Assembly (NCBI GenBank): GCA_013368375.1
Contig: JAACJP010000034.1
Span: forward strand, 372,001-436,000
DNA length: 64,000 nucleotides
Reading direction: 5' to 3'
Source of the DNA: Tricholomella constricta
Taxonomy: Eukaryota > Basidiomycota > Agaricomycetes > Agaricales > Lyophyllaceae
The stretch's first letter is position 1; each line of letters opens with the position of its first letter. The notes below the pieces were generated by a model, which did not search any database, was not told the DNA's origin, and saw nothing but the letters and a program-made list of their open reading frames with translations. Position numbers and translations under genes: made by a program. Below are positions 1 through 64,000 of this stretch, one piece after another.

Positions 1-1385
1 GCACCCGAAGGCGAGTACCCGACCGAGCTCTCGCGCGAGATGTACGCCCGCGCGAGCCGTGTCGCGAGAGCGCGCCGCACGTAGTTCCGGAAAGTTCTGT
101 GGGCGCCGAGCGAGGTGTGTACCGCAGCGTGCACGGCTTTGAGCCGTTTTGTGAGATCGAAGGCGGGCGGGGGGCGAGTGCCTTTGGCGGAAGAGGGAGG
201 GAAAAGGTGTTGTTTAAGAATGAGCATGCAGGTGGTTGAATAGGGCCCAGAGAAGAGGGCGTTGAGCGTGTCGGTGATCTTGTCTTCTGACGTTGGCTTC
301 CTGGCTGGGTGAGGAAGGACCGAGAGGCGGGGAAGGGGAGAGGAGCAGAAGGCCAGGGCACGAAGAAGGAGGGGGAGGATGGTTTCGAGGTAGGAGGGAG
401 AGAGAGTTTTTAGTTGGGAAGAGAGGTGATCGAGATAGAGGCTGATTGCTATGTCGGCGGGGTGTTTCGCATAGGGAGGGATTGTGGAAGAAGAAGACGT
501 CGGGGAAGGTAGGGAGGAAGCGGAAACAGAGGACTGGTTTCTTCTATGAGACTGGGACGACGGCTTGGATGGAGTGCTGGCGTTGGACTGGCCTTCGGCC
601 AGGGGAGACGAGGCCAGCCGATCCTGAGCAGTGGGTTTGTTCAGCAAAAGAACAGACCGATCGACTAGGTCGGCGTAAAAGTCCAGGATGCCCGCCAGAT
701 TCTCCTCTGATATCCTTGCAGTGGTATCCACATTGCTGAGAACGCCGGACATGAACTTTGCCAAAACATCTATGCTCCGTTCTCGCTCTGCCCTCTCCCC
801 GCGCTCCGGCACCATATCTGCCCTCAGAAAGCCCTCGAATGCACATGCAATCCAAGATTTGAGGACGTTGAGAAAGTCCAGTTCAATTCCGACGACATCA
901 ACGCCATATTTCGTCAGAGAACGGAGGGCCTTGAACCGGGGTTCCCAAAGATCGGGTCCCCAGGAGTTGAAGGAGCCCAGGAATAAGGAGAAATAGGACA
1001 AGCGATCGGCGGTGGCAAGGACGGCAGCCTCGTGGTTCTCGCAATAGGCGGAGAGGACGTCATAGCCTGCCGCCTGGACGGCCACCGGGGAATCAGCATG
1101 GCACAGGGACGCGAGGACAGGGTTGAGAGCTGCGCGACGGGGCAAGGGGGAGTGGGAAGAGAGGGCACTTGCGAGGGCTCGTGCGTGGGCGAGACTGGGT
1201 ACGGCAGGGGGCGTCAGGGCGTCGATCAAGGCGTCGAGGGACAGCGGTCGCGCGGCTGCGGCAACAGGCGGGACCTGCGGTGCAGACGTTGTTTCCGTGC
1301 GGGCTCTGCGCCATCCAAACGGCGGAAAGCTCGTGGTGTTGGCTCGGGGACGAGACTTGCTGTGTGCATCTGCATCCCGCGACAT
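1..1385 (-). CDS. Tuberin-like (TSC2) protein, N-terminal part, runs off the left edge
   Basis: A single open frame runs from an ATG at 1385 down to base 1 without a stop (461 codons plus 2 nt), so the gene continues outside the window. The protein starts MSRDADAHSK. After a basic, Ser-rich stretch come helical repeats: a segment with LALDALIDAL-like spacing, then LWEPRFKALRSLTKYG around residue 155, then a Ser-rich linker, then another helical block ending LARAYISRESSVGY. This is the look of the HEAT/ARM-like N-terminus of fungal tuberin, the large subunit of the TSC complex that acts as GTPase activator for Rheb upstream of TORC1. The GAP domain would lie outside the window, so the name rests on general resemblance only. 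Another HEAT-repeat protein is possible. No intron is needed in the visible part. Confidence 0.55.
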   Translation of the reverse strand, partial: MSRDADAHSKSRPRANTTSFPPFGWRRARTETTSAPQVPPVAAAARPLSLDALIDALTPPAVPSLAHARALASALSSHSPLPRRAALNPVLASLCHADSPVAVQAAGYDVLSAYCENHEAAVLATADRLSYFSLFLGSFNSWGPDLWEPRFKALRSLTKYGVDVVGIELDFLNVLKSWIACAFEGFLRADMVPERGERAERERSIDVLAKFMSGVLSNVDTTARISEENLAGILDFYADLVDRSVLLLNKPTAQDRLASSPLAEGQSNASTPSKPSSQSHRRNQSSVSASSLPSPTSSSSTIPPYAKHPADIAISLYLDHLSSQLKTLSPSYLETILPLLLRALAFCSSPLPRLSVLPHPARKPTSEDKITDTLNALFSGPYSTTCMLILKQHLFPPSSAKGTRPPPAFDLTKRLKAVHAAVHTSLGAHRTFRNYVRRALATRLARAYISRESSVGYSPSG

Positions 1386-1565
1386 TCACAGATTTCGCGC
1401 AATGCGGTGTTGGTTGGGGGATCTGCAACGGAGGGCGTTAAGATCGTGAGCAGACTATGAGCAGGCTGTGAGCAGGCGTTAAGATCGTGGGCGAACAGTG
1501 AGCAGGCAGTTGTGCACAACGTCAAGATCACAATTTCAAATACATGGACTCAGACATCACTATCA

Positions 1566-2136
1566 CTACACTGATCCCTCTCTGGCCAGCTCTCGGATCC
1601 GCTCAATCGTATGCTCTACCCCAGCCCCGATAACCCTATTCAGCTCCTTGGGCTCGGGCAGGGCCTTGCCCTCGAACCCAGGAATCCCATTCGCAAACGA
1701 GAATGTCAATGTCAGCTCCCCATCTGCATCGTACGAGAGCACGTTTGTGATGCGTATTCCCGTCGAAGGCATCTCAAAATATGCCTACATCACCAGATCA
1801 GCAGTTCTGCCACATCCAGCGCACAAAGACCTCACGATTGTGCTTTCATAAAGTTCGATGTTCTCAGTGATAGGCTCCCCATGATGGAAACGAACAGATC
1901 TCACGATCTGCTAGGAAAACGTAGGTGACTAGAGTATGCGCCACTATAGTGATACGCACCTTTGTGCCATCGTCACTCAGGACTTCGCATGAAGTGATGG
2001 TGGGCACGAATGTTTGTGGGTTACGCGCCTTAATACCTAAGCCCTTCCACACCTGGGCCTCAGTGAGGACGGGGGACGCGTTGGCAGGGTTAACGCGTCT
2101 GGTGGTTGCAAAGCTGGCCATGGGTTTCGTCGACAT
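1566..2136 (-). CDS. DUF1857-type START/SRPBCC-like protein
   Basis: Three exons can be read: 2136-1960, about 1910-1836 and 1784-1566. They are separated by introns starting GTGCGT and GTGAGG and ending TAG. The joined protein (about 155 aa) begins MSTKPMASFATTRRVNPAN and contains LTEAQVWKGLGIKARNPQ, then FVPTITSCEVLSDDGTK, then an exon with VRFHHGEPITENIELYE, then MPSTGIRITNVLSYDADGEL and LTFSFANGIPGF. This matches the small single-domain DUF1857 family of fungi, a helix-grip (START/Bet v1-like) fold. Some members sit in secondary-metabolite clusters, but the function of most is unknown. The first acceptor could be TAG or the adjacent CAG, which changes one residue. The gene is single-copy here with no obvious operon-like partner. 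Confidence 0.8.
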
Positions 2137-2375
2137 GAGTGTGCGCAGTTATGGATGAGACATTTCTATAGATCGTCGAACGTGCGTCCAGTGCGGCTTT
2201 TCGCAACTGTTTACTTGGAAGGCTGCTGTCAAGCACGAACACAGCATCCAACCTGCATCACAACAAGGTATATTCCGACTAAAAGCCCTAAAATCCAATA
2301 GATAGCTCAATGCAAGAGAATACTTCGAGACAAATTTTGACAAAGTCCAAAAAGTACTATGCAAGCATCCTCCAC

Positions 2376-3198
2376 TCAGTTCTTGCAGTAGCCATCACTC
2401 TCCCTGATAAAGTTGAGGCTGCCGTCGGGCTGGCTCTGTCCGCCGGTGTTAATCGCATCGGACCCGTCGTGGCAGGACATGAACAGAGAGCATGTCAACT
2501 GCGTGCTGCCTCCCTAGATAGTCACGAGATGTCAGCGGCTGGAGTACACCAAGGGAAAGGGACATGGATAAACCTTGCCGTTGACATCGTGGTAGCCTAG
2601 GTGAGAAGTGCGCGTGAGCGTCGAGGGAGTCGGCACTAGAGAATAGACTTACTGTTGACGAATTTGCAGCCTGTGACGCTATCGCACATGGCCTTGCACT
2701 CTGACCTGTCGTTAATGAATTGCGTAAGAAGTAGCGTGCTAGGGACTTACGAGCGACGGTGTCGACGAGGCCGAAGGTCATGTAGTCATCAGCTTGGGTG
2801 GCGCCTGTGAGGTTCTGGAAGGTCTGGGTGTACCCGTCAGTGGGAGGGGGCGTTGGGGGAGGTGTGACAGGGCAGTGCAGCCAGTCGATGTGAATGAGCT
2901 GTAAGAGCTTGCAGATGATCTGTGTACATGTAACCAATTAGTGGACTGCTTGTATGTAGGGAAGAGAAAATCGTACCCCCTCGAGGCAGGTAAGGTCCGG
3001 AAAGAGGTATCCGTGGTCGCCAAAATACCACCCGGGTTGAGCATCCGGGTGCCAGGGCGGGTGGGGTGCGCCATAGTTGTTGGACGCACTCAGGTCGACG
3101 CCGAGAACGCTTGAGATGTCGAAGGTGAGGTCCAAGGGGGTGGCGGTGACGCCGGAGACGGCGACGGAGGCAGCAGCGAAAAGAGCGGCAAAACGCAT
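2376..3198 (-). CDS. Small secreted cysteine-containing protein, unknown function
   Basis: Five exons were traced: 3198-2977, 2919-2751, 2700-2653, 2596-2574 and 2513-2376. The ATG at 3198 opens a clear signal peptide (MRFAALFAAASVAVSGV, cleavage near ATP). The mature part (about 175 aa) is rich in Tyr, Gly, Asn and Cys. It includes a Pro/Thr stretch (TPPPTPPPTDGYTQ), the segment FQNLTGATQADDYMTFGLV, then QCKAMCDSVTGCKFVNSYHD, and ends SDGYCKN. The pattern fits a family of secreted basidiomycete proteins sometimes described as fruiting-body associated, but that is recollection rather than evidence. Export through the ER is the only function I would assert. The fourth exon is only 23 nt, so an automatic caller may miss it. 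Confidence 0.72.
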
Positions 3199-4388
3199 GG
3201 TAGCGGTAATGCAGATATGCAAAAGAATGCGAGGCTTTGAACACGAGAGGTAAAAAGCTGGTCTGGGCAGATATCCCCCTGCTGGTTTTATAGTACCCAG
3301 AGCAGCCGGGGGGCTTCTTCGCGCACAAAAGCGCAAGGTGTGGCATGCCGGCCGAGACAGGTTTTGTCAGTGCGTTCCTCGAAGTGACTGGTCTGTCCAT
3401 TAGATTGGCGTTCCTAACACCTCTCTACATGCGGTCGACTTTCCTGACAAGTGAGTGAAGACATAAACTGATCCGGCATGTCAGCGGCACATGGAAGAGC
3501 TGCGGTGCTTCCTAATCTTCCTTCTAGGATAGAGGACGCGAGGAGTATCTGGGAGAGTCTGGATCCAGCAACGTGTGAATGAGGATGGCGAAATGAAACG
3601 AAACTTGGGGCGAATTGATGACGACGCGTCGGGCTGAATGAATCATTTCAAACGCTAATCTCGCTGTCAACGATATTTTGAATGGTAAAAGATGAAGAGA
3701 ATCACGTCAAACAAATGCTGAGAATTTTCTTGTCGCCTCTCAAACGCCCTTGATTGACTGAGCCGACGTAGATAGACAGGCAGCAAGGGCTTCTCCATGG
3801 CACGCGCGATGGACGTCGAACTGATCAAGTTTGTGCAGTACATTCTACCGCATGGAGGACAAGCTGGCAGCTTGTGAAGCGAATAGTGCAAGGTACGAAC
3901 ATTCACAAGATGGAAGATATGTTGCAAGTCGTGTCAGGTTTAATATAAGAAAAAGCCAGATTGATGGTATGCACCCAGCTTTCCGCAGCGGCATCTATTC
4001 ACATACGAGTGTTGCACTGTACATGCATTGGATGTTCGTCTATCTGCAGTGCGAATGACTCGGACCCATGCCGATTCTTTTTCTGCTACTGTATGAGTCT
4101 AGGTCTGAATATGATGATCAACAGGGTACAGGGCCATTCCAGTAGCAATTTGTGAGGATGGTATGCAGGCACGTCAAGTTCGCCTCGGTGGACGACCAGC
4201 TGGGAACATGGAGAAGCGGTAACGGGCACGTATATCGCGGTTCGCCCTAGACCACGTGACATGACTACCGGAAATTGATGTGCTCGGCGCGGATGACAGG
4301 GTTCAGGCCGTCGACCATCCTGAGGCTGCCTCTTGCCATTCTCCCTTCTACCACTCCATACCCACGATTCTATACCCTTAAGCTCGCG
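3199..4388. other. Intergenic stretch between divergent genes
   Basis: No supported gene lies here. It separates the start of the secreted-protein gene (minus) from the start of the kinase gene (plus) and must hold both promoters. Short open frames exist on both strands, but none has a recognisable motif, a good start context or a plausible splice partner. Confidence 0.6.
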
Positions 4389-6516
4389 ATGCACTCAGAT
4401 GCATTCGATGTAATACCCTACGACGTGCGTTTACTTTGTTTCTCTATATCTTGCGCAGATGCCATGCTCCCCTGAAGTGACGTAGGAAATACCGGGGCTG
4501 AGCATTGACTTTGTGAAAGATCATCTTCTTGACCACAAAAACTGAATAGATTATCAGGATATCAAAGGAGGGTGGAAGAAGTTGGGCGCTGGCTCCTTTG
4601 GGAATGTCTACAAAGGTCTGTTCACCCAGCATCAGTCTCTGACATGATCCGCTGAACACTACATATAGGCGTATACCTGGGCATCGACGTAGCCATCAAG
4701 GAGGTCCTCCCATCGCGAGAATACGATGTTGCCAAATACTTTGAACGAGAATGGCGGCTAATGAAGGAGTGTAGGCACCCAAACATCTGCCTTTTCATTG
4801 GCCTGAGCCGCGCACCGGATCCTGACGGCCGTATCTTCATCGTTTCCGAGTTCATCGACAACGGAAACGTGCGCATGTACATTCATGACAAAACCAAGCC
4901 CTTCCCGTGGCGCCTGCGCATGTCATTTGCCACTGACGTGACCCGCGCCCTCACGTACCTGCATGCTCGTAAATGTATTCACCGGGATCTCAAAGGCGAA
5001 AATCTTTTGGTCACTGCGAATGGACGCCTTAAAATCACAGACTTTGGATTTGCCCGGATCGCAGCCAGGAATGAAGAAGAATCGAAACGGTTGACATTCT
5101 GCGGCACCGATTCATACATGTCTCCAGAGATCCTGCTTGGCGAAGAATTTGATCTGCCAACAGATATATTTTCCTTGGGCATTATTTTCTGTGAAATAGC
5201 TGCTAGGAGATTGGCCGACGACACCCATTTTAAACGTCATCCTCCCACCTTTGGGATCGATATTGACGAGTTGCGTCAACTGGCTAGCGCCGACTGTCCG
5301 GCTGACTTCCTGAATCTTTGCATCGAGTGCCTCGCGACGGATCCATCTGTACGACCAACGACGCGCGTTATCCTTGAACGCTTACGAATCATAGAAGCTG
5401 AAGTCCATGCGCGCCCCAACGAAGGCGAGGACTTGCATGTCGGTAGCATCAAATTCCTCACGGGTAGCAAGCGAGCCGGTGCTGGTCCTCGAATTCCTAG
5501 CTTCGGGATGGGGGTTGGCAAGGAAATTCGAAGTAATGGAATTATGTCAGACGAGAGCGACGATGAACTCATGGAGGCGGTGGAGGGACTCTCCAGCATA
5601 GGCGTCAATGACGATATGAGTGATAACTTGAGCGGTGCGTTCTACATGCATATATTGGACCTCATCGAGGAATTTGAAATGGATACCACAGACCACCAAT
5701 CCCTGCTTGAGAATACTTCCTCGAAGCTGTCTGAGTACAGCACGACCGTCATCCGCTCCCATCCTCACCAAGGCACATCGACTCAAATTCCTTCTCTCTC
5801 CTCTATCTTAACTATCCGTCCTTCCTCCGACTCGAGCACAACTGCAGATACTGTTGCTCCTGTATCACCTTTATCTGCACCCCCGAGGTCATCCCCTCCC
5901 ACGCGGCCTTTACCCGAGTCACCCGAGAAAGCGATCGACCCACTCGGGGAATCTTCCATCTTCTCCATCGCATCGCTCGATTCTTATCATACGGTACCAT
6001 CCTCGTCCTTCATCTCCAGCGCTCTTGCCACGGAAGGAGGATCCACGATCCGTTCGCTGCATGGCAACTATTCCGCGCCCCTGGTCCACCGCTTTACCCT
6101 CCTCAAGCCGGGTGCAAAGCCGAAGCGGAATAGTGGCAGCGGGTCAGTGTCCCCGAGTGGAAGCGGCAGCGACGTAGCTGCGGGATGGAATCCCCTGGAA
6201 CTGTTGTTCTCAAGCGGCCTACTGGTGTCGAAATGTGATGTTTGCAGCAAGCGATTGGGATGGAAGGCTGTGCTTGACTGCGATGACTGTGGTTTGAGGT
6301 CTGAACTGCTTATCCTTCGACTGTGCTTTCGACCGCTTATCGTTCTGATGCCGCAGGTGCCATGTGAAGTGTGGTGAAATTGCCCCGACGGACTGTGGGA
6401 TCCGTCCTGTCAGGCCAGATTTGCATGCTGTCTCACCTCTCTCGCGGGTGAAGCAGAGCGCTTCCAATGCTAGCATAGCGGCCAAAACGAAAGCGGGAAG
6501 CCCTGCGAGAAATTGA
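4389..6516 (+). CDS. TKL-type protein kinase with C-terminal C1-like zinc motif
   Basis: Five exons: 4389-4424, 4459-4476, 4558-4615, 4669-6298 and 6357-6516. The spliced protein starts MHSDAFDVIPYDMPCSPED. The kinase domain follows at once: glycine loop GAGSFGNVY (split by intron 3), VAIKEV lysine, HPNICLFIG, catalytic loop HRDLKGENLLV, DFGFARI, and TFCGTDSYMSPEILLG with an intact APE-like SPE. All catalytic residues are present, so activity is expected. The long Ser/Thr-rich tail is probably disordered. The C-terminus shows CDVCSKRLGWKAVLDCDDCG, then across the last intron CHVKCG and DCG. This Cys/His pattern is that of a C1 (DAG-binding-like) domain. Exon 2 is only 18 nt. The family is common in Agaricomycetes, with LIMK/TKL-like kinase motifs. 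The substrate is unknown, and the C1 module suggests membrane recruitment. Confidence 0.85.
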
Positions 6517-6779
6517 GGCTCGTGCTTGCATCGAGAGATAGTTCCCTGACGACCCTTACGACCTTTGCCTGGATTGTTATTTCATACCCTGTTCAATTTC
6601 CGCAACGACTAGTATTCGACATGGCTCTTCCCAGCGACCTCTTAATCTTAATTATATCCCCTCCTCAGACATGGACAGTAGTATAGCGTACGAGTTTTGA
6701 ATGGAGTGATGTCGCAATGTCAAATGAATCCATAATGGTTTTCTGCACACACATGTACATAGATATAATGGTATGGCAG

Positions 6780-9700
6780 TCAGTTCGCAAAGTCTTCCGC
6801 ATGTAGCTGTATCCAGTTGATGAATCCTGTGGACCTATCAATATGGGCATGGTGAGCGTGTCGCTTTTCGCTGGGTCAAAACGACTGACCATCCAATCTT
6901 GAACGTCCACCCACGCTTGAGATCAGGTCGCGAAGCACTCGGTGGCACGGCGACGGGGCTGTGAGACCAATAGGGTTGGAAGTCAGGGCTCGACGATGTG
7001 ATGAGATACATGATAGTCGGAAGATTATTTTGATAGGGCAGCATATGACGATGCTGTTGTAGTTGGTTGTTAAAGCCTGGGCCATTTTGGCTAAATTGTG
7101 GCGGTTGCCCAAATCGTGGATATACTGGGGGTCGATGAAAGGCATGTACTGGGGTAGAAAGATCCTTAATGTAGAAATCTTGGTTAGTTCCTGCGCGGGT
7201 AACTGCACGAGAAGTTAGCATAGAAAGAACAGTGGTCCTGTTGACTGACTGAGTATCAATTCGTCTGGTCTTATGTTATGCTCTGCGGCCAAGTCCTTCC
7301 CATACAAGAGCAAGAATCGCCAGGCATCTCCCACAGACGTCACTACTTTTGAATGCATTATCTGGCAGTCGATCTGAGCATTTGGAAGTACTGCCATTGA
7401 CCAACTATAAGATACGCCATCAGAAAGGCCAGTAGAACAGGATGTGCTGCGCACCAGGTAACATCGCATGGCAGAGGAAAAGGTTCCATTTCCACATGAC
7501 GTATTGGAATGTCGTCCCAGGACCATTGGAATCCGCGCGTATCGTTCTGTATTTCGAACATCGCCAACCCCTCCTTGAGTACATTTCCAAGGGTGACAAA
7601 ACTCTTGAAATCCTTTCCCTGCTTTGGTATGTACCCGAAATCCCCGACCAAGAATTTGTGAGATGAGATGCCTCCATTTTCATTCCAGACATGGTCGTGG
7701 GCATCAGCTTCAATATTGGAGAGTCGTAGTTGACGGATGTCTAGTTTTGAACGTTCTTTGTATCTGATATCGTCGTCGTCTTGATTGCCGATGAGAGCCT
7801 TGACGCGTGGCGAAAGAGTTATTGGTGCGTTATCTGATGGAAGGAGGCCCCGTGTGAGGGCTACGAGGTGACTGATTCGTCGACTAGTATCCCCATCTTC
7901 CGCGTCATCCTCGCGCTTATATTGGATCCCCCCTCCCTTGGGTAGCATCTATTCATGGATCGCGTTATTGCTTCAGACTGAATATCGGAGAGAGATCAAC
8001 ATACGTCCATGACCACCATCCTTAAGCTTGTAGTTAATCCGTAGTTCCTCGCAGTGAACCAGGCATCCCTCGGAGGAGGTAGGCCCATTATGACGGTGTT
8101 TGAACCATCTACTCTGAACGAAGAACCCTGTTAAGTACTTTTCGTCACGTTATTGTTGCAAGATAGGAAGAAGTTGTACGAACGCCCACAAAGTCTTGCG
8201 CACGTGAATCATTTAGACCTCTCTGGCGCTTTATGTAGGTGGTCGCATCCTGAGGAGTATAAGTCATGGCCACACCCGCCAGGGTGGTCGTTACTTACCA
8301 CAACATCCTGATACTTGAGGGCGAGCCGAGAGAGTGAGCTACAATCAGGCTTGTGCGTCCGACTTACAAAGTGAAGAATGAGATTGGCACAGGCAGCCAG
8401 GCCGTCCGTTCTCAGAGTGTCCAACAATAGTGCCTGTGGAGAGCGTGTTTGAACTGCAAAGTAACGTTAAAGAGAAACTCTAGCATGGAGTATTAGATAT
8501 GAAGCTCAACCAACCATTGGATAGAAGAATGAAAGGTGTAGGAGACCTGTCTTCTGACAAACCGACCATCTGCGGAAAGCTTGGATGACTTTTGAACGGC
8601 GTCAGAGACTACGAGGGGCCAGAGAAGAGGCCGCCTACAAGACGTCCTGCAGGAGTTTTACATCACTCATCCAAGCCTGAATTGTCTCAATTACACGGGA
8701 TCAACCAGAGAATATAGAACACACCTTTAGAGCCTGTTCATTTGGGCCTTCGTATCGCTTGATGAGACTGAGGCGACCCTCGACCTCTGCAGCACTGACA
8801 CCAGCCCACCAGCCATCTTTGAGTTTGGAGTTTCCTTTCAAACGAATCTCGGATTGATGATATCGGCGAAACTGGGGCAACCCGATAATTAATCAACATG
8901 CTACGATTTTGAGGTGAGAAAATGAAAGGGATATTAACACCACGGGATTCGAGCACTTCTTCTGAAACGATGTGGTCATCTCCAAAGCTGTCTTCCTCGG
9001 GTTCGCCTGCCACTGTAATGTCGCTTCCTGGGATGGGGGTGGAAGAGGCATATACCCCACCCTCCGTTTCGACAGGTGATTCCACGACGAGGGAGTAAAA
9101 TCTCCTTTCTATCGGGCTGTATGGATAGGTAGTGGTGCACTGGGTCACGGCGTATGGCGGTGGTGGCAAAGTGACTTCGGGATCTCGTTCAGATGCGCGA
9201 GAAGCGACGGCATAGTGGATATCGATGAGCGTCGCAATCTGAGAAGGACAGTGACATAGCAATATCAGCGAAATAAGGCTAACGTATGCCTGGTATAAGT
9301 TACCACCTGAAATGATTGGGCTGCGTCCTCCAGCTGCGCTGAGTAGTCGATAATCGCGTTTTCGATTGACGTTTTCTTCATGAAACGACGCGCCCAGGTT
9401 GTGTCCGTCAGGATTTTCATGAACTCGTGAATTGAAGTCAGGGTACTTGTGTATATTGCATTAGATGTCAAAGAATGAGAACGGGCTAGGCCTTACCTTT
9501 GAAACCTTTCCAGATTCCTCATCAGAGTGGGAGGGGCCGCATTCCATCGTCCCGCCATCTGGTCATTGATATCGAGCAGAATACGCGCGCAACGCCGGAC
9601 CAGCCTTGAAACATTTGAGAAAGCTGTTGGTTGTGATGAGGAACGGCTCACCGAAGACACGATTCCTTATTGGTCTTCAGGGGATGATTAGTTGAGGAAA

Positions 9701-9962
9701 CGGGAGCACGTAAGTATTCCAATTAACTGACCTGCACACCCTGCATACTGTTGTCAGAATCCAAGAATATCACGGTCTGCAGAAATTCGCTCACCTGGAC
9801 CGTCTGGAGAATGAGCAGCACGATCGATACCGCTGCTGTTGCTGGAGGAAAGAAAGCGAGGTTGGACAGCTCTCTCATGAGAGAGGTGGCCGAAATCGCC
9901 AAATGCACAACATCTTGAGAGTTGACTCGAGGAACTCTAACTTTAATGAATCGCAGAGGCAT
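6780..9962 (-). CDS. MLKL-N-terminus-like helical protein with degenerate kinase-like middle
   Basis: A gene of a dozen or more exons with start ATG at 9962. Clear 5' exons are 9962-9795, a 9-nt exon 9740-9732, 9674-9652, 9604-9497, 9445-9307 and one starting 9238. The last exons end at 6890 and span 6834-6780. The first about 190 residues are amphipathic helices (ISATSLMRELSNLAFFPPAT, LARR/CARILLDINDQM, FMKILTDTTWARRFMKK), the layout of fungal proteins with an MLKL-type four-helix bundle. After an acidic Pro/Ser linker comes a kinase-like segment with EGRxSLIKRYEGP (VAIK-like lysine), a W-x-x-DVKLLQDV helix, HPSFPQMVG and PFILLSNV, but I see no HRD or DFG later. The C-terminal third is a conserved block ending NWIQLHAEDFAN. 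Function is unknown. A pseudokinase partner of a helical bundle would parallel necroptosis-type proteins, which is inference. Some middle exon borders remain approximate. Confidence 0.62.
9732..9740 (-). other. 9-nt microexon in the MLKL-like gene
   Basis: The bases GGTGTGCAG are flanked upstream by an acceptor ending TATGCAG and downstream by GTCAGT. Only this 9-nt exon keeps the frame between exon 1 (ending LILQTVQ) and exon 3 (beginning TNKESCLR). The longer alternative from the nearer AG gives a stop in exon 3. Confidence 0.6.
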
Positions 9963-10334
9963 GGTGGTGGCCGGCGCTAGCCAAAGGATCCAAAGTCAAG
10001 GCTCAGGCCTCAGGCCTCAACGTTCATGAGTAGCACGACGAGAACTCGTATGAATAAGTGGTCAGAGGGGTTTCGAGTACTTTACTCGTGCTGGGGAAGA
10101 CTTTGGCGACTGGGCGCGTTCATCCAGAAATGGCAGGTGACACACTGGCAGACATCTTTGATGGTCGTTGCGGACAAGCTTGTCATGCCTCTGGCCGTGA
10201 TTTCCGCATTGAGTTACAGTACGCAACGATTGGCAGTTACTACAATAGGAGTAGATATACTATATATCGAGCTTGGTATGGATTTGGCTAAATTTATGGA
10301 GTGGTCGAGGAGTGATGGACCAAGAGAATTTGAA

Positions 10335-12313
10335 TCATTGGTTGTGATATTGCTGCCTCAGACCGCGGATCTCATCCCCCAGCTCCAGCGCTCTTTTACC
10401 CTCCAACCAGAGCATCGCTTCTGTGGGATAGGAATCATTATACGCGTCGTTGACATGACTGCCTGAGTCAACATACCTTTATAAGTTTTCGGGACGACCT
10501 TCCTCGGCACACCTTCGCCTTCTTCTCGAGACCAAGTGAATCGAAAGTCGTTCGTGGTCTGTTCGGAGCCAGTTTTTACATCCACTACATTTGCTTTGAC
10601 ACGAACATGCTAGAGGAGACAAGTGAGGAAGACCAGGGAGATAAAAGACCGTGAAACGTACGACGAGCATTGGGAATTGGGACTCCGAAGGCGTGCTTGT
10701 GTGAAGGATTTGTGAGGTTAGGCGCAGGATCGAGCCGATTGGGACAGGCCGCGCAAAAGATATTCCGTCGAGAGAAAGGAACCGTATGGGGCCGCGCGTG
10801 AATATACTCGTGTTGGTAAATCCAAGCTTTGAGACGAGTTCTCCGGTCAGATTCATTCGGGGGGAGGTAGTAATGACTCACTTCGTACGCAAGGCGCATC
10901 AAATATCCACCAAAGACTTTCTGGTGAACGCTGAATCGAGGATGAGCACCGAAAGCGACGGGAGGAACAGATGGTGACGTACTTTCGTTCTTGGGGAAAC
11001 ATGAGCATGCATTTTTCCAATCTCGTATTCCCCATCCACACTTGTTCACCCTGTGTATGATCTGTCTTCGTCATTTCCTTTTCATCGTGTTGTCCGTATC
11101 GTAGATAGAAGGAGTGCAGAGCCTCTGCTTCAGCGGAACTCGGCGGGACGCGTGACAACGAACGAAGAGCTGTCGATTGACGTCGTTGTTTCAAGTCTGG
11201 GATCAATATGTCAAATTTGGCATCGGTGAGAAGAACCGACAAGCGTACGTTCGCCTATCGCATATAGGCTGCGCTCCTCGGGAGTGGAGAAAATAAGAGG
11301 GTTGACTGGCCGCGCTTTGTGCGTGTTGGCATCTCTGCAGACCATGGAAAATCGGCCTAAAGGACAGTCAGCCAGGAATAGCTAGCAGAGTACAATGACG
11401 CACCCAGAAGCACGGTTTCCTCAGGCTGTCCCATGCCAACAGTCTCCATCTTGACCGCAACTTCCATGGAACTTCGGCCCGTGTAAATCACTTGCCCACT
11501 GAGCCGAAGGTCTCGAGAAGGGTTCAGCGGAGTGAGCATATCAAGCCTAAAACGCGTATTATTACAGAATTTGTTTAGTTTTACGAGAAGTGAGCTTACC
11601 TATCGACGGAAGCCGTTACGATGTAGAAACCGCGCTCTTGTATCCGACCAAGGGTCTGCACACTTGGGCCGAGCATGTGTTTGTACGAGATGGAGCCAGC
11701 CAACGAATCGAGATGTTCCATGAGCCTGTTCTGAGCATCAGTTTCGGCGAATTGTATGCGGGGAGGTCAACCAACTTTCCCATACGGATACCGCCAGAAG
11801 CGTTGATGTACTCCTCCATAAGTTGCGTGGACGATCCGAAAGGAAGAATAAGCTCCGAGTATGAATCGTACATATGGCGAGGGACCAATGGATCCTGAGG
11901 GGGCTTTGTCTGCTCAGCCTCCTCTGGTTGTCCTGTCGTCTTTCGTTCCGCATTGAGGAGGGCTTCAGACCAGAGAATAGGCGTTCTCAGCGGCATGATG
12001 CTATTTTGGCCTGAGCGGTGAGGTGAACGTTGTCAATGCGAATTTATATGTATTCACGTATGGTATGCGGGATTGGAATGTGTTCCTGGGAAGGCATAGG
12101 TTGAATTGTCTGTAGGTAATTGATACATGGTGGGCACTCACTAACGACCTTCAAGAGTCCGTCCATGGTGGTGACACCCTGATTCTCCTCGACGACTGAC
12201 CGCGAAAGGCCTTCATCTCGCAAGATGCAGCTCGTCCGGAAGGAACGGTGTCGCGGTGGGAGGGGAAGGCGCAGGCGTAGGAGATTGTAGTTGCGCAGAA
12301 CCGGGAGTGACAT
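10335..12313 (-). CDS. ACOT9-type mitochondrial acyl-CoA thioesterase (double hotdog)
   Basis: The start ATG at 12313 opens an Arg- and Leu-rich leader (MSLPVLRNYNLLRLRLP, then RHRSFRTS), a good mitochondrial presequence. The first intron uses donor GTGAGT and acceptor CTCAG near 12015. Downstream exons give SYSELILPFGSS, EEYINASGGIRMGKL, VQTLGRIQERGFYIVTASVD, LRLSGQVIYTGRSSMEVAV, then FPQERN, HQKVFGGYLMRLAYE, FLSLDGISFARPVPIGS and finally TYKEAMLWLEGKRALELGD. These are two hotdog modules in the order seen in ACOT9/ACOT10-like enzymes, which hydrolyse acyl-CoA to free acid and CoA, mostly in mitochondria. The last intron lies near 10437-10490 and the stop is at 10335-10337. All key segments are present, so the gene looks functional. 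It ends about 370 bp from the start of the neighbouring minus-strand gene. Confidence 0.82.
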
Positions 12314-12747
12314 TGGAGATGGAAATTGAATTTTACGATCAAATATTAATTGTCCAACGTTGGCCTCTCTTACCACCATCTCTCTCGATATCGGACGGGG
12401 TTTGCGGACGAGAAACCATAGGCTGGGCGCTCCAACACAACGGCTCGTGATGGTTGTCAAGCTCTCGACAAGGGCCATCCTACAGACTTCTAAGATGAAA
12501 GGGCTGCTTACTCAGACTGTAATCGTCGGATTGATGAAGATAGTTGTGCGCGTCCTAGCATAACATCCCGTTTCTTCTTCTGTTCCCTCATCTTGCCCGT
12601 GCTCGGCGAGCCGCTGCACAAGATCACCGTTGCTCATCGGGGCTGGGATCCCTTCCTTCTTTCGTTTCCATTCATCGATCAGGCTGTCGACTTATTCTGC
12701 TTTCGCTCCCATCTTTAAGAGCTTTCTCTTCAACCTTTTCCATCAAT
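12314..12747. promoter_or_regulatory. Divergent promoter region
   Basis: About 430 bp between the ATG of the thioesterase gene (minus) and the ATG of the membrane-protein gene (plus). No other gene fits, so both promoters must lie here. Pyrimidine-rich tracts precede the plus-strand start (CTTTCTCTTCAACC near 12724), as is common at fungal transcription starts. No individual site is claimed. Confidence 0.45.
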
Positions 12748-14970
12748 GGTCCACTCACACTACGTCCAGTCCGTCAAGACCAGACTTAGCTCAGCGGTGC
12801 GACTGAATACCCTTCGATCCCACTCAACATCTAACACATAATGCCACGTAGTATGCCAGGATTACGCTGAACCGAGTCACGACCGCGTTCTTCATCTTTA
12901 GCTTCGTTCATTGCTTTGCCCAGGGCATCATCCAATCTTTCCTGTTTTCGATTGATGCAGAGTACAACTTTTTGCTTTCCTCTATCACCAGAGTGGCTGG
13001 CATACCAACGAGCAACATGACATACTTTGAAGGCGTGTCCGGGAACCTTCATCTTCGGATGTGTGACGATATTCCGCACGGCCAACGGAGATATCCCTGC
13101 ATTGACATCTTTCGGTCAGAGGTTGATGTGAACAATTTTTTGGTACGTTTATACTTCACTCGAGACGGCCAGGCCCAATACAACTATATCGTCCCAGGTA
13201 TCCAATACTCGTCAGGGCATCGTACGTTTTCTGGGAATGCTTTCAATGATTCTTCCTTAGCCTTTCGCCCAGCAGTCATCAAACCGTTTTGAAGGCGGAG
13301 TTGTGGTCTCCGCAGTTCGTGACTCGACCTCAAAAAATATCACAGGTGTTACACTCACCTCCGAGTCGAAGACAGTTTCCCTCAGCCGCCAATGCACGCA
13401 GACTCTCGTTTATCCCCAACAAATGTGCATAAATATCTTGTTCTCGTTCAACCTTAGGTCCTTAAACATTTCATAGCACCCGTAATTCGATGCGGGAGGA
13501 TCTTACATTCGTGTTACTGCAATTCTGGCTTTTTGCGATTTCGGTCATTGCAATAATGTATGATTCCGTGCCCCACACGTAAGTGCAGGCCAAACGATAT
13601 GATAGCTCGCCGGTTAAAATCCTTATTCCTCAATATAGGCTAGCAGTTCTCATGACTCGCGGCCTCATCACGGCATGGTCTGCGTTCGCAGTCTGGAGAA
13701 CGAAGTTCATTGAAAGCAAGCTCCAGGAAATGATTTTCCAAAATGGTACCCCATGCTCGTTCGATCCTTTTCCGGCCTACTTTAACCTCCGCGTATCATA
13801 TGAGGTGAGCCTTCGACCAGTTACGGGCACATTTATGCACACCATTAACAAGTGACGCATAGATTCCCGACCTCATTCTGAATGTCACCGCACTTCTTAT
13901 TGCATGCTATCTCTCGTTGACGCTACTTCGTGTATGTCTTCCATCTCTCGTTGATGACCTCATTGATCAATCTTGTCATCGTAGGATTACAACGCACAGT
14001 CCTTCAAGTGCGTTGGCGCGCCTGAGCACATCAATCGAATCAACAAGGTTTGTTGATGGACTATTAGACGTGTCAGCGGCTAATCAGGTTATCAGTTCTT
14101 CATGGCGGTGTTGGCCTGTCTCCAACTGGAGGCCTTCGTGCTGGTTGCAGCTATGGGACTTTGGATTGACGTCCTCATCAATACTGCAATTGCAAAGATT
14201 TCAGCACACACGGCCTTGTATAAAGCCCTTTTCATTGTCACTGCGATCGTGAGCCCTGATCTCTGCTGTATTGAGCATGTCTAATGCCATTCCCAGTTGC
14301 TTCTTCCGTGGATCACTATGGTACTTCTGAATTTTCTGGGTAATCATCCTTCGTGCTACTCACGCGTGGTCTGTATCACAGGGTTGGTATGCGATCCGGC
14401 GCGAGATGAGGGTTTTGATGGTGGTTTTCCTCGGGATTGCATTTGTTATCTTGTCGGGCTGGTCAATCATGTTCTATTCTATTGTATACCGATGGTACAT
14501 CCTTTTTCCCTCGATGATGCTTAGGACATTAAAACTAACACTACCCTGCACAGGTCCTTCATGGAATGGCCATACCTCGGTTGCTTTACAGTTGCATCTC
14601 TTGTTCTCATCATTGCGAGCGTTGTACTTGGCGTGATCTGCCGACTTAACTTTGGCAAAGGCCTTGCTCAATATTGTATGCTTCCCGTTTTTCTATTTTT
14701 GTGATATTTACTCACACAAACACCTCAGTACAAGCGGAAGCGGCACTTGCCTCGTCGAACTTTGCACCTGAAGTGTTCTCGCACGATGAGGAGAAAGATA
14801 TGGACTTGGACCTGAAAGTTCCCGCAACTTTTGAACAACCAGAGGTGTTCTATGTCGCACCCCCCACTGTCACCAGGGGAGGGGCCTCGGAACATTCACA
14901 TCCTCGGGCTGTTCATTTGTCACCTTCTCAATCATCTCTTTCCAATGTTCCATACAACATTCCGTTTTAG
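12748..14970 (+). CDS. Multi-pass membrane protein of unknown function, basidiomycete family
   Basis: The ATG at 12748 begins MVHSHYVQSVKTRLSSA. A short intron with acceptor CACGTAG joins it to YARITLNRVTTAFF. Reading through about ten exons gives seven or eight hydrophobic segments, including one after the N-terminus (FFIFSFVHCFAQGIIQSF), LQFWLFAISVIAIMY, MTRGLITAWSAFAVW, a block before DYNAQSFKCVG, LACLQLEAFVLVAAMG, VVFLGIAFVILSGWSIMFY and FTVASLVLIIASVVLGV. A loop between TM1 and TM2 is long, contains several Cys and N-glycosylation-type sites (NMT, NIT) and is likely extracellular or lumenal. The C-terminus (from GKGLAQY) is cytosol-like, acidic then Ser/Pro-rich, ending at 14968-14970. 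I know no function for it. A transporter or receptor-like role cannot be chosen from sequence alone. Confidence 0.68.
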
Positions 14971-15244
14971 CAGGACTTTTGATAGAAGGAAGTGACTTTA
15001 GACACTTTTTTTTCTCTTTCGGATTACAGCTGCTCTCAAGTAAGTATTTCAAGACCATTTGAAAGAAATCTATACAACTGTAAGCCCCGCGCCCTCGGGT
15101 GTGCCACCTTACCTATATCATCACATTACTTATTGCCACATGGCTCAAGCTCCGCTGCCTTGTGAAAATACTTAACCCACCATTGCCTCATGTACTTTAT
15201 GTGCAACAAATATATCATTGTCCTGTCTCCTGCCTGATTCTAGT

Positions 15245-15252
15245 GAGGCAGC
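15245..15252. repeat. Target-site duplication, left copy (GAGGCAGC)
   Basis: The octamer GAGGCAGC abuts the left end of the 15253-15934 element. The identical octamer lies at 15935-15942. Confidence 0.7.
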
Positions 15253-15934
15253 GAGTACTACGTACTTTAGTAAGAGTAGCTAGTGAGCTACTCGCTGAAT
15301 AACTATTTTGATGGTGATTAGTCAGTAAATTACTCTGTGAATGACTATCTTGATGGCAAGTTTCCCTCTGATATTGGCACCAATAATGGTTTTGCGTGAT
15401 GGGTGCGCGCCGGGAAGGGGGTGAATCTCTTCCCATTTGCTTACGTACCAGGGTGTAGCCTCATCAGCATGCACATATCATGGTGATCTTGGATTGTAAT
15501 ATACTAGAGAATGCCATGAGGAAGCACACCAAAGTGAACTGGTTGTTCCAATTGGGGAGCCAGTATAATATAGTCCTCCTCCTCCTCCAATTTCTGAACT
15601 CTAGTAGTAGTACATCTGTCAGTTGCATACAGACAATCACTTCCTTCAGTGAAGTCTTCAGAAGATAATGCCAGCCATGACCATACAAGTTTATTACCTG
15701 TTCACCACTGTTGCCTGACACCTCCCGGAAATACGAGCAATGACGTGTTGATGGCCCATAGAATGCACAATCAATACTGACTCAATAAACAAAGTAATAT
15801 ATCTCTTTCTTCATCAAAATAGTGATTTGAGACATCAAAATAGTGATTTGAGACATCAAAATAGTGACTTGCAACAAAATATTGATTCAGCGAGTAGCTA
15901 ACTAGCTAAATATTACTAAAGTTGTAGTACCTCT
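15253..15934. mobile_element. hAT-like MITE, 682 bp, non-autonomous
   Basis: The ends are imperfect terminal inverted repeats of about 46 bp. The left end reads GAGTACTACGTACTTTAGTA and continues to GAGCTACTCGCTGAAT. The right end, read on the other strand, is AGAGGTACTACAACTTTAGT and continues to TAGCTACTCGCTGAAT. An 8-bp duplication (GAGGCAGC) flanks it, the length made by hAT transposases. The interior has no coding frame, but near its right side it has three head-to-tail copies of a unit containing CATCAAAATAGTGATTTGAGA (15814-15871), matching ACTATTTTGATG near the left side (15303-15314), so the inverted symmetry extends inward. It would need a transposase supplied elsewhere. Confidence 0.75.
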
Positions 15935-16114
15935 GAGGCAGCTGAACACGGCAGCCTTTCACTTTTTTTTTGACACCAACAATCTTGCTCGCTTCTCTGT
16001 AGGAAGATCACCAGACTGTCTCACTGCCCTTCTTCCCTGACTCCACTCCTTATTAGGCCAGAGTCCTGAAGGAGAGCAGCCCCAAGGATTACTGGAAAGG
16101 GACATCCAGGAGGG

Positions 16115-16540
16115 CAGGGGTACCCATTCTGCCCAAAGTTTTGTAAGCGCCATCAGACAGAGAAGCTATCGGAAATCCCTGAAAGGAAAGCAACTCAGCA
16201 ACTCCAAGTGACTGGCTCATGTCGGAAATTTCTGGCCCGGCTTGAAATCCAGCTCGATTATAATCATGTAATAATCTCACGGTCAGGTTATGACCTGGAT
16301 TACTCCTCCAATCATGACCGGCATGGCAATCACCGAGTGTTGGTTATATTTGGTCATAACCACAATCATGACCCTGGTCATAACCCGGGCTGTGATTAGG
16401 TGGATTGCATCAGTTATATTAGGTTATTTGCCGGCTTCGGAAATTTCTGACACAGTTCAGGCCGCAGTGTGACCCGTCGTCTTCTTTGTCGATGTCTCAT
16501 CAAAAAAAAATACTTGTTCAAGCTCGATGCGAGCACGCTT
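16115..16540. repeat. Dispersed repeat copy, interrupted by a 202-bp insertion
   Basis: The sequences at 16120-16170 (around TTGTAAGCGCCATCAGACAG) and 16455-16530 (around CTTTGTCGATGTCTC) closely match one continuous stretch at about 61995-62150. Between them this copy carries extra DNA (see 16235-16436). The repeat has no coding frame, and its class is unknown. Confidence 0.55.
16235..16436. mobile_element. Small hairpin-forming insertion (MITE-like)
   Basis: 202 bp flanked by 13-bp direct copies of TCGGAAATTTCTG (16222-16234 and 16437-16449). The body is rich in inverted repeats around GGTCATAACC and GGTTATGACC, so the whole insert can fold on itself. The related repeat near 62 kb lacks it. 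The flanking repeat is longer than most target duplications, so the exact ends are uncertain. Confidence 0.45.
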
Positions 16541-16785
16541 CTATATGTTCTTGAGAGTTTGAAATTTGCACTTGTTGAGGTTGGGATAGCCAGATTGTAA
16601 TTTAATCGATTACTGGGTGACTTCCCGTAAGCTGGCAGAATAAAGTATTCACAATTTGAAATTATTCATGATGAAAGTCTGACATATAATCTGATAATCT
16701 ATTCAGTCAGGCAAACCGTAAGCCATCTTGATCAGAATACTATGTAGGCAGGCCCGCGTATCATTGCTCTCATCCTGAGCCGGCA

Positions 16786-18350
16786 ATGGACGAATCTGCG
16801 CTTCTTCTACTCCAGCAAACCAACGACAAGGAGCAAGAGGCTGAGGATGAATTTTACGAAGCATCAGCCATTGTTGCAGTGCTACTTCTTGCAGGTCCTG
16901 AAGAAGCCCGACAGATCCACGCTGGATGCCGACAACCCAATCGCCTGTACCTCCTCCGATCTCAGTTGCTTCCCAATCCCCGTATTTCAACCCCCTGGCA
17001 AGTTCTCTACAAGAGCCGGAGCTACAGAGCATGTATCATGACCATGGGATTTGATGTTGCCTGCTTTGATTACATTCTTGAGTCCGGATTCGAGTATACA
17101 TGGCTTGCTACAGCCAATCCCTGTCAAGGCACCTTAGCGGAGGGTATTTCATGCCCAGGAGGAAGATCTCTAAATGCACCTGGTGCCCTTGGATTAGTCC
17201 TCCACTACCTGAACTCCACCATGCGTGAAATTACCCTGCAGCAGATTTTTGCTGTCATTCCTTCCACCTGCTCCCTGTTGAAACTTACCATATTCATGTG
17301 ACCCATCACATGATAGATTCTTATCAATGGTCTGTGCACTACATTTTATTCCCTAACTCCAATGGTCTGTGCACCATCCTTGTAGTATAAATGGCACACC
17401 AATATGTCATATATCGGTGTGGAATTACATTCCTAGTACTTAGTCACTCACAGCCTCAAGCCTAGCTAACCAGCTAACACTCTTGGTAAGTTGTATAGCC
17501 TTTCCGCTGTGCACAATGTGCTGGCCCTTTCAATACTCCTGTTATATCACATTCGGTCTTCAGATACTTCACGCAGTCCTTCGCCGCATTGAAGAGGCTC
17601 AAATCAAATTTCTGTCTGCTTTACACGAGTTCAAGGAGTTGAATCACTTGATTATTGCTCGACATCTTTGCCTCACTGGTGCTTTTGCAAGTATTGATGG
17701 TCTCAAGCTTGCTGTCCAGACCTCTGCTGATGAGGATGTGGAGAATGCAACATACAATGGCTAGCTACCTAAGTACTTCATTAGTTCTGTTCTGGTCTTT
17801 GAACCCAAAGATATGTTCTTGCAGCCACAGTACACTTGCTAACAATCCTTAACAAACTTTTTCTATAGGAACTATTATCTCTGCAAATCTCAATGCCCCA
17901 GGAAGTGGGCATGATGCACATGTTGCATATCCTATCTTTGAGAAGTTATGCAAAAACACCCCAGAGGGCTTCTAACTTGTCGCAGACACAGCATTTTCAC
18001 GTGGCACAACACACATCCAGGGTCGCATTAAAGCACCTGTGAAGGCTGGCCAATGTCTGACAGAAACAGCTGAAGAGATTCACAAGATGATGGCATTTGA
18101 TCGAGAACTGCTCTTATACCGTCAGACAGCAGAGTGGGGTAATAGGACCTTACAGGGCTCATTTGGGCATCTACACATGCCCCTCGAAATCAATGATGCA
18201 GAACGCGTGGAGATTATTGGAGACAACAATCCAATTGCACAATCTACACTGCCAGCGAGTGGGGTACAACCAAATTCAGAGTGTTTATATGCCACTATGG
18301 CAATTACGAGGAGGATGACACCTGGTTGAATTTTGAGAGTATGATGTTTT
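16786..18350 (+). pseudogene. PIF/Harbinger-type DDE transposase, broken
   Basis: The ATG at 16786 opens MDESALLLLQQTN. The conserved block MTMGFDVACFDYILESGFE, then SLNAPGALGLVLHYLNSTMRE, is typical of PIF/Harbinger-like (DDE_Tnp_4) transposases of basidiomycetes. The frame stops at 17301 inside IPSTC and resumes near 17550 with FGLQILHAVLRR, leaving about 250 bp of foreign sequence inside. The catalytic context is visible: ASIDGLKL (first Asp, near 17690), GSGHDA (second Asp, near 17912) and AEWGNRTLQG (Glu, near 18131). An intron-like gap lies at 17762-17870. A TAA at 17973-17975 interrupts PEGF/LVADTAFS, and the C-terminus is out of frame. The enzyme would cut and paste the element, but this copy cannot be active. 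Confidence 0.72.
17285..17545. mobile_element. Insertion inside the Harbinger transposase, possibly a solo LTR
   Basis: About 250 bp separates two parts of the transposase that are contiguous in the family. It contains a repeated AATGGTCTGTGCAC (17326 and 17362 regions), a TATA-like GTATAAATGG near 17387 and no coding frame. A TATA box in a short non-coding insert suggests a solo LTR, but I found no convincing terminal TG/CA pair or target duplication. Confidence 0.35.
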
Positions 18351-18442
18351 CTGACCAACAAAAAAATGACTGTGTTACTAGATTCCATACTTTTCCTGAG
18401 TTTAGTTAATGCCAATGTCAACCTAATCAATTAGTGATTACT

Positions 18443-20015
18443 CTATACTATCATCCTCCTTTTCAACAGCAAGAAAATTCTCCGAAACCTGACTACCTCC
18501 AACATCATGGTCACCTGCAGTTGCACCAAAATGGGCAAGATCTGGGAGCCTATTGAGGTCAGACATGGCTGAGTAAAAGGGGCTGGGAGGGCAGATAGAG
18601 AAGGGTTCACGATGACAAGAAGAGCTGTGGTGGTTTTCTTGATATCCATGGGCAAAGTGGGAATATTTGCGATAATGGTGTTTGCAAGAGGGACCCGATG
18701 TTGTTTCCTTTTCCTCATCACTGCTTCTCGTTGACAATGGGTCAGTCACCCACCACGAACTTTCTCCTCCCTCAGGGTATTGCTCAACAACACGGGTCTT
18801 CCCACAAAAGTGTTCAAGAGCTCATTTGGTGGTTTTGCTGCGACGGCCGTGACCAGCTTTTTGTGACCAACTGGGGCTGCTCTGGCGGCCACGAGACAGT
18901 TCAAATATCTTGAGCTTGAGGTCAGCATGGTTATGGGCCCATTCAGCATCATGAACATGGGACTGGAAGGTGGTGAGTTGAGTGCAGAGGGTCTCGATGG
19001 TCATCTGAGCTTCACAGAGTTGTTGAGAAAGGGTGAGGTATTGAGTGGTGTGAAGATGTCGGTCAGCCCGTTCAGCATCACGAGCCCAGACAGTGGCAGG
19101 GTCAAATGCATCTGTGAGCTTTGCAACGAGATCCATGCTATATCCATGGTTCTTACGGCATGTGGTGGTGGCAAGCGGATTGGGGCATCGAACAACAGCA
19201 TCACGGACAGCTTCCTTGAGTGATGGTTGTTCAATGACCTCAATCTCATTGTCATTGTTATTGTCGTCTTTGCCTTCAGAGTTGTGGGTGTTTGCAAGGC
19301 CGATGTCTCCATCAAACTCACAGTCATTGAGGCTCGGGTGCAAGCACACTCATTGATGAGCTCCTTGATGCCATGTGCATGTTTGACATCAGGCGGGCAA
19401 TACCCATCACCAGTGGGCATGATTGTCTTGATAAGCTAAGATACATATGTCAGAACATGATTTAACAATAAGAACACTATGATTACTCACTTGTTTATAC
19501 TTCGTCTCCAGTGACTTGACCATTCACTCAGGGCACTTGTTCTTACGAGCCTACCTGAGATATCATTTGTGAATAGTGAGCCAACCCCGCTGACCAAGGG
19601 GCAGCTCTGCCTCAACAGCATCCAGGAGCTCAGTGATGTCGTCTGCATGGTAGTTCCCAGCACTGCAAGGACGGCCACACTTAGTCTCAGGCCCATTTTG
19701 ACTTTCATCGCCCAAGTATGCAGACTTCTGTTCTCGTGAGGCCTCAGGAGCAGCTCGCTGCTTGCCTTTGATTGGAAGGGGAATAGTGGGTTGCTTCCCC
19801 GTGGACTTCTGGCATGAGCCGGCGACTTTCTTGGCTGTTGAGTACCCTCGTGCCTTAGCAATAGTGAGGCCATCACTCAAGTCATCATTGTTACTGTCAG
19901 GGAGAGGAGAGAGGCCATCCAACGAAGGGTCAATGACTGGGGGCAAGACGAAGACGCTACAGCATTGGAGCTCGGAATAGACTGGGACAAGAGAGGTGCC
20001 GCTGTATCCTGTCAA
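18443..20015 (-). pseudogene. Myb/SANT-like partner protein of the Harbinger element, degenerate
   Basis: Minus-strand reading gives a Ser/Asp-rich start, then CGRPCSAGNYHADDITELLDAVEAELPLGQRGW, close to the GRPKG-x-NY and LPLG-x-x-W core of the Myb/SANT-like proteins common in Agaricomycete genomes. After a break follow PTGDGYCPPDVKHAHGIKELINE (about 19420-19350), an Asp/Asn-rich acidic stretch, then LTDAFDPATVWARDAERADR and a coiled coil (LSQQLCEAQMTIETLCTQL), all in shifted frames. PIF/Harbinger transposases act with a separate Myb-like protein that helps bind DNA, and the convergent arrangement next to the transposase fits that pairing. At least two frameshifts make it a pseudogene. The start is not certain. 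Confidence 0.55.
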
Positions 20016-20870
20016 AAATATCCCAGGTCAGTGAAAAATGACAACAGACAGAATTTGACATACCATGTGAACACCTTCAAACCGCAGGTTCTGTCCATTG
20101 CGTAGGTTGTTGTATGGAATCTTGAACAATTGTTAAGTGCTTGATACATCAAATAGGCTGGGACAATGTACGAATGGGCCATGGGGCAGTTGCACGGGTG
20201 TTCCGAGAGGAAAATGCTGAGGTGAAAAGGGTCAGAACATATGTTCAAGTTCTGGTGGGGGGTGCATACTAGGAACTGCATAAAATACGGCACAAAACGA
20301 CCAGTCATGTCCTGTACGTACGGGTGACCAGCGTCATCATACTGGAGTAGATTTCTGGGATGTAGTGGTGCTGTTGAGGAAGGTACAGGAGTGGAGGCTG
20401 TTGATTTAGATTGTCTAGCATTAATGTCGATAAGTCAGAGCCTATGAGAAAGATCGAAGTGAACTGGAGAGGTATGTCTGTTCTACACACCTTTTATATC
20501 CAAAATTAAGCACAATCAAGACCTTTGACAGCTGACAGCAGCTATGCACTAACTGTCTACCCAGTAAATTCTGACCAGGAACTTGAAAATTCACTCACCA
20601 AAACACATTAGTGAGTTATGGGGCATCCACTTATCACAGCCTGCAGGACACCTCGTTAACCATAACTGGCTAATTAAAATGGAGAATACAGAATTGCATA
20701 GCATGAAGTGGACAGGGTAAGTGCGAGAGTCCTGTGAGCAATGTTGAGCGACGTCGAGAGCAAAAGGTGGCTGAGGTTTGAGTGCAGTTGTTGTTTCGTT
20801 GAGAAGCCTTCAGCATGGCACCGGCAATGTCTATTCATGCTCGGAAACATCTGTTGAGAGGGTTGGGACC
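20016..20870. other. Non-coding stretch between the Harbinger relic and the E1 3' LTR
   Basis: I see no supported gene. Short minus-strand frames (20012-20490) have no motif or plausible splice partners. It may be the right part of the decayed Harbinger element plus flank. Confidence 0.5.
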
Positions 20871-21225
20871 TGTTAGGACCTGTGTAGCACGCCGGTTACA
20901 GAGTTGTTCTGGAACCACCGAAGCGGACAGGCCTGACGTTCGTCGAGGAAGACGGCCTTCGAATGGGATATCCGGAGGTCGTGAGCGTCGACGAATGTGT
21001 TCACAAGAGCGTTTACGAGAACGTGTGGAGCTCAAGGGATACGAATCGGGGAAATAGAATAGATTTGAGAGCAAAAGGAATCGAGAACGGGACTGGTCGT
21101 AACAATAAGCAATATCGAGGTGAAGAGTATGGAAAGAAGTGGTGTCATGTTATATACAGTGGGTAGGCGTGGGAAAGCGTAGTGGGATGTGATTTTAGGG
21201 GTGGTTGTTAGGGGCGGTCATGACA
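20871..21225 (-). repeat. E1 3' LTR
   Basis: 355 bp. Read on the minus strand it starts TGTCATGACCGCC and ends GGTCCTAACA, the usual TG...CA. It aligns along its length with 44181-44537; shared landmarks include ACCACCGAAGCGGACAGGCC and GTGGGAAAGCGTAGTGGG. Confidence 0.8.
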
Positions 21226-21240
21226 TTACCCCCTCCTCAA
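21226..21240 (-). other. E1 polypurine tract
   Basis: The minus-strand sequence TTGAGGAGGGGGTAA directly precedes the 3' LTR. This is where plus-strand DNA synthesis is primed in LTR retroelements, and it confirms the minus orientation of E1. Confidence 0.75.
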
Positions 21241-21447
21241 GCGTCGAGCCACTGAGACGCGGGGAGATGTTCGAATATGGATAGTGTGGCGGTTGTTTTT
21301 CTTTCTGGGTCGCGCGCGGTCACGTGAGGGGCACGTGCGGGTCTAGGTCGATTGTGGGTCCATGTGGGTGATTTGGAGGATCTCGGAGATCGAAAAAGAG
21401 GAGAGCTCTGGTTGTTTTTTCTCCTCTAATTTCTTTTTATCATCTCC

Positions 21448-23461
21448 ATGTCGGTCTTCAATCGAGATTTTGCACCCTCTGCCTCCGCTGCCCAGATTTT
21501 GCGCGACCAAGAGTTGGCGCGTTTATCCGAAGAAGATCGGGCGCGCATCGCGTTCTTGGACATGCCCCGACCCGTCTCCCCTACTCCTTCTCTCCCTGAG
21601 ATCGCCCCGTTCTCCCAGATGGAAGCGTCGGGGCCGTCCCCAGTTCTTCCCCCGTTCCTCCTACGCCCTCCTTCCCTCGACTGGTTATTTGTCTTCCGGT
21701 CCGGGCTCAGCAGATCCGTCGCCCCCGTTCGACCACTCCGGAGGCCCTTTTCGAATCTTCCAGTGATCCCGTGTCGCGTCCGGCAGCGACTTCATTGTCT
21801 TGGGGGCCCCTCTTGACAGATGCGGTTCTGGCGGAGGTGATGCGTACCGCTGTGCGGGTTCCTCCCTCTTTGGCTTGGTGTGAGGCGCACGGACCGGTAA
21901 GTATTGTCTTTCGTTTGCGATCGGGCTGGATCCTTCCGCTGATTCTCTTTTTTGGGCTCTTTGCTAGTGTGATCGGTGTCGGGGTCGTCTTCAGTCTTGC
22001 CGTTTTCAGGAGGTTCGTCTTCGTGGGACCTTGCCCTGCGTCGATTGCCGCGCGGCGCACGCCTTGTGCTTCCTGTCGCTTGACCATGGTCTAGAGGTGG
22101 CATCTAGGGAATTGGCGATCCCCTTGGCGTGGTTGCGGACCCATACCGAAGGTTTTTCCTTCTCCCGCACCGGCGTCGCTATGTCCTTTTCCGCTATCCG
22201 TTGTATCTTGCGTGTGACGTCCCCCTCCTTCGACTCCTCTCTTGTCTCCGTGCCTTCTACGGAGGTCCTTTCCCTTTCCTCTTCTTCTGGGGATGAGGCC
22301 GCCGTTCGCCTTAGCCGTGCTCCGCCTGCGCGTGCTATCTTTCGTGGTACCCGAGGACAGGGTCGAAAATTAGCGTCCGTTGGTCGTGGGGGTATGCGGT
22401 CTGGTCTGCAGGGGTCTAGGGGGTGTCCTTTGCCTCGTTCCCCCTCCCTTTCTCCCACGGCGCCGACTTCTCCTCTTTTGGTTCCTCCTTTGTCGGGCGC
22501 TACGCGTGCGGTGTCCCCCGATACGACCCCTGACGGACCTCTCTTTTTAAAGAGCTCGTCCAATTCAGTTTTGCCATCGCCAGCCCTGCAGTCCTGCCCT
22601 CCCTCCATGTTGCTGTCGTCCCCCCTCGCTACCCCTGCTCCTTCCGTTCCTTCGCCGGAGGCGTTTCTCCATCTCCAGCGTCTCTACGACCAGGAGGTCG
22701 CGCGTGCTCAGGTCCTTTCCTCCCAGGTCGAGCGTCTCGAGGTCGAGGGTGAACGCCACAAAGGTCGTTTTCACGGAGTCCTATCCCAAGTCGCTGACGA
22801 GCGTGAACGCCTTCTTCATCTGCAGGCGCAGACATCGCGTGCCGTGGAGGTCGTCGACGTCGATCGTGACGCTGAGGTTGAGGATCTGCGGATGCAGGTT
22901 GCGGGTCTCGAGGATGAGGTAGCGGGTCTTCAGGAGCACGTCGTCCATCTTCAGGAGGTCCGGGACCATTGGCGTGGTCATGCCTTGGACCTTCGCGTTC
23001 ATGTCGACGGTGAGTTTTTTGATTCGTGTCGTTCCTCTCTCGTTGTCTGAGTTTGTCATAGCCCTTGAACTTGCGCGTACCGCCTTTGCGTCGGACATGT
23101 TTGTCGCCGACGGTGCCTTGCGTCGCGCCCTCGTCGAGATGGAGGTGTCGCCGGCCCGGGATATTGTCGACGCCGCCCATAAGGTCCTGGAGCGGCATTC
23201 GCTCCTCGAGCTCTTCCCCCCTCCCGTCGACCCCGAGGTACTCTTCCCTGCGTTCGATCATTTCCTTGCTTTGCAACTTCGCTCACTCGTGAAGACGCCC
23301 TTGCGGACTTCATGTCTCGATCCCAATTAATCGCCGACGATGAGCAGGATATTGCTTCGATGCGTCCGTTGGAGGGGAAGTTGGATGGGGAGGTCGGGTT
23401 TGGTCGCGGGGAGGGTTCCACTCCGAGCGCGGGTCCGTCCAAACGTCGTCGCATTGACTAG
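21448..23461 (+). CDS. E1 antisense accessory gene: Zn(II)2Cys6-pattern cluster plus coiled coil
   Basis: This gene lies between pol and the 3' LTR and is read opposite to E1. The ATG at 21448 begins MSVFNRDFAPSASAAQIL, followed by a Pro/Ser-rich region. A frame change is needed between about 21640 and 21760, so the first exon may carry an indel. Intron 1 is 21897-21967 (GTAAGT to TTGCTAG). Exon 2 opens exactly on the first Cys of CDRCRGRLQSC, giving the spacing CX2CX6CX12CX2CX6C expected of a Gal4-type zinc cluster. A long Ser/Pro-rich linker follows, then a heptad-rich coiled coil (LQRLYDQEVARAQVLSSQVE through LQEHVVHLQEV). Intron 2 is 23010-23061. The end is provisional: one frame finishes with a basic KRRRID at 23461. 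DNA binding and dimerisation are inferred from family patterns. The role for the transposon is unknown. Confidence 0.6.
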
Positions 23462-23681
23462 TCGGTCTTCTTGGTGGTGTCTAGGACCTTCTTTGCTTTC
23501 TTTTTGTTGAATATTTACATCTGAAGTTCGTTAATTCTTTTTCCTTGGTGTTTTCTTTTTCTTGTAGTGTCGTTGTCACGGTGTTCGAAATACATTTGGT
23601 GATAGAAATCGTTTTCTTGAAGGGGTTTTTCATAAATTTTGTGAAGTGCGTGAATTTCGTCGGATTCTAGATTGTGGGGTC

Positions 23682-26600
23682 TCATGGTTTCCTTGGGAAT
23701 AGACGATGGAATTCGAGGGCCATGTCTTTTGCTCCCTCTATGTTTCCTGCTGGTTCCCATGTGTCGTCCTCAGGGCCATATCCTTCCCATCGTACCAAGT
23801 AGAGCACGTGTTTCCCTCATGTTCGGGAGTCTAGGATTCGTTCTACTTCGTAGTGCTCCTCGCCCTTGATTTCGATTGTCTGCGGAGGTGGCTTTGATCG
23901 TCCTGGGAAGTTCTCGTGTTCGTGTTTTTCGAGTAACTTGACGTGGAACACATTGTGAATTCCCTTCAGTGTCGGAGGTAGTTCCAGTCGATACGCGTGG
24001 CTGGAGATCTTCTGTAGGATTTTGAAGGGGCCCAGTCTCCGGTGGTCCAGCTTTTTGGAGGGGCGTTTCGTTTTGATGTTCCGGCAATCAAGCCATACCT
24101 CCGTTCCTACGGCCCAATCTGGTGTAGGGTCCCGTTTCTTGTCCGCGAATCGTTTGTAGGCTTCGTTTGCGATCTCTATCTCTTGGCGGAGGTAGTCCTG
24201 GAGGGTCCGGAGGTCTACGGCTACCTCCTGGGCTTCCTTTGCCGGTATGTCTTTTATAGAGATTGTCAGGCGGGGGTGATAACCCTTGTTCGCAAAGAAA
24301 GGAGAGACTCCCGTGGTCGAATGGGTCATATTGTTATACGTGAATTCCGCCAGTGGGAGCTGTGTTCGCCAGTTGGTCTGGAAGTAGTTCACGTATATCC
24401 GGAGGTACTGTTCCAGTGTCTGATTTACTCGTTCCGTCTGGCCGTCGGTCTCCGGGTGATACGCGGTCGAAAGGTTCGATTTAATGTCCAGGGCTTTACA
24501 CAGCGAGCTCCAGAAACAGGAGACGAAGAGGGTGCCCCTGTCCGATATGATGTCGTCGGGCAGTCCGTGCTTGGAGAAGACATGTTCCAAGGATAGTTGA
24601 GCAAGTTCCTTTGCTGTGTCCGTTGTGTGACAGGGTATGAAGATGCCTTGCTTGGTGAGGCGGCATACTACGACCAGTATGGCGTCGTACCCATCCGATT
24701 CCGGTAGTTCTACAATGTGGACCATGGATATGGAGGCCCACGCCCTTCGCCCAATCTGGAGTGGTTTCAATAGTCCATATGGGCTATGGCGTGGGACCTT
24801 CGCTCTTTTACAGGTATAACAGCTTCGGACGTATCGAGTGACCTCCTTCCGTAATCCGGGCCAGAAATAAGTCCTCATGATGAGTTGTGTGGTCTTTCTG
24901 ATCCCTGGATGTCCGCGCAGTTTGTGATCGTGATGTTGCTGCAGGATGTCGAGGCATAATCTGGAATGGTCCGGTACGTAGATTCTTCCGTCGCGAAGGA
25001 GTAGTTTGTGATCATCGGATAGGGAGAACGCGGAGGTCTCATCTCCGGGTCTGGGTGCATGTCTCTCGAAGAATTCGTCTCGGGGTGTGTTCCGGATGTT
25101 GTTTAGTAGGAGCTCCTCGTTCAGTATTAGGGCCGCGTTCAATCGTTCGGGGGGTAAAATGATGCGGTTGTTGAACGAATTATGATCCTGTTCGAACCCT
25201 TTCTTGGGATACACGTCTGGCCGTCGCGTGAGGGCATCTGGTTTCGCTCCTAATCTTCCGGGTCTGTAGTTTATTTGGAAGTCGAAGTTTGCCAGGCATT
25301 CCGACCATCGTGCTTGTCTGCGACTGAGTTGCTTGGTCGTAGAGAAATACTGTAGGTTGTTGTGGTCAGAGTACACTTGAATGCGGTGGGGAGATCCCTC
25401 TAGGTAGGCCCTCCATTGCTTAAACGCTTCCACGATTGCTAGGAGCTCCTTGTCATAGATGTCGTAGTTGAGCTCCGCGTCTATCATAGTTCTCGCGTAG
25501 AAGGCGACAGGACGTAAGTCTTGTGATGTCTCGTCAAATTGGGAGATGATCCCCGCTATGGCGAAGTCGGAAGCGTCGCACTCTAATATCACCGGTAGTT
25601 GAGGATCGAAGTGTCGTAGGATGGGTGCGGAGGAGAATGCTTTCTTCAATAGCTCGAAGACTCCTTCGCATTCGAAATCCCATTTCCAGATTGTGTCCTT
25701 TTGCGTGAGTTTGTTTAACCTCTTCGTTATGCCCGAGTAATTGTCGATAAACCGCCGATAGAAGTTTGCAAAGCCTAGGAAAGATTGGAGTTCCTTGACC
25801 TTCGTCGGTCTAGGCCACTTCCGGATCGCGTCGACTTTTCCTGGATCCATCTTTACTCCGCCAGGGGATACGATGACGCCTAGGTATTCGATCTCCGTAG
25901 TGTGAAACGTGCATTTCTCCGGTTTCGCATGAAGGTTGTGTTTCCGGAGCCTCTCGAGGACCTTCCAAACGTGTCCGTGATGTTCCTCTAAGGTCTCCGA
26001 GAAAACCAGAATGTCGTCGAGATAGATCACTACGAACACGTCGTTCATGTCGTGGAAGATGTCGTTCATGAAGTGTTGGAATGTCGCGGGTGAGTTTGTC
26101 ATGCCGAAAGGCATTACCAGGTATTCGAAAAGTCCATAACGAGTGCGGAAGGCTGTCTTCCATTCGTGTCCCGGAGCTATACGGACGTTGTTGTAGCCCA
26201 CTCGGAGGTCGATCTTCGAGTATACTTTCGCTTTTTGAAGTCGGTCTATGAGGTCTCCGATCAGAGGTAGAGGGTAACGGTTCTTCTTGGTGATCCGATT
26301 TAATCCTCTATAGTCCACGCATAGCCGGAGTGATCCGTCCTTCTTCTTTGCGAACAGTACCGGAGCTCCCGCTGACGAACTCGAAGGTCGGATGAACCCT
26401 TTTCCAAGCATCTCATCGATGTAATCCTTCAATGCTTTCAACTCCAGTTCGGACATGTTGTATATCTTTCCGAAGGGAGGGGTAGTGTTTTCGTCGAGTT
26501 CCACTGTGTGATCGTAAGGTCGGTGTGGGGGGATGGTTTTTGCTTCACCCGCTGAGAATACGTCTTCGAAGTCCCTGTACTCCGGAGGTATGACTTCCTC

Positions 26601-26960
26601 GAAGATTTCCTTTTCTGTCTTTGGTTGCTTGGGTTCATCGTCGGAGGTGTTATTGGCATGGAGGTGTTCTTCCTTTTCAGTGGGGGAGATGTGTAGTTGG
26701 AACGCTGTGGCTCTGTCCCTGATGAGGTTTGCGAATGGCGCCGCTCTAATCAGGCGGATGTTTTGTGTTTCGACATCCTCTTCTCCCTCTCCGGTTTCGT
26801 CTTCGACCTCCGTTTCCGGGTTGGCTTCATCTTCTTCCCGTGTTTCTGTCGTTGGGGATGTTGCGGATTTCCGTTTGGGGTGGGGTTTGAATTTGGACCT
26901 CGGAATGTTTGGAGGGAAATAGTTTCGGTGGAGGTGGTTTTCGGGTGCTTTTCCGTCCCG
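23682..26960 (-). pseudogene. E1 pol: reverse transcriptase, RNase H, integrase, chromodomain
   Basis: A frame without stops runs from 26960 to 23820. RT motifs include LRLCVDYRGLN, YSKIDLRVGYNNVRI, FGMTNSPATFQ and YLDDILVFS. RNase H follows (LECDASDFAIAG, YDKELLAIVEAF, VYSDHNNLQYF). The integrase has its zinc motif (HGHPGIRKT-type His and CYTCKRAK), ISDRGTLFVS and ETDGQTERVNQ with the catalytic Glu. The C-terminus shows VERILDSR, then a TGA at 23817-23819, then in the same frame [19 protein letters not shown], which is a chromodomain. So the chromodomain is split by a nonsense codon, with the natural end at 23682. This puts E1 in the chromovirus group of Ty3/gypsy elements, whose chromodomain steers integration. 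The upstream protease lies in a different frame. Confidence 0.85.
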
Positions 26961-27210
26961 TTACCTCCTCTGGCGACTCGGTTGTTCGGTGTTGGTACTT
27001 CCTCCTGGGTTCGTTGGTGTTTGGGCGGGTGTCTTCCTCCTTCATGTTGTCGCTGGGGTGTCGTTCTGATCGTTTTCGTCGTCCAGGAGGTCCCTGAGGA
27101 GGGTGTTGTTTCTACCGAAAGGGGGTTGGCTGGTTTCGGAGCTTCGACGTCTTCCTCCTCCTCAAGGGTCACGGTTCCCCATTGCGTCTTCTGGGAAAGC
27201 GATATCGCGG

Positions 27211-28127
27211 CTAGTTCTGCCCTTGTTCCATGGTCATGGACATTTCCCGCCAGTCAATGTCCGGATTTGCTTCCCGTAACCAAGGTAATCCGAGCACTAA
27301 TGGTGTGGCTGGATGTAATTGTGTTATGAGGAGGTCGACCTTATACTCTAGTCCGTTCTCGAGTTTGATTGTTTCGGGACTATGGTGTGAAATGGCTCCG
27401 CCTCCGCTGGGGTTTCCGTCGAACAGTTGTAGGGTCATGGGGTTGGCGAGAGGTTCCGGCTTCGTACACGAGGATTTTGTTATGAAGTTGCCCGCCGCCC
27501 CACTATCAATAAGTGCCCGTAGACGCGTTGCAGATCCCTCCAACTGTACTTCCATCGTGAAGGAGCGAGCGACCGCGAGGGTAAGCGTTGAGCTCCTGTG
27601 CCTGTTGTTGTTGGAGCGACTTCCTTTTTCCTTCGGAGGTCCGGTAGTGATCCTTCGATTTTGCCGTTTGACCCCCGTCGTAGCGTGATGCAGAGGTCTT
27701 TCCAATTTATGTGGGGATTGACCTCCTTCAGCCATGATAGTCCCAGTACTATCGTCGCTGTCTCGTGGAGTTTCGTTATGAGGAATCTTATCCTCTGAGT
27801 AGTGCCGTCACTGAATTTGACGTCGTTGGTGGTATAGTGTGTGATTTTGCCTGATGCGGAGAGTTCTCCGTCGAATAGGCAGAGGTTTATTGGGGGGTTG
27901 AGCTCCTCAAGGTGGAGCCCACGTGATGTCGCCATGACGGAGTCCATGAAGTTGTCGGTAGCTCCGCTGTCGATGAGCGTGTTTTCGGGGTCTTCTCCTC
28001 CTCCGTTTGGCGTGAGGTGTATTAGGAATGCCAGTGACGAATGGGAGGAGAGTGTTACAGTGCGGGTGTCCGTTGTCGATAATGCCGTTGCGCGTAGTTT
28101 AGTGTCAAGGCCCGGTTTCAGATCTTC
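27211..28127 (-). pseudogene. E1 protease region with two tandem retropepsin-like domains
   Basis: Reading minus, the first domain has LIDSGATDNFMDS (about 27985-27940) and later TIVLGLSWLKEVNPHINW. The second has LIDSGAAGNFITKS (about 27530-27480) and later PLVLGLPWLREANPDIDW. Both carry the active-site Asp-Ser-Gly and the ILG-like flap-following motif of aspartic retroviral-type proteases. The two domains are in different frames, so at least one indel lies between them near 27650, and the second stops at 27211 before pol. Across the E2 insertion the first domain continues from a frame that overlaps the gag end by -1. Only one retropepsin is usual. Confidence 0.7.
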
Positions 28128-28131
28128 GCGA
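28128..28131. repeat. E2 target-site duplication, left (GCGA)
   Basis: GCGA directly precedes the TGATGAGC start of the E2 5' LTR. The same GCGA follows the 3' LTR at 41285-41288. Confidence 0.75.
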
Positions 28132-29165
28132 TGATGAGCACCGTCCCGCGCTGTACACAGAACCTGCCCATAATACGGACATCAACCGCTGCGCCACGAC
28201 GAACACGGTCCCAGATGCGACCAAAGCGCCGAACCGACCGACCGACAATACGACCGACCGACCGACAATACGACCAAACGACCGACGCACCGACCAAGAA
28301 ACAGAGTAACTTGAAACGCCAACTCTCCTCTTTGGGCGCACGGAGCACGGAACGCCGTATAACCTGCCAACGACCGCGCACGTTTGTATACCAAGGTCTC
28401 AACCCGGCAACAACCAAACCCGATTGGAAATTATCGACGGAAACACCTTGCCCAGCCATTCGCAGAGAGGATCCGGCCGCACCACGGAGTTCCGCACCCA
28501 AGAGCCACTACCGATCGCAAATCCACTACCGATCATACATCCGACCCGACACCGCGGGCCGATCAAAAGCCCCTTTGCCGAGCCAAAGAGCGCCACACTC
28601 TCTAAAAAGTGTTGCGTGGTACCAAGCTTGGCGTCGCTTCTCCCGATAAACCAGTAAAACACCTGCCTCACCGGCTCGCGAGAGGCGAGTCGGTCGCATA
28701 GTATAAAAACATACCCATGTACTACCTACTTCCCCCAGTGAATTACAGCCCGTATTTTCCCTCACCCTCAGAGTTAATAGCTCAAAACTGTCGTCTCTGT
28801 CGTCTCTGCATTGTTCTCATCGTATAAACCGTCGCCACCGTCGTAAACCTCGTAACCGCCGTCTCTGTCGTCTCGTAACCATCGCCCGAACCCGTGAGTT
28901 CTCCATATTCGTCTCGTTCGTCTCGTTGTCGCACAACCGACACAAAAGTCGTGCTACCGACCCGTTCCACCTGTGAACGATCATATTCTATCGCATCGCC
29001 GTCGGTTCGACTAATTACAAGTCGGATCGTCTTTACTTTCACCGAACCACCACTTTCAAACCCTGCACACTCGCGTGTTTGGGAACTTTTAACACTTCTC
29101 GCCCCCCATAGTTGTTAGTTGTTTTGTTGTTGTGCACAGCACCTACAGGCCTTCTAGCTCTATCA
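28132..29165 (+). repeat. E2 5' LTR
   Basis: 1034 bp, beginning TGATGAGCACC and ending CTAGCTCTATCA (TGAT...ATCA). It contains a C-rich tetramer tract (CCGACCGACCGACAATACGA near 28235-28275), a TATA box TATAAAA at 28702-28708 and a downstream GTCGTC-rich region. It aligns without gaps with 40251-41284. Confidence 0.88.
28702..28708 (+). promoter_or_regulatory. TATA box in the E2 5' LTR
   Basis: TATAAAA in the context ATAGTATAAAAACATACC, about 460 bp before the LTR end. The same site is at 40821-40827 in the 3' LTR. It is the likely core promoter for the genomic RNA. Confidence 0.55.
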
Positions 29166-29168
29166 TTC

Positions 29169-29186
29169 TGGAGCCCACCGCGAGGG
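29169..29186 (+). other. Candidate primer-binding site of E2
   Basis: Three bases after the LTR lies TGGAGCCCACCGCGAGGG. It starts with TGG, the complement of a tRNA CCA end, as expected for minus-strand priming. The tRNA was not identified. Confidence 0.5.
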
Positions 29187-29650
29187 TTTTAAAAGCCACC
29201 GCCGAACACGCAGCTTCATTCCTCTTGTTCATAAAAACCTACGACTCGTCGACCATTCCGCCCGCAACCCGACAAGAAGCTAAAGCCCGAACCCTCCGTG
29301 CCGAAATTCGTGCTGCCTTCGGACAAGCCGACACCGACTCAGAATCGCTCTCCCCGCTCTTCCGCTCAGTAACACCACACCGCGCAATCCATAACAACCT
29401 CAGCCCGCTCTTCTATATCCCTTCGTCAACGCTACCGTCACCTACCCCGACCGATCAACCACCGTTCTCCGAACCAACCGCTCAAACCGACCTAGATTTC
29501 GACCCCTTTGCGTCGGAACCGCCTACTACCGATCCAGGAGTAGAATTTAGACTCCCATCTCTATCGCCCGCGACCCCAGAAACCTCAGATTCTTATTCGC
29601 CGTCGTATTCCCCCTCTCCGACCCCTCTCCCAAAAACAACACCATCAATC

Positions 29651-31954
29651 ATGGCACAACCACCGATTATTGCAAAACCGATGCCCTCGCGCGGACAAAG
29701 CTCGGCACCGACGTTCGCGCCCGAACGCGCGCGCGAACTGCGACGATATTTCTCGGACTTGAATCATCTCTTCATCGAGTGTAACGTAGTAGACGAACAG
29801 GAGAAGAAAATGCACGCTACGCGATACACCGACATCGATACCGCTGACCTGTGGGAGCAACTTGACGAGTTCGCAGCCAGTACCACATATGACGACTGGC
29901 GAAAAGCGATAATGGCGCTCTATCCAGGCGCGAGCGAAGAAAGGAAATATTCAATGGCCGACCTCGACCACCTGCTCAGGGAACGACACCGACTCGGGAT
30001 CCAGTCGAATAGCGATCTCGGGGAATATTACCGACAGTTCCTTTCGGTTACCCAATTCCTTGTCAGCAAAAACCGACTATCGATAAACGAACGCGACCGT
30101 CAATTCCGTCGCGCGTTCCAGCCCGACCTATGGGCAAAGATCCATCGTAGACTCGAGATCCTAAACCCGAACCACCATCCCGATGACCCCTATGCCACCA
30201 AAACGGTTCGCGCCGCAGCCGAACATATTTTACACGGGACAAGCGCCGTCCAGCGACAGGAAGAGCCACCGCGCGCACCCCCACAAGTTACGATAGCACC
30301 GAGCGGGTCGTTAACGGGCGCGACCAAGTCGCCTAACACAGGACAACCTCTCAAACTAGAGGAACTCCATGAAAGAATTCACCTCTTGGAACAACATATC
30401 CTACGTCTAGGACAAGACAAAGGAGGCAACGGCGGCCGACCGAACCAGTCACCTAACGACAACTGCCTCTTTTGCGGTGGCGAAGGACATTATATCTCCA
30501 GCTGTCCCGTACATCAAGCATACGCGGGAGAAGGACGCTGCCGCAGGACCGACGACAACAAGATAGGCCTGCCAAGTGGTGCGCGCATACCAGCGGGGAC
30601 CCCAGGTCGATACATAAAAGACAAACTGGACGAATGGCACAGGCGCAACCCCGGCCAACTGGCGACAGGACAGCTATCGGCAAACGCGAACCCGACCGAA
30701 AGCATGATGTTAGAGATACTACAATTTAACGACGTCACCGACCATGGCCTAAAAATCGAAGACCGCATGATTGTGTTAGAACGAGAACTCAACACGCTCC
30801 GCGCACGGAAGGAAGTGTTTGACGGCGTGGAGCTTATTAGTCGTGCACCTCAAAGGCGACCTGTCACGATCGAAACCGTTCAAGACCCCGACCAACCAGG
30901 GGTCGCACCGACCAACAAACCTGCACCCGCGTCGCAGCCTGCCCAAGACGCGACGGAAGGCAGAGCCAAGGCGCCCCCGCTACCATCCAACATACCGCTG
31001 ATCCCTAGTACTAAGGCCGACGTCACAGTCAATGCAAACGACCAGACCCCGGTGCACCCTTTCTCTAACATCCCTGAGAACCGTTACCTCCCTCCGACCA
31101 CGAGAAACTTAGCCGCTATAGAGAAGGCGAAAACCGACAGTGCGTACCGCACCCAAGCGCCCATCACAGACCCGGCCAAATCAACGACTCTGTTCGAACG
31201 CGCGCTCGACGCCACCATACCAGTTACAGTTCGTGAACTCTGCGGAGTAGCCCCAGAGGTTCGCGGAAAGTTTAGGGAAGCTAATACACCGAGACGCATC
31301 GTCGCCAGCAACCTCGCAACTGTGTATCAAGAAGTCCCCACGTCGGCGTTTATCGAGGAACTCGACGCGCTCCCCTGCGAATCCAACAGCGACAACGCGA
31401 CGCCACCGCCCGGAGCACTAGTCACCGGCGACATCTACGACACGTATTACCAGACCCTACTACCCGGCGAACACCCGGACCGATTGATCGTCGCAATGGA
31501 ATCGCACGCGCTCAGATCGATCATGATAATGGTCGACGCAAGGGAACAGATAGAAAGCATCGTCGACAGCGGATGTCAAATCATCGCAATGTCGGAAGAA
31601 GTTTGCCATGGACTGGGAGTCAAATACGACCCGACTATCGTTCTCCAGATGCAATCAGCGAACGGAACAACCGACCCGTCGCTCGGTCTAGCAAGAAACG
31701 TACCCTGTACGATAGGCGACGTTACGCTCTACCTCCAGATGCACGTCATTCGCAACCCCGCATACGATATACTCCTCGGCCGTCCGTTCGACGTACTTAC
31801 TTGTTCTAACGTAAAGACAAGATCCGCCGACGATACGATCATAACCATCACCGACCCAAACACTCGAGAGGTCATCGCAATACCGACCTTCGCGCGCGGG
31901 CAGCGTCGCCGCCCCAAGACCGACGTAAATTTTCGTATACTCTCGAGGAAATAA
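29651..31954 (+). CDS. E2 Gag-protease polyprotein
   Basis: The first ATG in this frame is at 29651 (context ATCATGG), although the frame is open without any ATG from about 29132 inside the LTR. The first part (MAQPPIIAKPMPSRG, then RARELRRYFSDLNHLF and LPxAxEERKYSMADLDHLL-like helices) is the capsid-like Gag region. A CCHC zinc knuckle follows at CLFCGGEGHYISSC. After a Pro-rich linker the aspartic protease is seen as IVDSGCQIIAMSEE with the catalytic Asp and AYDILLGRPFD near the end. The frame stops at 31952-31954, just past a -1 slippery site, so the product is either Gag-protease alone or a Gag-protease-Pol fusion. No inactivating change was seen. Confidence 0.82.
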   Translation: MAQPPIIAKPMPSRGQSSAPTFAPERARELRRYFSDLNHLFIECNVVDEQEKKMHATRYTDIDTADLWEQLDEFAASTTYDDWRKAIMALYPGASEERKYSMADLDHLLRERHRLGIQSNSDLGEYYRQFLSVTQFLVSKNRLSINERDRQFRRAFQPDLWAKIHRRLEILNPNHHPDDPYATKTVRAAAEHILHGTSAVQRQEEPPRAPPQVTIAPSGSLTGATKSPNTGQPLKLEELHERIHLLEQHILRLGQDKGGNGGRPNQSPNDNCLFCGGEGHYISSCPVHQAYAGEGRCRRTDDNKIGLPSGARIPAGTPGRYIKDKLDEWHRRNPGQLATGQLSANANPTESMMLEILQFNDVTDHGLKIEDRMIVLERELNTLRARKEVFDGVELISRAPQRRPVTIETVQDPDQPGVAPTNKPAPASQPAQDATEGRAKAPPLPSNIPLIPSTKADVTVNANDQTPVHPFSNIPENRYLPPTTRNLAAIEKAKTDSAYRTQAPITDPAKSTTLFERALDATIPVTVRELCGVAPEVRGKFREANTPRRIVASNLATVYQEVPTSAFIEELDALPCESNSDNATPPPGALVTGDIYDTYYQTLLPGEHPDRLIVAMESHALRSIMIMVDAREQIESIVDSGCQIIAMSEEVCHGLGVKYDPTIVLQMQSANGTTDPSLGLARNVPCTIGDVTLYLQMHVIRNPAYDILLGRPFDVLTCSNVKTRSADDTIITITDPNTREVIAIPTFARGQRRRPKTDVNFRILSRK

Positions 31955-34900
31955 GTCGAGATCACGGCGATCTTGCACTCCTCCTCGAGTACGACCCACT
32001 AAGCTATACCCCGACTGTCATTTCTTTCTGCGAACTACCGACCGAACTTAATAGCGACGCCACCTGCGACGCGCAACTAGCCTCACTCTACGTCGCGGCG
32101 TCCGAACTAACCACACCAGCAATCGCCGACCAATCCGTTAATACAAGCTCTACCCCTCTCGAGCGAGCGACCCTCTGCCCGATTTCACCAAACAACGAGC
32201 GCCACAGCGGGCGCTACACCCAAACTCCGACCAACACCGCAACCGACACCTTCGCTGTGAAAATCAAAGGCGTACAAACCAAAAAGAAGTACAAACCAGT
32301 GGCACAGAAAGTACGATCGATCATAGCAAGTTGTCCCGACCACTTCCGAATCGAGCGCAAGATATTGGGCAACCCGCTCGCCGATATGCCGACCTTGCTC
32401 CCTAACCCGCCACCTTTCCAACCCACCGGCCGCTACACTCTGGAGCGAAAAGAAGACCTAGACCGCGAACACCCGGATTTCCTAACGCCCGGCGAACGCG
32501 CTATTATGCACGACCTCATGTGTAAGCAGAACCTTGCTTTCGCATGGGACGACTCCGAACACGGTAGTTTTCGGTCGGACTTCTTTCCCCCCATCGATAT
32601 CCCCGTCGTCGCGCACACACCTTGGATCGAACGCAATATCCCCATACCACCTGGCATCTACGACGAAGTTTGCGACATTATCAAAACTAAACTCGCCGCC
32701 GGCGTTTACGAACCATCCAACTCCAGCTACCGATCACGTTGGTTTTGCACTCTAAAGAAGAACGGCAAGTTCCGCCTCGTCCACAGCCTCGAACCGCTCA
32801 ACCGTGTAACAATCCGACACTCGGGTGTCACCCCGATACCAGACCACGTCGCTGAACAATTCGCCGGTCGCATTTGTGGCGCAATGTTAGACCTGTTTGT
32901 CGGCTATGACGAACGGCTAATCGCACCATCGTCGCGCGATCTTACCACCTTCCAAACACCTTTCAGCGCGTTGCGCCTAGTCACCTTACCTATGGGCTGG
33001 ACCAACTCCGTCCCAATCTTCCACGACGATGTCACTCACATACTGCAACCGGAAATCCCGGACTATACGCTACCTTATATCGACGACGCTGCTATAAAGG
33101 GACCTGCAACTTGGTACCCCGACCCGGTCACAGGGTTGCCGAAAACGCACCCCGACAATGCCGATGTGCGATTCGCGATCTGGGAATTCTTCAACGACGT
33201 CAATCGCATCCTCCAGCGCATGAAGTACTGCGGCGGCACCTTCTCTGGCAAGAAGCTAGTCTTATGCGCGCCACAATTCAAAGTTCTCGGACACGTCTGC
33301 ACGCCCGACGGTCGCATACCCGACGTGGACCGACTAGCCTTACTGCGTAATTGGAAGTCGTGCGCCACGCTATCGGAGTTATGCGTGTTCTTAGGAACAG
33401 TCGGAGTGCTCAGGATATTCGTCAAAAACTTTGCTCATCGCGCGCACCACCTCGTGAAGCTAACCCGCAAGGATGCAGTCTTCGAGTTCGGCCCCGACCA
33501 GATCGCAGCGCAACGCGACATCGTTGAGGCGATCGCAGAAGCGAAACCCCTCGTACCCATCGACTACGCCTCCGACGACCCCGTCATCCTAGCCGTCGAC
33601 ACTTCACACATAGCAGTCGGATTCTACCTCTGTCAGGCCGACCCTGTCGATCGGAAACGACGCAGATACAATCGGTTCGGTTCCATCACGCTGAACGACC
33701 GTGAATCCCGATTCTCTCAACCGAAACTCGAATTTTACGGCCTGTTTCGGGCGCTTGGCGCTTTACGACTGTACGTTATAGGCGTTCGCAACCTAGTCGT
33801 CGAAGTCGACGCACGCTACATTAAAGGCATGCTCTCCAACCCCGATATCCAACCGTCAGCTTCCATAAACAGGTGGATCGTATCTGTCCTCATGTTCCAC
33901 TTCGAGCTCGTTCATGTTAAAGGCACGTTCCACGGACCCGACGGCTTATCCCGTCGCCCTCGTCAGCCCGACGACCCAACCGACAACTGTGACGCAGAAG
34001 AAGCCGACTTTGAGGATTGGGTCGACCGGATGCAAGGACTCATGCACATTATTCAACCACTGCCACAGCCACCGTCGCTATTGCATGTGCGCCAGATCTT
34101 TGCTATGGCGCAGATCTCAAGTAAGGAGGAGATGGTGGCAGTATACACCGACGCGGTACCACCAGACTCAGCGACTCACGAACTCGCAACCGACTCCCCG
34201 CGACAACCCAGAATCCGTACCGACGATGATACAGGAATAACCGATCCAAACGCGAACTCGACCGACATGTCATACGACGACGTGCCCAGGACCGACGCCG
34301 CTAAAGCCCAAGACCACCGTATAGATGCTGTTAGACAATGGTTGGCCGACCTCGAACGACCAGAAGGCATGTCCGACGACCAGTACGCCACATTCATTCG
34401 ATACGCCACCGGGTTTTTCCTAGACGGAACACGACTCTGGAGAAGAGACAGCCAAGGCGCACATAAACTAGTCGCCCGCCCCAGCGCGCGATTAGAGATC
34501 CTGCGATCGGTCCACGACAACCTCGGACACAAGCGCTTCTACGCGACACGCGCGACCCTACTCGAGCGCTTTTGGTGGCCTAATGTTCGGGCCGACGTCG
34601 TGTGGTTCGTACAGACATGTCACATATGCCAAATCCAACAAACGACCAAGGTTCTGATTCCCCCGGTCGTTGCGACACCTGCGCCACTGTTCGCAAAGAT
34701 GTACATCGACACTATGCACTTACCGCCATCGAACGGTTTCAAATATATTGTCCAAGGTCGTTGCTCCTTGATTCACTTTCCCGAATGGCGCGCACTCCGA
34801 AAGGAAAACAGTCGCACACTCGGCGATTGGATGTACGAAGACATCATCTGCCGGTGGGGCGGACTACGCGAAATCGTAACCGACAATGGCCCAGCCTTCA

Positions 34901-35697
34901 TCAAAGCCGCCGAACACCTCACAAAGAAATACCACATACACAATATTCGAATCTCAGGCTATAACTCTAGAGCCAACGGGCTCGTCGAGCGATCCCATTT
35001 CGACGTCCGACAATCCCTTTTCAAAGCCGCCGACAGAAACGAAAACAAATGGTCGCAAGCCGCTTATTCATTCTTCTGGGCCGAGCGCGTCACGATCCGC
35101 AAGCAAATGGGATGCTCTCCCTATTACGCCGCAACAGGAACCCAACCCTTGCTCCCACTTGATATCGTTGAAGCCACGTACCTACAGCCACCGCCCGACT
35201 CTGTCCTGTCCTCCACCGACCTCTTGACACGCCGCGCGATCGCCTTACAAAAACGAACGACAGACCTAGAGCGACTACATTCCGACGTATACGCGGCGCG
35301 ACGACAAGCGGCGATTTGCTTTGAACTTAAACACGCCAGAACCCTACGCGACTACAACTTTAAACGCGGAGACCTCATCCTCATGCGCAACACGAAAATC
35401 GAAAAATCGCTCAACCGCAAAATGCGATCTAGATACCTAGGACCGCTCGTCGTGATCTCACGCAACCGCGGAGGCGCCTACATCCTCTGCGAACTGGATG
35501 GCACCGTCTTACACCGGCCTGTAGCAGCGTTCCGACTCACCCCCTACTTCGCGCGAAACAACATCCTCCTACCCGACAGCGCGCTAGACATAGACACCAA
35601 GAGACTCAGAGAACTGGAAGCAACAACAATCACCGACGACGAAGACCGACCAGAAGTCGTAGGCGACGACTCCGAATCGGAAAACGAGCAGAACTAG
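31921..35697 (+). CDS. E2 Pol: reverse transcriptase, RNase H, integrase (expressed by -1 frameshift)
   Basis: The frame is open from before 31921 to the stop at 35695-35697. RT features include FRLVHSLEPLNRVTI, AMLDLFVGYDERLI, LPMGWTNSVPIF and the catalytic YIDDAAIKG. RNase H has ILAVDTSHIAVGFYLCQ, KLEFYGLFRAL and VEVDARYIKGML. The integrase N-terminus has His/His/Cys/Cys (VHDNLGHKRFYA, then CHICQIQQ). The catalytic core shows YIDTMHL (Asp), IVTDNGPAF (Asp) and GLVERSHFD (Glu). The order RT-RNase H-integrase is Ty3/gypsy-like. The RT is divergent from the one in E1, so E1 and E2 belong to different lineages. The acidic C-terminus (DDEDRPEVVGDDSESENE) has no chromodomain. Confidence 0.85.
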   Translation, partial: RRKFSYTLEEISRDHGDLALLLEYDPLSYTPTVISFCELPTELNSDATCDAQLASLYVAASELTTPAIADQSVNTSSTPLERATLCPISPNNERHSGRYTQTPTNTATDTFAVKIKGVQTKKKYKPVAQKVRSIIASCPDHFRIERKILGNPLADMPTLLPNPPPFQPTGRYTLERKEDLDREHPDFLTPGERAIMHDLMCKQNLAFAWDDSEHGSFRSDFFPPIDIPVVAHTPWIERNIPIPPGIYDEVCDIIKTKLAAGVYEPSNSSYRSRWFCTLKKNGKFRLVHSLEPLNRVTIRHSGVTPIPDHVAEQFAGRICGAMLDLFVGYDERLIAPSSRDLTTFQTPFSALRLVTLPMGWTNSVPIFHDDVTHILQPEIPDYTLPYIDDAAIKGPATWYPDPVTGLPKTHPDNADVRFAIWEFFNDVNRILQRMKYCGGTFSGKKLVLCAPQFKVLGHVCTPDGRIPDVDRLALLRNWKSCATLSELCVFLGTVGVLRIFVKNFAHRAHHLVKLTRKDAVFEFGPDQIAAQRDIVEAIAEAKPLVPIDYASDDPVILAVDTSHIAVGFYLCQADPVDRKRRRYNRFGSITLNDRESRFSQPKLEFYGLFRALGALRLYVIGVRNLVVEVDARYIKGMLSNPDIQPSASINRWIVSVLMFHFELVHVKGTFHGPDGLSRRPRQPDDPTDNCDAEEADFEDWVDRMQGLMHIIQPLPQPPSLLHVRQIFAMAQISSKEEMVAVYTDAVPPDSATHELATDSPRQPRIRTDDDTGITDPNANSTDMSYDDVPRTDAAKAQDHRIDAVRQWLADLERPEGMSDDQYATFIRYATGFFLDGTRLWRRDSQGAHKLVARPSARLEILRSVHDNLGHKRFYATRATLLERFWWPNVRADVVWFVQTCHICQIQQTTKVLIPPVVATPAPLFAKMYIDTMHLPPSNGFKYIVQGRCSLIHFPEWRALRKENSRTLGDWMYEDIICRWGGLREIVTDNGPAFIKAAEHLTKKYHIHNIRISGYNSRANGLVERSHFDVRQSLFKAADRNENKWSQAAYSFFWAERVTIRKQMGCSPYYAATGTQPLLPLDIVEATYLQPPPDSVLSSTDLLTRRAIALQKRTTDLERLHSDVYAARRQAAICFELKHARTLRDYNFKRGDLILMRNTKIEKSLNRKMRSRYLGPLVVISRNRGGAYILCELDGTVLHRPVAAFRLTPYFARNNILLPDSALDIDTKRLRELEATTITDDEDRPEVVGDDSESENEQN
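31927..31961 (+). promoter_or_regulatory. Programmed -1 ribosomal frameshift signal of E2
   Basis: The heptamer A AAT TTT (31927-31933) is of the X XXY YYZ type in the zero frame (codons GTA AAT TTT). After a 7-nt spacer comes a perfect 6-bp stem, TCTCGA (31941-31946) pairing with TCGAGA (31956-31961), with a 9-nt loop that holds most of the zero-frame stop. Slipping back one base enters the long pol frame (CGT AAA TTT TCG), which has no usable ATG at its beginning. Confidence 0.7.
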
Positions 35698-36082
35698 CCG
35701 CTCAACTCTCGACTACCCGTATACCCTTTTTTTAATAATATTTCGACATCTATCACTCCCTGGTTCCTACTCAACGCCCCACGACCCGACCGTCCGCGAA
35801 GTTCAGCACTCTGACCGACAGCTTTTCCTTTCGTTTGGTTTACCCACCACTCAATTTTCGAATCCTACACTTAATATCAGGCTCCACACGAAAACCACGC
35901 AGCACGTATTGCATTTTATGGCCCATCTTACGGGCCCCGACAACTCCAATCACAGAAAACTAAAAACAAGCGACGCCTCTAGCGGAGGAACGACGCATCC
36001 AGACGTACACAAAAAAGAAAATATACAAGGGTAGGCGCGACCAAGACCCCAAGAAGCGCGCACAACCGCCCACCGTTCGCCC

Positions 36083-38131
36083 TCACTCCACTCCCTCCTC
36101 CCCGTAGACGTCGCTACCCGCGTGCGGCGGGCCCTCGTAGTCCTCATCACTGGCCTCGCCATCAGAACCGCGACCTCCGCCATCGACACCGTCGGCCGCG
36201 CACAGCTGGTCGTACCGATCCTGGAGGAGGCGGACAGCGACAGTCGTGTCCGCAAACTGGTCGTTCAGAGTCGCCAAAGTAGAGCGGAGGACCTCTACCC
36301 GCGCCTCAGTTGTCTGGGACTCCTGGACGAGGCTGCGAAGTAAGGCGTGTCGCGACGACAGCGCGCGCTCCACGTCGGCACGAGAAAAGCGCGCAACCGC
36401 AGCAACAGTCGCCTCCCGATCACGCCCCAACCCCACCAAGTCCACATCTGCCGGCAAACACGCACCCTCGGGAATCCGCCCGCGCCGAAGATAATCCGAC
36501 CCCAGGAACGGGAGAGTCTCCGCACACTCCAGCGCGATGCGCGCAGCGGGAGCACCGATCCCGAACGGCCCGTCGGCCGCGTACAATCCGCGACGCGTGT
36601 CGGTGGGCGATGAAACAATCTGCACGTCGCCGTCGGAATCCTCAACGACGGGACGCGAAATGGGGCGACGACGAGGCCGCGCAGCCGAAGCCTTGCCACC
36701 AGGAGCGGCCGACGGAACGCAACCCTTCGACTGTATCTTGCACCGGGCGCAAGTGCCGCTGCCCGGTCGCTGAATGCAAGTCTGACTGGCGCGAACGCAA
36801 CGCTTGCACTACCAAACGAAGTTAGAAAGAAACGCCCGACAGAGGAGCCGACCGACACCTCGTACCGGAACGTCGCGAGCGAACCAATCCGGACACTCGA
36901 CCTTGAACTCCTCTAACTTCAGCTCCCAGGCGCTGGGGACCGCGGTCGTCTTCCGCTTCTTCCCTGCCTCGACGATCACGACCGATCCCTCGTCGTCCTC
37001 CCCCATCACACGCTTGCGTTTTTTGTCGGGTTCCGGGGCGGCCGACGGTGTCGCTGGCTTCGCACCTGAGAAAAGAGTTAAGCGTCGCCCGCTCACAGGA
37101 CAAAACACGATGCCAGGACAGAGCGTGGACTCACCCGACCCCACGGGGCGAGCCATTGGACGAGACGCCTGTCAAAATATAGTCAGGAGGCGAACAAGGG
37201 AACGGGCGCCACAAGGACCTACACCGGGCACCACAGGGAAGGGAAGCGCTGTCGGGCGCCCTCCGCCCGCGGAGACGTAGGCCATCTTACGCGCACCGCC
37301 GCCCTTTTTGCCCTCTCCCCGCGGGCGCACCGACGACTCTCCCCCACCAACGGCGGCGTTCGATCGACCACCTAGAGCGACCTCGGAGACGGCGCGCGAG
37401 AGAGGCGCGAGCGGGTCCCGCATAGGCTCCTCGACCTCACGCGCCATCCGCGCGGCCATGGCGGCAACGCTCGCTGCTTCCGACGACCGATGAAACTCCT
37501 CGACCGTACGCGAAACGCCATCGGTCACCGCCTTCGCCGCCAACTCTTGCATAGTAGCGCCCGCCGGAACAACGGAAGCGGTACCGTCGGCCGCGGGGCC
37601 ACCAAGGTCGGGAACCACGGGGGGCCCCCCGCCCGCCTCGTCGTCCACATCCATAAGATTCGTCTCCACCAATGCCGCCGACTCGGCAACGGGTGTGACC
37701 GCAACCTTTGACGATGCCGCGGGCTCCTCGGGCGCCACCGACTGCGAGGCGCGGCTACCGATCCCCGAACCCAGACGCTGATGCCGCTCCCGACGTCGGC
37801 GAGTGTACTCATCCTGAGGGGCAAACGCGTCGATAAACGTAAGGACACGAACAGCGGAGCGTACCTCGGGACGAAGACCCAGAAATTGGACAGACCACTC
37901 CTTGTCGCCCTCAATGCCGGCCCAGATCGACGCTAGGGCTTCCGCCTCGTCACCCCACACTCGGCGCTCCCCACCGGCCACCTGAGAGCGCAGGGACTCC
38001 ACACCCTCCAGAATGTCCTCCAAGAGATCCGCACGCATGGGGCGTGCCGCGTCTGCGGGAAGCGATTGCCAGTCGGCCCAGTCCTTTCCCAAGTTCTCCA
38101 AGACGAGCGAGTAGTCGGGGGCAGGGGTCAT
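36083..38131 (-). CDS. E2 antisense gene A: Zn(II)2Cys6-pattern cluster plus coiled coil
   Basis: Read opposite to E2, with ATG at 38131. Exon 1 starts MTPAPDYSLVLENLGKDWAD and includes VWGDEAEALASIWAGIEGD. A low-complexity Ala/Gly/Pro region follows. Introns lie near 37200-37150, at 37134-37066 and at 36865-36809. The exon 37065-36866 carries two basic nuclear-signal-like runs (KKRKR, KKRK) and LEEFKVECPDWFARDVP. The last exon (36808-36083) begins exactly with CKRCVRASQTC and gives CX2CX6CX8CX2CX6C, a Gal4-type zinc-cluster spacing. It then has PLADVDLVGLG-like and DVERALSSRHALLRSLVQ segments, a coiled coil, and an acidic end. Gene B is a clear paralogue along the whole length. Nuclear DNA binding is inferred. 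The splice sites of the second and third exons are partly uncertain. Confidence 0.66.
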
Positions 38132-38244
38132 CGCGAGTCAACAGGAAGAGAAGGAAATGAGAAAAAGAAATTGAACCAGAACAAGGCGCCAAAAAATTTT
38201 CGCACCGCCACCTCCTCCCACGCCACACACGCGCGACGCCTAGG

Positions 38245-38278
38245 CTGAGGACAGTCAGCAGTTCCAGTAAGGAGGAGC
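38245..38278 (+). repeat. PPT-like repeat, copy 1 (decayed)
   Basis: CTGAGGACAGTCAGCAGTTC then CAGTAAGGAGGAGC: a diverged copy of the 34-bp block that ends in the polypurine tract before the 3' LTR. It lies 114 bp beyond the start codon of antisense gene A. Confidence 0.6.
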
Positions 38279-38555
38279 GAAGAGACGTGGCGCACACATG
38301 GCGCCCACATGGAACAACAAGTCACATGACCCAAACAGACCACACATCCTTACAAACAGCGGCGCAAACGGTCGGACTCACCTTCACAAGACGAGACGAA
38401 CGCAACCGACCCGACACCGACAGACGTCGCCACCGCTCCCACCCTCGGCAGCGCCGTCGCCTACGACACCACCGCTCCTGAAAAACTCCCACTCCCGTCG
38501 GGGTCCATAGCCCCACCCTTAGTGGGTCGGGCAGCAGAGTCGGACTCCGGGCCGA

Positions 38556-38589
38556 CTGAGGGCAGTCGGCATTTCAAGTAAGGAGGAGA
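38556..38589 (+). repeat. PPT-like repeat, copy 2
   Basis: CTGAGGGCAGTCGGCATTTC then AAGTAAGGAGGAGA, nearly identical to the block at 40217-40250 but with no LTR behind it. It could act as a secondary priming site. Confidence 0.65.
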
Positions 38590-38793
38590 CATGCCCTACG
38601 GATGGAGCGACCCGACACCACCGACAACAAAACCGACCGACACGACGAACCGACCTGCGCCACTTAAAAACACGGGAAGTTCGAATTATAAAGAACGGCC
38701 CAATTTTAGGGCCCGCACGACAAATCAGGTATATACAAAATACGCGACCAATAAACGAGCGCAACCCGACCGCAAAACACGACAAACCCGAAG

Positions 38794-40090
38794 TCAAGGC
38801 GACGAACCCTCGCCACCATCGTCGCGTACACCACCGTCGACACCGTTTCCACTGCCGCCGCCCCCACTCCTCGAATTACCCATCGCAGACGCACCAACTA
38901 ACTCTGCGCGCCGGGCCTGAAGCAAGTCAAGGGCCGACGACGTAGACACGACCTGCCCGTAAAGCTGACGAGACGACGAACGCATGATCTCTTGGCGCGA
39001 TTCAAGGACTTGAATTTCCTGGACCAAAGTATGCAAGAAAACGGTGCGCGCCGATAGCGCCCGATCTACATCTGCAAGACCGAACCGCGAAATAACCGAC
39101 AACGGCTGGGTGAAGCCCAAACCGCGCAAATCTTCGTTACGAAGGAAGTCCTCAGGGCGGAACACCGGGCCCTGATACGGGAGACCTGCACCCCGGTCTA
39201 CCGAACCCGCCGAACGAGTTACGACAGGGCACCGAGCGGCCCTTGCCAAATCGGGTGAACGGACCGCGTCGAGCAGCGGAGGGGGCATACACGCGTCGCA
39301 AAAGTGGCCCTCCACTGAACACGACACGAACTGGTGCGGAGCTGGCCGAAATGACCCCACTTCGTTCGTCTCGCATCGCCTACACTGAATCTCGCAAACC
39401 GCGCAAATATCAATGTCGCTGCGCTGAATGCAGTCCAAGCCGTAGCTCACACAACGATCGCACTAGCCAATAGGTGAACGAAAGAACAAGGACGCAGGAG
39501 GACCGACGACTTACCGCCTCGCTACGAGCGTAATGCTCGGGGTACTCCTTCTTAAATTCCTCGAGACGTGCCAGCCACAAACGGTGTCGCATCCCTTGTG
39601 CCGCCACTACCGACTCCCCGGAGATCTCGACGACAGACTCTTCTTCGTCCCCGTCCCCACCAGAGGGAGCGCACGAACGCTCCCGAACGGCAGACCCTGC
39701 CTCTTCGTCGGTGAAGGCGGCGCGCATGCGGGCGACCGCCTCTCGGTGAGGGTAATCGGACTACCAACTAGCGCGTTAGTACGCTGCAGAAACGACCAAA
39801 TAACCAGCAAGCGAACGCACACTCGGTTCTAGATCCGCGAACCGCTCGGACCATTCGGGGTCGGACTCGATCGTAGACCATATGTTGGACAATGCCTCTT
39901 CCTCGTCGCCCCACATCCAACGCCAGGGGCTAGCCACCGGCGACCTAAGCACTTCGAGGCTGTTCGACAAGTATTGAAGCACACGGGTGCGCGCGTAACG
40001 AGGGGAGTCGGCCGACAGCGATTGCCATTCGTCCCAGTCCCGTTCCAAGAAGCGGAGAGTGTGCTGAAGATCGACAGGAGGTCTCGACAT
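38794..40090 (-). CDS. E2 antisense gene B: paralogue of gene A
   Basis: The ATG at 40090 begins MSRPPVDLQHTLRFLERDWD (an upstream in-frame ATG at 40108 is less like gene A). The N-terminus aligns with gene A: DWDEWQSL against DWADWQSL, and MWGDEEEALSNIWSTIESD against VWGDEAEALASIWAGIEGD. The middle exon ends LEEFKKEYPEHYARSEA at 39515, followed by an intron (GTAAGT to GGCTAG). The last exon starts at 39462 exactly on CDRCVSYGLDC and shows CX2CX6CX8CX2CX6C, with one extra Cys in the last spacer. An extra Cys-rich stretch (SVEGHFCDAC) follows, then a coiled coil (DVDRALSARTVFLHTLVQE) and a Gly/Ser-rich end. The border of exons 1 and 2 is unclear. A TATATATA at 40121-40128 lies just upstream. 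Confidence 0.62.
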
Positions 40091-40216
40091 AACGATGGGT
40101 AAACCCATCGAGGACTTGAATATATATAGGTCGCCAGCGCGCCGGCACCGCCACTTCCTCCTACCCCTGCCCCTCTTTTCCAAGACGAACGCCCCCTGAC
40201 CGATGCACGGGACCGA

Positions 40217-40250
40217 CTGAGGACAGTCGGTATTTCAAGTAAGGAGGAGA
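40217..40250 (+). other. E2 polypurine tract and its 34-bp context
   Basis: The block ends AAGTAAGGAGGAGA directly against the 3' LTR start at 40251. This is the plus-strand priming site. Two related copies lie inside the element. Confidence 0.8.
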
Positions 40251-41284
40251 TGATGAGCACCGTCCCGCGCTGTACACAGAACCTGCCCATAATACGGACA
40301 TCAACCGCTGCGCCACGACGAACACGGTCCCGGATGCGACCAAAGCGCCGAACCGACCGACCGACAATACGACCGACCGACCGACGATACGACCAAACGA
40401 CCGACGCACCGACCAAGAAACAGAGTAACTTGAAACGCCAACTCTCCTCTTTGGGCGCACGGAGCACGGAACGCCGTATAACCTGCCAACGACCGCGCAC
40501 GTTTGTATACCAAGGTCTCAACCCGGCAACAACCAAACCCGATTGGATATTATCGACGGAAACACCTTGCCCAGCCATTCGCAGAGAGGATCCGGCCGCA
40601 CCACGGAGTTCCGCACCCAAGAGCCACTACCGATCGCAAATCCACTACCGATCATACATCCGACCCGACACCGCGGGCCGATCAAAAGCCCCTTTGCCGA
40701 GCCAAAGAGCGCCACACTCTCTAAAAAGTGTCGCGTGGTACCAAGCTTGGCGTCGCTTCTCCCGATAAACCAGTAAAACACCTGCCTCACCGGCTCGCGA
40801 GAGGCGAGTCGGTCGCATAGTATAAAAACATACCCATGTACTACCTACTTCCCCCAGTGAATTACAGCCCGTATTTTCCCTCACCCTCAGAGTTAATAGC
40901 TCAAAACCGTCGTCTCTGTCGTCTCTGCATCGTTCTCATCGTATAAACCGTCGCCACCGTCGTAAACCTCGTAACCGCCGTCTCTGTCGTCTCGTAACCA
41001 TCGCCCGAACCCGTGAGTTCTCCATATTCGTCTCGTTCGTCTCGTTGTCGCACAACCGACACAAAAGTCGTGCTACCGACCCGTTCCACCTGTGAACGAT
41101 CGTATTCTATCGCATCGCCGTCGGTTCGACTAATTACAAGTCGGATCGTCTTTACTTTCACCGAACCACCACTTTCAAACCCTGCACACTCGCGTGTTTG
41201 GGAACTTTTAACACTTCTCGCCCCCCATAGTTGTTAGTTGTTTTGTTGTTGTGCACAGCACCTACAGGCCTTCTAGCTCTATCA
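40251..41284 (+). repeat. E2 3' LTR
   Basis: 1034 bp, TGATGAGC...CTATCA, followed by the duplication GCGA (41285-41288). The few differences from the 5' LTR are almost all transitions. Confidence 0.88.
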
Positions 41285-41289
41285 GCGAT

Positions 41290-44151
41290 TCAGAGCCCGG
41301 GTAAGTCCTGAATCACCCCCGCGTTTCCCTCTTCTGTCTTGTGATGGAATTCGAAGATGTCGTCGCCGATGAGGTAGGTGGCTCTGCCAATGGCGTTTGC
41401 TGTTGGGCAGTCGCGCATCCAGTGTTCCAGGTCACCGCATAGGATGCAGGCCTTGTCTCGAATTCGTTGTTGCTTTACGTCTTCGTCAATCTTCACCCAG
41501 GGGCGTGTTGACTTCTTGAAACCGAAGTTGTTGGCTTGTAGGGCCTCCTCGTCGTCCCATGCGATTTCCTGGTCTTGCGCCTTACCTTCCCTACCTGAGT
41601 CCGGGTCCTGATCATGACTTTCGGCGTTCAAGCGTGCGTTCCTGTTCCCTTGAGCCGTTTGCGGCGTCGTGCGGCTTGCGGGTCCGGCCGAAGGTCCCAT
41701 CGGAGGTCGTGCGGAGGTGTTGGGGGCATTCGCGTTATTCGCCCAGAGGGGTTTGTAGGACTCTGGATTTTCTATGCGATGTTCCCAGTACCTCCGATCA
41801 ATTTGAGTGACCAGATCTCGGTAACCTTCGTAGGTTTCGGGGCTTGGTGCGATGGCCAGGACGTTAAGGATTCGCTGGGGGAGCGCTTTCCGGAGTGTGA
41901 ACTGTAGTGCTACCCAGTTCCAGCCTGTTTCGTACGCTTCTTGTTCGAACTTGATGATGAATGCTGTGAACTTTTCCCATTCCTTCATTTTCAGTCGCGA
42001 AATGTTGTTCTCGGCTTCCACTCTCGAGTTCGGTATTCCGAAGCGTGATCCTAATTCGTGTACGAATCCTTCCCAATTCGTGAACATTGGGTGTTGGGGG
42101 TTGTACGTGAGTTGCAGCCGAAAGTAGTCCATGGCTCCGTCCTTCAAGTAGGAGCTCGCGAATGATACTTTCAGGTGGTCCTGTTCGTAGGTAATCGCCT
42201 TGGCTTGAAACGTTACTAGGCATTCCGTGACGAAGGTTTTCCATCTCCTCGGTTCTTTTCCAGTGAAGGGGTCCGGTTTCCGGATGTCGATTTTCGATTC
42301 TAGGTTTAGGAGGTGTCGGTACTGTTCCGGGGTCAGGTTTTGATTTGGGCCTAAGAATTGTTGTGGTGGAGGTGGGGGTCGTTGAGGGTTTGCGAATTGG
42401 CCTCCTCCCGGATTTCCGGGTGGGCCTCCTCCTCCTCCTCCTCCGTGGCCTCCTCCTCCCCCTCCGGGACCTCCGGGGCCTCCCGGGCCTCCTGGTCCTT
42501 GTGGTGGTCCGTATCCTCCGTGACCTCCCCCTCCTCCAGGACCTCCTGTTCCTCTGGGGCCGTTTCCCCAATAACCTCCTCCTCCCCCTCCTGGTCCTCC
42601 AGGGCCGTTTCCCCATTGAGTTCCTCTTGGGGTAGGTGGTCCCGAAGATCCCGGAGGTGGTTGGGGCTGTGGAGGTGGTCCATTGTACTGGGGGTTCGGT
42701 CGTCCGCCGGGTATGGGTGGGGCTGGTCCGGGGTTGTAGCCAGTTCTGTATTGTTCGAACTGGGGGAATTGTTGTTGGGTCCCTTGCCTTCCGTCGAGGA
42801 TGTTTACGTTTTGACTGGGGCCGGGGTCCGCTCCGATTCCACGTCGTTCTCTTGGGGAGATTGGGCGTGGGCCTTGCGGTGACCTCCTGTTCTGATTTGC
42901 CAGGTGAGGTGGTGTTTGGCGCCAGTCTTCTCGTGTCCTTGGGGGTGTTCCTCCTTCTTCTCAGTTTTCTTCGCGTAATTCGTAGCTATGAGCATACGGT
43001 AGTGGCGTTGGGACTCCTTGTTCCGACGGAGGTAGGGGAATATTCTCGGGTTCCCTCAGAGGAGCTCCTTCTTGCCTTGCGGAGGTCCTTTGTGGGCCTT
43101 GAAAACCCGAGTTTGGCCTGGAAAACGGTCCTTCGAAAGAGGGGTTCTCTTCAGGGATCCTTTGCAGATTGTGGGCTCCCCAGAATCCGAACATCGGAGC
43201 TCTTCGAGTATCCGTCCCCAGCGTGATGGTGGGTTCGAACCTTTCTTGGCTGGGGGGAGCGTTCCCTTGGTTCATCCTCCTGAGTAGAGCTGAAGCTGTC
43301 TGCGTATTGACCGTGCTTGTCGCTCGTGGAGGTTCTTCGAATCTCGTTTCAATTCTGGAGGGAATTGGTTCCTGAATTGGCATGTGGAAAGAACGTCCCG
43401 CACTTTGGGGGTCGGAGAATCTTCTTTCTTCGTTGGACGTCTGGATTTCTCCAGCCAGAGCGCGTAACCTTCTTTCGTTTCCCCCCATTTGCAGCAACAC
43501 CGTCAGTTGTGGGGGTAGTCGATGAGCTTCGTGCTGTTGTACGGTCGACAACACGAGGTTGGCCCATTGTTCTGGTGTCCTGGGTTGGTGGTCCATCCCC
43601 ATGGTTTCGACCAGGAGTTCGTGCGCTTGGCGTGAAAATTCCTCTCGCGACATGTGTAGCTCATATAGTATCCTCTCGTGGTCTGTGCCGTGTAGAAAGG
43701 GGTTTTGTTGACGAGCGAAATGTCCCTGTCCCTCCTCCTGAGCCCTATCCCTCCTTTGGAACATCTCCGGGTGCCTAAATCTTTCGTAGTGGGACCCGGG
43801 GGTCTGGTTATTTGAGGGCGGAGGTCCGGAGGTCGTTGCTGATGGTGGTAAGGGGGGGTAGTTGGGGGTGGCGAGTTGCTAGGAGGGATTGAATATGTTT
43901 GAGGGGGTCCGGGGTAGGGGTCGTCGTGGGTCCTGACTGACTGAGGAAAAATCCCCCTCATGTTGGCCAGTTTGGAAGATCTGGTGTTCCAACCTGGACC
44001 TGTTGGATCCGAAAGTCCCTTGCATCGGAGGTCCTGTTGAGGCAGGGGAGGTTTCGAAGGGTAGTGGTGAAGGTCTCCTTTGAGTGAAGGAGGGACCTTC
44101 GAAGTTTTGATAGCGGATGGTTGTGTTAGGCTCCACTATCGTCGAGGACAT
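41290..44151 (-). pseudogene. E1 Gag, interrupted by stops
   Basis: The ATG at 44151 begins MSSTIVEPNTTIRYQN. One frame (with in-frame stops at 43881-43879 and 42963-42961) gives a Pro/Gln-rich head, a helical stretch (ILYELHMSREEFSRQAHELL), a Gly-rich region of repeated GGPGG and GGGG, then LESKIDIRKPDPFTGKEP, a typical start of the Ty3/gypsy capsid, and MDYFRLQLTYNPQHPMFTNW. A CCHC zinc knuckle is present at CILCGDLEHWMRDC. The stop is at 41292-41290, two bases from the E2 target site. The stops make the copy non-functional as it stands, and introns in gag are unlikely. Confidence 0.75.
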
Positions 44152-44180
44152 GTCCGGTGGGTGGGAGGACCTCGATATTA

Positions 44181-44537
44181 TGTTATGACTCTGCGTAGCA
44201 CGTCGGTTGCGGAGTTATTCCGAGACCACCGAAGCGGACAGGCCTGACGTCGTCAAGGAAAACGGCCTTCGAAAGGGTATTCAGAGGTCGTGAGCGTTGA
44301 CGAAGGAGTTCACCGGAGCTAACTCGATCGAACGAGCTCAGATGATACGAGTGCGAAGCCAAGTATATTGAGAGAGAGAGATATAAAAGAAAACGAGAAC
44401 GGAGACTGGTCTTAACAAATGGTAATATCGAGGTGAGGTGTCCGAAAAGAAAGTGGTGTCATATATGTACGGCGGACGTGCGTGGGAAAGCGTAGTGGGT
44501 GTGACTTTAGGGGTGGTCGTTAGGGATGTTTGTGACA
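44181..44537 (-). repeat. E1 5' LTR
   Basis: 357 bp. Read on the minus strand it starts TGTCACAAACATCCC and ends GAGTCATAACA. It contains a GA-repeat/TATA-like stretch (GAGAGAGATATAAAAG on the plus strand near 44372). It is alignable with 20871-21225 but well diverged. Confidence 0.78.
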
Positions 44538-44599
44538 GTTCATGAGATCGAAAAATGGCTGAAGGATCGCCGTCGAGGTCCGTAGAGGTAGCCGTACAC

Positions 44600-46076
44600 C
44601 TAGTAGAGATAAGTTAATCCTAGTTTGTTCGAAGATACTGCGACATACTTGGCACACCATCCAGAAACGACGCACGCCAGAAGCACCTGCTCTGGATAAT
44701 CAGCAATATAAGGGCCTATACCATATATAACACGCCGAAAGTGTCCATCGGCACACTGTGTAATGCGAGGTTTCGTCATCCATGGTTTAAGCGGGAGAAG
44801 AATTCGCGTGAGGGAGGTATGGAATAGCTGTCGACGAAACTTGCGAAATTCAAGGCTGTCTTGAAATTGTTTGTCGGCTGTCATGATCTCGAACATCAGT
44901 AAAGGTCTAGTCCTGCACGAGAAGACATACTTTTTGGGATGGCTAAAAATCCGAGAAGGGCCAGGGAGTTCCTGTGAGATCGCCGGACATGATTCTGCGT
45001 GTTGCTGATGGCACCGTAAAGCGGATAGTACTCATTATGTCCCGTGGCGACTGAGACTGTCGCCTTATCGCACCCGAGAATAATGGGTGCAAACATAGCA
45101 CCATGAGTCTCAGGATCTTCAGCAATAATGTCCTACCCGCACGTCAGCATCAAAAATGACATCAGGTTTCAAGCCTCGCACCGATTTGTCCCATGCCCAG
45201 TTGCCCAACATAGTATCTCCCCAAATACGCTTTCCATCTGGGCCGAACACCCGCTTGGCACCGTAGTCCATCTCGCCGTTGAAGTCTGAATTGCCTATCT
45301 GGGCTTCCATAAGCTTGAGAGGGTCGCGGAACCAGACTTCATATGGTGTTGTCATCCAAGTGGCAATCACACCATTCTCAGGCAGTTTACCGTCGTACTT
45401 GACCGAAAATGCCTGCCATGGAACACCTCCGAGCATGGTCAAATCAATTGTATTGTAGAGATCAGCAGAGTTTGCGAAAGGTGGTGGAGGTGAGTCGATG
45501 TCGGGATCCTCAGAGTTTACGGTATTATATGCTGCCCAGATGTCCATGAGCTCGGTGATCTTCTTGCCTGACATCTGCTCTTGACGATAGAGAAAGTCGG
45601 CAAGCTTGAAATCGGCCTCAGATTTATATGGAAAATAATCGTCAGTGGACTTGGGCATCTTGGGTGGCGGAGGGGTGTTGTGTGGCAAGTCGAACCCGTT
45701 TTCATCGCAGGGTTGTCCTGGAAGCAGTAGTTAGTAAACATCCGAAACTTAGTACAGTCTTCCACATACCATCTAAATAAGGATGTGTTTGAATCCTTAC
45801 TCCTCGACTTGTTTGAGTCCATTGTTGGCGGCGAGTTGACGCATGAGTACCAGGAGTTGGTGTGGGAGGCACATCGCCACTATAAGGAGCAGGTGAAGGT
45901 GTCCGAGGAAGACGAGGAGAAAGAGTGGAGGGAGGAGGAGCATCCGCCAGAGAGAATTGTGGATTTTTACGACAGGAGTTTCGGTGGCGAGTTAGGCCAC
46001 CAGGAGTTCGGCACGATGCCTTGCATCCAGAGTAAGTGCACGGATAAATTGGAGCCTTGTAGATCGCCTTCTTCAT
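44600..46076 (-). pseudogene. Plavaka-like transposase, truncated
   Basis: The ATG at 46076 begins MKKAIYKAPIYPC, with a C2H2 finger (CTYSGCKASC, then LTRHRNSC). An intron (GTATGT to CTTCCAG, about 45775-45725) joins HPYLDG to QPCDENGFDLP. The block PHNTPPPPKMPKSTDDYFPY, then ADFLYRQEQMSGKKITELMD and DLTMLGGVPWQAF, is characteristic of the Plavaka group of fungal CACTA-like (EnSpm) transposases. Near 45125 the frame shifts (GDTMLGNWAWDKS, then in another frame IILGCDKATVSVATGHNEY). The sequence fades after YIADYPEQVLLACVVSGW at about 44650, so more than half of the usual protein is missing next to the E1 LTR. It cannot be active. Confidence 0.7.
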
Positions 46077-46281
46077 CAGTGAAAACAAGTCTTTCGAGGA
46101 CTGCAAATTAATTGACGGTGCGAGCGTTTAGCCTGACTTAACGAAAAAAAACAATCTACAAAAACTCCACGTGTTGCGACCTTGAACTGCAAAGTTGTAG
46201 TAAGCCACAAAATTGCTTTTGAACCCCAAAGAATCGACAAACCTTTACATCCTCCCCACCGAAAAAAAATCTCCATATACC

Positions 46282-48451
46282 ATGCAACGTCGCGTCACTC
46301 GTGCATCCAATGCTGATCCCCGACCTGGCCTTCAGGCTGATCTTCCCAAGCCTCGGCGTTCCTCAGCCCAAGTCCAGGCTGAAAAGGCTGCGAAGGCCGC
46401 CATCAAAGAAGATGCCATCCGTAAAAAAACCGAGACTATGGCCAAGGTCGCTAGCTTTGAGCGAGAGACACGCAAGAAGGCGCAGGAGGCAGATCTCGAG
46501 GCCAGTAAGCCAAAGGATAAGCTCGATATCCCTCGTGCCAGCCGTCCTCAGCCCATTATCCCAGGTTCGGTCTTTCTATCAAAAATTGACGCAAGCTCAT
46601 AATTTTTTGCCAGAGGGGCAAGGAGATAACCACGTCGACGATACTGCCAATATCCCAAGTAGTCTCGAGTCCAGCAAGAATCCATTTGAATCAGAGGGGC
46701 CTCTTGCTGCTGAAGACAGTGACGCCGAGATGGACATAGAGAACGACATGCCAGATACAACAATCAAGAAAATCAAGAGCTCTGGTACGAAACAGAAAGA
46801 AGGCCTGGCGATGCGTGACCAGATCAACGTGATGAGCTCCCTGGGGATAATGTCTGCCGCGGATCACAAAGCGCACAAACGCACAGCTGCTGAGGCTGGT
46901 GATGGGTACATTTCTATTGTATCTTACTTCTCATAGATGTTGGAATCTGACTAGATGAATTTGTAGATTGTTGTCAAAGCGCCTGAAATCATCTCAGCCC
47001 ACAGGACTGATCTCTAACTGGAAGAAGGCGGCGCCAGTCGAACCCACTCTGAAGATCATGGAGCCGACTCCAGTTGAGGACAGTGTCACCGAGCCTGATG
47101 ACAGCGACATAGTGTTTAGTTTCGGTGGAATTTCAAGCGATGATGAAAAGATGGAACGGGAAGCGGCCCAAAAGGGTATTCGCTACCGGGTAACTTGCCA
47201 AACTGTCTTCACTCTGCTGCTTGCTTATAATTATTGTATTTCTTCTAGTCTATTGCGAAAGTCGAAGATATTCAGGCTGCCCCCATTCCACCATGCCTCG
47301 ATTTTACACGCCAGCCCAGAAAGTCCGGTGAACGCTACAGTAACAGGGACCTCCCTCATGACACCCTAGATATGTTCACCAAGCTAGTCATTCCAATGGC
47401 CTGCGATGTATCGGGTGCCCTGGACCCATGGGATGGGATGCCTGACAACGAGCAAATCGCGGAACTTTGGAATATTTGCTTCCTCAACACCTACCCACTC
47501 ACGGTTGACGTAGCAACACCGCGGTCCCTCTTTCTGATTGTCAGAGCCTTGGTATGTATCTTGACATGGAATGCTGAATTCAAATGACTGTGCTTTCTAG
47601 ATCAAGCGAGGCATCTCCGGCTGGCTGCACAAATTTGCTGATGTTGCCGTGAAGACCCTCGATTTAGAATACAAACACCGCGGCCTCTCGGATGCAACTC
47701 ACAAGGCCGCACTTGTCGTAGATCTGCTTGGTGATGTGACCGAGATTTCCAGCAAGAAGTGTCCTTTCCTCTGGGAGTCCTTCTACGACAATCCACATTC
47801 GGAGAACTCTGTAGAACACTTTATCTATAGCAGATATCCGTGTACTGACTTAAGCTTCTGCTAGGGACTGTTTCAAGGCCGGCTCATCGCAAAGGTCTTC
47901 CTTGAGCACCTCAACACCATACAAGTCATTCCCGAAGGGTACCGGATCGAACAGCCACCCATCGGTGCCCTCATCTATTCGATTCAAGCGGTATATACTG
48001 TTCAATTTGATGTTCCTGGCATTTATTGACCACTGCACTGGTATCATTTCTTCCTTCAATGCAGGTACATCGCGCTCTTTTGTATTCTGTGACGGGTACC
48101 TACAGGCCGCCTGCCAGCAAGACACAGAGCGAATTCTCAAAGGCCAACTGGGGTGACCTCAAAGTGGAGCTGCTACACGGCAAGTTCAAGGTTGTTCAGC
48201 GCGCGACTGTCTTTTTGAAGCGCATCGAAAGCCTGAAAGAGGTTCAATGGAACGATATCAAGAAAGCCGCCTTCAGCATGCGAGAAAAGGCTCAGCCTGT
48301 TCAGGTTTCCGCCACAGCCACCCCGGAGCATGCTGACGAGGACGATTCGGACGACGATGAACTTCTCGATCCCCGATACGACTCAGCGGAAATGAAGGAG
48401 GCGGTGGCGGCGGATGCAGCGGGCCCACTTGGCGAACGTGACCCGAATTGA
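46282..48451 (+). CDS. DUF6532-like basidiomycete protein with basic N-terminus
   Basis: The ATG at 46282 begins MQRRVTRASNADPRPGLQA, followed by a Lys/Ala-rich helix (AQVQAEKAAKAAIKEDAIRK). The first intron is 46565-46613. Further exons give SSLESSKNPFESEGP, an acidic patch, LLSKRLKSSQPTGLISNWKK, IVFSFGGISSDDE, then the conserved core PMACDVSGALDPWDGMPDN, EQIAELWNICF, IKRGISGWLHKFADVAV, GLFQGRLIAKVFLEHL, VHRALLYSVTGTYRPP and FSKANWGD. This core belongs to a family greatly expanded in Agaricomycetes (DUF6532, as I recall). Its function is unknown. The end is acidic (DEDDSDDDELLDPRYD), with the stop at 48449-48451. The gene starts about 200 bp from the divergent Plavaka relic. All exons join in frame with GT-AG introns, so it looks intact. 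Confidence 0.68.
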
Positions 48452-48880
48452 CCAGTGACCGTTGACCATGGCCGGCCTGGCACTGGTGGTGAGCTGTGGG
48501 ACTTCAGCCGCTACTATCATTCCAGTTTGCCTTGGGTGGCACGCACCGTACTCGTAGCGATATGATACTGTTGCTACCGTGTGTCGTTGTTACCTGTAAT
48601 TTGAACAAATCTGCTCCGAATAATTTTTTTCCAAGCCCACTTTCAAAATTGTTCGCTGCTTAAGGCCATCTAGTATCGAGCTTTTGTCACGTCTGAGAGA
48701 AGACATTCCTACTTTTGAAAACTAGGAATGTCGGTCAAAGGGACAACACCTTGTGAAAGCTTAATTCTAGGTAAAGTTTGTCTTATTCTAGTGAACGGAC
48801 ATGGCTTCGAAAAGTCACAACATCTTTAGGTCTTTATCTACTTTCTTGACTTGAAGCGCTTTTGAAAGCTGGGAAAGCTG
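48452..48880. other. Intergenic stretch
   Basis: I see no gene. It is the 3' flank of the DUF6532-like gene and the decayed upstream part of the kinase-like relic. Confidence 0.5.
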
Positions 48881-48889
48881 TCGGAAAAG

Positions 48890-49490
48890 ACCACGCCATT
48901 TTGCTGATGCAGGCATCCAATGGGGAAACAGTATCTCCGACGCAGTCGTGAAGCTTGCATTTGATCCCGAACAGCGGGAACGGATGTGCAACGAATTCGA
49001 GGTGTACGAGCATCCGCACTCTTCGTTGTTCGTCACAGGAATTCTGACAATATTTGGCTTGTTCAAAGATTTCGAAAGCGATGCATTGGCTCTCGTCATG
49101 AATAATGTCGGTATATCCCTTTGGAAAGCAAGGCCAGATAAGGAGAGTGTGGACCTTGCGATTTTAGAATCGCAGAAGTCAGTGTCATTATCCGTCCTGA
49201 AAGGTTCTGATTTGTGCTGATGAAGTCTGTACCTTAGGATCGCCTTTGCTGAAATCATGGAATCCATTCACGATGCTGGCGTCCGACATCGTGACATTCG
49301 TCCGGACAACCTGGTGATCAGTGACGATGGTTTTGCAAGTATTATTGACTTCGATCGAGCCATCTTAGACGCCAGTGAGGGCTCCCGGAAGCGTGAATAC
49401 GATCATTTAGTGCAATTGCTCAGCGGGGAAACGTACACGATAGAACTCGGTTTGCCCAGCTTTGGGACCCCTCAATACTCGCCGATATAA
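48890..49490 (+). pseudogene. Kinase-like relic, paralogue of the 57.3-59.6 kb gene
   Basis: Starting within DAVVKLAFDPEQRERMCNEF and continuing VYEHPHSS, LTIFGLFKDFESDALALVMNN, then after an intron-like gap MESIHDAGVRHRDIRPDNLV, ISDDGFASIIDFDRAILDAS, this is the C-terminal kinase-like half of the gene at 57258-59627. It keeps the HRD catalytic loop and an Asn, with DFD where DFG would be. The N-terminal half and any start are missing. It is a decayed duplicate. It shows that the ancestral codon at the paralogue's stop is Cys (MCNEF). Confidence 0.7.
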
Positions 49491-50160
49491 TCCGGTCCTC
49501 AAGGTCGTGGACGACGCTCACAGCGATAACATTGACCCATCTAGCATGTGTCAATTTCAATTTATGCCGCCATTGATATACCCTGCTTGTAACGTCCTTC
49601 TGTCGCTTTCTTTCATGCTTGCTGACGCAAGTCATAATCGGAGGACTTTCTTTCATGTTGTTGTTATACCTTGTCGCATATCGGTTATCCACGGAATAGT
49701 TCCTGTAGTGTTAATGACGTTCTCGGCATTCCTTGACAGCTTTACTAGCTTTAGCCTTGTGTACTTCTAAACTGGACACTTAATTACTAATACTAATACT
49801 TTTGCTTTGGCCTTCGTTCTGACTTCCAGCGTAGATGGACTGACCGATGGCGGGCTTGTGGTGACGCTACGAGCAAAATGTTACTTGACACGTCGCAAGG
49901 CAACTCACACTCCCCGGATCCATCAGCAAAATCGTGAGTATCTGTTATTCCCAGGTGAAATCCACCAGATTGATGGCAAAAGATAAGGCCATATAATTCG
50001 TCACAATGGCATATAAACTTTTCACCAAGAAGGTATAGAATTGGCAATGGTCCACAATGCTGCTGTTGGCTGTATAAACATGATACCTACCTGGTGAGAG
50101 GATTGTAAACCTGCAACTGCATGACTACATTGGCAAAATTGTCCCCACGGCAAATCATTC
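49491..50160. other. Intergenic stretch
   Basis: No supported gene. TAATTACTAATACTAATAC (about 49782-49800) is a short A/T repeat. The rest is unremarkable. Confidence 0.45.
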
Positions 50161-50179
50161 GTGAAAAATGGTCAAGTCC

Positions 50180-52480
50180 GTTTAAACTCCGCTTTAAATT
50201 CACCGATGGATGGATGGATGCGCGTCGCCTGGTTTTCCTTCACAACCGCTCCGCTCTCCATTGAGGCCTGCTGCCGCACGCTCAAAAATATCCTATCATG
50301 TTTTGGGCATATGTCTCTGATGATGCTCGTGATCTACTATCACGATATCCACATCAAGTCCATCAACCACGCCCGTCTCGATGTCCCTCACGTCCCCTCC
50401 GAGGCCTCCAACCTGCAGGTCTCTATGATCGAGGCCATGGACGATAGCCTCCTCCTCTACTCCTCGATTCCCCTCCTCCTGTCAATGGCCAGACACGCAG
50501 ACCGTTTCCAGGCCACTTATGGCTGGGAGACCGAGTGGCGCAAAAGTGCCTTCTACGCCTACAACTCCCCATTCTACCCTAACTCCTCTCCCACCCCCAC
50601 CATTTCCATTCCATCCGTCGATTATGCTAACCCCTCCAGCCCCACCACCCTCCACCATGATGTTCGCGTCGTGACCTCCCACACCGTCTTCCTTCGGGTC
50701 CCCATCAACCAGCCTGACCTCCACTTCCAGCACATCTACGACATTATCTCCGACTTCAATTTTCCCCTCCTGCATTGGCGTTTACCACTAACTGCCCTCC
50801 GCCGGCTCATTTCACAGTGCCTTACTTCTAAGATCCGACCCCTCCTCGCCCTTCAACCCCTCACCCCAGAACTCGCCCAGAAACTCGACCAGGTCGTGGC
50901 TCACAAGGTTCATGAGTATCTCGGCTTCCCTTTTCATTTTAATTCTCAGCTTTTATTTACCCCTCTGTCCCTTCGTGGATTTGACTTTCCTTCGCTCGCG
51001 CTATTAAACAGCGCCCTCGCGGCAGCCGGGGTCCACCAAGACCTTAATCACCATATTCCCCCCTTCTGCCAAATGGCCCATGTCACTCTTAGTGATTGGT
51101 CCTGTCAACTTAATGGTCCACCCCGCAACACCCCTTTCCCTCTGTCACGTTCGCCGTCGTTGCTAACCGCTCTGTCCTCACTCTGTCCCTTTCGGACTTT
51201 AGGAAATCTGCGTCCATCCTCACTGGCGAAGCCTACGGTATTGCTGCTGCATACACCCTCGCCCTCCACCGGCATTCCCACCAACCAAGACCGACCGTCA
51301 ACCTCTACACCGACCACCTCGCCTCCGTCAAGACAATAACCTCCCCGCTCCATTCCCAACCCCACAAGCTCTCACGAAAGCCCCCCCGATCCATATATCG
51401 CTGGATCGCTGACCTCCAGTCTCGCGCCCTCCAAACCGGCCTCCACATTGACCTCTCTCATATCAAGGCTCACACCACATCCTCCTCACCTCCCGCCCAG
51501 CTCAACCGCCTCGCAGATCATGCGGCCACCTCTGCGCAGAAATCGTTTCTCCCAATCCCTCCTGCCCTCCCACCTACATTCCACATGGACCCCTTCTCTC
51601 CTTTTAACGCCGTCGACGGATGGATTGAAACCGATCTCACTCGTCATCTCCTACATGCCCTAGCCACTTCCTCCTATGTTTCTTCTCCTTCCCTGCACCA
51701 TTTTTCCTCCTTACTATACGATCATAGGGCCCCTCCGGAATTCCCGTACCTCCGCTCAACCTCATCCTTTTCGGCCGTCGTGCAGCTCTACCTCCGTGCA
51801 CATCAGCTCGACACCGCGTCTCGCCTCTCCGCCTGCTTACGATCAGGCGCACAGCCTTACTGTAGGTTTGGATGTGAATCACTCGAAGATGCTCGCCACA
51901 TCTTCGTTCGCTGTCCTCGTTTCTCATCACTACGCGAGGAAGCGAACAAAACCATCGTCTCGGCTACCTCCACACTATTTGATGTCTATGATGTTCCTGC
52001 CCAATACCAAGCCCGCGCTCTTGAGCATGCGTGTACTATCTCGCATGACTCACAGAGTTGGCCCACGGGCTACACCATGTACTATTATGGTGTTCTACCG
52101 CACATCGATGATATCATGTGTGATCTAAACCTCACGTCCCTTTCCTCCCTTAAGGTCGAGCGTTTGCGACTCCGTATTGCGGCAACCTGGCACACAACGC
52201 TTATCCGTCTGGCTGGTCGAATCTGGGGTATTGCGAAACGTGCGTCCTCGCCATCCCATCCCTCTTCTCCCGAAAATCATAACCGGAAGTCCTTGATCAC
52301 TCTCCCTCCCCATCTTTCCTATATCTCTCTACTCACAAAATCTCAAAAGTTTTCTATTATCTCTTCTACTTAACTTCCCTTCCTCTATCCCCTTCTCGAC
52401 GAGTTGACGAGGTTTCTCGAAACCTGAGTTACTTACGTAACGTAGTCAACCAAATACATACTAAATACTAAATGCCTGTT
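50180..52480 (+). mobile_element. 5'-truncated LINE (Tad/L1-like): RT end, RNase H, zinc motif
   Basis: The first frame (to 51339) has DDSLLLYSSIPLLL, the D-D of RT motif C with its downstream context, then ADRFQATYGWETEWRKS and the thumb region. Near 51140 the frame shifts into SDFRKSASILTGEAYGIAAA and NLYTDHLASVKTI, an RNase H domain, then HIKAHTTSS. The third stretch (51585-52373) carries CRFGCESLEDARHIFVRCP, the Cys/His motif found after RNase H in fungal LINEs. The stop is at 52371-52373. The tail contains ATACTAAATACTAAAT near 52455, a possible 3' simple-repeat tail. The 5' part, including the endonuclease and most of RT, is missing, as usual after incomplete reverse transcription. One frameshift makes it inactive. 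Confidence 0.7.
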
Positions 52481-54645
52481 CTGTAGGCACCCCCCTGTCG
52501 GGCACGAGCATCCCCCTTTTTTTCTTTTTGTCAAACTCGTCTTGTTCAATTTCCCTGGCTCGATTCCCTATCAAGCTACTAACCTCCTCTGCTGCTGCTG
52601 CTGCTGCTGCTGTTCCCTTTTTTCATGCTCAGTCCTAGCGTGCATTGAGTATCAGGGTCAGCTCGAGGCTTTAACTAAGGTGCTTCTTTTTTTTTCCCTT
52701 GCCTTTGCGCCCCACTAATGTTCGCTTCCTCACTACAACTACACTCGAACCCCTTGACCTCCACTGCAACATGCTGTCCCTACTGCCGGCCCTGCACTCA
52801 TTTTCGCGAACTTATTTTGACATCGTGAGTTTTCTTTTTATCCTTCATGCATACCAGCTGATGAAGTGGTGAACCCAAGATGCCCGCCGTGTCATGACGT
52901 ACCATGTCCAACGCCACTTGCTTCTTCCTTTCTCAGGTCAGAGGCGTCACTCAATAACGGATCGATCAACCACCCCAATCTCGAAGCCTGTTGAAGTGTA
53001 TCATGGGTTGGAAAGTCTAGGAGGGTGGGATTATGTGCAAAAATAGCATTTAATATATGTCTTTTCCCATGATCTACTTTGAAGCTGCATTGAGCTCGGC
53101 TCGAGAACGGTGAGGTAAATATGCAGCTGTGGTGCGAGATGTGCTCATGTTACAAGGGTAGCTAATGGCAAAAAACTTTGTCAATGTCCATAATCTTGTG
53201 ACCATTGTCAATAAAATGGTCCGTTATAAGGCCTGGGTGAAATTTCACTGGGCAGATGGACTTTATGTAGATTATATGGTATATAAGGCCTTATCTAATC
53301 CTCCCGAATTTGCTGATGACTCAGACCAGCCAATACCCGTTCAAATTCTTACATGACCAGCGACCACTAGTGTTATATGCAAGGTAGGTTTCTCCTGGTC
53401 CATCATGCTCATGCGACATCACGTCTCTCCTCGCGGCTGGGACAGGAACACCATCGGATTATTACCGTTCGTCGATAATCGATAACGCATCGTGGAGTGG
53501 AAAACAAATGGCAAGCAGTTCTAGATCTTGCTTGCATTCGGTGCACTCTCGAATATGGCCTTAAGCGAGAAGCCCATGCACACGTCGCTGGAAAATAACC
53601 CTGTCCTGTTTATAGTATGGGGGAGGGATGATCGATGGATGTTTGGGCAAGGACAAGGCGTCAGAGAATGGGAAGGTGGATCTGAACCTGTAAGGCCTGT
53701 TGCATCTCAATCTGTTTCTTTCTCATCTTCGCCTAATCATTCTATATTCGCGATTCATTTCCGTCTCGTTTTATCGCTCCTTTTCTCCCCTCTTCACGCT
53801 CATTTCTATCGTGTGAATGCCTTCAAAAAAAAATCTTAAACCGTTGCACTTGTTCTCATTGGTAACAGTCGTCCAGATGCATGCCATTGCGTGGTCTCCT
53901 CGGCGTCGACCAGACCTATGGGCGACCTACAAAAGGGGACAATTTCTGGGGTGGAAGACGGACAAGGCCTTTTCGGGGACCCACACACTCCCATAGTCGG
54001 AAATAACTGAACCTGACAGTGAAGATGACCGACAAATTGGCAGTAAGTACTGAGCACCACTTGTTCCCAATCAGTGCCCGATCTCTCCTGAGCTCTAATC
54101 ACACACGAAAGTACGCATACTGAAAAGGTATTCATTGTCGCCCTTATGTCAGACTTGGGGTATCCTGACGTAACGAAGAGAAGGCTGTTGTATTATTTTG
54201 AAAAGACACTGCCACGCCTGGATAGATACAGCGACACCATGGACCCACAAGCCCCTACAAGCCCAAATATCAGCCAGCGACCATCAAATCAGATCGGATC
54301 GGCGCACTTTCCACCCGACCACTACGAGATCAATATTGTTCTTTAACAATTGACGCACAGGCCTGAACCAAAGTGACACAATGTCTGCTGCATCTCCGCA
54401 TCTCGTTACCCTTTGGATGGGGATTCAGATTGACGTCTGAAGGTATCCAAGGTAGCTGATTATTTCGACCAAATTCTATGTCGATCTGGGTGCGTCTCCT
54501 CTATTACTCTTGTGTTCTTGTCTTTCCGTTACCAGAACATTGCGAGTTCACAATGAACAGCAATTTTAAATTTAGAGGCTGGCGACATATAAAATGAGAA
54601 CTGATTGCTCGATATCATCCAAAGCATAATTATCTAACCCTCAAG
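52481..54645. other. Non-coding stretch of 2.1 kb
   Basis: No supported gene. It has a CTG/TGC trinucleotide run of about eight units near 52589-52613, several T-tracts, and short open frames without motif (53165-53356, 53528-53839, 53836-54135, 54146-54346). It contains the promoter of the gene starting at 54646. Confidence 0.5.
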
Positions 54646-57039
54646 ATGTCTCGACGAAATTTTGGAGTTCCCTGGAAGTCCACTGCAGATCCCCGGCTCA
54701 CTCTTGATTCAACAAAATACGCTGCCGCCTCCAAATCTAGTCCTGCTCTTCCTTCGACCTCTGCAACGCTCTCCTCTCCCCGTGACTGTGTCGAGGAGTT
54801 CTTCAAATACAGACCTCAAAGGCTCAAACCCGGCGAGGGAGATGCTACAAGGTCAACAGGAACTCGCGCCCCTGCTAGTTTCGACAAGCATCTCCACGAT
54901 ATACTCAAACTCCGTTACGTGGTGAGGCTACCGTCGATAACGTCTGATCTCCTTGACGTTGCGCAGAAGGCTTTGGACGCTTATCCTAACCTTCCTGTCG
55001 TGGGAGAAAACTTCCCCACAAAGGATAATCACGACAGAAGTCTCGAGCTTGCCCCCGACCACATCATGTCCGAGAAGGATGTCGAATTGTTCTATCTCCT
55101 CACTACTGGGAGTTACTGCCCGACTGTAGCAGCAACGCTGGCGTTGAAACTCCCAAACTGGTCTTCTGGATGCATCTCGTACACGCTTGGCCAAACTTTT
55201 AGTCGGAAGGATACCGAGGGCGTCACGAAGGTTAATCGTAGGCAGGCGGTCGCAGACGGGTTCCTCAACTTCACGAAAGTCACGAAAGCTGACATAAAAA
55301 GGAAATCTCTCGGCTTAAGCCCCGTTCACGTAACTATCCACGACAGATTTCCTGTCCTGGTGCCATGGGAATTTAAAAACATCAACTTCTCCGAAAAGCG
55401 GACGACTCTCGATGCCGTAGTCACGTCCTTTTTAGACTCACAATTTCCTTGGGAAGGCTGCGAGCATGGTCAGTATTGCAGCAGTGAACATGACACGGGG
55501 TTCACTGCAGCTCCGATGGGTTACGATGACGTGCTCGCTCACCCATGTCCGTCGTTCCTACGGGCCAGGAAAGAGCAACAGAAACGCTCAGATCGACCGA
55601 CGCAATGCAAGGATATGGCGGAATACCCGAAAATTCCGAGGCATATACTTCAACAGGCAAGTCGCATTATAACAATCTGGTCAGACAGCTCTCATAGGTT
55701 TGACAGGCATGGGCACAAGCCGTACGCCACCATGCAACTTTTATAGTCATCCAGGCAGGTAATCTGGAGATAATCTGCATACGAGATAGGAAGAATCAGA
55801 CTCTTTATGTGTCGGATGTCATTGAGGTCAGCGATTGCGATTATGGAAAACTCCACACCGGGCTATACATCGCGGCCATTCGTGATGCTGAGCATCGCAC
55901 ACTCAAGTGGGAGATAAAAAGGCCCGATACCTGGTTCCTGCAGTCTGGCATCCCTTCCGAAAGGATATTGGACATAAGTACTCGAAGCAAAAGTGTACGT
56001 TCTTCTCCGTGATATTACAGAATAATCGGATTGCTCACCAAAAATCTCTAATTAGGCTGCTTTCAATATCCTTTTGCAACAGGCGTACACTCGACAATGG
56101 CTGAAAATTTTGCCAGGATCTGATGATGTTGGTTTCCGCCCCTACAGTACAGAGTTATATCGCCGTCAGAGCAATCACCTCCTAGAATCTTCGCAGGCGC
56201 TCAGCATTCCTGTTACGGACACTATTTCACGAGTTTACGCTCAACCCTCGTTCCATGGACAATTCATTTGCAGAGCTACCCTCAAAGTTCCTGGAGTTAA
56301 AATGCCGACCGGGTTCACAGCCACAGACTATCCCATTTTGGTGATAAAAAACTCTTCTTGTCCGACTAGCGTTGCGAGGCTGGAGAAGGAATACTGTGTG
56401 TATCTTGACTTACACAAGGCTGGAGTCAAAAACATTCCACGCGTCTTTGGCTTTTTTCGCTTTTTGGATAACGAACGTCTGGAGAAGTCCCTCGCCGTTC
56501 TGATACTCGAAGATATGGGTCAATCTTTAGAGGAGCTCGTGCATGAGCAAACAGGAAGTAGACAATTTGTATCAAAAGAACAAATGTGAGTCGGTTGATA
56601 CTCTTTTGCAATCAAAACCAGATCACTTATGTTTCTATCAAGAATGCTCTTTAGGAAAGCTCTCGAAAAGATACACAAGGCCAATTATCTTCATGGAAAT
56701 CTGACAGCCAAAAGCCTAATGTTCAAAGGCGGAAAGAACTCGTTGAAGCTCTCATTCCTTGGATTCGCGGATGCTAAACGTCTTTCACGACCGCCAGTCA
56801 AACGAGGTGATCACCGCAACGATGACGACACGGACACATTCCTCGCGGTACAGCGAAGATCCCTAATGAAGAAGGAATCAGAGGACCTCATCCGATCTGT
56901 ATTAAATCCACCGCTTAAGCGCACGATGGATGGACTCGACAGCTTGCCGAACACCAGTAGTATTACGGACCAGCGGTGGAGAACAAGGTCTGAAAAGCGA
57001 GCGGAGGAGCTTCGCCGCTTTGGTTCAAGTCATATATAG
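54646..57039 (+). CDS. Putative nuclease-like plus pseudokinase protein (family member 1)
   Basis: The ATG at 54646 begins MSRRNFGVPWKSTADPRL. Exon 1 ends at 55656 with a GC donor (GCAAGT), and intron 1 is 55657-55706. Residues 85-220 hold PASFDKHLHDILKLRYVVRL and CPTVAATLALKLPNWSS. Then HDRFPVLVPWEFKN places Asp233 and Glu242-x-Lys244 as in PD-(D/E)XK folds, followed after the intron by AWAQAVRHHATFIVIQAGNL and RDRKNQTLYVSDVIE. The second half is kinase-like: YPILVIKNSS, RLEKEYCVYLDL, VLILEDMGQSLEE. After an intron near 56590-56655 come YLHGNLTAKSLMF and LSFLGFADAKR, where HRD reads HGN and DFG reads LGF, so phosphotransfer is unlikely. One exon border near 55990-56060 is unresolved. Similar nuclease-kinase pairs exist in Crinkler-like proteins. 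That link is inference. Confidence 0.6.
55657..55706 (+). other. GC-AG intron
   Basis: The exon ends CTTCAACAG, then GCAAGT ... TTTGACAG, then GCATGGGCAC. No GT donor nearby keeps the frame, and the paralogue at 58353-58408 has a GT-AG intron at the same protein position. Confidence 0.6.
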
Positions 57040-57257
57040 TGTTTTTCTTCCTTCTTCAGCAGGCCACAGCTGCACTAAATGCATATCGCTATTGATAACC
57101 GATTCGATATACCGTGACAAAATCATACAAGGTGAGCGCTTGCGCAGTTGACTGGAGCCAAGTCCAAGGCAGCGCCGGCCCGGTCGCCGTTTGACACGTG
57201 AGGTTACAAAAGCGGACATGTTTTTCAACATCATCTGGCACATTCAACCCATCGCCA

Positions 57258-59627
57258 ATGCAGGGGTATGAACGACTGGATGCTGAGATTGGACTTCTGC
57301 TCGACCATGCTCCCGAACCTTTGCTGGCGGACGCTGACTCTATATGCTCTGGGTTGACATCCCCTCTCACCTTCTACGACAAACATCTCGATGAACGATT
57401 GGCATTGAGACGAGTTGAGCTCATACCTTTGCTCACCAGCGACTTCTCCGAAGCAATCGCTCGTAGCTTCAAAACTCTTAAGGACGAGCACGCACTCTTA
57501 CCATACGTTGACGATGGATTCCCGCCACTATCAGGACTAATAAAGGATCTCGAGAAATTTCCAGTGATGGACGCGATTTCTATTGCTCGCAGATACCTAG
57601 CGGTGACATCTAGGTTTGCTAAGGTCCTCGCATCGATGCTTTTACTGCATCCTCATGCCCCTAAACGGTCATCGGCGCTAGCTTTCACTTCGCGTCTTGT
57701 TGCGAGATACCCAGAGCACCACGCCCTGAACGAAGATTTTGCCCTTGAACTCTTGGAGCCCCACAGCAACATCTCAAACATCCAAGAACACCGTATGGTG
57801 CGGGAGGGAGTGTGGAACTCCATGGATCAAACCACACAGGAGAACTATGCCCAGGCCAAGAGACGGTTTCCTCGGCTCGCAGTTTGGCAAATGTTTTTTG
57901 TCTGTCGCAAGGCAGAAGATGCGCTGAAAGAGATGGGCAGGCTCGCACCAATAGAAAAATTTCATCATCGCACATTCCTCACACTCGCACCTGGGCATCC
58001 ACTCGCCAACGTCGAACTTCCTTGTTCTCCGGATGCTATCGACAAAGGAGATTCAGTTTCAGCCTTCTTAAACAAATCCACTTCCACCAAAGGCAGAAAA
58101 AAACAAAGTGATGCCGTTTTGGCGAAAACTACCATTGCAGAATTATCAAAGGCTCCTCTGAGGCGAAGTTCTCGACTGTCCAAGAAAGCCGATGCGAAAA
58201 GAGAAAAATCAGCGAAGTTGAAAAAGCTTGGCTCAATCGCCAATCCTCCATCCAACTTCACTACTACGCGACGGTCCAGCGTTACTATTCCTCCATCCAG
58301 AACGCCCTCGATCAACGCCGGGGAAGAGTTGACGACATCTATACTACAACATGTAAGATGATTCTGATCTGAGCTGCCTACCTCACCGCTGAATGAAATT
58401 GTAACTAGGCGTGGACACGCGCAGTGGAGTGGGATTCTTCCTTCATCGTGTTCCATTGCGGAAACTTCGAACGAATTGCATTCCGACATCGTTCCAGCCA
58501 AACACTCTTCATATCTGAACTTATTGATGTCCCACATGGCACAGATCCGACATATGGAGAAATTCATGTTGGCTTATACATCTCCATTCTCGAAGATGTT
58601 CTCAACCACACCCGCCAACTTGTCCAACGTGAGGCAGAAGCAGAGTCGACAAACAGATTGAAACGAAAGCGCGACGTACCGCCATTATTAGAAAGTAACA
58701 AGCGTCGAAAGACGAGAGCAGGTGATGCTCAGGCAACTGCTCAAAAACAGCAGCACCGGAACAATTTTAAGGTATGCGACGAAATATCATATCTCATATT
58801 GCTTGACGAGAATCATATTCTGAATGAATGTCAGGCCATTTGCAATAACACCGTTGGTCGCGACTTAATGTTGATGCGCGTACAGCATCATCATTTCAAC
58901 TCCCCCACGCCAGCCTCGTTCATGCGCGTCAGCCGACTGACCACACGGGAGAAGTCGACTTTCGAGCCTCACAAATATATTTGTCTCACCATTCTATCCC
59001 GTATCGCGAGTGGGGCGACCGGAGACGTTCATTCCGCCGCGATCGAACTACTCACTTCGACGGGAGAAACACTCTCAGTCCCGGACATAATAGTCAAACT
59101 CGCCTTCGAGCCTGATCAGCGGAAACGGATGTGAAATGAATTCGCGGTGTACGAGCACCTGGAGTCCTTTGGCGTCACGGGTGTTCCTACCGTTTTGGGC
59201 TTGTTCGAAGACGTTGAAAGTGACACGCTGGCTCTCGTCATGAATAATGTCGGAACATCACTCTGGCATCGAAAGTCTGAGTTTCCGCTCCCAGCATCAG
59301 AGCAGTCAGTTCCTTCCTTTTCGCGAATGCTGTTAATCCTGACAACTGCTATCCTCCAGGGAAGCCTTTGCGGACATCCTGAAATCCATTCACCATGCCG
59401 GTGTTCGCCATCGTGATTTAAGGCCGGCAAATCTAGTCATGAACGACGATGGCGCTGTAAGCATCATAGATTTCGACAGGGCTGATATGGAAGCCAGTCA
59501 AGGTTCACGGGATCGTGAATTCGAACATCTACTCTCTCTTGTTAGTGATAGTGACATGACGGTTGGAGGTCTGCCAACTTTGCGGACTCCCGGTCGACGC
59601 CGCTCTTCTGATCCTGACTCGGAATAA
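57258..59627 (+). pseudogene. Kinase-like gene of the same family (member 2), with an internal stop
   Basis: The ATG at 57258 begins MQGYERLDAEIGLLLDHAPE. Exons: 57258-58352, 58409-58771, 58835 to about 59271 and 59360-59627. N-terminal features align with members 1 and 3 (FYDKHLDERLALRRVEL). At the E-x-K position it reads FPRLAVWQMFFVCRK, so the putative nuclease Glu is absent. A basic Ser-rich segment (RRSSRLSKKADAKREKSAKL) and AWTRAVEWDSSFIVFHCGNF follow. The kinase-like part has ILSRIASGATGDVHSAAIEL (Gly loop), IIVKLAF (Lys), VMNNVGTSLW, GVRHRDLRPANLV and IIDFDRAD (DFD instead of DFG). A TGA at 59132-59134 interrupts RKRM/NEFAVYEH. The relic at 48.9 kb has TGC there. Catalytic residues are otherwise kept, so the loss looks recent, or there is readthrough. 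Confidence 0.66.
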
Positions 59628-62600
59628 TCTGGGCACCAGGCTTCAACGAAATGGACAGCCTAAACCGCCCACCTGGTCTATATTGCCGGCGATACCCCAC
59701 GCCGCTTTGCCCGCTAATCGTTCGATCACCGCTTGCTCTCGTAAACATCTCTCTACGCCAACTTGTTTCCCTGTTGATTATCACGTTGCAACATCTTCTT
59801 TGTTTTTCGCTGTCAATTCTACCCTTGTCGTTGTCTCCGAAGGAAAATCTCCTACATCTGCCCCCTCTGTTGTCACTTGTCTCTTCGCGACGCTTTGCTT
59901 TCTATGATCTTTATACTGTATTACTGTCACGTTGGATATCAGACTTTTGTACTTATATGCCGCGAAGTGTTGTTTTCATTACTGGTTCATACAAGGATGA
60001 TGAAGTCGTTCTGTCCACCTTTGGTCAAAGCGGTAATGGCTGTTTGACTGTACATGGGCCGAACCGCCCAAACTAGTTCACGATGGATAGGATGGAAGTA
60101 TAATATCCCGGTGAAGCCGAATAACCACAGTTTTACAGGATGACACGCCACGTCGCCATGTAGAAGGTGATTGTGCACGCAGGCTCATCCTACATCTATG
60201 ATTGGATCATGGCCCCGCTCTTGGTTGCTCAATCAGTGACTTGAACTTGAACCTGAGGGCACTATGGCGGTCAAAGGTCTGAACAAAATTACTGATCCGA
60301 TTTTGACATGCTAAACAAAATGGCCAAGAGTTGAATGTCGCTTTAAATGAACAACTCAATGCCGAGGTTCAACCTCGTACTGGAACAAAATCCCCAACCA
60401 CTTTTAGTTGATTCTAGCCCTACCTAAGCCAACACCGCCTCTCTCATTCTGCGATAGACATCTGGATCAACAGTCGGCGCGAAACAAGTCATTTTGATCC
60501 CTTCTTTCACCGCCGACCTGTCGGAAGGTGTCGACCTTGCCTTCAAAACCATGCAAGGAGATTTGGTGTTCTTGCCTTCCGTTCGCTTTCGTTTCCCAAC
60601 ATTGGCTTCGAGGCAGCCTCACGCATCGATTTTTTCGCTCCGCCTTGACGCACCTCGCTAGTCTTCCTCTCTCCGCCTCATCACGAGGCCGCAAGATTAT
60701 TGCACGCTTGACAAAATGTTTGCGCCGGTGTTCTTGGAACCCTGCAAGGAACCATTGATCAAGAGCAAGAGTCCACAGACGTGCCCCCGGTACAACGCAC
60801 ATCCCATGCGCATCGATTCATACCGCGTACTCATTAACTGCCCTGCCAGACCACAATCTCAGCAGCTTCTTGATACTTACGCTCTTGACTCGACCACCAA
60901 TCCAAGCTTTCATCGTGGATCATGCAACTCTCAATCTCATCTCGATCGTCGCCAGTTATTTGGCCATTTCTTTTCTCTCATTTTCTCATTCTTTTCTGGC
61001 TTTCTGGTGAATCGCGATATCATGATATACGTCAGCCGTGCACCAATAGCAGCATCTCACGCCCATCAGGTGGGTGCTCCGATTGAATACAGTATCCAGA
61101 ACTTCGCAAGGCGTTCGAAACTCACAATTCTCTTGCCTGGCTTTTGCTTTTGCATCGTGAATGGCCGGACGCCTTTGTTCCGTCTCGGATCAGTGAACCT
61201 GCAGGGGGAAGGCTGACACTTTGATTGTGTTTGGTTTGGAGCAGACGAACGAACACTGAGACCGGCAATCAGTTGAAACCCGCTCCACTCGTTTAGCCTA
61301 TGTCTATTGTCTCCGTAAGGTCTCGTCGAACCATTATCGATGCACTGCGCATTGAAAAAGGAACAAGCGTCAAGCGTCAATGTTGCGGTCGTCAGGTACG
61401 TTCTTATAATCGACACATTGTCACACGGTTACATGCGTCTCATCTGGACCTACACGGACCCACAAGGACATCACCACCGGCCATGAATCTGTCTCAGTTG
61501 CATGCACCGTTGGTTGATTTCGTGGGCCTTCGAGTTCTTGGTGTCAGGCGCTTGATCAAGAGCAAGAGTCGACGTATCAGTCTGGGCGAACGCACATCCC
61601 ATGCGCATGTATTTGTACCGCATACTCATTGGCTGCCTTGACCGCGATTTCAGGAGCTTTCTTTATCTTACGCTCTTGACTCGACGGTACAGTCCAAGCT
61701 TTTCATCATCATTGCGGCTTTAGTCTCATTTCGGTGTTGTTCCCCAAGTATCGGGCCAATTCCTTGTCTCTCATCTTCTCATTCTTTCTGGCTTTCTCGT
61801 GAATCGCGATATCATGATATATGTCAGCCCTGAGCCGTGCAATAGCAGCATCTCACGCCCACCAGGTGCGTGTTCCGATTGAATATCCAGAACCTTCGCA
61901 AGACGTTCGAAACTTACAATTCTCTTGCCTGGGTTTTGCACAGTGAACGGCCGGGCGCCTTTGTTCCGTCTCGGATCAATGAACATGCAGGGGGACCCAG
62001 TCTGCCCAAAATCTTGTAAGCGCCATCAGACAGAGAAGCCGTCGGAAAGGAAAACAATGACTTCAAATGACTGGCCAAGTTCAAGGCCGCGGTGCGACGC
62101 GTCGTGTTCTTTGTCGATGTCTCGTCAAAATACATGTTCAGACTCGATGGGAGCGCCATGTAGTCAAAGTGCCTCAGGATGGTGACAACATGGCGGTACA
62201 TTTATCAATGTCAATCCGCATTCAGATCACAAGAACAGTCTCTCATTCTCCTGATTTCTTCTTAGTTGAATCTACATATCTGTAATCATATCCATACAAT
62301 TTGTTACTTGAATTTGACATTAAGAGTCTTGTTTCAGAGAATTGACGAGGGGAGGTACCATTGTCACTGTGGTGGCTGAGCGCTTATAACATGTGCCAAA
62401 CAGTTTGGCGGGATTTGCGCCTCTCTGAGCCTCTCCACTATATAATTTCCGCCTGCCGGTTATCTGCTGGATGTTGGCTACTCTCTTGATCAGGCTGTCA
62501 CCAGGGCCATGAGCGGCTAATCGGGCCTGATCTGACATGTGGCCTGATAAAGCACAAGGGAATATTCCGACAGACGTTCACCACCACCGATACAGTATGC

Positions 62601-63265
62601 AGAATCTTCACAAGGCGTTTAAGGTCTCTCGCCCGGTTTTTTCAAGAACAAACACCCTGAATGTCAGGACGCCTTTGTGCCATACTAGATCATTGGTCAG
62701 TCAATCTGCAGGGGGCGACACTTTGATTTTGTTTGGTCTAGGGCAATGAACACACAGGGACCCACAAGAAGACGTAGGAACATTGAGACCGGCATCACTT
62801 GAAGCCTTCTGCATTCGTCGTTATGCTCTGAATCAACCTGCCGCCGCCTGCCGCCGCCTCGTCCTGTGTTTATTGTCTCCTGCAGTATTAGGCTTGAGGC
62901 TCTTCGAACTGTTGTCGATGCAGTGCGCATCGTAAAACTGATAAGATACCATCCAAATGTCACTGTTGCGGTTGTCAGGCACGTCTTTATATTATCCACG
63001 TTGGAAGCACGCGGTTACATACATCTCCACTGGACCTATAGGGACCCACAAGGACACATCAACCCAGGAGACCGGCTATGAATCTGTCAAAATTGCATCC
63101 ACCGTTGTTGATTTCGCGCAAATACAGCTCAAGGCGCACTGTATTGGACTTGGACAACCTGCGCTTCGCAGTGTACTATAAATCGAGGGAATATGAGCCG
63201 TCTCCTTACTTTTGACCTAACCTCCTCTCGAAGCTTTTATCTTGAGAACTCTGCTCCATTTCGTT
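59628..63265. repeat. Repeat-rich non-coding stretch with tandem about 800-bp units
   Basis: No gene is supported. Two head-to-tail units of roughly 800 bp are visible: TTGATCAAGAGCAAGAGTC at 60755 and 61552, and CGTTCGAAAC near 61112 and 61914. A third, more diverged copy lies at about 62560-63140 (GGACGCCTTTGT, GACACTTTGATT, CACCGTTG-TTGATTTCG). The part at 61995-62150 also matches 16120-16530. The class is unknown; it has the look of decayed non-autonomous elements. Confidence 0.55.
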
Positions 63266-64000
63266 ATGGCCTCCCAGATTGCTCCGGACATCGAGAAGTA
63301 TGAACTGGAGGACCTGGACTTTGGAATCCCTAGCTTGGACAGTGTCAATGAGGATCAGCATCAGACAGCGCTCAACGATTTGACAGAATTTTTTGACTAC
63401 TGTCTGCCGACCTTGGAGCCCCATCCAAAGCATATAACATCCGACAAGACGCGGAAGCCTGCTCCCTATGATCAACACCTTGACGAAAGCCTCAGGCTTC
63501 GACGTATCGTCTATCTACCGTCGCTGGCGACAGACCTAGAGCAGATCACAGAGGATGCTAAAAATGCGTATCTGGAGAAACATACAGTGCTCCCTCCAAC
63601 TAGGATTAATTCCCGCTTTCCGGACTCAGCTGTCCGGGTCCACAGCCTCTATGATTGTGACTTCACAAAAATCACCGACGAGAAGAACATTCATGATGTC
63701 TTGAAGGACACGCTGGGGAAACACTGCGCCATCGTAGCATCCACCCTGGAATTTCAGCTACCGTACTGGGGTTCCGCGCATCTCGAGTGGACAATCACAC
63801 CACAGACGACCCGAGCCATCGCCGACGGGTTTCTCAAACTTACCAATGACCAGCCTAACGATAAACCCTTAATGTCACCACTTTCCGAAGAGTTCGCAGA
63901 CATAATGGAATACAACCCTGTTCTGGGTATCTGGGAACTCAAAAGTCTCCTGTGTGGAACCGAAGTGGTCTTTAACGCCATTCTTTCGCTCGCCAACGGT
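63266..64000 (+). CDS. Family member 3, 5' part, runs off the right edge
   Basis: The ATG at 63266 begins MASQIAPDIEKYELEDLDFG, and the frame stays open to base 64000 (245 codons). It aligns with member 1: APYDQHLDESLRLRRIVYLP, CAIVASTLEFQLPYWGS, RAIADGFLKLTND, then EYNPVLGIWELKSLLCG, where Glu224-x-Lys226 sits nine residues after an acidic residue, as in member 1. An AVF/N-type helix follows. This supports a PD-(D/E)XK-like module. Whether a kinase-like half follows cannot be seen. No intron is needed so far, as in exon 1 of member 1. Confidence 0.6.
   Translation, partial: MASQIAPDIEKYELEDLDFGIPSLDSVNEDQHQTALNDLTEFFDYCLPTLEPHPKHITSDKTRKPAPYDQHLDESLRLRRIVYLPSLATDLEQITEDAKNAYLEKHTVLPPTRINSRFPDSAVRVHSLYDCDFTKITDEKNIHDVLKDTLGKHCAIVASTLEFQLPYWGSAHLEWTITPQTTRAIADGFLKLTNDQPNDKPLMSPLSEEFADIMEYNPVLGIWELKSLLCGTEVVFNAILSLANG

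Follow-up and report, generated by a model that had tools for sequence, protein, structure and literature searches.

Why should an LTR retrotransposon carry genes that are read against its own direction, and what might their products do? The question is raised by the 64-kb stretch of DNA analysed here (the window), in which a plus-strand element, E2, is nested inside a minus-strand element of the chromodomain family, E1. Antisense genes lie between pol and the 3′ LTR of both, one in E1 and two paralogues, A and B, in E2. The E1 3′ LTR (20871..21225, minus strand) shows 78% identity to the other E1 LTR (about 44181-44525) and has TGT...ACA borders in the copy alignment. It adjoins a putative promoter of the antisense gene (21226..21447, plus strand), delineated in an alignment of 10 copies, with a complement of the polypurine tract (PPT), the dyad GCGTC-N10-GACGC (21241-21260) and an E-box pair (21314-21337). 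The gene itself, also on the plus strand, comprises a first exon (21448..21896), a zinc-cluster and coiled-coil exon (21968..23009) with an intron 5′ of the first Cys codon, and a last exon (23062..23461) whose intron and stop-codon position are common to six aligned copies. The window copy is disrupted, with frame-shifting differences from the other aligned copies in its first and last exons. The gene converges with pol (23817..26504, minus strand), which has Pfam matches to RT, RNase H and integrase. The pol stop is followed by a chromodomain piece (23706-23816; Chromo PF00385, E 5.7e-10), and with this domain at the pol end E1 is a chromovirus.

E2 is bounded by a 5′ LTR (28130..29165) and a 3′ LTR (40249..41284) of 99.3% identity, with TG...CA borders at 28132 and 41284 and GCGA flanking both sides. 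Its plus strand holds a gag/protease ORF (29132..31954) with an aspartyl protease match in Pfam, and pol (32257..35697) with matches to RNase H and integrase zinc domains. On the minus strand, a PPT/dyad module at the 3′ LTR border (40213..40249) precedes gene B, which consists of upstream exons (39515..40090: 40090-39821, 39760-39515; spliced model, 394 aa open) and a zinc-cluster and helical exon (38794..39462). A second module with a perfect dyad (38552..38588) lies between B and A, and a third with a degenerate dyad (38245..38277) lies before the upstream exons of gene A (36866..38131: 38131-37865, 37813-37223, 37168-37135, 37065-36866; spliced model, 605 aa open) and its zinc-cluster and helical exon (36083..36808). 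Both zinc exons are supported by matches elsewhere in the genome and by dN/dS; among the gene A introns, the comparison across copies covers the one before the zinc exon. A and B share an N-terminal segment with 47% identity (tblastn).

Are these genes a peculiarity of the window? In the same 44-Mb genome, the E1 zinc exon has 126 matches that merge to 108 places, while the exons of gene A and gene B have 152 and 171 matches, respectively, each including places of the other type; merged, the matches listed give 108 E1-type, 82 A-type and 77 B-type places. Among these, 101 of the 108 E1-gene places and 78 of the 82 A-type places lie tail-to-tail with a matching pol and, conversely, among the pol places listed, 101/107 and 78/87, respectively, carry the antisense gene. 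The A-type count omits 12 pol matches of 36-52% identity, none of which lay close to an A place on visual inspection; the gene B places in it are a chosen subset of matches minus those coinciding with A-type places. Set against the antisense additional ORFs (aORF-3R) of LTR retrotransposons, most places show the convergence with pol, and the LTR side is visible in the window, in the E1 copy alignment and, through the module, at the LTR border. The position between pol and the 3′ LTR that had been read from the window is thus confirmed, and the antisense genes are recurrent in most copies, with splice sites, open frames and upstream elements kept.

Coding comparisons point in the same direction. 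The antisense frame is the sole frame open throughout, with 0 stops in 26 chosen copies; stops occur in 18 of the 126 E1 matches and in 10 among the gene A matches listed. Omega is 0.26-0.34 for the E1 gene (15 copies with dS of 0.36 or more) and 0.13-0.45 for gene A (25 copies with dS above 0.1), dN/dS is 0.20-0.43 for gene B (ten pairs), and the 13 nearest E1 copies (dS 0.011-0.037) have values of 0.55-2.73. As judged by these ratios, the antisense genes are shown to have been kept by purifying selection over long distances. It is very improbable that they are captured host genes travelling as mere passengers. Zn2Cys6 genes are common in fungi (a PF00172 search at E<=0.1 gives 33 places in this genome, of which 30 exceed the cut-off), and the introns would suit an origin from cellular genes. 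However, constraint persists across deep cassette divergence, and only 4/82 A-type and 7/108 E1-type places lack an adjoining pol, several of them at contig ends. Since the homologues almost all lie beside element pol, they are not, in this genome, mainly residents of host loci.

What kind of protein is preserved? The predicted spacing was found as claimed, namely C-X2-C-X6-C-X8-C-X2-C-X6-C in A and B and X12 at the variable position in E1 (CX2CX6CX12CX2CX6C). All six cysteines are invariant among 16 aligned clusters and retained in 67/68 loci (L009-L076), the sole exception, L068, being a partial match; as three genes are each counted under two loci (L021/L025, L022/L026 and L024/L027), this corresponds to 64/65 places. 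The spacing rule of the Pfam family Zn_clus (PF00172) is C-X2-C-X6-C-X5-12-C-X2-C-X6-8-C, into which the 16 aligned clusters and the 67 loci fall. Matches to the PF00172 profile are weaker: at a limit of E<=10 it is matched by 13/16 cluster peptides, with 6.9e-4 as the best value and the window gene A peptide not being among them, and full exons match in 1/15 and 4/8 cases with E of 0.035 or worse. Whole genes A and B have no Pfam match at E<=1, and the element genes are absent, compared by eye, from the genome-wide PF00172 places. A Zn(II)2Cys6-like cluster in element-borne antisense genes is supported. The initial annotation had also called the two elements unrelated, which holds for pol, where E2 represents a lineage other than E1 (21-24% identity in local matches), whereas the zinc exons have a common intron position. 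In all 67 cluster-bearing loci of both families the splice acceptor AG directly precedes the first Cys codon, and a GTRNG word, a loose donor test, lies 50-83 nt upstream of the zinc exon. The acceptor at this identical point suggests one ancestral zinc exon.

The coiled coil proposed for all three products stands for E1, where 6/300 shuffles match the heptad excess, and is weak in A (33/300) and B (16/300). Of two AlphaFold models, both of low confidence, one has long helical segments. In Gal4-type factors, DNA is contacted by basic residues in the stretch from the second to the third Cys. The window E1 cluster has two arginines here (CRGRLQSC), and the A/B clusters have none to two, with none in several. 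Because most A/B clusters lack basic residues at this position, the cluster might instead bind RNA or protein, and the antisense products might be structural or replication cofactors of the capsid, the reverse-transcription or the integration complex. The modelled helices would fit such a role, as would the pairing of A and B, whose common N-terminal segment could let them form a complex. We nonetheless consider it quite unlikely: with an antisense promoter of their own, it would be awkward to match the supply of these proteins to that of gag-pol, and in 15/15 pol places of a sister family (48-51% identical) there is no detectable antisense gene, which is therefore no general need of such elements.

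Could the antisense genes be under control of their own? Those of E2 are preceded by a conserved module in which the dyad CCGACTG-N4-CAGTCGG stands beside a copy of the PPT. The genome has 135 such sites and a reversed-pattern control yields 0. When 100 of the 135 sites were compared with chosen subsets of A and B places, 57 preceded a B zinc exon, 36 an A exon and 7 neither, and 50 of the 57 B-side modules in this set lay 781-805 nt from the zinc exon. A second motif, GTGGCRGTGC, is present in 12/14 aligned upstream stretches; several cassettes have an imperfect dyad. In E1, exact upstream blocks were found for the dyad in 30/33 and for the E-box in 28/33 loci (L039-L071). A rather unlikely alternative for E2 is that the module is a PPT with a hairpin, its internal copies serving as extra plus-strand initiation and recombination points, and that the genes are kept for another reason. 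One half of the module exactly complements the PPT at 40249, pol contains another copy of the PPT (34116-34131), like a central PPT, and the sense RNA hairpin gives a better fold than most shuffled sequences for two modules (z about -2.6 and -2.5) but -1.3 for the third. Against this reading, the pol copy has no dyad, most B-side modules keep the distance to the zinc exon given above, and the second motif follows in most of the aligned stretches.

Antisense and pol divergence also differ within single copies. L064 has an antisense dS of 0.379 and a pol dS of 0.013, and L031 values of 2.0 and 0.285, whereas L011 shows the opposite pattern (0.125 and 0.456); L030, whose pol value came from a wrong match, and L035, with saturated antisense dS, were not used. 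Sequence identity falls at the pol end. In E2 the cassette tree and the pol tree conflict (L015, L018 and L030 omitted from the A trees), while in E1 branch lengths differ but topology does not clearly do so (13 of 29 copies). On these comparisons, the antisense genes are shown to have a history separate from pol in E2 and, by dS, also in E1.

Because the antisense genes are preserved by selection, have conserved promoter signals of their own and are swapped between elements, their proteins are likely to be self-regulators. We infer that they act as nuclear, dimeric DNA-binding regulators of their own element. On this view, each family would have an accessory transcription unit of its own, placed in antisense between pol and the 3′ LTR; its promoter would lie next to that LTR, and its end would meet pol tail-to-tail. 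The likeliest target would be the dyad CCG-N12-CGG before the E2 genes, which touches the PPT and the 3′ LTR; binding could autoregulate antisense transcription and thereby tune sense expression or plus-strand/LTR function. We give an even chance to this explanation as a whole, with antisense zinc-cluster units as self-regulators in two families. Exchange might then change the specificity of self-control and could aid escape from the regulation of relatives or from host silencing. More tentatively, the unit may be a cassette that serves self-recognition and can be exchanged. It would combine a zinc-cluster regulator with its own dyad site beside the PPT and LTR and pass between retroelements by recombination, so that elements change which relatives regulate them, much as phages and plasmids change repressor specificity. 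Judged from the common zinc exon and intron, this possible history would include one transfer between the two pol lineages.

Exchange could also track an arms race in which the antisense proteins counter host silencing by binding element DNA and removing repression, as the VANC proteins encoded by plant VANDAL elements do. Weaker constraint on the exchangeable genes (omega 0.13-0.45) than on pol (omega 0.04-0.21 at pol dS above 0.1) and the long open pol frames of many copies (1535 aa and 1295 aa) would fit. We regard this as unlikely, as Pfam searches found no chromatin or RNA-silencing domain in the antisense proteins and the module before the genes points first to self-regulation. If the proteins bind the dyad, retroelements would possess transcription factors of their own and exchange them. 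One genome here offers both a recognisable DNA-binding-type domain and a candidate binding site, and the natural cassette swaps uncouple what the antisense protein does from what pol and LTR do.

Among antisense regulators of retroelements, HBZ of HTLV-1 is a bZIP protein. Compared by description only, it shares antisense regulation and, according to the part of the source available, nuclear localisation, but belongs to an animal retrovirus (PMC11963269). The view that the arrangement is undescribed proves too strong in its general form, since the accessible parts of two papers describe antisense genes without assigned function in LTR retrotransposons of plants and fungi (PMC7264820, PMC11963269). 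Retand/Tat-type plant elements have antisense ORFs at the same place and in the same orientation in most copies, and the Retand protein is suggested, in the available text, to bind DNA and regulate (PMC11963269). It differs in its TRP28 domain (PF04195), given there as restricted to plants, which has no match at E<=1 in genes A, B and the E1 zinc exon; the accessible description mentions neither cassette exchange nor a PPT/dyad promoter module. Boty-like elements of Botrytis cinerea carry the antisense gene brtn (PMC8365987, PMC7264820, in the parts available; original Zhao et al. 2011) and, by description only, resemble E1 and E2 as fungal LTR elements with an additional antisense gene, although their host is an ascomycete and ours an agaric. 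The zinc-cluster version, the gene pair, the exchange and the promoter module were not found in the literature searched, which mostly excluded subscription papers. With Gal4 and Put3 (PF00172), the element proteins share the cysteine spacing, a weak but repeated Pfam match and a helical segment that follows. They differ in a longer linker between cluster and helices, in few basic residues in A/B, in having no further Pfam domain detected and in being encoded within retroelements. One E2 sublineage (L081, L082) has a gene B from which the cluster has been lost.

The initial annotation had placed antisense zinc-cluster genes, between pol and the 3′ LTR, in two LTR retrotransposons at 21448-40090, and we judge these genes to be real and under selection. 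E2 (28130-41284, plus strand) has LTRs with 99.3% identity over 1036 bp and, given LTR borders TG...CA, is flanked by GCGA on either side; it is inserted within E1. The LTRs of E1 (20871-21225 and about 44181-44525, minus strand) are only 78% identical and no target repeat is visible at them, so that the window copy may be an inter-element recombinant. Pfam models detected RT, RNase H and integrase domains in E1 pol, and a chromodomain (E 5.7e-10) beyond the pol stop of the window copy. E2 pol (32257-35697) matched RNase H and integrase models and gave no RVT_1 match at E≤1, its RT being diverged; local matches between the two pols have 21-24% identity.

A homologue search, proposed in the initial annotation and run in the host's own 44-Mb genome, returned at least 152 matches for the zinc exon (the exon bearing the six-Cys cluster) of gene A, at least 171 for that of gene B and at least 126 for that of the E1 gene, the A and B lists sharing places. 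Among the matches listed, the merged A-type, non-B places number 82, of which 78 face an E2-type pol at most 1.5 kb away and two of the other four reach contig ends; 69 of the 77 B places are followed downstream, at 4.5 kb or less, by an A, and A is present at 78 of 87 E2 pol places, a count that excludes 12 pol rows of 36-52% identity. Likewise, of the 108 E1-gene places listed, 101 face an E1 pol no farther than 3 kb away, and the gene accompanies 101 of 107 E1 pol places. At sister pol places (48-51% identity) the E1 gene was found in 0 of 15 among the matches listed; none of the three genes is detectable at sister pol families of 36-52% identity (C4:285311, C1:227989, C7:292472 and others), and therefore the antisense module is gained or lost at the family level.

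Among the matches listed, stops occur in 18 of 126 E1-exon rows and in 10 A-exon rows. In 26 copies chosen by hand, six of E1, fifteen of A and five of B, no stop interrupts the antisense frame; the remaining five frames contain stops, with the exception of one frame of the copy L073. NG86 omega is 0.26-0.34 for the E1 gene (15 copies, dS 0.36 or more) and 0.13-0.45 for gene A (25 copies, dS above 0.1, many near saturation); gene B gives 0.20-0.43 (ten pairs). The 13 nearest E1 copies (omega 0.55-2.73 at dS below 0.04) are little informative. Pol is more constrained than the antisense genes, as its omega is 0.04-0.21 where pol dS exceeds 0.1. These values speak against a rival explanation in which the antisense genes are passenger genes.

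Gene A is predicted to have five exons (605 aa) and gene B three (394 aa); their first exons are paralogous (47%, tblastn) and their zinc exons share 31% identity. Copy alignments place the E1 exons at 21448-21896, 21968-23009 and 23062-23461, the window copy carrying frame-shifting differences in the first and last exons relative to other aligned copies. All three genes have a phase-0 intron ending exactly before the first Cys codon. The cluster was detected in 67 of 68 loci (L009-L076), or 64 of 65 places, since three genes are each present in two loci; AG immediately precedes it in 67/67 cluster-bearing loci, all of which also have a GTRNG word 50-83 nt 5′ of it (loose donor test). E1 and A/B are unlikely to share this exact intron position by coincidence, which suggests a zinc exon common to both. 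In profile comparison of E1 with A/B, the zinc exon segment alone aligns. The annotated T. constricta protein P0001, probably a gene-model fusion, combines the zinc exon with a region labelled DUF6534; its predicted splice before the cluster is the same as in our models.

C1, R3, C4, C11, C20, C23 and C30 are invariant among 16 clusters of both families, and the A/B alignment (15 sequences) has 16 invariant columns, including all six Cys. PF00172 was the family with most members in short-peptide matching: 13 of 16 cluster peptides matched it at E≤10 (best 6.9e-4), the window gene A peptide not being among them. Just 1/15 and 4/8 full exons matched, at E 0.035 or worse, and a genome-wide search gave 33 places at E≤0.1, none of them an antisense gene when compared by eye. 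The cluster would thus be, at best, a diverged Zn2Cys6-like one. Basic residues are a usual feature of such clusters and are missing in most A/B clusters. The coiled coil claimed for all three products is supported for E1 (heptad statistics, 6/300 shuffles) and weakly so for A (33/300) and B (16/300). A gene A model of low overall confidence (mean pLDDT 59) predicts a short helix following each of Cys 1 and Cys 4, plus two long helices. The L081/L082 lineage of gene B has kept the helical part and lost the cluster.

Pol and the antisense unit, or cassette, differ in divergence. Compared with the window E2 copy L009, our E2 reference, L031 has an antisense dS of 2.0 and a pol dS of 0.285, and L011 shows the opposite pattern (0.125 and 0.456); for the E1 loci L064 and L039 the values are 0.379 and 0.013. 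Sliding identity of L009 to L029, L031 and L037 is 88-97% in pol and mostly 40-63% over the cassette, dropping at the pol end. The E2 trees conflict: L009-L012 group with L029-L038 in pol (support 0.96), whereas in the antisense exon they group with L013-L020 (0.997), and L028-L038 with L075-L076 (1.0). E1 trees show no clear topology conflict between pol and antisense gene, branch lengths alone differing. The simplest reading of these sequence comparisons is recombination between pol and cassette. Overlapping matches to E1 pol, of 96% and then 54%, give the pol end of the E1 locus L071 a chimeric look, and it is a possible further exchange point.

For antisense genes of the zinc-cluster type in LTR elements of fungi, a literature search at the level of titles and listings found nothing comparable. 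The initial annotation's view that the arrangement is undescribed may stand for the zinc-cluster version and is too strong for antisense ORFs as such, which the Retand report (PMC11963269) describes in all its clusters, with TRP28 in 97%. A review (PMC7264820) names Boty, and PMC8365987 mentions an additional ORF, brtn, citing Zhao et al. 2011. The antisense zinc-cluster genes are a real, selected and unusual variation on the theme of antisense-gene retroelements.

The antisense genes are selected, bear introns, have conserved upstream elements and share their history with pol only in part. We infer that they are transcribed and that their products would bind DNA as dimers, which would act on the dyad (CCGACTG-N4-CAGTCGG in E2) that adjoins the promoters of these genes and the 3′ LTR; as rivals, the proteins could be anti-silencing factors or replication cofactors. 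The module CTCCTCCTTACTTGAAATRCCGACTGYCCTCAGTCGG lies 5′ of both gene B and gene A. The window has two copies of the E2 dyad, against 0.07 expected, and four of the PPT (polypurine tract) part, against 0.11 expected. Genome-wide, when up to 3 mismatches are allowed, 135 sites match the 31-nt form and 0 match a reversed-pattern control; of 100 sites listed, 57 precede a B exon, 36 an A exon and 7 neither, and for 50 of the 57 B-side sites the distance to the zinc exon is 781-805 nt. Of 14 aligned upstream stretches, 12 contain a second motif, GTGGCRGTGC. Several E2 dyads are imperfect, and in L013 and L015-L019 both arms are altered, to CTGACTG/CAGTCAG. E1 has its own block, with a dyad GCGTC-N10-GACGC in 30/33 loci and, in the antisense promoter region, a strongly conserved E-box pair GGTCACGTGAGGGGCACGTG (21314-21337; 28/33 loci).

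Alternatively, the E2 dyad module could be a PPT module: the first half of CTCCTCCTTACTTGAAATRCCGACTGYCCTCAGTCGG is the complement of the PPT at the 3′ LTR. Sense-RNA folding of the three window modules against shuffles gave z -2.6, -2.5 and -1.3; as two of the three fold better than most shuffles, the module may have a plus-strand priming role. Internal module copies may also be recombination points. A copy of the PPT sequence, AAGTAAGGAGGAG, resembling a central PPT, lies within E2 pol at 34116-34131 (minus), near 6395 in L072 and, with one or more mismatches, near 2938 in L023.
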